Assembly (NCBI GenBank): GCA_027012955.1
Contig: JALUYL010000087.1
Coordinates: forward strand, 1 to 33,482
Reading direction: 5' to 3'
DNA from: Sulfurovum sp.
GTDB taxonomy: Bacteria; Campylobacterota; Campylobacteria; Campylobacterales; Sulfurovaceae
Length of the DNA stretch: 33,482 bases
A model generated the notes under the pieces. The model worked only from the letters and a program-made list of their open reading frames with translations. It ran no database searches and was not told the origin of the DNA. The translations under genes and the position numbers were made by a program. This document shows positions 1 through 33,482 of this stretch, piece after piece. The stretch's first letter is position 1. Each line of letters begins with the position of its first letter.

Positions 1-164
1 GTTTGTTCTTGTAGTGTTGTTTTTTTTTGGTAGATAATTATAACATTTATGAGGGTTTAAGGGCTTTTTTGAAATTCAATTTAGCTTAAATTGTGGGTTG
101 TCTTTGGGAATCTGCAAGTGGCTCATTTGTATTAAAATTAATTATAATTAAGGAGTGTAGTGTT

Positions 165-1265
165 ATGAAAAGAAATGCTGAAGAATTATTGACATTTATT
201 CTAGATACCATCAGTAACATTGCTTCTGTCCATCAACAAGAAAAATTATTGCATGAACTCTCTAAGATGTGTAGAGATATCGTTTTTGCTGACCGTTGTA
301 GTATCTGGATTTTAGATAAGCGTCATCATACTCTATGGACAAAGGTAGCTGATGGTGTGGAGCCCATTAGTATGGATGCAAGCAAAGGTCTTGTAGGAAA
401 TGCAGTAAATGACAATAAAGCACTGATTATCAATGATGTACAAAATGATGTGCGCTTCAATAATGCCATAGATAAAAAAACAGGGTATCTGACCCAAACA
501 ATGATGGTTATACCTATGGAAAATAAAAATGATGAAGTCATAGGTGCGATACAGGTTATAAACAAAAAAGAGGATGAGACTTTTTCTAAATTAGATTTAA
601 AGTATTTGACTTTGGCTGCTTCTTATGCGGCTGAGACCATCGGGACTATCTTGCTCTTAGAAGAGATAGATAAGACGCAAAAAGAACTTATCTATATTAT
701 GGGGGTTACAGGGGAAAACCGTTCTAAAGAAACAGGTTTTCATGTGAAGCGTGTAGCAGAGTACTCTTGGCTTTTGGCGAAACTTTATGGGTTGCCACCT
801 AGCGAATGTGAACGTTTACGAGATGTGTCTCCTATGCATGACATTGGGAAGATAGGTATCGCAGATGCCATTTTAAATAAGCCTGGTCGTTTAGATGATG
901 GAGAAATGGATATTATGAAAACGCATGCTAAGTTAGGACACGATATTTTGCGATATTCGGAACTCCCACTTCTAAAAGCAGCTTCTATCGTAGCGTATGA
1001 ACACCATGAGCGTTTTGATGGTACAGGGTACCCCAATCAAGTAGAAGGTGAAGAGATACACATCTTTGGGCGTATTACTGCTTTGGCAGATGTATTTGAT
1101 GCTTTGGGTTCTGAAAGAGTGTATAAAAAAGCATGGGATGATGAACGTATTATTGCACTTTTTCAAGAAGAGAAAGGTAAACATTTTGACCCTCATTTAG
1201 TAGACTTATTTCTAGAGCATCGTGAAGACTTTTTTGCGATACGTAAGGAGTTTGCTGATGTCTAA
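165..1265 (+). CDS. GAF domain plus HD-GYP domain phosphodiesterase
   Basis: Predicted cytoplasmic cyclic-di-GMP phosphodiesterase. The GAF domain spans about residues 8-165 (RCSIWIL, LWTKVADGVEP, then INKKEDETF). The HD-GYP domain spans about 180-360, with the metal-binding HD pair at H225-D226 in MHDIGKIGI and an intact HHERFDGTGYP signature ending at P290, so the catalytic site looks functional. I chose the ATG at 165 because AAGGAG lies just upstream; an earlier in-frame start at 93 has no ribosome site and would add residues unlike the family. The stop overlaps the next gene by 8 nt, so the two are probably translationally coupled. GAF ligand is unknown. The GAF resembles that of the lone GAF protein at 6171. 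Family assignment is secure; the c-di-GMP substrate is family knowledge. Confidence 0.92.
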   Translation: MKRNAEELLTFILDTISNIASVHQQEKLLHELSKMCRDIVFADRCSIWILDKRHHTLWTKVADGVEPISMDASKGLVGNAVNDNKALIINDVQNDVRFNNAIDKKTGYLTQTMMVIPMENKNDEVIGAIQVINKKEDETFSKLDLKYLTLAASYAAETIGTILLLEEIDKTQKELIYIMGVTGENRSKETGFHVKRVAEYSWLLAKLYGLPPSECERLRDVSPMHDIGKIGIADAILNKPGRLDDGEMDIMKTHAKLGHDILRYSELPLLKAASIVAYEHHERFDGTGYPNQVEGEEIHIFGRITALADVFDALGSERVYKKAWDDERIIALFQEEKGKHFDPHLVDLFLEHREDFFAIRKEFADV

Positions 1266-2034
1266 TATACAAATTTTAGGTGCCTATGGTGCCAAAAGTG
1301 CAAAAGGGGGAAGCAGTGCTTTCCTGCTTAACACACATCATGTACTCGATGCTGGTAATCTTCTAAGACCTTTACGAGAAAAGAGCGCGGTACTTAAAAG
1401 TATATGGATTACCCATTCCCATCTTGATCACATCTCCGATATAGCATATATTTTAGATAACTATTATGAACAACGTACAGAGAAATTGATGTTAAGAGCT
1501 TTACCTGAAACGCTAGCTATATTGAAAGAACATTTTTTTAACCATAAGATTTGGCCTGATTTTTCAGAGATACCTTTAGCTGATGGCAGCGATATGAGTT
1601 TAGGGTATGAAGCTGTGAAGCCTTTAGAAAGTTATACTTTAGACGATGATGAATCTATCTATGCATTTAAAACAGACCATACTGTGCCTAGCTGTGGGTA
1701 TGTGATACAAAAAAAGAAAACAAGTGTGTTGATTTCGGCAGATACCTATAGTTTGGAAGGTGTGATTGATATGGTACGTAAAGATGAGAGTATTCGTACT
1801 TTAGTACTTGAATGTTCATTTCCTATAGCATTATTTGAGTTGGCAAAAGCAAGTAAACATTTAACTGCACAGCTTCTTTTTGAAAGACTAAAACCCCTAG
1901 AAGGCAAGGGATTAAAGCTTTATATAAATCATCTCAAACCAAGTTATGAAAATCAAATTAAAGAAGAGATTAAAGCGTATCAAAAAAACTGGGATGTGCA
2001 TATATTAGATGATGGGGATATCATCTCTTTTTAG
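1258..2034 (+). CDS. Metallo-beta-lactamase fold hydrolase, class II 3',5'-cyclic-nucleotide phosphodiesterase-like
   Basis: 258-residue cytoplasmic hydrolase. The metal motif HSHLDH is at residues 53-58. An ISADTYS stretch, a later SKHLTAQLL segment and INHLKPSYE near the C-terminus follow the layout of class II cyclic-nucleotide phosphodiesterases (CpdP/PDE1 type), which hydrolyse cAMP or cGMP. The ATG at 1258 is preceded by AAGGAG at good spacing and overlaps the HD-GYP stop; an upstream in-frame ATG at 1222 lies inside the HD-GYP gene and lacks such a site. It converges with 9 nt spacing on a CHASE2 adenylate cyclase, which makes cAMP degradation an attractive role. A generic MBL hydrolase remains possible. 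Confidence 0.8.
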   Translation: MSNIQILGAYGAKSAKGGSSAFLLNTHHVLDAGNLLRPLREKSAVLKSIWITHSHLDHISDIAYILDNYYEQRTEKLMLRALPETLAILKEHFFNHKIWPDFSEIPLADGSDMSLGYEAVKPLESYTLDDDESIYAFKTDHTVPSCGYVIQKKKTSVLISADTYSLEGVIDMVRKDESIRTLVLECSFPIALFELAKASKHLTAQLLFERLKPLEGKGLKLYINHLKPSYENQIKEEIKAYQKNWDVHILDDGDIISF

Positions 2035-2043
2035 CAAGGGACT

Positions 2044-4176
2044 TTATTTTGTTGTCATCTTCAGTATAGGACTAAATGTTTTTTCTGTGTCATCTAAGGC
2101 TTCTTCACAACGTTTCAAATACTGTATGTAAAGTGTACATGGGTAAAGTTCACAAAGCATTTCAAAAGCATTTTTAGCTTCTATCAGTTGTGCATTTTGA
2201 TACGCTTCAAAAGCAGTAAGGTAAAGTGTTGACTCTTCTGTCTCAATGTTTTTTGTATTGCAAATAACTTCATAGATCTTTACAGCGTTACTTTTACCTT
2301 TTACTGCGACTGTATCTATGGGGCGTATGTTGTAAGTACCTGTAAGTGCCTGTAAGGTCGCTTCTGAGATAAGAATCTGTACATCATAGTGTCTGGTGAG
2401 ACCTTCGAGTCTGGAAGCAAGGTTGACATTGTCTCCGATGACTGTATAGTCAGAACGTCCTTTAGCACCCATGTCTCCTGCCGTGACAAGCCCTGTATGT
2501 AAGCCTATACCAATGTTGATAGTCACATTGTATTTTGCAGTAATAACAGCATTAATTTGGGCAAGGCTTTCTATCTGCGCTATGGCACTTTGTACGGCTT
2601 TATCTGCATGCTTTGGTACTGCAAGAGGTGCATTCCAATACGCCATAATGGCATCACCAATAAACTTATCGATAGTACCTTGATGGTCTATAATACTCTC
2701 TACCATAGGTGTCATATATGTGTTGAGCATTTCGATTAGTTTGACGGGTGAGCCTAGTGTTTCGGAGATGGAGGTAAACCCTTTGATGTCTGAAAAAAAG
2801 ACAGTGGATTCTACTTCTTTTGGGTTGACTAACTCTTCACTTGCATGCTTGATAAGGTGATTCATGACAGAGGTCGAAACTTTTTTACCGAGTATCTTTT
2901 TGGCTTCTTCTTTTTGCTTAAATGAAACCATATAGTCTATGGCAACAGAACTGATGAGTGTGAGAAGAAAAGCCAAAAGTGGGAACAGTAGATTTAGCAC
3001 CAATCCATAGCTAAAAAGTAGCGTAAAAAAGAGAGTACCCAAACCATAAAGGACAAGAAGTGCCACTGGTAAGATAAGCCATGAGCGTAAGGTGTGCCAT
3101 AAAAGCATAAATGCAATGATTAGCATCCATAATATGCTGAGATTGTAGAGTACCGCATTGTGTGGTTGCGCAAGGAAATCTTTGCTGAGAAGATTATCAA
3201 TGACATTGGCATGTATCTCAACCCCCGGGATATTATTATCAAAAGGAATAGCCCTTAAATCATACAGTCCTAACGCAGAGGTACCAACCAATACAAATTT
3301 ATCTTTAAGGGCATTGGTTGGTACTTTATGGGTCAATATATTTTTTGCTGAGATGTAGGTGTAGTGATGTTTAGGTCCTCTAAAGTTGATAAAGAGACGA
3401 CCAAAATTATCGATAGGTATGTGGTATGACTCAAAGTCCATACTTTCTATGCTAAAGGCATTTCCTTGGACGGTAATTTTATTGACATTGCTATAGATGC
3501 GTACCATTTCTAGTGCAAGAGAGGTGTATAGAGTATGGTCATACTTCATAATGAGAGGTACACTGCGTATCATACCATTGGCATCGGGAATGTTATTGAA
3601 AAAACCACTTGAATAGAGTGATTCCTGTAGTATAGGTATGTTTAATATCGTACTGCTTGGTGTGAGTAAACTATGGTTGTCTTTTAGTCCTTTTTGTATG
3701 ATGATAGCAGGGATGAGGGGTGCTTCATTTTGTATTTTTGTTTTATCGAAGGTAAAGAGATATCCACCTACTATGGGTGCTGTTTGAAAGGTTTGGGCTA
3801 AAATGGCATCATTGTTAGGTAATGTCTTTGGAAGATTTGAAAATTTTTGTGAGAGCAGATGGGGGGAAGCTCTGTCTGCTTCTGAAAAAATGATATCCAA
3901 TCCTATGATGCCTGGTTGTAAAGCGTTAATGTTTTGAAAAAGTTGGGAGACTAGATCACGACTCCATGGCCATTGTCCATAGGCTTTGAGTGAAGCATCA
4001 TCTATATCTACAATGACAATAGAGTCATTTTTAGGCAGTTCACCTCTAATCACAAACATAAAATCACGTAAACGATTGTCAAGAGAGAAAAAGGTTTGTG
4101 GCGTAAAAAGATACGCCCAAGAAAGAAAGAAGGCTAACCCAAAGGTACTAAATAGTTTTAGTAAGTTGGCTTTCAT
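2044..4176 (-). CDS. CHASE2-domain membrane adenylate cyclase (class III)
   Basis: 710-residue inner-membrane sensor cyclase making cAMP from ATP. One N-terminal membrane helix (about 5-25) leads into an extracytoplasmic CHASE2 domain (about 30-335), then three helices (about 342-415) and a cytoplasmic class III cyclase domain (about 455-640). Catalytic residues are in place: metal-binding D463 (FFSDIKGFTS) and D508 (FIGDAIMAYW), adenine-selecting K504 and D576 (SDYTVIGDN), and transition-state N585 and R589 (NVNLASRLEG). The Lys/Asp pair favours ATP over GTP. The tail after 650 is helical and TPR-like. It is the last gene of a minus operon, 5 nt after the FecR gene, so the periplasmic partner may feed its CHASE2 sensor (inference). 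Confidence 0.93.
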   Translation of the reverse strand: MKANLLKLFSTFGLAFFLSWAYLFTPQTFFSLDNRLRDFMFVIRGELPKNDSIVIVDIDDASLKAYGQWPWSRDLVSQLFQNINALQPGIIGLDIIFSEADRASPHLLSQKFSNLPKTLPNNDAILAQTFQTAPIVGGYLFTFDKTKIQNEAPLIPAIIIQKGLKDNHSLLTPSSTILNIPILQESLYSSGFFNNIPDANGMIRSVPLIMKYDHTLYTSLALEMVRIYSNVNKITVQGNAFSIESMDFESYHIPIDNFGRLFINFRGPKHHYTYISAKNILTHKVPTNALKDKFVLVGTSALGLYDLRAIPFDNNIPGVEIHANVIDNLLSKDFLAQPHNAVLYNLSILWMLIIAFMLLWHTLRSWLILPVALLVLYGLGTLFFTLLFSYGLVLNLLFPLLAFLLTLISSVAIDYMVSFKQKEEAKKILGKKVSTSVMNHLIKHASEELVNPKEVESTVFFSDIKGFTSISETLGSPVKLIEMLNTYMTPMVESIIDHQGTIDKFIGDAIMAYWNAPLAVPKHADKAVQSAIAQIESLAQINAVITAKYNVTINIGIGLHTGLVTAGDMGAKGRSDYTVIGDNVNLASRLEGLTRHYDVQILISEATLQALTGTYNIRPIDTVAVKGKSNAVKIYEVICNTKNIETEESTLYLTAFEAYQNAQLIEAKNAFEMLCELYPCTLYIQYLKRCEEALDDTEKTFSPILKMTTK

Positions 4177-4181
4177 TATGG

Positions 4182-4823
4182 CTATGGATAATTAGCATAC
4201 GGGTTAAGTTGCACAGCAGGTATTTTTCCTGTTGGTGGTACTAACTCTTGTATATCTGAAACATCATAAATTTTTGGTTTCAACTCTGCTTCATGAAGAG
4301 CACTTTTTTTATGTTTAAATTCAAAGCTTTCTCCTGCTTTTAAGTCTCTTATGTTTTCCCCAAATTTTACACGTATAGCACCAAAGTGACAAGTAAAACG
4401 TTCTACACCATCACGTTGTAAAACAGAGAAGTCTGTTCCTCTGATACCGATAGTGGCAGAAGACGTTTTAACTTGAAAACGCTCAGGGGCTATCTTGCCT
4501 ATGCGTCCTGTGACAGAACGAAAGAAACCACGGCTTGATTTCATATGTATGGTTGAGGCTTTTGTACCATCAAAGAAGTATTTGGTAAAAGAAAAGGAGG
4601 AGTTAGACCCTACTGTAATCACCGTTTCATCCTTTAACATAATTTGAGCACGTGTTTTCTCAGCAGTGGTGATAGTGTCTCCCTGCTTGAGTTCCATACC
4701 ATTACTTGCAGGCAGTTTTGTTTCTGCTCTGTGTATGGTTGCTGTGCCTTTGAGTGCCATAATGTTCCCAATATTGGCAAAGATGCTACTGCTTATAGCA
4801 AATAGTAGTAAGAGGTATTTCAT
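4182..4823 (-). CDS. Secreted FecR-domain protein
   Basis: 213 residues with an N-terminal signal peptide (about 1-16, MKYLLLLFAISSSIFA) and a FecR domain from about 20 to 140. Typical FecR features are visible: LKQGDTITT, an AQIMLKDETVITVGSNSSF stretch and KTSSATIGIRGTDFSV. It is therefore predicted to be periplasmic. FecR domains occur in transmembrane signalling, and in stand-alone form they often accompany CHASE2 cyclases and TPR/barrel proteins, as here. It sits 13 nt after the outer-membrane protein gene and 5 nt before the cyclase gene. A GGAGAG ribosome site precedes the ATG. Its ligand is not visible. Confidence 0.85.
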   Translation of the reverse strand: MKYLLLLFAISSSIFANIGNIMALKGTATIHRAETKLPASNGMELKQGDTITTAEKTRAQIMLKDETVITVGSNSSFSFTKYFFDGTKASTIHMKSSRGFFRSVTGRIGKIAPERFQVKTSSATIGIRGTDFSVLQRDGVERFTCHFGAIRVKFGENIRDLKAGESFEFKHKKSALHEAELKPKIYDVSDIQELVPPTGKIPAVQLNPYANYP

Positions 4824-4836
4824 TTTCTCTCCTTCA

Positions 4837-6054
4837 TTAGTAAGTGAACTCTACACCAAACATCATAACATTTTTGCTATATTTGATAGGTGCATAGTTT
4901 GAATTGTTTTTTGCATAGGTATCGCGAAGATACAGTGCATATTTCTTTGACATGTCATAGGTTAGTTTTACATCAATCTGATTAAAATCATCTTTTCTAG
5001 TATTACTGTTAGGGAGTATTAAAGTACCAATATTATCACTATAATCACCATAACGGTATAGGTAGCTCAAGTCCATAAAGAGTTTGGGTGTAAAATGATG
5101 TTGGATACTGGTATCAAAACGAAAAAATTTGGCATCGAGAAATTTGTTATGCACATTTTGGTCTGAGGTTCGCTTCTCATACTGTAAGTGTAAAGAAACT
5201 TTATCTCCATAGAGTGGGAAGTAAAGACCAGCTCCTAATCCTAAGGTATTTGCATCGTTCACGTTATCTACAGCATCTACATAGGCTCTTTGAATATAAA
5301 GTGCATTAATGTCTAAAAGTGCACTCTCCCAAACAGGCAATGTAATGTGGGGTAAAAATTGGTAGTGTTCTAAAAGATTTTTGTCTAAATAGTGTGTGGC
5401 GTTATAGCGTAGAGGTAAGTAAAGTCTGTAACTGTCATTTTCATACCCTATGCCTACTTCCATAGTGGCTACACGCAAGTCATACAAGTGTGCTGAAAAA
5501 TTGCTTTGATCATAGAAGTCCAAAACTCCTTTCGCAAACCAACCTTCATAGTCTTCAAAATAATAGGTATATGCCATATTGGCACTAAAACGAAGAAACC
5601 GAGAACCAATCTTCCCTTGACTGCCTATAATACCAAAATAGTTATCTAGCGCATCTCCACCAGGATTGACATTGATATTGTCATCATAGCCTAAAGCGAC
5701 ATTGGCACGAATTTTAAGGGCATCACTGCGTACATTTTCATCAAAAGAGATATCAAGATTACTTCTGTTTGATTTTGTATAAATCGCTTCAAGTGCACTT
5801 TGTGCTTCTTGATTGTCAGCATCTAAGATAAGTACACGTTCATATGCACTCATGGCTTCTTCTGTCTTACCAAGCTTTTGTGCACTTTTTGCCCAAAGTA
5901 GGTGTAACTTAGGATTATCGTACGACTTAAAAGAGTGTTTCCCCTCTTTTAATGCCTGTGTGTATTGTCCAGCATTGTAGTACTGTAGCATCTGTGTGTA
6001 GCTCGCTTGAAGCATAAGACTTAAAGAGAGTATGGTAAAGAGTATTTTTATCAT
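4837..6054 (-). CDS. TPR plus outer-membrane beta-barrel protein
   Basis: 405 residues: signal peptide (about 1-17), two TPR-like helical repeats (about 20-95; YYNAGQYTQALKEGK and LGKTEEAMSAYERVL), then a long region of alternating polar and aromatic residues ending in FGVEFTY. That terminal aromatic motif is typical of outer-membrane barrels. The layout resembles SLAM/DUF560-type TPR-barrel proteins, but I cannot name a family with certainty. It is the first gene of the operon with FecR and the adenylate cyclase; AAAGGAG lies just upstream of the ATG. A three-part envelope path, outer membrane to FecR to CHASE2, is inferred from gene order only. Confidence 0.75.
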   Translation of the reverse strand: MIKILFTILSLSLMLQASYTQMLQYYNAGQYTQALKEGKHSFKSYDNPKLHLLWAKSAQKLGKTEEAMSAYERVLILDADNQEAQSALEAIYTKSNRSNLDISFDENVRSDALKIRANVALGYDDNINVNPGGDALDNYFGIIGSQGKIGSRFLRFSANMAYTYYFEDYEGWFAKGVLDFYDQSNFSAHLYDLRVATMEVGIGYENDSYRLYLPLRYNATHYLDKNLLEHYQFLPHITLPVWESALLDINALYIQRAYVDAVDNVNDANTLGLGAGLYFPLYGDKVSLHLQYEKRTSDQNVHNKFLDAKFFRFDTSIQHHFTPKLFMDLSYLYRYGDYSDNIGTLILPNSNTRKDDFNQIDVKLTYDMSKKYALYLRDTYAKNNSNYAPIKYSKNVMMFGVEFTY

Positions 6055-6170
6055 TTTAGGCTCCTTTCCCCAAAGGTAATACCTATATTATAGTCAGAAG
6101 AGTATTAAACGATTATTATAAGCATATTTAAGCTATGATTTTTTATATATAGATATTTAAGGGAGAGAAA
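6055..6170. promoter_or_regulatory. Divergent promoter region between the cyclase operon and the GAF gene
   Basis: On the minus strand a perfect TATAAT lies at 6092-6087, about 33 nt upstream of the barrel-protein ATG, with AAAGGAG between; the -35 is poor. On the plus strand the region is very AT-rich and has GGGAGAG before the GAF ATG. Only the minus-strand -10 is convincing. Confidence 0.4.
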
Positions 6171-6650
6171 ATGACAGATAATACCTATGCCAATTTGGCA
6201 GCTTTTGGGAAGAAACTACTTAACGCCACAGGGCTTGAAGAGGGCTTACCGCTTATCGCCAATTATGCCTGCAATATTATAAATGCAGAACGATGTTCTA
6301 TTTTTGTGTATGACAAAGCTACGGGTGAACTTTGGACGACTTTGGCAGATGGCATTGAACGTATTGTTATTGATGCAGATAAAGGCGTGGTAGGGCAGGC
6401 TTTGAAAATACGAGAAGTTGTGGTAGAAAATGATATTGAAAAAAGTCTTTATTTTTTAGATACAGTCGATAAAAGTAGTGGCTTTAAAACCAAAAATCTC
6501 ATAGTAGCACCTATTTTTGATGAAAAGAAAAAAATCATAGGGGCACTAGAACTACTCAATAAACCTGAAGATTTTACAGCTTCAGATGCTAAGTTTATGG
6601 TCTTTTTCGCAAACTTTATTAGTTCGTTTATCGATTTGGCACGAAGGTAG
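6171..6650 (+). CDS. Stand-alone GAF domain protein
   Basis: 159 residues, essentially one GAF domain (about 5-155): ERCSIFVYDKATGELWTTLA, then DADKGVVGQA and LLNKPEDFTASD. The NK...F..D pattern is shared with cyclic-nucleotide-binding GAF domains, but is not proof of binding. It closely resembles the GAF half of the HD-GYP protein at 165 (RCSI, LWT, ADG.E, DA.KG.VG), which suggests paralogy. There is no output domain, so it is a small ligand-binding or partner protein. GGGAGAG precedes the ATG. It diverges from the cyclase operon, so it may report or buffer the same second messenger (inference). Confidence 0.85.
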   Translation: MTDNTYANLAAFGKKLLNATGLEEGLPLIANYACNIINAERCSIFVYDKATGELWTTLADGIERIVIDADKGVVGQALKIREVVVENDIEKSLYFLDTVDKSSGFKTKNLIVAPIFDEKKKIIGALELLNKPEDFTASDAKFMVFFANFISSFIDLARR

Positions 6651-6651
6651 A

Positions 6652-6744
6652 TGTTATGTGCCTAACTCTTTTGTGGTAGATGACGATATTGAGGTTGGTT
6701 TTGGAGCTAAGATTCCGTTGTGGTTATTTGGATTTTTATATTAA
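6652..6744 (+). pseudogene. Possible remnant of a hexapeptide acyltransferase N-terminus
   Basis: Without a start codon, the frame beginning at 6652 reads CYVPNSFVVDDDIEVGFGAK before losing similarity and stopping. This resembles the start of WbbJ-type left-handed beta-helix acetyltransferases (pattern Y.H.SSYVDD.VEIGEGTKIW). It is short and could be chance. No other gene is visible between the GAF gene and the DUF2164 gene. Confidence 0.22.
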
Positions 6745-6766
6745 ATGAAAAAGACGAAGGAAAAAG

Positions 6767-7024
6767 ATGTCACACATCACATTCACAGAAGATGAAAAAT
6801 CAACATTAGTAGATAAAGTTAAAAACTATTTTGAAAATGAACTTTTGCAGGAGATAGGGCAGTTTGATGCAGAGTTTTTGTTGGAGTTCTTTTCCAATGA
6901 GATAGGTGGGTACCATTATAACAAGGGGTTGAGGGATGCTCAAGATATTTTTAAAGAGAAAGTGGAGAGTATGACTGATGCTATTTATGAACTAGAAGTG
7001 CTTACTGAGTTTTCGGGTAAATAG
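6767..7024 (+). CDS. DUF2164 family protein
   Basis: 85 residues, full length for DUF2164. Conserved blocks are visible: a run of charged residues leading to VKNYFENELLQEIGQFDAEF, then FFSNEIGGYHYNKGLRDAQ. The family is widespread in Proteobacteria and has no known biochemical function; it is predicted cytoplasmic. GAAGGAAAA precedes the ATG. It stands 24 nt upstream of the TIR gene on the same strand and may be cotranscribed. DUF2164 genes usually occur in unrelated contexts, so I do not count it as part of the TIR system. Confidence 0.85.
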   Translation: MSHITFTEDEKSTLVDKVKNYFENELLQEIGQFDAEFLLEFFSNEIGGYHYNKGLRDAQDIFKEKVESMTDAIYELEVLTEFSGK

Positions 7025-7048
7025 GCTTTTTTAGATATACTTTACTTC

Positions 7049-8728
7049 ATGAACGAAACATACACATACAAAGCATTCATCAGCTACTCGCACAAAGACA
7101 AAGCCTTTGCTTCGTGGTTACAAAGAGGGATAGAGAACTATACTATTCCTCGTGCTTTGAGAGAGAAATATCCCCATCTTCCTACTGATTTAAAACGTAG
7201 CGTATTTAGAGATGAAGAAGAGCTTGCAGGGGCTAGTGCGCTTACACCTGTGCTTGAAAATGCACTTAAGACCTCTGAAAAGCTTATAGTCATTTGTTCT
7301 GTTGATTCTGTCATGTCTTCATGGGTTGAAAAAGAGATAGTCTTTTTTAAAGAAGTGCATGATGACAGTCATATCGTCAGTATTATCAAAGAGGGTGAGG
7401 TAAAAGAAGTACTTTCTAAAGCATTGAGAGAAGAGGGTGTTGAACCTTTGGCTATAGATGCTTCCATGGGACGAAAAAAAGCTTTGGTAAAAGTCATCGC
7501 TACGTTGCTTGGGGTAGATTTTCCAGAGCTGTGGGAGAGGGAGAAGAAAGAAGAAAGAAAGAGACTGTGGTTTAAGAGCATGATAGTGGTGACTTTTTTA
7601 CTTTTGGGTATCTATACGTATGTGCAGTATACGGCTATATCGTCCAACAAAGAGCTTGATGGCTTAAATACGCAGATATCGAAGATAGAGTATAGGCTTA
7701 AACGTAGTACGCTGAGTAAGGGCGAAGCGTATCGCTTGGGTGAGAGACTTAAAGTCCTTTCTGATATGAAAAAACGCAAGATAGACACCTTGAAATGGTT
7801 TGGTCTGTTTCATAGTTCTGTGGCTAAAAAAGCAAAAAAACTGTATGACAAAGGTGGTGTAGATGCAGCGCTTGCTTTGCTGGAATCATCGAAATCTGTA
7901 GCCGAAGATACCGTGTATGCGAAGAAAAATATGCTTCGGGCAAAGCTCTACATAGAAAAAAAAGATTATGCTGAAGCAACGCGCTTTTATGAAAAAGCTG
8001 TGATGGTGGATGCAAGCTATGAAAATGTGTATGATTATGTACTCTTTTTGATGCAAGAAAAGCAGATGAAAGAGGCTAAAGTGTGGTTGGAAACATTAAA
8101 AACATATGACCTGAAACCTGCTGAAAGTGCCAATGTACTTAACCGTTTGGGCATCGTTTATAGGCATTTAAAACGTTATGATGAAGCCAAAGAAATGTAT
8201 GCACAAGCATTGGCGCTACGTCAAGCACTAGCGCGTGAAAATCCTGACAAATATACCTTAGACTTAGCATGGACATACAATAATTTGGGTGTACTTTATA
8301 AAAAAATAAATGCACTCCATGAAGCCAAAGAGATGCATGAAAAAGCATTTTCATTGCGTAAGACTTTGGTAGAGAAAGATGCGAAAAAGTATACGTTTTA
8401 TGTGACATGTTCTATGCATAACTTAGGTGAACTCTACAGTAGTTTAAAGCAGACCGATGAAGCCAAAAAGTATTTTGAAGAGTCTATAAAGATACGCAGA
8501 AAGTTACTTACACAAAATCCTAAAAAGTACTTGCCTGCGTTGGCAACATCACTGAATGACTTGGCAAAACTTTATGTGGATACAAATAAACCTGACAAGG
8601 CTAGAGAGTTATATGAAGAGGCTTTAAGCTATAGGAAAACGTTGGCAAAAGAAAATCCACAGGCTTTTACTGCTGCATTAAAAGAGACACAAAAAGCCTT
8701 AGACACATTGGCTAAAGGAGTGCAGTAG
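7049..8728 (+). CDS. TIR domain, transmembrane helix and TPR repeat protein
   Basis: 559 residues. An N-terminal TIR_2-type domain (about 6-165) has the FISYSHKDK box, a VFRDEEELAGAS loop and SSWVEKEI; E96 aligns by motif with the catalytic glutamate of SARM1-type NAD-cleaving TIRs. A basic stretch (EREKKEERKRLWFK) precedes one membrane helix (about 175-194), then a coiled region, then at least five TPRs (about 265-550), the last four being 42-44-residue kinesin-light-chain-type repeats. This matches the bacterial class of TIR-TM-WD40/TPR proteins. Predicted role: membrane-anchored sensor that cleaves NAD or makes a nucleotide signal when its TPRs bind a trigger (inference). No strong ribosome site precedes the ATG. 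Its stop overlaps the next start by 1 nt. Confidence 0.9.
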   Translation: MNETYTYKAFISYSHKDKAFASWLQRGIENYTIPRALREKYPHLPTDLKRSVFRDEEELAGASALTPVLENALKTSEKLIVICSVDSVMSSWVEKEIVFFKEVHDDSHIVSIIKEGEVKEVLSKALREEGVEPLAIDASMGRKKALVKVIATLLGVDFPELWEREKKEERKRLWFKSMIVVTFLLLGIYTYVQYTAISSNKELDGLNTQISKIEYRLKRSTLSKGEAYRLGERLKVLSDMKKRKIDTLKWFGLFHSSVAKKAKKLYDKGGVDAALALLESSKSVAEDTVYAKKNMLRAKLYIEKKDYAEATRFYEKAVMVDASYENVYDYVLFLMQEKQMKEAKVWLETLKTYDLKPAESANVLNRLGIVYRHLKRYDEAKEMYAQALALRQALARENPDKYTLDLAWTYNNLGVLYKKINALHEAKEMHEKAFSLRKTLVEKDAKKYTFYVTCSMHNLGELYSSLKQTDEAKKYFEESIKIRRKLLTQNPKKYLPALATSLNDLAKLYVDTNKPDKARELYEEALSYRKTLAKENPQAFTAALKETQKALDTLAKGVQ

Positions 8729-9933
8729 TGCAGCATAAATTTCTTTTACGTTTTATCAAACAGGAGATGCAGAGGCAGAAAATAGCCTTTAAAAACAATG
8801 AAGATTTTTTTAGACTTTTTGTAAGCGATGAACCATGGGAGAGCTACAGGTCAAACATGAGTAACTGGCTTAGTAGTTCTGGCAAAGATGGGGTAATACA
8901 TAAACATACTTTTATAGAAGCAGTCAACGTAAAGCTAGGTCTTTCTAGTGAGATTTGGGGTGCCAGTGAATTAAAACAAAAAGAAGCTGTGGGAAAAGGT
9001 GTGAAAGCATATAAGAAGGCGTTGGAAGAGGATGCTTTTTCTTTCCCTTGGTTAGATGAAATAGGGCTTAGTCAAGAGCAAAAGATGTTTATAGATTTTG
9101 CTAAAAGGGCAAGTGTAGAAGATGTGGAAGATGCTATAAGTAGTATGGCAGACAGTCTCACCAAAACATCACAAAACCAACCTTTTCTCATAGCACTTTT
9201 TACGGTGATGTATGAAAAAGGAGCGTATGGGTTTGTCTATGCGCAGATTTTCCCACATTTGCTAGATACGTATGACAATACTATCAAAAGTAAAAAAGCA
9301 CATATCTATGCGTCACTGCCTACTCCTATGTATCGTGAAGCCTTTGATATATTGAGTTCTATTAAAGGGGAGAGTAAGGCTGATACTATGGACTTACGTA
9401 CGTCAGCCATCTCAAATATACGTAGAGAACGGCTTTCTTCTGCGGAGCTTAGTAAAGCGTCTTTAAAAGGTTTGCTTCAGACGCTCATAGGCAGTTACAA
9501 AAAGATATATGTGCCTAAAAATGACTATGGGTATTACCCTGCGGTCAATCTGGCTTATATGTTAGGCTTGGTAGCGTATATTTTCCCTCAAGATGTAGAG
9601 GTACTCTCACAAGGCTACAGCATAAGAGAACTCTATGTCGATGTGGAGAAATCGTTAGCTAAAGCCAAGGCATCTAACGATGATGTAACACGCTACTATG
9701 CTTCTATGAGTGAGATAGAGTTTCAACTTTTGTTAGGAACAAAAGGTATGGGACAAGAGCTAGAGATGGTGTTAGAAACACTACACCCCAGTGTCTATCT
9801 CATAGACCAAACACAACGGCAGATGGGTGTATTCTTTCTAGAAGTTGTCAAGCGTTATGATGGTGCAGTACTCGATACCTTTAAAGAAGTGTTAGACATC
9901 TTAGTAGCATATAAAGAAGCACGACATGACTAA
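8728..9933 (+). CDS. MAP3K TRAFs-binding (DUF4071)-like protein, TIR-associated
   Basis: 401 residues, GTG start with AAAGGAG 8 nt upstream, overlapping the TIR gene stop by one base (TAGTG). No membrane segment. The N-terminal 90 residues look like a small helical domain (FFRLFVSDEPWESYRSNMSN). The middle and C-terminal parts are alpha-helical. Residues 267-280 (YGYYPAVNLAYMLG) resemble the YYtGINaAt signature of the MAP3K TRAFs-binding domain, found in bacterial conflict proteins and animal ASK1-type kinases. Similarity is judged from this motif, so treat the family as probable. Its place between TIR and SLOG genes suggests an adaptor or sensor bridging them. Confidence 0.6.
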   Translation: MQHKFLLRFIKQEMQRQKIAFKNNEDFFRLFVSDEPWESYRSNMSNWLSSSGKDGVIHKHTFIEAVNVKLGLSSEIWGASELKQKEAVGKGVKAYKKALEEDAFSFPWLDEIGLSQEQKMFIDFAKRASVEDVEDAISSMADSLTKTSQNQPFLIALFTVMYEKGAYGFVYAQIFPHLLDTYDNTIKSKKAHIYASLPTPMYREAFDILSSIKGESKADTMDLRTSAISNIRRERLSSAELSKASLKGLLQTLIGSYKKIYVPKNDYGYYPAVNLAYMLGLVAYIFPQDVEVLSQGYSIRELYVDVEKSLAKAKASNDDVTRYYASMSEIEFQLLLGTKGMGQELEMVLETLHPSVYLIDQTQRQMGVFFLEVVKRYDGAVLDTFKEVLDILVAYKEARHD

Positions 9934-10423
9934 ATGTGTCGTAGCTGTGACAGGGCATCGAGATGTGCTAGAAAGTATAGTGCTAAAAAAAGAAATAGCA
10001 TCTTTTTTTGACGATATATTAGCGCGTTATGATGCAGTGACATTACTTTCTCCACTTGCCGAAGGTGCTGATACTTTGGTGGCAGAGATATTTTTACAAA
10101 GACAAGCAGATCATACGCATAGCAAACTAGAGGTACCTTTGCCACTTTCTAAAGTAGCGTATATGAAAACATTTTCAAAAGCATATCAAAAGCGTTTTGT
10201 CTCTTTGTTGGCGCAAGCAGATATCATTTTTGAAGTACCTAAAATCTGTGAACACTCTTTTGAAAATTTGGGTAGATATATGGTTACGCACAGCGATGTA
10301 CTCTTAGCCCTTTGGGATGGCATTGACAATGGACTGCAAGGGGGTACAGCAGATGTTGTGCGCTATGCAAAAAATTTAAAAAAGCCTATAACTCACATCA
10401 AAGTAACCCGTCAAAACCACTAA
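9926..10423 (+). CDS. SLOG-like (LOG/DprA superfamily) nucleotide-binding protein
   Basis: 165 residues. Rossmannoid pattern: AVTGHRD (7-13), LLSPLAEGADTLVAE (40-54), SDVLLALWDG (123-132) and GGTADVVRYA (139-148). The phosphate-binding GGT turn and the GHR start are hallmarks of SLOG-type proteins that bind or process nucleotide ligands. In Thoeris, a SLOG domain senses the nucleotide made by a TIR enzyme; that is family knowledge, and a parallel role here is inference. The ATG lies inside the preceding gene (8-nt overlap), so the three genes form one translationally coupled unit. There is no fused effector domain, so the output must come from another component or from enzymatic activity of this protein. 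Confidence 0.7.
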   Translation: MTKCVVAVTGHRDVLESIVLKKEIASFFDDILARYDAVTLLSPLAEGADTLVAEIFLQRQADHTHSKLEVPLPLSKVAYMKTFSKAYQKRFVSLLAQADIIFEVPKICEHSFENLGRYMVTHSDVLLALWDGIDNGLQGGTADVVRYAKNLKKPITHIKVTRQNH

Positions 10424-10463
10424 AAATCCAAAAAATCCAATTTCTTCATCTTATACTTTCTTT

Positions 10464-10479
10464 AGAACAAATATGTTCT
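10464..10479. promoter_or_regulatory. Perfect palindrome upstream of the SoxY-like gene
   Basis: AGAACA-AATA-TGTTCT has 6-bp arms with no mismatch. It lies 24 nt before the SoxY-like ATG, with a TATACT hexamer just upstream at 10452-10457. It may be an operator for the sulfur-type genes. No run of T follows, so it is a poor terminator for the SLOG gene. Confidence 0.4.
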
Positions 10480-10503
10480 CAATAACTATCTAAAGGATAC
10501 AAA

Positions 10504-10965
10504 ATGAACAGAAGAAAAATCTTGACACTAAGTGTTATAGCAGCGTTGGCGATGCCTTTGAGTGTATGTGCTACAGATTATAGAGCTTCCAATGCTAAGG
10601 CATGGACAGCGAAGACGGTGAAAAGCGCTATACAAAGTTTATATGGTGATATTCACTTGACTAAAAGTGATGCGATTGACTTGAAAATGCCGAAGGTAAC
10701 TTCTAATGGTGGTGCAGTACCTGTGGGTATCTCTACTGCTATTGAGGCAAAAAGTGTTGCATTGTTTCAAGACTCAAACCCTGAAAGTGCAGTGGCTGTT
10801 TGGGCAGTACCTGAAGGCGGTATCATTGACTATAGGGTAAAACTTAAACTCAAAACATTAGAGAGTGGTTTGCCATCGAGAGTCATTGTCGTTGTGGAGG
10901 GAAAAGACGGAAAATATTACTCTACACATGCTTCAGTAAAAGTAGCAGGTGGCTGCGAAGGTTAA
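10504..10965 (+). CDS. SoxY-like sulfur carrier protein, exported
   Basis: 153 residues with an export signal (about 1-23; NRRKIL is weakly Tat-like, as in SoxY). The body follows the SoxY fold: a helical start, KMPKVTSNGGAVPVGIST, a middle AVWAVPEG strand, then VVVEGKDGKYYSTHASVKV. It ends GGCEG, with Cys151 in place of the Cys of the SoxY GGCGG swinging arm that carries thiosulfate-derived sulfur. Canonical SoxY pairs with SoxZ, but no soxZ or other sox gene is present in this window. AAAGGA precedes the ATG. The next gene carries a second copy of the same domain, so the role may be specialised rather than core thiosulfate oxidation. Confidence 0.8.
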   Translation: MNRRKILTLSVIAALAMPLSVCATDYRASNAKAWTAKTVKSAIQSLYGDIHLTKSDAIDLKMPKVTSNGGAVPVGISTAIEAKSVALFQDSNPESAVAVWAVPEGGIIDYRVKLKLKTLESGLPSRVIVVVEGKDGKYYSTHASVKVAGGCEG

Positions 10966-10972
10966 GTTTTTG

Positions 10973-11005
10973 TCCAAGGTGATTATACCTTGGATAGAGA
11001 TTTTT
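10973..11005 (+). terminator. Hairpin with T-run after the SoxY-like gene
   Basis: TCCAAGGT-GATTAT-ACCTTGGA is a perfect 8-bp stem (10973-10994), followed 6 nt later by TTTTT. It starts 7 nt after the SoxY-like stop. It fits a partial terminator or attenuator that lowers expression of the downstream fusion gene. Confidence 0.55.
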
Positions 11006-11006
11006 G

Positions 11007-11030
11007 TAGAGTGATTTTAGAATCATTCTA
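11007..11030 (+). promoter_or_regulatory. Second hairpin before the SoxY-vWA gene
   Basis: TAGAGTGATT-TTAG-AATCATTCTA makes a 10-bp stem with one G-T pair, directly after the first hairpin and 11 nt before the AAAGGAG of the next gene. It may stabilise the mRNA or modulate ribosome access. No competing-stem arrangement is obvious. Confidence 0.4.
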
Positions 11031-11053
11031 TAAAAATGTTAAAGGAGTACGAA

Positions 11054-12934
11054 ATGAGATTTATATTGATTATACTCATGCTATGGTGTAGTATGGGGCA
11101 TGCAGAAAACTACAGGATAACAAAAAGTGAAGCGTGGCGTGCCACAAGTGTTGAAGATGCCATTTTTCAGTTGTATGGTGCACAGCAGACGAGAGGAGAC
11201 AATCGTGTACTTATCTCTGCTCCGAAGCTAGCTAGTAATGGAGGGATGATACCTTTACAGGTAGAAACAAGTATAAAAGCAAAAAGTATTGCTATTTTAC
11301 AAGATGTAAATCCTAGCTCTTTGGTAACCGTGTTTAGCATCTTTCCTGGGAGTATACCTAAGTATGCATTGAGACTCAAAATGATTTCTTCAGGGAATAT
11401 CGTGGTGGTTGTAGAGGGGCTAGATGGTGTATTGTACAGCAACAGTTATCATGTGGAAGTGGCACTTGGTGGGTGTGAAGGTGGAGGCGATAGCTATTAT
11501 CCTGCATCGGCAAAGAGAAAAGTCCGTATACCATACAAACGTATGCAACAAGAAGCCTATAGTGTTATCAATGAAAAAGGATTTAGACAGACAAGTCTCT
11601 CGCCACTCTCTACATTTAGTACCGATGTTGATACTGCTTCTTATGCCAATATACGTCGTTATGTATTTGATACAAAAAGACTCCCACCAAAAGATGCAGT
11701 ACGTATAGAAGAGATGATTAATTATTTTGATTATGACTATGCTATGCCTACTGGAGAAGAACCTTTTGCCATCCATACAAGGGTAGGAAAGACACTTTGG
11801 AATAGTAAAACCAAACTAATTCAGATAGGGTTACAAACAAAAAAACTTGCTATAAAAAAATTACCTGAGAGTAATTTAGTTTTTTTACTTGATGTTTCAG
11901 GCTCTATGAACAGAGCAAACAAACTACCCTTGCTCACAAAGTCTTTAGCCCTTTTGGTAAGACAGTTACGAAGAGAAGACAGGGTGTCCATAGTCGTATA
12001 TGCAGGAAGTTCAGGGTTGGTGTTAGACAGAGCAAGAGGTGATGAAAAAGACAAAATACTCAATGCCCTGCGAAGCCTAAGAGCAGGTGGAAGTACAGCA
12101 GGGGCAAGTGGCATCTACCAAGCATATGAAGTCGCACAAAAAGCGTTTATAAAAGGTGGCAATAACAGAGTCATATTGGCAACAGATGGGGACTTTAATG
12201 TGGGTCAAACAAGCCAAAGGGAACTCACTGAACTCATAGAATCAAAACGTAAAAGTGGGATATACCTAAGTGTTCTTGGGTTTGGCACTGGAAACTATAA
12301 GGATGACAGGATGGAACGCCTTAGCAACCAAGGTAATGGAAACTACGCATATATAGACAGTTTACTCGAAGCCAAAAAAGTCTTGGTAACACAAATGAGT
12401 GGCACACTCTATACTGTAGCCAAAGATGTCAAAATACAAGTAGAGTTTAACCCTCTCAAAGTAAAACGATACAGACTTATAGGGTATGAAAACCGTCTTT
12501 TAAAAAGTGAAGATTTTAAAAATGATAAGGTTGATGCTGCTGAGGTTGGTATGGGACATTCAGTCACCGCACTTTATGAAGTGGAACTTTCAGATACAAA
12601 TATGACGTATGACAATGGACTAAAGTATCAAAAGAGTGTCTTGAGTGACTCTAATGAACTTGCAACAGTGAAGATACGCTATAAACTCCCAAAGAGCGAT
12701 AGCTCGGTCGAAATGCAGAAAAATATTGAGGTGGGAGATGGAGATATATCGGTAGAAGACTTTGGGTTTGTTCAGATAGTTGCAGGTTTTGGTATGTTGT
12801 TACGTGATTCTGCCTATAAACATACCCTAAATTATGCTACGCTTGTCACCGAAGCAAAAAAATATAAAGGCAAAGACGATGAAGGCTATAGAGCAGAGAT
12901 GATTAAAATGATGGAGAGTGTTTCTCTATATTAG
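11054..12934 (+). CDS. SoxY-like domain fused to a YfbK-type von Willebrand factor A protein
   Basis: 626 residues. Signal peptide about 1-17. Residues 18-143 repeat the SoxY-like domain of the preceding gene (SEAWRATSVEDAIFQLYG, SAPKLASNGGMIPLQVETS, VVVEGLDG) and end in GGCEGGG (C141), here internal. A linker (145-185) leads to the YfbK-family core: STFSTDVDTASYANIRRYV, EEMINYFDYDY, then a vWA domain with MIDAS D280-x-S282-x-S284 (FLLDVSGSMN), AGGSTAGASG and ILATDGDFNVG, and a DUF3520-like end. The ATG at 11054 is chosen for AAAGGAG 6 nt upstream and the immediate signal peptide; an ATG at 11036 lacks both. vWA/YfbK proteins bind partners through metal, so the likely role is an exported scaffold or binding partner bearing a sulfur-carrier Cys arm (inference). 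Confidence 0.88.
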   Translation: MRFILIILMLWCSMGHAENYRITKSEAWRATSVEDAIFQLYGAQQTRGDNRVLISAPKLASNGGMIPLQVETSIKAKSIAILQDVNPSSLVTVFSIFPGSIPKYALRLKMISSGNIVVVVEGLDGVLYSNSYHVEVALGGCEGGGDSYYPASAKRKVRIPYKRMQQEAYSVINEKGFRQTSLSPLSTFSTDVDTASYANIRRYVFDTKRLPPKDAVRIEEMINYFDYDYAMPTGEEPFAIHTRVGKTLWNSKTKLIQIGLQTKKLAIKKLPESNLVFLLDVSGSMNRANKLPLLTKSLALLVRQLRREDRVSIVVYAGSSGLVLDRARGDEKDKILNALRSLRAGGSTAGASGIYQAYEVAQKAFIKGGNNRVILATDGDFNVGQTSQRELTELIESKRKSGIYLSVLGFGTGNYKDDRMERLSNQGNGNYAYIDSLLEAKKVLVTQMSGTLYTVAKDVKIQVEFNPLKVKRYRLIGYENRLLKSEDFKNDKVDAAEVGMGHSVTALYEVELSDTNMTYDNGLKYQKSVLSDSNELATVKIRYKLPKSDSSVEMQKNIEVGDGDISVEDFGFVQIVAGFGMLLRDSAYKHTLNYATLVTEAKKYKGKDDEGYRAEMIKMMESVSLY

Positions 12935-12944
12935 AGAACAGTCG

Positions 12945-13289
12945 TTATAACCCCAACTCATTCATACACGCGACACAATACACAGACTCAGGCATAAGCC
13001 TCAGTCTCTCTAGCAAAATCTCCTCTTCACACTCTTTACAAAACCCATACTTTGGTGTGTCTATCTTTAGGTACGCATGTTTGAGTCTGTTGAGTCGTTT
13101 GGTTGCTTCTTCATGACGTTGTATATGTATGCTCTGGTCAAGCTTGAAGTTGAGGTGTGCCACTTTGTCAGAAGGACCTTCTCCACGTTCTGGATAGAGT
13201 GCTTTTTTGATGCTAGCTATCTCAGCACTTAGCTCTTGTATCTGTTCACCTATGATTTTTTTGAATGTTTGTTTCTCTTCTTTGGTCAT
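12945..13289 (-). CDS. DksA/TraR-family C4 zinc-finger protein
   Basis: 114 residues. An N-terminal coiled-coil-prone half (about 5-75) is followed by a four-cysteine zinc finger: C84 and C87 (GFCKECEEEI), C105 and C108 (YCVACM). This is the DksA/TraR layout; such proteins enter the RNA-polymerase secondary channel and modulate transcription. The lengths fit the short DksA-like class rather than classical DksA, which is about 150 residues. It converges with the vWA gene with a 10-nt gap and diverges from the BrnT toxin gene. The promoter region contains the shared palindromic repeat at 13332. Whether it replaces DksA or has a specialised role cannot be told here. Confidence 0.85.
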   Translation of the reverse strand: MTKEEKQTFKKIIGEQIQELSAEIASIKKALYPERGEGPSDKVAHLNFKLDQSIHIQRHEEATKRLNRLKHAYLKIDTPKYGFCKECEEEILLERLRLMPESVYCVACMNELGL

Positions 13290-13331
13290 GTTTTTCTCAT
13301 TTTATATATCTTGTTCATTTTATCTAAAAGT

Positions 13332-13354
13332 ATGACAATTTGTCATGTTTTTTA
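13332..13354. repeat. Copy 1 of a 23-nt palindromic promoter-type repeat
   Basis: ATGACAATTTGTCAT (13332-13346) followed by GTTTTTTA. The same 23 nt recur at 22555-22577 with one change. ATGACAA-T-TTGTCAT is a perfect odd palindrome, so both strands carry a TTGTCA hexamer. It lies between the divergent dksA-like and brnT genes. Confidence 0.5.
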
Positions 13355-13413
13355 GGACTATTCAAAATTTTTGTTAGAGTATGGTACTTAACTAAAAGGT
13401 CGAAACCATGAAC

Positions 13414-13441
13414 TTGACAAAAAATACATTGTAAGTATAAT
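13414..13441 (+). promoter_or_regulatory. Sigma-70-type promoter of brnT copy 1
   Basis: TTGACA (13414-13419), 16-nt spacer, TATAAT (13436-13441). Only 6 nt separate the -10 from the brnT ATG at 13448, which predicts a leaderless mRNA; no ribosome site is present. Confidence 0.65.
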
Positions 13442-13447
13442 ATAATT

Positions 13448-13744
13448 ATGAATAAGATACGTTTCGAGTGGGATGCATCTAAGGCTAGAAATAATGAGAT
13501 AAAGCATAAAGTTTCTTTTGTAGAAGCAAAATCTGTTTTTTATGATGAGTCTGCTGTAGAGTTTTATGATGATGCACACTCTGAATGGGAAGATAGATTT
13601 TTACTCTTAGGCGTTAGTAGTAAACGTAATCTTCTTATCGTCTGCCATTGTTACAGAGAAGAGAATGGTGCTATCCGCATTATCTCAGCGAGACATGCGA
13701 CTAAAAATGAAGCCAATCATTATCCGATAGGAGGTAAAAAATGA
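13448..13744 (+). CDS. brnT: BrnT-family toxin (ribonuclease) of a type II toxin-antitoxin pair
   Basis: 98 residues. Diagnostic BrnT blocks: IRFEWDASKARNNEIKHKVS at the start, FVEAKSVFYD, then EDRFLLLGVS, and the C-terminal RIISARHATKNEANHY. BrnT is a RelE-fold ribonuclease that blocks translation and is neutralised by BrnA. Its stop overlaps the brnA start (ATGA), the standard order toxin then antitoxin for this family. The promoter places transcription start at or next to the ATG, so translation is probably leaderless and weak, while brnA has its own ribosome site. A second pair lies at 32043. Confidence 0.9.
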   Translation: MNKIRFEWDASKARNNEIKHKVSFVEAKSVFYDESAVEFYDDAHSEWEDRFLLLGVSSKRNLLIVCHCYREENGAIRIISARHATKNEANHYPIGGKK

Positions 13745-13956
13745 AAGAAGAATATGATTTAACTACAATGAAATCAAGACCAAATCCCTATGCTAAGAAA
13801 CTGAAAAAACAAGTCACTATGCGACTTGAAACAGATGTGATAGAGTATTTTAAGGGTATGGCAGAAAGTGCTGGTATCCCTTATCAGAGTCTTATCAACC
13901 TTTACCTAAAAGACTGTGTGACTTCACATCGTGAACTTAGTCTGAAGTGGCAATAG
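13741..13956 (+). CDS. brnA: BrnA-family antitoxin, ribbon-helix-helix
   Basis: 71 residues. Starts MKEEYDLT and has a C-terminal ribbon-helix-helix (QVTMRLETDVIEYFKGMAES, then IPYQSLINLYLKDC) of the CopG/BrnA type, which binds the operon promoter as an autorepressor and neutralises BrnT. The ATG overlaps the brnT TGA and is preceded by AGGAGG 7 nt upstream, so antitoxin translation is favoured. It is slightly shorter than many BrnA proteins, but the DNA-binding core is complete. Confidence 0.85.
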   Translation: MKEEYDLTTMKSRPNPYAKKLKKQVTMRLETDVIEYFKGMAESAGIPYQSLINLYLKDCVTSHRELSLKWQ

Positions 13957-13984
13957 GTTTTAAGAAATTATATATGTAGCTGTA

Positions 13985-14005
13985 GGGTGGTGCTTGTAGC
14001 CCACC
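13985..14005 (+). repeat. Hairpin downstream of brnA
   Basis: GGTGG (13986-13990) pairs with CCACC (14001-14005) around a 10-nt loop, inside a TGTAGGGTGG...CCCACCATGTAGGG stretch that resembles short palindromic repeats common in Proteobacterial intergenic DNA. There is no T-run, so it is not a clear terminator. Confidence 0.35.
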
Positions 14006-14069
14006 ATGTAGGGAAATATGCATATAGTCACACATTCGCCGAAAGGGTTAATATATTTGAGAAAATTAT

Positions 14070-14855
14070 CTAAACTTGTTCAGTATTTTTACACTTTGGA
14101 AAACTACTACATCCCAAGAATTCTTCCCCTGTTTTTTTATTTTTTCTTTCAACCATAACACTGCCACATCTTTTACAAATGATTTTTGGATCATTACTAT
14201 GAGTAGTAGATACACTATTATAACGATTTTTAAGTGATGAAACATGAGCCTTGTTTGTGCTTCTACTTTTTTCTAAACTATTGTTTTTTAGAGTCTGTAT
14301 AATTTGATTCACTTCAGATGTACGAAAAATAGGATTTGAAAAAGATTTTATGTAATTAATATATCTTCCACCTAAAAAAACATTGTTGGGCATATCAGTC
14401 CTAAACTCACATTCTCCTACAAATGTAACGATAGAATGAATATTTTTGGTGTCACCCAATATCTCTTCTATAGCTTTAGTATGTTTATAATTTTGATGTA
14501 GTGGGTTTTGAAATGAATGTTTTTTCCCGTAAATATTTTGTGTCCATTTTTTACTCTCTTTTGAACCAAATATCCATCCTTTCATATTTTTAGTTTCAAT
14601 AACAAAAATACCAAATTTGGAAATAATGATATGGTCAATTTGGGTAGTTGTTCCATTATTCATTTTAAGTGTGACATCTGGCAATGAAGTATAAACTGAT
14701 TTATCTAATCGTATATTATTGGCAGCATTCACCATTACTTCTCCTGCTTTACCTTTAAAATAGGGTGATTTGAAAAATGCAATTAGTATAATCAGAGGTA
14801 TGAAATACCAGATACTTGAAAATATAGAGATGAGAATGGACGAAGTATCTATCAT
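14070..14855 (-). CDS. NERD-domain protein with C-terminal topoisomerase-type zinc ribbon
   Basis: 261 residues. N-terminal membrane helix (about 10-28). NERD (nuclease-related) domain about 35-140: GKAGEVMVNAA, TQIDHIIISKFGIFVIETKN (D-hydrophobic-E-x-K catalytic pattern retained) and KWTQNIYGKKHSFQNPLHQN. A zinc ribbon ends the protein (CKRCGSVMVERKNK, then GCSSFPKC), as in the C-terminal fingers of topoisomerase I. Such proteins are presumed DNA-processing nucleases, although the function is not established. It lies 55 nt downstream of hrpB on the same strand and may be cotranscribed. Its AT content and codon use look higher in AT than hrpB, suggesting separate acquisition. Confidence 0.85.
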   Translation of the reverse strand: MIDTSSILISIFSSIWYFIPLIILIAFFKSPYFKGKAGEVMVNAANNIRLDKSVYTSLPDVTLKMNNGTTTQIDHIIISKFGIFVIETKNMKGWIFGSKESKKWTQNIYGKKHSFQNPLHQNYKHTKAIEEILGDTKNIHSIVTFVGECEFRTDMPNNVFLGGRYINYIKSFSNPIFRTSEVNQIIQTLKNNSLEKSRSTNKAHVSSLKNRYNSVSTTHSNDPKIICKRCGSVMVERKNKKTGEEFLGCSSFPKCKNTEQV

Positions 14856-14910
14856 TGGAAGGTAGCCTTTATTTTATATCTAAAGAGTATATCAAAAAAC
14901 TGTCAAAAAA

Positions 14911-17397
14911 TCACATCCTCTTCTTCGTCCGACTAGTAGCCTGTGCTTCCAAAGGATTATCAGGCCAATAATGCCTTTTATACTTCCCTCGTAACTCTTT
15001 TTTGACATCATCATAGGTATTTGCCCAAAAGCTTGCCAAGTCTTGGGTAACTTGCATAGGGCGTGAGGCTGGGGAGAGTAGGTGTAGCATGAGTTTTACT
15101 TTGCCGCCTAGTACTGAAGGTGTCTCTTTTGTGCCGAACATCTCTTGGAGACGTACTGCCAAGATGGGTTGGGTGGGGTTGTTGTAGTCTATGGCGATGT
15201 TGGAGCCTGAAGCGACTTTGAGTTTGGCAGGGGCAAGTGTGTCTAGGGTTTGGGTCTGTTCGTAGCTTAGTTGACCTAGTAGTATATTGTGCAGGTTTAA
15301 CCCTTTGACTTCTCGTATGGAGTTTATGCCTTGCAGGTAAGGGGCTAGCCACTCGTCCATATTTCCTAGTAGATAGGCATTTGAAAAGTCTGGCATCGCT
15401 TCGCCATGATGGTTAAGAAAATTGACTCTGCTTTTAAGAGCGAGTGCTTCTTTGCTCCAGTTTAGTGTCTCCAAGCCCAAATCCTCTAGTTCTTCTAGTA
15501 GTAAATCTGTCACTTCAGTGTTATCGGTAGATTTGATAGGCTTTTCAGAAAGAACGATGCTACCTAGTCGCTTAACTAAACGTACCTCTACACGTTGTTC
15601 TTCTTCATTCCAGTCCAGCTCTTCATTCTCTTCTATCTGCTCATCGAGATAGCTTTCTATCTGTGCTTGGGTGAGGGCTATGGCTTTGTAGATGCTGGCA
15701 TGGGTGGCTTTGGCATCAAGGTCCGCGATGACCAAGAAACGCTCTTTTGCCAAAGTGTCATCTCCTTGTAGTCTGGCACCCTTGCCACTACTTAGTAGAT
15801 AGGTGGCTGTATTGGCATGGCGTTGTTTGGCGATGCGCTCTGGGTAGGCGTAGGCTAGGAGTATGCCTAGTAGCTCTGTGTTTAGTGTGGTTTTTTGTTT
15901 GGGCTCTATGCGTTTGGCATTGGCTAATATGTAGTGGCATTGCTTGATGTTCACACCTTGCATACCAAGGCTTTGTTTGTTAGCTACACGATGCAGAACT
16001 TCCACACGTTCACGTAAGTCTACACTTCTATACTGTGAGTTAAAAATGTCTTTTTCTGTAAGTAGCGTAGCCAAAAGAGAAGCTTCATAGGCAAGGTCAA
16101 GTTCCTTAGCCTTTATCATCATATGTGAAAGCCTAGGGTGCAAGCCAAACTTGCTCATAGCTCTACCGTGTTTGGTGATAATGCTTTTTTCATCTAATGC
16201 ACCAAGTTGTGTAAGCAGTGTTTTAGCATGGGTGATGGCAGTAGGTGAGGGGGTGTCTAGCCAAGTAAGAGTGTTGATGTCATCATTGCCCCAAAGAGCG
16301 AGTTCAAGGACAAGTTGTGTGAGGTCTGCTTGGAGGATTTCTGGGGTGTCGTGTTTTTGGAGTATTTTGGACTTATGCCAAAGGTGGTAGGCTTTTCCTG
16401 CACTTAGCCGTCCTGCACGTCCTGCCCTTTGTGTCGCTGCATCTTGTGATATGAAGTGCCGTTCTAGGGTATTCATGCCTGAGAATGGATTAAAGATAGC
16501 GTGGTTCTGAAGCCCAGAGTCTACAACTATCTTGATGCCTTCTATAGTCAGGGAAGTTTGTGCAATGTTGGTGGCTAACACGACTTTTCGTTTGCCTTTG
16601 GGTGGGGCTTTTATGGCTCTGTCTTGTGCCTCTTTGCTTAGGTTTCCGTAGAGGGTTGAGATGTAGGTATCGGTGAGCTTATCATCATAGAGTAGCTTTT
16701 CGACGGCTTTTATCTCCCGTACACCAGGTAAAAAGACTAAAATGTTTCCCTCTTCTTCTGCCAATAGTTTGTGTACACGTTTATGCACATAAAAGGGTAA
16801 CTCTTTCTTAGTAGGCTGAGTGGTTGTGGGGTCTAGGTAGTAACGCTCCACAGGGTAGGCACGCCCTTCACTCTGGATGATAGGCGCATCTAACATAGAG
16901 GAGATAGCTTCTGTATTGAGTGTAGCAGACATGATGAGGATTTTTAAATCTTCACGCAATACTGCTTGAGACTCTAACGCCAGTGCTAAAGAGAGGTCAG
17001 CATGGAGTGAACGCTCATGGTATTCGTCAAAGATGATGAGTGCAACCTCTTCCAAACTAGGGTCAGCTTGAAGTTTACGCGTTAAAATTCCCTCTGTAAC
17101 TATGAGTATTTTAGTCTTTTTACTTTGCACAGAATCCATCTTGACCTGATACCCTATACGCTCTCCTACCTTTTCCCCTAACATCTCAGCCATACGTGCT
17201 GCACTCGCACGTACTGCCAAACGCCTAGGCTCCAGCATGATGATTTGCTTGCCTACTAACCATGGTTCATCGAGTAAGGCTATAGGTAACGCTGTAGTCT
17301 TTCCTGCCCCTGGAGGTGCTTGGAGTACAACAGTGGTGTGGCTTTGGAGTTTTGCTTTAACTTCGGGAAGGACATGGGTAATAGGTAGGTTTTGCAT
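14911..17397 (-). CDS. hrpB: ATP-dependent helicase HrpB (DEAH-box)
   Basis: 828 residues, normal for HrpB. Motifs: Walker A PPGAGKTTA (28-36), DEYH box at 124-127 in FDEYHERS, SAT at 157-159, helicase C-terminal segment ATNIAQTSLTIEGIKIVVDSG and QRAGRAGR, then HA2/HrpB-specific C-terminal domains ending in the basic GKYKRHYWPDNP motif typical of HrpB. Predicted RNA helicase; a physiological role is poorly defined in bacteria. The ATG at 17397 sits 6 nt after a minus-strand TATAAT (17409-17404), which predicts a leaderless or nearly leaderless transcript. It diverges from the small membrane protein gene with a 35-nt gap. Confidence 0.95.
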   Translation of the reverse strand: MQNLPITHVLPEVKAKLQSHTTVVLQAPPGAGKTTALPIALLDEPWLVGKQIIMLEPRRLAVRASAARMAEMLGEKVGERIGYQVKMDSVQSKKTKILIVTEGILTRKLQADPSLEEVALIIFDEYHERSLHADLSLALALESQAVLREDLKILIMSATLNTEAISSMLDAPIIQSEGRAYPVERYYLDPTTTQPTKKELPFYVHKRVHKLLAEEEGNILVFLPGVREIKAVEKLLYDDKLTDTYISTLYGNLSKEAQDRAIKAPPKGKRKVVLATNIAQTSLTIEGIKIVVDSGLQNHAIFNPFSGMNTLERHFISQDAATQRAGRAGRLSAGKAYHLWHKSKILQKHDTPEILQADLTQLVLELALWGNDDINTLTWLDTPSPTAITHAKTLLTQLGALDEKSIITKHGRAMSKFGLHPRLSHMMIKAKELDLAYEASLLATLLTEKDIFNSQYRSVDLRERVEVLHRVANKQSLGMQGVNIKQCHYILANAKRIEPKQKTTLNTELLGILLAYAYPERIAKQRHANTATYLLSSGKGARLQGDDTLAKERFLVIADLDAKATHASIYKAIALTQAQIESYLDEQIEENEELDWNEEEQRVEVRLVKRLGSIVLSEKPIKSTDNTEVTDLLLEELEDLGLETLNWSKEALALKSRVNFLNHHGEAMPDFSNAYLLGNMDEWLAPYLQGINSIREVKGLNLHNILLGQLSYEQTQTLDTLAPAKLKVASGSNIAIDYNNPTQPILAVRLQEMFGTKETPSVLGGKVKLMLHLLSPASRPMQVTQDLASFWANTYDDVKKELRGKYKRHYWPDNPLEAQATSRTKKRM

Positions 17398-17403
17398 GGT
17401 AAA

Positions 17404-17427
17404 ATTATAGCCAAATGACGTTACAAT
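17404..17427. promoter_or_regulatory. Back-to-back -10 elements for hrpB and the divergent small gene
   Basis: TATAAT on the minus strand at 17409-17404 and TACAAT on the plus strand at 17422-17427. Each lies 5-6 nt before its start codon (17397 minus, 17433 plus), so both transcripts would be leaderless and the polymerase footprints overlap. The -35 boxes are weak on both strands. Confidence 0.45.
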
Positions 17428-17432
17428 ATAGC

Positions 17433-17654
17433 ATGAATTTTATATACCAATATTTAAACCCAGAACTTGTCTATGTGGTGATTGTCTGTAGTATGATACT
17501 GCTTGTAGTTGCAGGTGGATATGTTTATTTCTTTTTGCTCATTATGAGAAATGACCCTAGAGAACAAGAATATAGAAAATATCATGGTTGGGATAATACT
17601 TTGGTTCCCCACAAATATGACGATCAAAAAGATAAAAAAGATGAAGAGAAGTAA
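17433..17654 (+). CDS. Small single-span membrane protein of unknown function
   Basis: 73 residues from the ATG at 17433 (79 from 17415). One strong membrane helix (about 10-36, VYVVIVCSMILLVVAGGYVY) and a charged tail ending KYDDQKDKKDEEK. I do not recognise the family. The start at 17433 fits the -10 spacing; no ribosome site precedes either candidate. The stop is followed at once by the GyrI-like gene, so the two form an operon. It resembles short accessory subunits of respiratory complexes, but nothing in the sequence or neighbours confirms that. Confidence 0.6.
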   Translation: MNFIYQYLNPELVYVVIVCSMILLVVAGGYVYFFLLIMRNDPREQEYRKYHGWDNTLVPHKYDDQKDKKDEEK

Positions 17655-18113
17655 GTGCCAAACATCCAAAAAGTAGAAGTCCAAGCTAAAGAGATTACGG
17701 GCTTACAAGTTCGTACCAAAAATGCAGATGAAATGAACCCAGAGACACAACAAATAGCACCACTTTGGGGACGTTTTTATAGTGAAGTATTGCCTATACT
17801 TGTTGAGGGTGCTACGGTGTATGGTGTGTACCATAATTATGCGTCAGATGCACAGGGTGAGTTCGATGTGTTGGTAGGTGCAGACAGTCTTGAAGTGACA
17901 GAGGAGATGAAGTCTGTAGAGCTTCAAGCAGGCAAGTACCTTATGTTTCCTGTCAAGGGTGAACTCCCACAAGCTATCATAGACACATGGATGCAGATAT
18001 GGGCATATTTTGAAGACCCTAGCATCGATGAAAGACGTGCCTATGAGACAGACTTTGAGTTGTATAAATCAGCTGATGAAGTTGAAATATATATCGGGGT
18101 GCATTACTTTTGA
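17655..18113 (+). CDS. GyrI-like small-molecule-binding protein
   Basis: 152 residues, GTG start directly after the preceding TAA, with AAGAGAAG upstream. It shows the GyrI/AraC effector-binding (SHS2 x2) layout: an N-terminal strand (VQAKEITGLQVRTKN), APLWGRFYSEV, VYGVYHNYASDAQGEFDVLVG in the middle, then AGKYLMFPVKGELPQAIIDTWMQIW and a final VEIYIGV strand. Family members bind or hydrolyse small aromatic or cyanine-type compounds, or inhibit gyrase. There is no DNA-binding domain, so it is a stand-alone binder. The substrate is unknown. Confidence 0.82.
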   Translation: MPNIQKVEVQAKEITGLQVRTKNADEMNPETQQIAPLWGRFYSEVLPILVEGATVYGVYHNYASDAQGEFDVLVGADSLEVTEEMKSVELQAGKYLMFPVKGELPQAIIDTWMQIWAYFEDPSIDERRAYETDFELYKSADEVEIYIGVHYF

Positions 18114-18131
18114 TTGTTATTTCACCTTAAA

Positions 18132-19103
18132 TTAACGCGTATGTTCCAAAATGATTTTCGCAACCTCTTTGGGTTTGTCAATTTGCACATAATGACTGGC
18201 ATCTTTTATGAGATGAAGTGAGGCATTTGGAAAGAGTGAATAGAACTCTTTGGCTACACCACTGTTCAAATAGGGATCATCGTCTCCAAAGATAACTTTA
18301 ACCGGTTTTTTAAATGCCCCAAGCTTACTGGCTGCACTCTCTTTTCTGGCTTCGGTCTCTTCAAAGAGTACATCATTGAGTCCTAAAAAGGCCTCTCGTA
18401 TTTCTAATGCCTGATAGGCAAATATTTTGGTGTATTCATCTCTTTTTTGAGGATCTGTCATAAATTTTTTGACTTGGTCAACCATACCTGACTGCCAGAT
18501 ATTATCATTGTTCTTTGCAACCGCTATCGTGACTGTACGCTTAGTGCTAGGTGTAGAAAACAGTGCTATTGCCTCAGGTGGCACAAGTGTCTTCATAGGA
18601 TAGTAGTAGGTATTTAAAAGTACCAGTGTGTTGACCATATTTTCGTGTGCCAATGCCCAGTCGATACCTGGAGGTCCCGAGGCATCGTGTGTGACGATGA
18701 TAATATTGTGTAACTTGAAGTAGTCAATCACTGCCTGCATATCTTCTATGAGACTTTTGGTGTTGTAGTTGTGACTATAGGGCTTGTCTGAATCTCCCCA
18801 GCCTAAGTAGTCAAAGCTGATAACATGTCTTTTTTTGCTCAGATACGGTATGAGTTCATCATAGAGATGCTGACTGTCCGGAAACCCATGCATCAGTAGT
18901 ATGGTTGGCGCCTTGCCTTTGTGCCTTACCCCAAACTCTCTAGCAGACAGCGTGTATTTTCCTCTTTTGATCTTGTGGGTAACGAAGCTATTTTTTGCTT
19001 TGAATGTTTCGATATGTTTATCATAAGTGAGTTTATACTCCTGTTTTGCGCTACAGCCTGTAAAAAGTAGACCGATAAAGGCGAGAGTAAGTAGATGTTT
19101 CAT
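18132..19103 (-). CDS. Alpha/beta-hydrolase lipoprotein, haloalkane dehalogenase/epoxide hydrolase-like
   Basis: 323 residues. Lipoprotein signal with lipobox LFTGC (C17). Alpha/beta-hydrolase core: oxyanion HGFPDS (72-77), FDYLGWGDSDKP (98-108), nucleophile elbow THDASG with D140, cap domain, the loop FGDDDPYL, and the acid/histidine region DASHYVQIDKP. The aspartate nucleophile and HGFPDS place it with dehalogenases and epoxide hydrolases rather than serine esterases. It is anchored to a membrane facing the periplasm. It starts 2 nt after the SDR stop, so the two form an operon, probably metabolising lipophilic compounds (inference). Substrate cannot be read from sequence. Confidence 0.85.
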   Translation of the reverse strand: MKHLLTLAFIGLLFTGCSAKQEYKLTYDKHIETFKAKNSFVTHKIKRGKYTLSAREFGVRHKGKAPTILLMHGFPDSQHLYDELIPYLSKKRHVISFDYLGWGDSDKPYSHNYNTKSLIEDMQAVIDYFKLHNIIIVTHDASGPPGIDWALAHENMVNTLVLLNTYYYPMKTLVPPEAIALFSTPSTKRTVTIAVAKNNDNIWQSGMVDQVKKFMTDPQKRDEYTKIFAYQALEIREAFLGLNDVLFEETEARKESAASKLGAFKKPVKVIFGDDDPYLNSGVAKEFYSLFPNASLHLIKDASHYVQIDKPKEVAKIILEHTR

Positions 19104-19105
19104 AG

Positions 19106-19900
19106 TTATGCTCCTTGTGATGTAAGTTTATTGACGACATTTGAAAAGATTTTGGTGCCGACAAAGCGTGGTGCCGTACGTAATGAGAGTGCGATAAGTT
19201 TGTTCATCATCCCTGGGATATAGGTTCTTTTGCATTGCAGCATCCAAAGACTATACTTGGCTACTGTTTCAGGACGCATAGAACCAAGAGCACTTTGTGT
19301 ATGTGAACGCTCCTGAAATCCTGAATCAACAGAGCCTGAAATGACTGCGATAACATTGATATTGTCTTTTTTGAGTTCTTCGCCTATACCTTCTGCCAAG
19401 AGAAGGTTGTGTGCCTTTGTGGCATTGTAGTTTGCCCATTTTGCAGCACCTGCTAGTGCCATAATAGAAGACAAAAAGACAATCCCACCACGCTGTCGTT
19501 CTTTCATGGCTTTAGCTAAGTGGTGTGTTAGCATAAGGGGCGCTTTGACATTGACGCTTAGCATGTCTAGCTCATCTTCAAGGGCATTATCTGTAAACTC
19601 ACCACTTAGGGCATATCCGGCGCAGTTGACAAGCAGTCCGACTTCCAACTCCTTACAAGCGGAGATAACATCATATACCTCCTCTTCTTTACCAAGATCA
19701 GTAACAATAACTTTGGTCTCTACTTTTGATGTTTTTTCTATCTCTAAAGAGAGTGCTTCCAAAGCCTCTTTGTCTCTAGCAACCAAAATGGTAGATATGC
19801 CTTTTTGAGCGATAATACGCGCCATCTCTCTACCTATGCCACTACTGGCACCGGTAATCAGAGCCCACTCTCCATATTTTTCTTTTGTTAGTTTTTTCAT
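19106..19900 (-). CDS. Short-chain dehydrogenase/reductase
   Basis: 264 residues, classical SDR. Cofactor loop TGASSGIG (16-23), NCAG (92-95), serine in the FLSSI segment (about 144-145) and catalytic Y158-x3-K162 (NYNATKAHN). The ARDKE after strand two suggests NADP(H) preference. Resembles the DltE/YdfG-like and acyl-chain-modifying SDRs. It is cotranscribed with the alpha/beta-hydrolase lipoprotein downstream (2-nt spacing) and lies 61 nt after the Crp/Fnr gene. Substrate unknown. Confidence 0.9.
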   Translation of the reverse strand: MKKLTKEKYGEWALITGASSGIGREMARIIAQKGISTILVARDKEALEALSLEIEKTSKVETKVIVTDLGKEEEVYDVISACKELEVGLLVNCAGYALSGEFTDNALEDELDMLSVNVKAPLMLTHHLAKAMKERQRGGIVFLSSIMALAGAAKWANYNATKAHNLLLAEGIGEELKKDNINVIAVISGSVDSGFQERSHTQSALGSMRPETVAKYSLWMLQCKRTYIPGMMNKLIALSLRTAPRFVGTKIFSNVVNKLTSQGA

Positions 19901-19961
19901 AGTATTACTCCTAAATTTTCTATATGATACAAAGAAAAGAGAGCAATGTCATTCACATTTG

Positions 19962-20558
19962 TTAATCTTGAAACTCTTTTTTAAGACGGCTTAAGTGTTG
20001 AGGGGTGATGCCCAGATAGGAGGCGGTGTGGTATTGGGGTACTTTGTCAAGAAGGTGTGGCATTGTCTCTACAAACTCCACAAAACGCTCTTTTGCACTC
20101 TTGGTTTGCCTTGATACAGTATAGTTATGTAAAAATCCGTATGCCTCTTGTGCCATCAGCCTTCCAAACCTATCACCCTTTTTTGTATTGTTGTAGATAA
20201 ATTCTACATCTTTGTATACTGTTGCAATGATTTCGCAATCTTCCAGTGCTTCGATTTCTAACTGCGAGGGGGTTTGATGGATAAAAGCATCATAATCTAC
20301 CACAAAATGATTGACCACATGTGAATCTTCGTCATTAAAATAGAGCAACCAGGTATTGTCCTTACCCTTTTCGCTAATAAGATACGAGCGAGCAAGCCCA
20401 CTATTGATAAAAAGGAGTTTGGATGGTGTATCGCCGATGTTGTGTATAATTTCACCCTTTTTAAAATGGATGATTTTTAATTTTGCTTTGATGATATTCC
20501 ACTCTATGAAGTTTAATGAGGTGTGTTTTTCGATAAATCTTTTATATTTAGAAAACAT
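19962..20558 (-). CDS. Crp/Fnr-type transcription regulator
   Basis: 198 residues. Cyclic-nucleotide-binding-type beta-barrel (about 20-125: FKKGEIIHNIGDTPSKLLFI) and C-terminal helix-turn-helix (VPQYHTASYLGITPQHLSRL, about 172-192). The phosphate-binding arginine/serine signature of cAMP-binding CRP is not evident, so the ligand is unlikely to be cAMP, and there are no cysteine clusters for an iron-sulfur centre. This type resembles the many Bacteroidetes-like Crp/Fnr regulators that lie beside the metabolic genes they control. Its neighbours, SDR and hydrolase downstream and MFS upstream, are plausible targets. Confidence 0.85.
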   Translation of the reverse strand: MFSKYKRFIEKHTSLNFIEWNIIKAKLKIIHFKKGEIIHNIGDTPSKLLFINSGLARSYLISEKGKDNTWLLYFNDEDSHVVNHFVVDYDAFIHQTPSQLEIEALEDCEIIATVYKDVEFIYNNTKKGDRFGRLMAQEAYGFLHNYTVSRQTKSAKERFVEFVETMPHLLDKVPQYHTASYLGITPQHLSRLKKEFQD

Positions 20559-20616
20559 GGTGGTATCCTTGTTGTTATAGGTTTAATTTTATCTAAAATA
20601 GAGTTGGGGTTAGATT

Positions 20617-21759
20617 TTAGAGGTTCCCTTTACTTTTAAAAAAAAGTATCATCGCAACAAAGACAGAAAGTAGAGAGACCATTAAAAATAACATTTGGAT
20701 ACCATATGCAGAGACGATAGGTTCAAAGAGTATGGGTGATGCAAACTGTCCCAAGAAAAAGCTGGAGGTGAGTACACCTGAGGCTTTGCCGCGTTTATGT
20801 GCCGGTACACGTGAGAGAAACCATGCATTAGTGTTGACAAAGAGAAGCCCAAAGCCCATACCTATGGGTGCTGTGGCAAAGTAGAGTCCTGCGATGCTAG
20901 AAGCCTGGGAGATGATGAACAAGCCTAAGGCAAAGAGTGTAAATGTTGCAGCATAGATTTGTATGTAGGAAAATCTGGCTTTTATCTTCGCGTATTGCAT
21001 GGATGTAAGGGCATTAAAGGTCATAGCTGTAGCGATAACAAAACCGATGGTCTGAGGCTTTCCTCCTAGTGTGTTTACGATAAGGTAGGGAAACTGTGTC
21101 GGGAGCATATAAAACAGTACCATCACAAAAAAAGCTGTAAGGTACACAGGCAAGAGTTTTACTTCGACTTCTAAATCTTCTACGTGTTTATGCTTCTTTG
21201 GTTCATACAGAGACTTCATTAAAAAAGGTACAAAGAGTATGGGTATGAGGTAGATGGCAAAAGGGTACGACCAATGTAGTTGTGCCAGTAAACCACCACT
21301 AGTAATGAACACGATACCTCCAAGAGCAGTAGTCATACCCTGCTTAGACATAAACTTATGACGTACCTCTTCGTTAAAGTAGTCTCCTATGAGTGCAGTA
21401 GAACTTGTCATGATGAGTGAAACCCCAAGCCCAAGTATGGCACGACCTACAAGGATGACATAAAAGTCATGCAAATAAAACCCAGAACTCCCACCCACAA
21501 TAAAAAGAAAGATACCTACATAGAGAGGCTTCAAACGTCCAAACCTGTCTACTATATAGCCAGCAAAAGGAGAAAAAAGTGCGATGACCATAGAGGGGAT
21601 AGTCAACATAAGTTTAGAAAGAAATTCAATATTGGGGATGTTTGAAAAAGTATGGCTAATAAGTGGTAAAGAAGAGACAATGGTAATGCCTGACATGATG
21701 CCAAGTGTGGCAACCATAAGCAGGGCAGTTTGGAGGTTTTTGTTTTGTATGTTTGTCAT
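20617..21759 (-). CDS. MFS transporter
   Basis: 380 residues, about 12 membrane helices. MFS loop 2-3 signature GYIVDRFGRLKPLYVG lies near residue 65; PAHKRGKASGV near the C-terminal third is the equivalent loop of the second half. Drug or multidrug exporter-type members look alike, so export of a toxic or lipophilic compound is likely, but the substrate is not readable. It precedes the Crp/Fnr gene on the same strand, 58 nt away. The start at 21759 has only a distant AAAGGTG. Confidence 0.88.
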   Translation of the reverse strand: MTNIQNKNLQTALLMVATLGIMSGITIVSSLPLISHTFSNIPNIEFLSKLMLTIPSMVIALFSPFAGYIVDRFGRLKPLYVGIFLFIVGGSSGFYLHDFYVILVGRAILGLGVSLIMTSSTALIGDYFNEEVRHKFMSKQGMTTALGGIVFITSGGLLAQLHWSYPFAIYLIPILFVPFLMKSLYEPKKHKHVEDLEVEVKLLPVYLTAFFVMVLFYMLPTQFPYLIVNTLGGKPQTIGFVIATAMTFNALTSMQYAKIKARFSYIQIYAATFTLFALGLFIISQASSIAGLYFATAPIGMGFGLLFVNTNAWFLSRVPAHKRGKASGVLTSSFFLGQFASPILFEPIVSAYGIQMLFLMVSLLSVFVAMILFFKSKGNL

Positions 21760-21813
21760 ATGAGAATGATAGCACCTTTATGGGTATAGCCATCCTCCTG
21801 CAGTTTGCAGCAC

Positions 21814-22482
21814 TTACATAGAATTTGCTTTGGTAACCCATACAACTATGGCGTAGCGTTTAGCTTTTACCTTACTATGAAGTAACGTTGTATGAAAGGT
21901 GCTGTCTTTGGTTAAAAAACTCTTGTGATTAAGCACAACAAAGTCATGTTTGAGTGTTTTGCCTCTGTTCTCACCTTTGGGTACTTTGGTTTCTAGACCA
22001 AAGCCTAGTAAGGCAATGTGTATACGGTTGCTGTCTGTGTTTGGGTAGTGTATCGTGATGTCTTCACCTATGACATCTACTGTGAGTACTTCAGCTTTAC
22101 TTTCAGAGGCTAAGATATCATCTCTATTGAACCAACCTCTCCACTCGTGCGAGTTACGAAAAAATCCAGGGGTATAAACTCCAGAAGTGTAGCCTTGTTG
22201 TGCGTAAGCACGTTGGCGTTGCGAGTGTGAGTATTTGGCAAAGCTATCTTTCCAACCCAAGTTATCCCAGTAGTCAACATGGTACACAAGAGGGATAAAC
22301 TCTGACCATAGCTTAGGATGCTTTGTCAACTTGTTGACCCAATGTTCAGCAGGTGGACATGAACTACACCCTTCAGAGGAGAAAAGTTCTATCATGGTAG
22401 TTTGTTTGTCAGTCGTCTGTACGTGTAGGTCTGCAAGAATGAGTTGAGGTAAGATGAGAAGAAGTAGTAAGGTTTTGTGCAT
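21814..22482 (-). CDS. DUF1223 family exported thioredoxin-like protein
   Basis: 222 residues. Signal peptide about 1-17. DUF1223 hallmark ELFSSEGCSSCPPAEHWV with a CxxC pair C39/C42, then VDYWDNLGWKDSF and a VYTPGF-type block. It is predicted to be periplasmic and redox-active, with a thioredoxin fold; the family has no settled function. It lies 54 nt upstream of the MFS gene on the same strand. Its promoter region shares the palindromic repeat at 22555-22577 with the divergent ORF6N gene. Confidence 0.88.
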   Translation of the reverse strand: MHKTLLLLLILPQLILADLHVQTTDKQTTMIELFSSEGCSSCPPAEHWVNKLTKHPKLWSEFIPLVYHVDYWDNLGWKDSFAKYSHSQRQRAYAQQGYTSGVYTPGFFRNSHEWRGWFNRDDILASESKAEVLTVDVIGEDITIHYPNTDSNRIHIALLGFGLETKVPKGENRGKTLKHDFVVLNHKSFLTKDSTFHTTLLHSKVKAKRYAIVVWVTKANSM

Positions 22483-22554
22483 AGTAGTCTCTTTTTACGT
22501 GTGAGTATAAAGAAATGCTGTGGGGTTTACGTGTAGTCTATATGGTTTAAAAAC

Positions 22555-22577
22555 ATGACAATTTGACATGTTTTTTA
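22555..22577. repeat. Copy 2 of the 23-nt promoter-type repeat
   Basis: ATGACAATTTGACATG then TTTTTTA; 22 of 23 positions match copy 1 at 13332. The single change makes the plus strand read TTGACA (22563-22568). A CATTAT hexamer at 22586-22591 is 17 nt downstream, giving a plausible promoter for the ORF6N/Pif1 pair with a leader of about 30 nt. The opposite strand reads TTGTCA toward the DUF1223 gene. Confidence 0.5.
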
Positions 22578-22626
22578 CAATCACACATTATATATACTAT
22601 ACTCTTTTCTATATGAGGAGTATGTC

Positions 22627-22941
22627 ATGGATGAGTTGATATTACAAGGTGGGGTGAGTTCAAAGATTTTGACACTCCGTGGTAAACAAGTAATGTTAGA
22701 TAAAGATTTAGCAGAGCAGTATGGTGTAGAAACAAAATATTTAAAAAGACAGGTTCAAAGAAACATTGAACGTTTTGATGAAGATGATTTTATGTTTGTA
22801 TCTACAAAAGAAGAGTTTGAAATTTTGCGGAGCCAAATTGGCACCGCAAAATTTGCTAAAACCAGAGCGTTACCTTATGTATATATTTTTCTCACATTTA
22901 GCTACACTGTCATCATAGAAAATATGTTGGATAAAAAATGA
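22627..22941 (+). pseudogene. Truncated, frameshifted ORF6N-domain gene
   Basis: 104 residues. Residues 1-75 match the ORF6N phage-type domain (RGKQVMLDKDLAEQYGVETK, then NIERFDEDDFMFVSTKEEF and LRSQIGTAKFAKTRALPYV). After LPYV the expected FTEQGVAMLSS block is lost in this frame, but ATLSS is readable one frame over at about 22902-22916, ended by a TAG. So a frameshift and loss of the C-terminal half are likely. AGGAG precedes the ATG, and the remaining frame ends in ATGA overlap with the helicase. ORF6N proteins are phage-linked DNA-binding or antirepressor-like factors; this copy is probably decayed, or a shortened DNA-binding form. Confidence 0.75.
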
Positions 22942-24665
22942 AACAAACTACAGCACTAAACATACTAAAATCAGGCAAAAATGTCTTCATCACGGGGTCA
23001 GCAGGAACAGGTAAAACGTATTTACTTAACCTTTATAATCGCTACTTAAAAGAGCGTCGGGTGTATCCTACTATTGTGGCTCCTACGGGGATAGCGGCTT
23101 CGCATTTGGGTGGGCAGACGATACATTCGTTTTTCGCATTGGGGATTCGTGAGAGTATAGATGAGGGGTATGTGGAGTTCTTGATGGAGAAGAAGTACTT
23201 GAAGAGTCGCTTTTCCAAGCTCAAACTTCTCATTATCGATGAGGTCTCCATGGTTTCTCCTGAACTCTTTACTTCTATGGACTTGGTATTGCGTGGCTTT
23301 AAAGGTATAGATGCACCTTTTGGTGGGGTGCAGGTGGTTATCTCAGGTGATTTTTTTCAGTTACCACCTGTGAGTAAGCAGCCAAAAGAAAAACGCTTTG
23401 CGTGGCAGTCTCCTTCTTGGAAGGCACTTGAACTCCAAACCTGTTACCTAGAAGAGAAGTTTAGACAGGATGACAACAGGCTCATAGATGTGCTAGATGA
23501 CATACGCTCTGGGAACATTAGCGAAAAGACAGATAAGGCACTGGAAGCACGTATGGATGTGAGTCTCTCAGAGGATGCCAAAATCACTCAACTCTACACC
23601 CACAACGCAGACGTAGACCGTATCAACTTAGCTGAACTAAACAAGCTAGAGGGAGAAGAGAAGCTTTATGTCTATGAGTCAAAAGGCTCAGCTAAAAATA
23701 TAGATAAAATCTTCAAATCCTCACTTGTTTTAGAGGAGTTACGGCTTAAAAAGGGTGCTTTGGTCATTTTCATAAAAAACAGTCCTGATGGTGAATATGT
23801 CAATGGTACTACAGGCGTGGTGCAGAGCTTTAGCCCCATAGACAAGATGCCCATCGTCATTACGACAGAGGGCAGGAAAGTCAAGCTTGATTTAGAAGAC
23901 TGGTCACTGGAAAATGACAGTGGCAAAGTAACAGCAACGGTGTCTCAAGTACCTCTGCGTTTGGCATGGGCTATCACCATACACAAGTCACAGGGTATGA
24001 CACTCGATGCTGCACACATAGACCTCTCTAAGACTTTTGAAGTGGGGCAGGGGTATGTTGCTTTGTCGCGTATTAAAAGTATCGAGGGATTGAGTCTGTT
24101 AGGGTTAAACCCAATGGCTTTACGTGTTGACCCTCTCATATTGCACATAGATGACCGTATAAAGCAGGCTTCTGTAAAAGCACGGGAAACTGTGGAGGCT
24201 TTGGGTGAGGATGCCTTTGCATCAGTATGCGAAAAGCACATCTCTAGTATGGGTGGTGTGGTAGAAAAAGAGAAGATAGAAGAAGAGGTAGCCAACATCA
24301 AAGCAGGTAAACCTTCACACTCAGCCTACGTCACAGCGACACATACCAAAACCAAAAACCTCATAGAGAAGTCAGATACTCTTGTGAAACTCGCTATCAA
24401 CAGAAAGCTAGCCAAAGGGACTATCATCCAACATTTAGTACTCATAAAAGAGGAAGAACCAGAGATAGACTTGAGTAAATTCAAGCCTAAGGCCGAACGC
24501 TTAGATGCTCTAGAAACAGTGGTACTCAAACTCATGACCAAGAAGCTAGCAGAGAACTTTACAGACGATGGCAAGTTACGCCTCAAACCTGTGTTTGAAG
24601 CACTGGGTGGTGAAGTAGGGTATGACGATATACGACTTTGTATGTTGTATATGGATATAGACTGA
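22938..24665 (+). CDS. Pif1-like helicase
   Basis: 575 residues, SF1B. Walker A GSAGTGKT (20-27), VAPTGIAASHLGGQTIHSFF (motif Ia region), Walker B LLIIDEVSM (97-105), ISGDFFQLPPV, EEKFRQDD, and near residue 345 the C-terminal LAWAITIHKSQGMTLD with GYVALSRIKS. These are the Pif1/RecD2-type signatures; Pif1-like enzymes unwind G4 and other structured DNA 5'-3'. The C-terminal 150 residues are not part of the core helicase and end in an HRDC/winged-helix-like charged region of unknown role. The ATG overlaps the ORF6N stop, so it is translated by coupling with the truncated gene. Confidence 0.92.
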   Translation: MKQTTALNILKSGKNVFITGSAGTGKTYLLNLYNRYLKERRVYPTIVAPTGIAASHLGGQTIHSFFALGIRESIDEGYVEFLMEKKYLKSRFSKLKLLIIDEVSMVSPELFTSMDLVLRGFKGIDAPFGGVQVVISGDFFQLPPVSKQPKEKRFAWQSPSWKALELQTCYLEEKFRQDDNRLIDVLDDIRSGNISEKTDKALEARMDVSLSEDAKITQLYTHNADVDRINLAELNKLEGEEKLYVYESKGSAKNIDKIFKSSLVLEELRLKKGALVIFIKNSPDGEYVNGTTGVVQSFSPIDKMPIVITTEGRKVKLDLEDWSLENDSGKVTATVSQVPLRLAWAITIHKSQGMTLDAAHIDLSKTFEVGQGYVALSRIKSIEGLSLLGLNPMALRVDPLILHIDDRIKQASVKARETVEALGEDAFASVCEKHISSMGGVVEKEKIEEEVANIKAGKPSHSAYVTATHTKTKNLIEKSDTLVKLAINRKLAKGTIIQHLVLIKEEEPEIDLSKFKPKAERLDALETVVLKLMTKKLAENFTDDGKLRLKPVFEALGGEVGYDDIRLCMLYMDID

Positions 24666-24720
24666 GTTCAGCTAAAAGATAATATTAGGTTTATCGGGTA
24701 TGAAATAATGAATGATAAAC

Positions 24721-24930
24721 TTATTTTGTCTCCGTACAATCACGCCTTTGACTCACTAACATTCCCTCTATAGACCAATTATCACAGTCAATCTCTTCAA
24801 TAATCACAAATGTAGTCTTAGGATTTTTACCTAAAACACGTTCAAGAAGACTTGTAATGCCAGAAACAATCTCTTGTTTCTGCTCTTTTGTGGTATTTTC
24901 TTTGGTAATCTTTACATTGACATAGGGCAT
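24721..24930 (-). CDS. 4-oxalocrotonate tautomerase family protein
   Basis: 69 residues. I chose the ATG at 24930 because it gives MPYVNVKITKE; the family requires the proline right after the initiator Met as the catalytic base. A longer in-frame start at 24948 would bury it. The following TKEQKQEIVSGITSLL helix and TFVIIEEIDCDNW match the beta-alpha-beta 4-OT fold. The gene starts 1 nt after the DsrE-like stop. Likely reaction is tautomerisation of a small keto-enol compound or a related promiscuous activity; substrate unknown. The tail (SQRRDCTETK) is family-variable. Confidence 0.88.
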   Translation of the reverse strand: MPYVNVKITKENTTKEQKQEIVSGITSLLERVLGKNPKTTFVIIEEIDCDNWSIEGMLVSQRRDCTETK

Positions 24931-24931
24931 G

Positions 24932-25288
24932 TTAGAATATCCATACACGATATCCTAAATCATCAAATCCTAAGATATCAATTTGACCAAAACTAGATTC
25001 TGGACCCTTAACTAAATCTATTGATTTTGATGCAGATTTTTCATTACCAAATGCTATTGCACAATTTTCACATGCACCTTTTATGACTCCTGTTTGTATT
25101 AGATTCATGTACAATTCATACATCGGATGTTCACTGTCATCCAATATAGCTGGCAAGGCCGTAGCTTCTCCTGCAAAATATAATTCACTCAAATCTCCAC
25201 GTTCATAGGCTTGTCTAGCATAGGTCATCGCGTGGAATAATTTTCCATTTTCATTTGTGTATGCAATAAAAGCTTGTTTTTTACTCAT
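24932..25288 (-). CDS. DsrE/DsrF-like small sulfur-relay-type protein
   Basis: 118 residues. DsrE-like Rossmannoid pattern with an N-terminal strand (KQAFIAYTNENGK), a helix, AILDDSEHPMYELY and GVIKGACENCAIAFG. The C73-x2-C76 pair could be the redox or persulfide site, though the canonical DsrE cysteine position needs alignment. Predicted cytoplasmic. The GAGGAA ribosome site precedes the ATG. It lies between the NTF2-like and tautomerase genes in a three-gene operon behind the palindromic operator island. Confidence 0.72.
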   Translation of the reverse strand: MSKKQAFIAYTNENGKLFHAMTYARQAYERGDLSELYFAGEATALPAILDDSEHPMYELYMNLIQTGVIKGACENCAIAFGNEKSASKSIDLVKGPESSFGQIDILGFDDLGYRVWIF

Positions 25289-25307
25289 AATTAATTCCTC
25301 GTATAAT

Positions 25308-25823
25308 TTATTTTACTAATTCTTGATATGTTTGTAATAACTTTGAATCTTCAATAGACCCATGATGATGAACCTGTTTATACTCTCCCTCTACCAACTT
25401 ATACACCCGACTTGTGCGAATGGCTAAATCGAGCTTTTCACCTTTTGTTTCTACCCAACCACGTTCGCGACCGATGGCTACAAAACCACCATCTAAAGCT
25501 ACAATGGTATAGTCGTAAAACTCTACATAGACTTTTGCTTGACCTGAGAAGATACGGCTATAGATGATTTTTATCTCTTCCCATCCTCTTTTGATGCCAC
25601 CTAGTGGGTTGTCCATGGCTATCTCTTCGTTATTGAGCCAATTTTTCTGCATGAGGTCAAAATCTCTTTGGTTGAATGCTTTGTAAAACTCTACTAAAGC
25701 TTCGTGCATTTTGTTGTTGTATTGTTGCTCTTCCCCTGTGATTGGGGTTTGGATTGGGGTCATTTTTAGCTCCTGTGCTGAAATGTTTAAGATAAGTAAA
25801 CTTATCAATAAAATAATTTTCAT
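25308..25823 (-). CDS. Exported NTF2-like (SnoaL/DUF4440-type) protein
   Basis: 171 residues. Signal peptide about 1-16 (ILLISLLILNISAQ). NTF2-like fold: helix ALVEFYKAFNQRDFDLMQKN, then LGGIKRGWEEIKIIYSRI, and curved strands VYVEFYDYTIVALDGGFVAIG and YKQVHHHGS at the end. Predicted periplasmic. Such proteins bind small hydrophobic ligands or act as isomerases; none can be named here. It is the first gene of a minus operon with the DsrE-like and tautomerase genes, and its promoter lies inside the operator island. Confidence 0.78.
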   Translation of the reverse strand: MKIILLISLLILNISAQELKMTPIQTPITGEEQQYNNKMHEALVEFYKAFNQRDFDLMQKNWLNNEEIAMDNPLGGIKRGWEEIKIIYSRIFSGQAKVYVEFYDYTIVALDGGFVAIGRERGWVETKGEKLDLAIRTSRVYKLVEGEYKQVHHHGSIEDSKLLQTYQELVK

Positions 25824-25848
25824 CTTAACTCTTTCATTTTTAATTTAC

Positions 25849-25864
25849 TTGACTGTTTAGTCAA
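25849..25864. promoter_or_regulatory. TetR/NemR-type operator 1
   Basis: TTGACT-GTTT-AGTCAA, a perfect 16-bp palindrome with 6-bp arms and an N4 centre. It lies at +2 to +17 of the predicted minus-strand promoter, where a repressor would block initiation. Confidence 0.7.
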
Positions 25865-25871
25865 CAAGCAA

Positions 25872-25900
25872 AGTTTAACTTTATTTGACTGAAAAGTCAA
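25872..25900 (-). promoter_or_regulatory. Promoter of the NTF2-DsrE-tautomerase operon, overlapping operator 2
   Basis: On the minus strand TTGACT (25900-25895), 17-nt spacer and TAAACT (25877-25872). The -35 is the arm of operator 2, TTGACT-GAAA-AGTCAA at 25885-25900, so bound repressor would cover it. Predicted start near 25865. Confidence 0.6.
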
Positions 25901-25910
25901 GAAGATATAT

Positions 25911-25930
25911 TTTGTGACCTATGTCGCAAA
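25911..25930. promoter_or_regulatory. CRP/FNR-family site, near-canonical CRP box
   Basis: TTTGTGACCTATGTCGCAAA: TGTGA-N6-TCGCA, one mismatch from the CRP consensus core, 8 of 10 positions symmetric. The centre lies at 25920.5, exactly -41.5 from the predicted plus-strand start at 25962, which is class II activator geometry. The plus promoter lacks a recognisable -35, as expected for activator dependence. It sits about -55 from the minus promoter. Confidence 0.6.
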
Positions 25931-25949
25931 TTTACAGAAGATTTATAGT

Positions 25950-25976
25950 TATAATTTTACTTGACTTTACGGTCAA
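25950..25976 (+). promoter_or_regulatory. Plus promoter -10 and TetR/NemR-type operator 3
   Basis: TATAAT at 25950-25955, then TTGACT-TTAC-GGTCAA at 25961-25976, which matches operators 1 and 2 in architecture with one arm T-to-C. The operator covers about -1 to +15 of the predicted start. Confidence 0.6.
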
Positions 25977-25996
25977 TTTATTTTAAAGGATTACAA

Positions 25997-26659
25997 ATGG
26001 AAATACAATTCGCAACAACACTTTACATCATCGTCATGAACATAGCTTTAGCTTTTACCCTACTTAAAATACTGAGTCATAACAACACCAAAGATAGAAC
26101 AATGAAAATAGCTTTTACTATTTTGGGTGCATGGCTCTTAGCAACACTACTGCTTTTTGGGAACAATACCGTTTTACCAAATAACATAAGCTCGTTTGCA
26201 CTTTTTAGCATCATTTTGGTGGGTGTGGGGGTATCAGGTTTAGTTCTTAGCCCCTTGTTTAAAGCTTTACTTGCTCTTCCACAAGAGTTTTTATTACTGC
26301 CACAAGCATTTAGAATGTTCTTTGGTGCAGGGTTTATTGTTGAAGCTGTTTTTGATATTATACCTGCTGGATATGGAGCTGTTGATGGCATTTTACACAT
26401 TGCCACAGCATTTTTAGCAACAACGTTGGCTATTTATGTGGCACGAGGTGCCAAGGTAACTAAATCATTGGTGTTGGTAAATCTTTTTGGTTTGCTTGAT
26501 ATTGTGGTGGTAGCGGCAGGAATTGCCTTCTTTATTTTAGGTGATATTGGTATAGAACACAATGTATTTTATGCTGTTTTCTTTGCTGCACCTATTTTTA
26601 TTTGGTTACATCTTATCTCACTATATAAAGTTTATAAAGACAATAAAAAGGTAAGTTAA
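25997..26659 (+). CDS. Multi-span membrane protein of unknown function
   Basis: 220 residues with about seven hydrophobic segments and a positively charged C-terminal tail (SLYKVYKDNKKVS). The ATG at 25997 has AAAGGA 7 nt upstream; an earlier in-frame start would fall inside operator 3. I do not recognise the family. There are no obvious metal or cofactor motifs. It begins an operon with Crp/Fnr, TetR and glycosylase genes, 2 nt before the Crp/Fnr start, and faces the NTF2/DsrE/tautomerase operon across shared regulation, so a role in the same stress or redox response is likely (inference). Confidence 0.7.
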   Translation: MEIQFATTLYIIVMNIALAFTLLKILSHNNTKDRTMKIAFTILGAWLLATLLLFGNNTVLPNNISSFALFSIILVGVGVSGLVLSPLFKALLALPQEFLLLPQAFRMFFGAGFIVEAVFDIIPAGYGAVDGILHIATAFLATTLAIYVARGAKVTKSLVLVNLFGLLDIVVVAAGIAFFILGDIGIEHNVFYAVFFAAPIFIWLHLISLYKVYKDNKKVS

Positions 26660-26661
26660 TT

Positions 26662-27279
26662 ATGAAAGCCTTAGAGGTTTACCCATTTTTTCTAACACTT
26701 AGTAACGAAGAGAAAGAGCGTTTTTATGCTTCTCTTCGTTATGTAACTCTTCCTAAGAATACTATCTTACATTACCAAGGTGATATTTGTAAAGAGGTAC
26801 TTCTTTTAGTAAAAGGTGAAATTCGTCTCTATACACAGGCGGATGATTTTTCTGAAGAGGTTACACTTTATACACTAAAGTCTGGTGAACAGTGTCTCGC
26901 CAATACTGCATCAGTTCTTAGCCATAGTAAAACCATTGGTACTGCTGTGACAGAGACAGAAATAGAAGCCTATCTTCTTGCTGAAAATGACATTAAAAAA
27001 TTTATGCAAACCATTCCCGAATATCAAGAATATATTATGAATCTATATTCTAAAAAGATGGTTGACTTAACGATGATGATTAATCGTATTAAGTTTAAAA
27101 AGCTCAATGAACGCATTATGGATTTTTTGCATGAGAATGAAAAAAATACTGTGAGTATTACCCATCAAAATTTAGCTGAGAAAATGAACACTTCACGTTC
27201 TGTGGTCTCACGTGTATTGAAAAAACTAGAGCATAATGGAGAACTTATTTTACACCATGGATACATTGAGATTGTATAA
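26662..27279 (+). CDS. Crp/Fnr-family transcription regulator
   Basis: 205 residues. Sensor barrel about 15-130 (KNTILHYQGDICKEVLLLVKG, then LKSGEQCLANTASVL) and a C-terminal helix-turn-helix (NLAEKMNTSRSVVSRVLKKL, about 170-190) with the SRxxxSR-type recognition helix, which fits binding of TGTGA-like or TTGAT-like half-sites. A CRP-like box lies upstream of its own operon at 25911, so positive autoregulation is suggested. Cysteines at about 36 and 79 do not form the four-Cys iron-sulfur pattern of FNR. Cyclic-nucleotide binding cannot be judged without alignment. Confidence 0.88.
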   Translation: MKALEVYPFFLTLSNEEKERFYASLRYVTLPKNTILHYQGDICKEVLLLVKGEIRLYTQADDFSEEVTLYTLKSGEQCLANTASVLSHSKTIGTAVTETEIEAYLLAENDIKKFMQTIPEYQEYIMNLYSKKMVDLTMMINRIKFKKLNERIMDFLHENEKNTVSITHQNLAEKMNTSRSVVSRVLKKLEHNGELILHHGYIEIV

Positions 27280-27283
27280 ATAT

Positions 27284-27312
27284 TAAACCTTTTGGTCAAC
27301 TTTCGCTATAAT
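27284..27312 (+). promoter_or_regulatory. tetR promoter with degenerate fourth operator
   Basis: TAAACC-TTTT-GGTCAA (27284-27299) keeps one perfect half-site (GGTCAA) of the palindrome found three times at 25849-25976. TATAAT is at 27307-27312, 6 nt before the ATG at 27319, so the transcript would be leaderless and the operator covers the -35/spacer. Confidence 0.5.
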
Positions 27313-27318
27313 TACCCT

Positions 27319-27840
27319 ATGAAAAAACATACAAGAGAAGCATTACTAGACTCAGCATTTAATACTTTTTATAAACACGGGTTTCAAGGAGCAAATATTG
27401 CTACCATTTTAAATGACGTGGGCATCAATAAAGGCTCGATGTATCATTTTTTCAAGTCTAAAAAAGATTTGGGCTTGACCGTGGTTGAGGAGAGGATAGC
27501 GCGTAATTTGGTTAATAAATACACTTCTGTTAAGAGTGTGAAAGAGCTTTTTGATGTTCTCTGTTCTGCGCCTAAAACCCTTATCTATGGCTGTCCACTA
27601 AACAAAATGAGCCAAGAGATGATTTATATCGACAGTGATTTCCAAAAAATACTCTCTACTACCTATGCTAAATTTGAAACTTTAATTCAAGAGGTTTTGG
27701 AGCGAGAAGAAGTGACGAATAGCGCACTAAAAGCCAAACAAATCATCGCTACTTATGAGGGGGCTTTGATGATTTATCATCTCAATCAAAATGCTGATTG
27801 TTTTGTGAGTGTTTTAAGGGCTTTGGAAAAAGAACTCTAA
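27319..27840 (+). CDS. TetR-family regulator, NemR/AcuR-like
   Basis: 173 residues. N-terminal TetR helix-turn-helix (about 8-52: FQGANIATILNDVGINKGSM, then YHFFKSKKDLG). The C-terminal ligand domain has GCPLNKMSQEM (91-101); this GCL-type cysteine (C92, plus C82 nearby) matches the NemR/AcuR group, where Cys senses electrophiles, and whose NemR box has the same 6-N4-6 spacing. Start at 27319: the ORF can be extended to a TTG at 27292, but that codon lies inside the degenerate operator, and the -10 box supports 27319. It probably represses both divergent operons and itself (inference). Confidence 0.88.
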   Translation: MKKHTREALLDSAFNTFYKHGFQGANIATILNDVGINKGSMYHFFKSKKDLGLTVVEERIARNLVNKYTSVKSVKELFDVLCSAPKTLIYGCPLNKMSQEMIYIDSDFQKILSTTYAKFETLIQEVLEREEVTNSALKAKQIIATYEGALMIYHLNQNADCFVSVLRALEKEL

Positions 27841-28521
27841 ATGACCTTCTCCAAACAAATCCTAGACTTTTACTTCTCTCTACCCAAAGAGCTACCTCTC
27901 CCTAATGGTGTAGAAACCATCTACCCTTATGATAACCCAGAGACTAGAGAGGTCATGCAACGCTACTTTCAGAAATACTATGACGACACAAATCCTCGTA
28001 CCTATCTCATAGGCATAAACCCTGGACGTTTGGGCTCTGGCATTACAGGCATAGGATTTACCGATGCCTATCATTTGGAAGAATATTGCGATATATCAAA
28101 TAGCTTTGATAAAAAGGCAGAGTTAAGTGCATCGTTTATGTTTGAAGTGATGGCGGCGTATGGTGGGGTAGAAGCGTTTACGAAAGAGTTTTTTTTTACT
28201 ACGGTCATGCCACTTGGTTTACTTAAAAATGGAAAGAACTATAACTACTATGATGACAAAGAGACACAGGAAAGTTTGGAAGCGTTCATTACCGAGACAC
28301 TACTAAAACAGATGTCATTCCCACAAGCAAAACCTCGCATTATCTGCATAGGGCAGGGTAAGAACCTGAAATACTTACAGGCATTTAATAAAAAGCACAA
28401 CTGTTTTGAAAGTATAGATGTCGTGCCACATCCTCGTTGGGTGATGCAGTATAGACGTAAAGAGAAGCAGAAGTATATAGATGTGTATTTGGATGCTTTG
28501 AAAAAGTCTTTTATTTATTAG
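27841..28521 (+). CDS. SMUG2-type uracil-DNA glycosylase (DUF4918)
   Basis: 226 residues. GINPGRLGSGITGIGFTD (58-75), with the NPG catalytic-site motif, and PHPRWVMQYR in the C-terminal quarter, both characteristic of the SMUG2 branch of the uracil-glycosylase superfamily. Predicted to excise uracil or damaged pyrimidines from DNA. The ATG follows the tetR stop immediately (no gap), so it is cotranscribed and probably induced with the electrophile-type operon. It converges on the RNA helicase gene with an 11-nt overlap. Confidence 0.85.
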   Translation: MTFSKQILDFYFSLPKELPLPNGVETIYPYDNPETREVMQRYFQKYYDDTNPRTYLIGINPGRLGSGITGIGFTDAYHLEEYCDISNSFDKKAELSASFMFEVMAAYGGVEAFTKEFFFTTVMPLGLLKNGKNYNYYDDKETQESLEAFITETLLKQMSFPQAKPRIICIGQGKNLKYLQAFNKKHNCFESIDVVPHPRWVMQYRRKEKQKYIDVYLDALKKSFIY

Positions 28522-29728
28522 CCTCTTCTCTGAGCTTGTCTTTTTTACTCTTTTTCTTGCCTTTGACAGGGGCAGGGCCTTTAACCCTTTTAGGTGCTTC
28601 TCCTGTAAGTTCAAAGCCTTCTATCTGTTCTCGTTCTAGCTTGATTTGGCTACGTTTTTCTATGAGCCTAAAGTGTGCTTGTTCTTCATGTCCTATGAAC
28701 GATATGGCAACGCCAGACTCTCCTGCACGTCCGGTTCTTCCTATGCGGTGGATGTAGTCCGCAGGGGAGCGTGGTAGGTCAAAGTTTATGACACAGTCTA
28801 TGCCTTCTATATGCAAGCCACGAGAGATGATGTCTGTGGTGAAGAGTATCTGTATTTTGTTAGATTTAAAGGCATCTATGGTGTAGTTACGGTCTTCTTG
28901 TGTGAGGTCACCATGAAAAGACTCTGCTAGGTAGCCACGCTTTTTAAACTTGGCTGCGATGTTGTCTGTGGCTCTTTTGTTTGCCATGAAAACAAGTACG
29001 CGTTTGTACTTCTCTTTTTTGAGAAGGTGACGAAGTAGAGGCCCTCTGTTCTCAGGATTTACTTCTATGACTCTTTGCTTTATGGTTGCTACTGTGGGTG
29101 TTTCATCTGTTACTGTTACCCTCTCAGCTACTTGTGTTACCTTAGAGGCTATCTCTAACATCTTCTCAGGGTAGGTTGCAGAGAAGAGTAGGTTTTGACG
29201 CGTGGTAGGTATGGCTTCTAAGATAGCATCTAACTCTTCTGCAAAGCCGAGGTTTAGCATCTTGTCTGCTTCGTCTAGTACTAAAAACTCCAGATTTTTA
29301 AGGCTCATCTGTCTTTTACTAAGCACATCTAAAAAACGCCCAGAAGTAGCTACCACAACATCACAGCCTTTTTGGATGGCATAAATTTGATCGCCTATGC
29401 CTTCTCCACCTATGACAGAGACAACTTTGAGTGATTGACCAAAGGTTTTAAAGCTCTCAGCCACTTGTTGGGTGAGTTCACGTGTAGGTGTGAGTACTAA
29501 AACTTTTACTTTACGTTTTCCCTCAGTATGTGTTTGAGAAAGAAGTTCTACTATGGGTAACACAAAAGCAGCCGTCTTTCCAGAGCCTGTTTGTGCCTGA
29601 GCCATGATGTCTTTTTTTGCTAAGACAAGAGGGATGACCTTTTTTTGGATGGGTGTGGGGTTGGTGTAGTTGTTTTTCTCTAAAAGTTCTTGTAAGCTAG
29701 TGGAGAGTTGTAATTTGGAAAAAGGCAT
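28511..29728 (-). CDS. DEAD-box RNA helicase, RhlE-like
   Basis: 405 residues. Q motif region PTPIQKKVIPLVL, Walker A AQTGSGKT (44-51), PTRELTQQ, DEAD in VLDEADKMLNLGF, SATYP, then VINFDLPRSPADYIHRIGRTGRAG. The basic C-tail (GKKKSKKDKLREE) is typical of RhlE-type RNA helicases in ribosome maturation and RNA turnover. It is the last gene of a minus run behind thiD, 30 nt away. No ribosome site is obvious before the ATG, so coupling to the upstream gene is possible. Confidence 0.93.
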   Translation of the reverse strand: MPFSKLQLSTSLQELLEKNNYTNPTPIQKKVIPLVLAKKDIMAQAQTGSGKTAAFVLPIVELLSQTHTEGKRKVKVLVLTPTRELTQQVAESFKTFGQSLKVVSVIGGEGIGDQIYAIQKGCDVVVATSGRFLDVLSKRQMSLKNLEFLVLDEADKMLNLGFAEELDAILEAIPTTRQNLLFSATYPEKMLEIASKVTQVAERVTVTDETPTVATIKQRVIEVNPENRGPLLRHLLKKEKYKRVLVFMANKRATDNIAAKFKKRGYLAESFHGDLTQEDRNYTIDAFKSNKIQILFTTDIISRGLHIEGIDCVINFDLPRSPADYIHRIGRTGRAGESGVAISFIGHEEQAHFRLIEKRSQIKLEREQIEGFELTGEAPKRVKGPAPVKGKKKSKKDKLREEANK

Positions 29729-29758
29729 AAAAGGTCACTTAGTGATGGATTTTAGCCA

Positions 29759-30559
29759 TTATAGCCTAAAATGGTTCACCGGCCCATGCCCTTTGCCTAA
29801 GATTTTGTCTTTTCCAGCATCTATAGCCTTATTGAGATAGTCACAACCGTTTACCACGGCACTCTCCAAGCTCTCACCACGTGCAAGATAGGTAGCGATG
29901 CTTGATGAGAGGCTACAACCTGTACCATGGGTGTTGATAGTGTCTATCGCTTTGTTGTGTATGATGTTGGTCTCTTTGCTCTCATGGTTATAGAGCACAT
30001 CGGTCATAGTCTCTGTAAAGTCAAGGTGTCCACCTTTTAGCAGGACAGAGGTTTGGTACATCAGGGCTAGTTCTTTGGCAGAAGATTCCATATTTGAGGT
30101 ATCTATACTATGCCCCACAAGTAACTCTGCTTCAGGGATGTTAGGGGTGATGAGTGTGACTTTGGGTAAAAAAGCTTTAAGGCTCTCTACTGCATCATCG
30201 GTGATGAGTGTGTCTCCTGAAGTAGCTATCATCACAGGGTCAAGGACGATGTGTTTACTGGGGTGCTTTGCCAAGGTGCTTTGCACCGCTTCTATCACTT
30301 CGCTAGAGTGGAGCATACCTATCTTTATGGCATCAAAGTCTATGTCACTAAGCACTGCTTCCATTTGGGCTATGAGGTGAGGTACAGGGATGGCATGGAT
30401 GTCTGTGACCCCTTGGGTATTTTGCGCAGTAGTTGCAGTGATGACAGAGGCAGCATAGCCACCATTGGCTGAGATGCTTTTAATGTCTGCTTGTATACCC
30501 GCACCCCCACTGGAGTCTGAGCCTGCTATAGTAAGGACGGTGTGGTAAGAGGTACTCAT
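29759..30559 (-). CDS. thiD: Hydroxymethylpyrimidine/phosphomethylpyrimidine kinase ThiD
   Basis: 266 residues. TIAGSDSSGGAGIQADIKS at the N-terminus, DPVMIATSGD in the middle and NTHGTGCSLSSSIAT near the C-terminus (ribokinase-type anion hole with the catalytic Asp region) define ThiD. It phosphorylates HMP and HMP-P in thiamine biosynthesis. I chose the ATG at 30559: it overlaps the tenA stop by 4 nt (ATGA) and has AGGAGG 10 nt upstream; an in-frame ATG 9 nt earlier is too close to that site. No TPP riboswitch is visible upstream of the pair. Confidence 0.95.
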   Translation of the reverse strand: MSTSYHTVLTIAGSDSSGGAGIQADIKSISANGGYAASVITATTAQNTQGVTDIHAIPVPHLIAQMEAVLSDIDFDAIKIGMLHSSEVIEAVQSTLAKHPSKHIVLDPVMIATSGDTLITDDAVESLKAFLPKVTLITPNIPEAELLVGHSIDTSNMESSAKELALMYQTSVLLKGGHLDFTETMTDVLYNHESKETNIIHNKAIDTINTHGTGCSLSSSIATYLARGESLESAVVNGCDYLNKAIDAGKDKILGKGHGPVNHFRL

Positions 30560-31209
30560 ATCTTCCATGCCTCCTGTTTGTAGGCTGAGTCCCAGAACAT
30601 CCACTCTAACTGTGAAGTTTTGATGAAAACTTCTTCCATCTTTGCCAAGTTCTCTGGTGATGCAGTGAGCGCATAACGGTTTGCTATAGTGACAACCTGT
30701 TCAACAGCTGTTGCAAACTCTTCACTGGCATAGGTGTCTATCCATGATTGGTAGGGGTTGGATCTGTCTTTCTTTTGATTGGCTAAGATATAGTCTCCTA
30801 CCTCTTTGTAGATGGTAAAACATGGCAACACGGCAGCGATACCTACTTCGACAGAAGCATGGTTTACGATACGTGCCAAGTAAGAGTTGTAGAGTTCACA
30901 GGTAGGTGAGGGTGTAGAAGAACGGTATTTGTCTTCTAAAAACTCTTTGTGCAGTGCATCTTCCACATGTATGATACCTGTAGCTGATTCATAGAAAAAT
31001 TGTGTCTCTTCAGGTCTGTGACACTTGGTTCCTACGGTGACTAAAGACTTTTTGTACTCAGACAAGTAGAGTGAGTCTTGGTTCACATAGAAGCCAAAGA
31101 TATCTTTATCTAAAGTGGCTTGCATCATGTCTACAACAAAGTCGTGCTTAATAATCGCATGAAAGATATGGTCGGTTTTTTTTCGGGTCTCTTCGTACCA
31201 GTTTTGCAT
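30556..31209 (-). CDS. tenA: Thiaminase II family protein TenA
   Basis: 217 residues from the ATG at 31209; a longer in-frame start at 31257 adds 16 unrelated residues. TenA/PQQC fold: FYVNQDSLYLSEYKKSL, the nucleophile region AAVLPCFTIY (C130) and a C-terminal LEWMFWDSAYKQEAW (Glu near 203, with the W-region typical of TenA). Hydrolyses thiamine-degradation products to recover the HMP pyrimidine, which ThiD then phosphorylates; the 4-nt overlap with thiD fits this salvage pairing. The ribosome site before the start is weak. Confidence 0.93.
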   Translation of the reverse strand: MQNWYEETRKKTDHIFHAIIKHDFVVDMMQATLDKDIFGFYVNQDSLYLSEYKKSLVTVGTKCHRPEETQFFYESATGIIHVEDALHKEFLEDKYRSSTPSPTCELYNSYLARIVNHASVEVGIAAVLPCFTIYKEVGDYILANQKKDRSNPYQSWIDTYASEEFATAVEQVVTIANRYALTASPENLAKMEEVFIKTSQLEWMFWDSAYKQEAWKI

Positions 31210-31274
31210 GATATATTCTTTATAGTGAATTGAATTTTGGTTATCATAGCCAAGCAATGATGAGATATATCTAA

Positions 31275-31294
31275 AAAAAGTATATTTACTTTTT
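31275..31294 (-). terminator. AT-rich terminator-like hairpin
   Basis: On the minus strand AAAAAGTA-AATA-TACTTTTT, then more T; 8-bp perfect stem. It starts 8 nt after the stop of the helicase-C gene on the minus strand, and so would end that transcript before tenA. The stem is AT-only apart from one G-C pair, so it is weak. Confidence 0.45.
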
Positions 31295-31301
31295 CATATC
31301 T

Positions 31302-31946
31302 TTATGCATCCTCATCTTTTGTAACTTTCTTTTTACGATGTCTAGGTTTTTTAGTTCTGTCTTTTTTTGGCTTGTTTGTATGTGTGGGCATTGAAGTTGC
31401 GACAAAACCTTCTACGGTTTTTTCTTCTATCTCTTTTTTCATATTGTATTCTATCTCATCAAGGTTGTGCTCATCTTCAGGACTTACTAAAGCCATCCCC
31501 ACACCAAGTTCTTTCATCGTTGCCAAACGATTATAATACTCTTGTGGAGCATCTGGTAAATCATAAGAAACAACAAGTTTGATGTTTTCCAAGGTGAGTG
31601 TTTTTAAAATCATATCGGTAGTGATGATGACATTGAGCGTACCATTATTAAATTTGCTTGCAGCTTCTTGTTGCTGTGTTTCTCTATGATTCCCATGCAC
31701 GGCTGTAGCCTTGAACTCTTTAGCGGTTAAAAGGGCACTGATAGCATCTGCACTCTTTTTACTTTTCACGACTATGATTACTTGTGTTTCTTTGTAATCA
31801 TTGAGAAGTAGCTCAAGCATAGCGACCTTGTCATGTTCTTTCACAAAATAGATACTCTGAGTGGTTCGTAATGCCACAGATCTTTGGTCATAATATATTT
31901 TTTCTTTATCTGTGTTATCTTGTGGTGTATCGGTTTGTTCAGACAT
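31302..31946 (-). CDS. Stand-alone helicase C-terminal (RecA2) domain protein
   Basis: 214 residues. Only the second RecA-like domain of a DEAD-box helicase is present (about 25-160): QVIIVVKSKKSADAISALLT, KATAVHGNHRETQQQEAASKF, NVIITTDMILKTLTLENIKL, VVSYDLPDAPQEYYNRLA. Motif VI is degenerate (no HRxGRxxR), and the whole N-terminal ATPase domain, including Walker A and DEAD, is absent. The C-tail is highly basic (KKDRTKKPRHRKKK). So it is probably not a helicase but an RNA- or helicase-binding adaptor. There is a normal start and no upstream half, so this is not a simple frameshift in this window. Confidence 0.8.
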   Translation of the reverse strand: MSEQTDTPQDNTDKEKIYYDQRSVALRTTQSIYFVKEHDKVAMLELLLNDYKETQVIIVVKSKKSADAISALLTAKEFKATAVHGNHRETQQQEAASKFNNGTLNVIITTDMILKTLTLENIKLVVSYDLPDAPQEYYNRLATMKELGVGMALVSPEDEHNLDEIEYNMKKEIEEKTVEGFVATSMPTHTNKPKKDRTKKPRHRKKKVTKDEDA

Positions 31947-32009
31947 GAGATGCTTTCCTTGGAATGTTTTTTGGATTATAGCTGATTAGTTTATATATAA
32001 ATTGTTACT

Positions 32010-32037
32010 TTGGATATTTAATATAATTAGGTACAAT
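32010..32037 (+). promoter_or_regulatory. Promoter of brnT copy 2
   Basis: TTGGAT (32010-32015), 16-nt spacer, TACAAT (32032-32037), 5 nt before the brnT ATG at 32043; predicted leaderless, like copy 1. An alternative TATAAT lies at 32022-32027 with a poor -35. Confidence 0.45.
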
Positions 32038-32042
32038 AAAAT

Positions 32043-32336
32043 ATGAAATTTGAATGGGATAGAAAAAAAGAGAATATTAATATCAAAAAACATGATGTGA
32101 CGTTTGAGCAAGCATCCTATGTCTTTTCAGACCCTTTTGCTTTGAATAGATATGATGAAGCACATTCAGATGATGAAGAACGATGGGTACTTTTAGGTAA
32201 GTCACTTAATGAAACCATTTTGTTAGTAGCACATATGTTTAGAGATAATGATGGCAAAGAGTTTGTTAGAATTATTTCAGCCAGAAGAGCAACAAAAAAA
32301 GAAGAAAAATTCTACAAAGAAAGGTGTCAAAAATGA
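32043..32336 (+). CDS. brnT: BrnT-family toxin, second copy
   Basis: 97 residues. MKFEWDRKKENINIKKHDVT, FEQASYVFSDP, ERWVLLGKS, then VRIISARRATKKEEKFY: the same diagnostic blocks as copy 1 but with under half the residues identical, so an independently acquired or old paralogue. Its stop overlaps brnA by 4 nt (ATGA). No ribosome site precedes the ATG. Confidence 0.9.
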   Translation: MKFEWDRKKENINIKKHDVTFEQASYVFSDPFALNRYDEAHSDDEERWVLLGKSLNETILLVAHMFRDNDGKEFVRIISARRATKKEEKFYKERCQK

Positions 32337-32542
32337 AAGAAGAATATGACTTTACAAATGCCGAACAAGGTAGATTTTATAGACCTATTGAAGAATTAGA
32401 AATACCAGTCTATTTAGATGCAAATATTCGAGCTGTTTTAATGAAAAAGCTAAAAGAAACAGGGAGTGAGCTTTCACTCAATGCTATTGTTAATTCATTA
32501 ATAAAACATGATATTGAAATTTCACGGAAGATTTCATTTTAG
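32333..32542 (+). CDS. brnA: BrnA-family antitoxin, second copy
   Basis: 69 residues from the ATG at 32333, preceded by GAAAGG. It shares the opening MKEEYDF with copy 1, but the rest differs: YRPIEELEIPVYLDANIRAV then LSLNAIVNSLIKHD as a ribbon-helix-helix-like C-terminus. A GTG 9 nt earlier is possible, but the ATGA overlap is the usual brnTA arrangement. Cognate neutraliser and autorepressor by family knowledge. Confidence 0.78.
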   Translation: MKEEYDFTNAEQGRFYRPIEELEIPVYLDANIRAVLMKKLKETGSELSLNAIVNSLIKHDIEISRKISF

Positions 32543-32960
32543 TGTTGTATTAGTATCACATGCCCCTTGGACTTTCTCCACTTCCATGAGTTCTTGTACA
32601 GTTTGTAACCTAGAACGAGGGGGAGTCTCAGTGGATTTAGCAAAAAAGATAAAGTGTATAACAACTACGGTACGGCTCAACTGGTACTACTAGGTAAATA
32701 CCTCAAAGAAAATGGTTTTACATTATGGAGCTTAGGTCACAACATACCATACAAGAAGGCATTAGGTGCAGAGGTATGTGAAAGAGAGTGTTTTTTGGAG
32801 CGTTGGTTTAAAAATAACAATGAAATAACTCATATGAGAGTTTGATGTGGATGTGAACTTTGTTTGTTCTTTAACTTGGAGTATGTATCCTCACGTACAA
32901 CATGAGAACGAGGGGAAGAGGACAGATTGGATTAGCATCACTTGACCCTTTTACTCATAT
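32543..32960. other. Eroded accessory DNA downstream of brnTA copy 2
   Basis: 418 nt without an intact gene. It holds the Aat-like fragment below and two partly similar segments: GAACGAGGGG at 32613-32622 and again near 32902-32911, and ATCAC(A/T)TG(C/A)CCC near 32557 and 32936. This fits shuffled or decayed mobile DNA. I see no intact transposase or clear inverted repeat ends. Confidence 0.4.
32609..32845 (+). pseudogene. C-terminal fragment of an Aat-like acyltransferase-fold gene
   Basis: Open frame from 32609 with no credible start, reading SLSGFSKKDKVYNNYGTAQL, then VLLGKYLKENGFTLWSLGH and LGAEVCERECFLERW to a TGA. The order of elements (S-F-N-G, a LVLL helix, GF-LW, LGA-x-R-x-FL) resembles the C-terminal half of leucyl/phenylalanyl-tRNA-protein transferases and related GNAT-fold proteins. 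The N-terminal half is missing; a TAA at 32606 closes the frame upstream. Confidence 0.45.
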
Positions 32961-33314
32961 TTATCTCTTTGTAATTCGTTTAACAGCAATTACTAGATTA
33001 TAAATCAAAATAGAATAGATAATTAAAAAGAATAAACTAACAAATTCTTGACCCTCAACCAAAAATTTTTTCAATGGCATAAAGTTATGAATAGTATGAT
33101 TTAATCCAATCCAAAAATCTCTGATTAAGCCATTATCAAATTTCCAACTATCTATTAAGCAAAAGACTAAAGCTTGGAGACAAAGAAAATATAATATTAG
33201 AAAAAGAGGTCTCATAAAACTTTGTCCAAAATCAGAAATAAAATAATTTAATTGTAAAGATAAATATTTACTAGGAGATTCATTAAATTTAATAGCTTGT
33301 CGTTCTTTATCCAT
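32961..33314 (-). CDS. Small two- to three-span membrane protein, possibly a C-terminal remnant
   Basis: 117 residues. Hydrophobic helices at about 34-55 (PLFLILYFLCLQALVFCLID) and about 90-110 (FVSLFFLIIYSILIYNLVI), separated by a polar loop, and a basic end VKRITKR. The layout, with an N-terminal soluble helix (LSLQLNYFISDFGQSF) before the membrane part, resembles the C-terminal module of larger pentapeptide-repeat or channel-like proteins, so it may be truncated. The frame is closed by a TAA about 36 nt upstream and no ribosome site precedes the ATG. The DNA here is markedly more AT-rich than the rest. Confidence 0.45.
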   Translation of the reverse strand: MDKERQAIKFNESPSKYLSLQLNYFISDFGQSFMRPLFLILYFLCLQALVFCLIDSWKFDNGLIRDFWIGLNHTIHNFMPLKKFLVEGQEFVSLFFLIIYSILIYNLVIAVKRITKR

Positions 33315-33331
33315 CTCATAGGCAAAATATT

Positions 33332-33469
33332 TTACGCATTGACATTTTTACATATTTGAGCCACTTGCAAATTCAAACCCACCCAAGTGACTAATTTTTC
33401 CTCATAGTAATTTTTGAGCTTAAAAAAATCATTACAAGGTAAAATCTCTGATATTCTACCTCTAATTTG
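33332..33469 (-). pseudogene. Open-frame fragment at the window edge
   Basis: A 45-codon minus-strand frame with no ATG, reading (from upstream) GRISEILPCNDFFKLKNYYE and then TWVGLNLQVAQICKNVNA before TAA. An in-frame stop at 33472-33470 closes it upstream, so this looks like a 3' gene remnant. Part of it recurs inverted at the other end of the window (near 93-132). Function not recognised. Confidence 0.3.
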
Positions 33470-33482
33470 CTAATTATCTATA

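Follow-up and report, generated by a model that had tools for sequence, protein, structure and literature searches.

The window, a 33,482-nt stretch of DNA from the fragmented, 76% complete genome of a sulfur-oxidising Sulfurovum (G000, contig C87), carries three consecutive intact open reading frames (ORFs) on the plus strand. They encode a TIR-TM-TPR protein of 559 aa (7049..8728), a TPR-S or MAP3K TRAFs-binding-like protein of 401 aa (8728..9933), and a stand-alone SLOG protein of the YpsA clade of 165 aa (9926..10423). The first two ORFs share 1 nt (8728) and the last two share 8 nt (9926-9933); the start codon of the 401-aa ORF is GTG. Base shuffling of the stretch (200 rounds) gave longest open frames of 103 aa on average and 196 aa at most, so that the 559- and 401-aa ORFs are real on length alone, whereas the 165-aa ORF lies within the shuffle range and draws its support from homologues and fold. 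A sequence-only reading of this DNA had given the same coordinates and overlaps, a glutamate at position 96 of the TIR protein, a YYPAVNLAY motif and the families TIR-TPR, DUF4071/TRAFs-binding-like and SLOG; ORF and sequence checks found the former all correct, and profiles and folds bear out the three family calls. It had mentioned neither the ~100-aa domain at the N terminus of the TPR-S protein nor a SoxY gene downstream.

Protein families of the three genes

The 559-aa protein contains a TIR domain from about residue 8 (Pfam 10-115), a hydrophobic helix within residues 173-197, and TPR repeats at about 290-545. It matched the Pfam models TIR_2 (35.5 bits; cut-off 28), ThsB_TIR (33.8 bits; cut-off 21.2) and many TPR models, and gave no match to the PADLOC ThsB models at E up to 0.1. 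Glu96 sits in WVEKE, providing the WVxKE-type conserved glutamate expected of catalytic TIR NADases, and is kept in 24/24 aligned TIR-TPR rows (window included); a hydrophobic 19-mer, located within residues 173-197 of the window protein, occupies the same place in all of these rows. The alignment (A3) was made of the window protein, 21 of the 46 database matches, L012 and L044, and some of the unused matches have no TIR domain in the precomputed Pfam annotation. The closest solved structures by sequence are plant TIRs, and in these weak alignments (best E 0.095) Glu96 falls under their conserved glutamate. That glutamate is catalytic in plant TIRs, and the TIR protein may likewise possess NADase activity via Glu96.

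The 401-aa protein comprises an N-terminal helical domain (residues ~1-100), possibly helix-turn-helix (HTH)-like on weak evidence, and a helical-repeat region (~113-401). Its own match to Pfam PF20308 (TPR-S, Tetratricopeptide Repeats-Sensor) reached 14.3 bits, below the cut-off of 27.6, and it was absent from the matches of PF20308 in the genomes; its assignment to the TPR-S family follows from family-level tests and not from this score. The TPR-S profile matches 12 of the 20 members of alignment A1 at E up to 1, and a profile-profile comparison of A4 with A5, built from TPR-S members over the Pfam cut-off (seven of its eight rows pass in the protein scan and the eighth, L073, in the genome search), gave a probability of 97.1 and E 7e-11. 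Control comparisons with a TIR-TPR profile and a single TPR protein gave probabilities of 0.3 and 0.1, which rule out a generic TPR protein as the identity of the second gene. Against L070 alone, A4 was weak in hhalign (probability 36.2, E 3.7e-4). The predicted fold is of the type of the ASK1 central regulatory region. PDB sequence searches at E up to 10 returned no match for the 401-aa protein, the A1 profile or L011, so the ASK1 link needs either the fold or the intermediate L070. Pfam detected no kinase domain in the protein at E up to 0.1, and neither Pfam nor PADLOC matched an effector domain on it. One could also regard it as an HTH-TPR one-component regulator in the style of RRNPP proteins, controlling an operon in which TIR and SLOG would be accessory; this is highly improbable, because the matches behind it all fall short of the cut-off and do not occur in the window protein, Rap ranks below ASK1, and the profile comparison ties the 401-aa protein to TPR-S. 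A family missing from the fold-search list is not thereby excluded.

For the 165-aa protein, the Pfam YpsA match (E 1.7e-5, 25.3 bits) is just below the cut-off of 27.7, and the precomputed Pfam annotation assigns PF06908. The fold match to Bacillus subtilis YpsA is clear, and the GH, GAD and GGT motifs are present together with the YpsA fold. Predicted structures of the 401-aa and 165-aa proteins are in keeping with the TPR-S and SLOG families, as the sequence-only reading had required. The SLOG fold is also related to the 3'cADPR-bound SLOG of ThsA (7uxs), and the protein may bind a nucleotide; neither Pfam nor the predicted structure showed a second domain or fused effector on it. The YpsA-like clade is described as including cADPR sensors, with TIR, DrHyd and SLOG forming one clade (PMC9503650), and production of a second messenger by the TIR-DrHyd-SLOG fold has been predicted for other conflict systems (PMC7159879). 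A cell-division role has been reported for YpsA in Gram-positives (PMC6459960). The 165-aa protein shares fold and motifs with B. subtilis YpsA and further SLOG proteins (DprA, LOG) but differs from them in gene context.

Such combinations of genes have precedents. Burroughs and Aravind reportedly predicted TPR-S systems in 2020. In these systems the scaffold stands beside SLOG, TIR, RyR and DUF4062-STAND genes and is predicted to read NAD-derived signals. The triad is like them in its TPR-S scaffold beside SLOG and TIR genes, and unlike them in its divergent TPR-S subfamily, its overlapping membrane TIR-TPR partner and the extra SoxY behind. It shares with Thoeris (ThsA/ThsB) a SLOG domain and a TIR that bears the conserved Glu; however, the SLOG of the triad stands alone, its TIR carries a TM helix and TPRs, and there is a third, TPR-S gene. 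The label Thoeris was rejected, since the SLOG lacks a fused effector of the ThsA kind, and to this extent the earlier claim of a module different from Thoeris stands. In comparison with animal ASK1 (MAP3K5), no kinase domain accompanies the TPR-S protein, and the partner of nucleotide-binding type is a separate SLOG. The ASK1 sensor head is a thioredoxin-binding domain touching the TPR region, and thioredoxin is described as changing this contact (PMC10972558); sequence analysis derives parts of the ASK signalosome from bacterial conflict systems (PMC8195603). An Arcobacter plasmid carries a DUF4071 gene with a DUF4062 gene about 9 kb off, both listed with no function (PMC6690266). Among the open-access papers that the searches listed, we found no title on such a TIR/TPR-S/SLOG triad and no experimental test of this predicted kind of system. 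The triad is a variant of that kind.

SoxY and the flanking genes

Downstream of the SLOG gene lies a gene for a SoxY-like protein of 153 aa (10504..10965, plus strand; Pfam SoxY E 2e-18) with a start that looks by eye like a signal peptide. It has a SoxY domain with a C-terminal cysteine motif, ends in GGCEG, not GGCGG, and scores 88.2 bits, below the NCBIfam cut-off of 125 for true SoxY. A SoxY gene in this place is at odds with a plain defence role. The same arrangement is found in 3/3 triad genomes (gaps of 80, 75 and 77 nt), each of which carries another SoxY elsewhere with a SoxZ-like ORF (by eye) beside it (L051, L052, L053). In the trees, the triad SoxYs form a group separate from nine core copies (support 82/89 and 84/86, under the level taken here as conclusive). 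The trees drew five further core copies and G191 out of the 111 genomes with SoxY, and the second tree omitted two SoxY-vWA rows.

These features could point to a sulfur/redox-stress module rather than immunity, in which the cassette and its own SoxY would couple the thiosulfate oxidation state to a growth stop via NAD+. The SoxY 75-80 nt downstream in every triad, the other copy elsewhere in each genome and the separate grouping (84/86) argue for it, as does the release of thioredoxin from ASK1 that oxidative stress is described as triggering (PMC10972558). We consider this reading unlikely, however, since the pattern comes from three genomes with tree support that is not decisive, and no SoxY stands beside the SLOG/TPR-S pairs in L011, L015, L021, L041 and L072. 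SoxY also occurs in 111/175 family genomes, which makes a chance neighbourhood with the triad easier. SoxY probably travels with the triad, a point that three cases do not settle.

The gene after the triad SoxY varies. In the window it encodes a SoxY domain fused to a vWA/YfbK protein (11036..12934, plus strand), which we treat as flank; L012 has a SoxZ-like ORF (by eye) and L013 has neither. A relative of the SoxY-vWA protein is found in G207, a genome with no TPR-S or TIR-TPR match. Upstream, a DUF2164 gene (6767..7024, plus strand) ends 24 nt before the TIR-TPR gene; it recurs at this spot in G009/L013 (79% identity), with a PIN gene there in G134/L012, and is probably flank and not part of the cassette. 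Promoter-like and terminator-like sites at the locus were no more than in shuffles.

Co-occurrence and exchange of the third partner

Among the 175 family genomes, A1 (TPR-S) matched 13 in a patchy manner (15 places), SLOG matched 10 (12 places), and TIR-TPR matched five, one of them by TPRs only; G152, where the match is confined to the TPR part, does not enter the TIR count. Three genomes hold the full triad with its gene order and overlaps unchanged (G000; G009, a relative of the same genus, L013; G134, L012). SLOG lies within 2 kb of TPR-S at 6/15 TPR-S places and 6/12 SLOG places, with about 0.03 pairs expected. A large protein database yielded 59 TPR-S, 42 SLOG and 46 TIR matches (A1 rows being 16 of the 59 plus four loci, and A2 rows 22 of the 42 plus six loci). 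Contigs common to the lists, judged by equal length and shared source and not by reading them, numbered 18 for TPR-S/TIR, eight for TPR-S/SLOG (one of them the window) and eight for SLOG/TIR, against about 0.1 expected for each pair after length jitter, and four contigs, judged by length (4732, 5642, 9634 and 9786), were common to all three lists. The three genes thus co-occur across genomes, as the sequence-only reading had required of its module.

Farther afield, A1 matched eight of 398 genomes from the order, at most four candidates being scored per genome, and the best score beyond G000 and G009 (586-602 bits) was 397 bits. At E 0.001, PF20308 matched 56/397 genomes of the phylum search, 19 of them over the cut-off, as well as 5/14 control genomes, one of them over it; gene contexts were then examined in G416, G323, G518 and G373, which had the strongest E-values among the newly matched genomes. 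No DNA of viral contigs matched patterns of the 401-aa protein, and plasmids gave no match for it or for L011.

Twenty-four TPR-S genes, an uneven sample drawn from the strongest matches of PF20308 and those of A1, were viewed in context. SLOG adjoins eight of them (window, L013, L012, L041, L015, L011, L021/L074, L072); the remaining 16 have no SLOG beside them, some standing at contig ends. A TIR gene is beside or near eight (window, L013, L012, L041, L014, L015, L069, L075). The partner of the SLOG/TPR-S pair is a TIR-caspase in L041, and a divergent TIR-AAA_35 gene is near TPR-S in L014, as are two TIR genes on the other strand in L015. In other TPR-S subfamilies, a TIR gene with below-cut-off NTPase matches overlaps TPR-S in L069, and a TIR gene (Pfam) stands beside it in L075. 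A DUF4062-STAND gene precedes the SLOG/TPR-S pair in L072, and in L011 the pair adjoins DUF4407 with nSTAND1-TPR and ThiF genes nearby. Other TPR-S neighbours are RyR or TrkA_N-RyR (L010/L022 and L038 by Pfam, the match at L038 lying just under the cut-off; L019 and L040 by similarity) and DUF4062 (L008/L016, L038 and L072 by Pfam; L009/L017 and L018 by similarity). Some TPR-S relatives lie with genes for histidine kinases, response regulators and FeeM, a setting that speaks for a regulatory role more than for an immune one.

A candidate NAD-linked switch

Because SLOG and TPR-S stand together in eight loci and the third gene varies, we place the TIR protein at the output. A SLOG/TPR-S signal module gating an exchangeable effector fits better than the order of TIR sensor, ASK1-like adaptor and SLOG receptor put forward by the sequence-only reading, which is not favoured over the alternatives, given that the pair recurs with other partners. 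A Thoeris-like version of that order, in which the TPRs of the TIR protein would sense the invader, the TIR would make a cyclic ADPR isomer, the SLOG would be its receptor and TPR-S would serve as adaptor or executor, perhaps via its N-terminal domain, appears possible but rather unlikely. Glu96 in 24/24 rows, the Pfam ThsB_TIR match, the kinship of the SLOG fold with ThsA (7uxs) and TPRs that could be a sensor are consistent with it; on the other hand, the lack of an effector domain on SLOG or TPR-S leaves its killing step missing, and the third gene varies between loci, including a TIR-caspase fusion.

Together, the three proteins probably make up an alarm or suicide switch linked to NAD. 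The SLOG and TPR-S proteins would form a conserved signal pair, in which SLOG may bind or make an adenine- or NAD-derived nucleotide; the TPR-S scaffold, whose build resembles the ASK1 regulatory repeats, may read the nucleotide state and relay it by protein contact. The membrane-anchored TIR-TPR protein would be the output, its TIR domains clustering and cleaving NAD+ via Glu96, which would halt or kill the cell. The trigger would most likely be phage infection or another invasion. For this mechanism as a whole, jointly with the view of the triad as one translationally coupled NAD-linked signalling cassette, we estimate a probability of roughly 0.5. In its favour are the family and fold matches with their negative controls, the kept Glu96, the triad in 3/175 genomes, the excess of SLOG/TPR-S pairs and shared contigs, the exchange of the third partner, the TIR genes near TPR-S in other subfamilies, the patchy presence in 13/175 genomes and the published statements on YpsA-like SLOGs, the TIR-DrHyd-SLOG fold and the ASK signalosome. 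Counting against it are the 6/12 SLOG matches without TPR-S beside them, some near contig ends, and G058 (86% complete), which has one TIR-TPR gene and no TPR-S or SLOG match.

Apart from weak matches of the TIR protein, no recognised defence system was found near the triad (10 proteins scanned with Pfam and seven with PADLOC). In PADLOC the window TPR-S had no match, the SLOG only one at E 0.048 (ShosA), and for three TPR-S relatives the sole match was a weak one to Csx26 (L038, E 9e-4). Since the scanned neighbours include no recognised defence system, SoxY lies behind the triad and two-component regulators lie near some TPR-S relatives, a defence role is putative. More speculatively, the SLOG/TPR-S pair of Sulfurovum-type bacteria could correspond, as two separate genes, to the ASK1 sensor head and be wired to sulfur oxidation through its own SoxY, with an ASK1-like oxidative or sulfur-stress signal firing the membrane TIR NADase; we hold this to be very doubtful. 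In animals, ASK1 ranks among the major stress kinases. A compact bacterial cassette that joins an ASK1-like scaffold, a nucleotide-binding partner and a TIR output in three overlapping genes would open the proposed descent of parts of its signalosome from bacterial conflict systems to bench tests. Should the extra SoxY be functional, it would connect energy metabolism with a module of the immunity type.

Other genes in the window, and a second TPR-S copy in the genome

Outside the triad, the window has a gene for a vWA/YfbK protein that carries a fused SoxY domain (11036-12934). On its minus strand, genes for a CHASE2 cyclase, FecR and an outer-membrane-like TPR protein are consecutive (2044-6054). 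A relative in another genome, G207, has a SoxZ-like ORF next to it, together with an interrupted SoxY. The Sulfurovum genome itself (G000) carries a second TPR-S gene, at locus L038 (G000:C21:1-16000; 340-7901), where it faces a TrkA_N-RyR protein as well as a DUF4062-STAND protein of 1499 aa.

SLOG genes with and without TPR-S

At locus L041 (G201:C33; 7267-11534), genes for a TIR-caspase (Peptidase_C14) fusion, SLOG and TPR-S are consecutive, and this row is a second triad order, with an effector differing from that of the window triad. A DUF4407 gene adjoins the SLOG/TPR-S pair at L011 (G015; 5042-15980), with nSTAND1-TPR and ThiF genes close by. SLOG genes without TPR-S were found at L045 (G210:C171; 73-2957) and L048 (G186:C305; 448-2959), one of them adjoining a DUF4062-like nSTAND1 protein and the other a protein that similarity marks as RyR-like.

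TPR-S with two-component genes, and a bacterial protein similar to ASK1

A conserved cluster at L016/L008, L017/L009, L018, L020/L043 and L042 combined genes for TPR-S, a histidine kinase and a response regulator with a FeeM gene, which is N-acyl amino acid synthase-like. Pfam searches covered L017 and L020, in both of which the histidine kinase is of the 7TMR-DISM type, and the remaining loci were judged by eye. Three of these clusters (L016, L017 and L018) additionally contained a convergent DUF4062-like gene.

The bacterial protein encoded at L070 (G416:C63; 6628-7935), whose N-terminal part appeared DrHyd-like by eye, without confirmation by Pfam, matched the MAP3K TRAFs-binding domain (E 1e-47) and resembled human ASK1 directly in sequence (E 1.4e-8).
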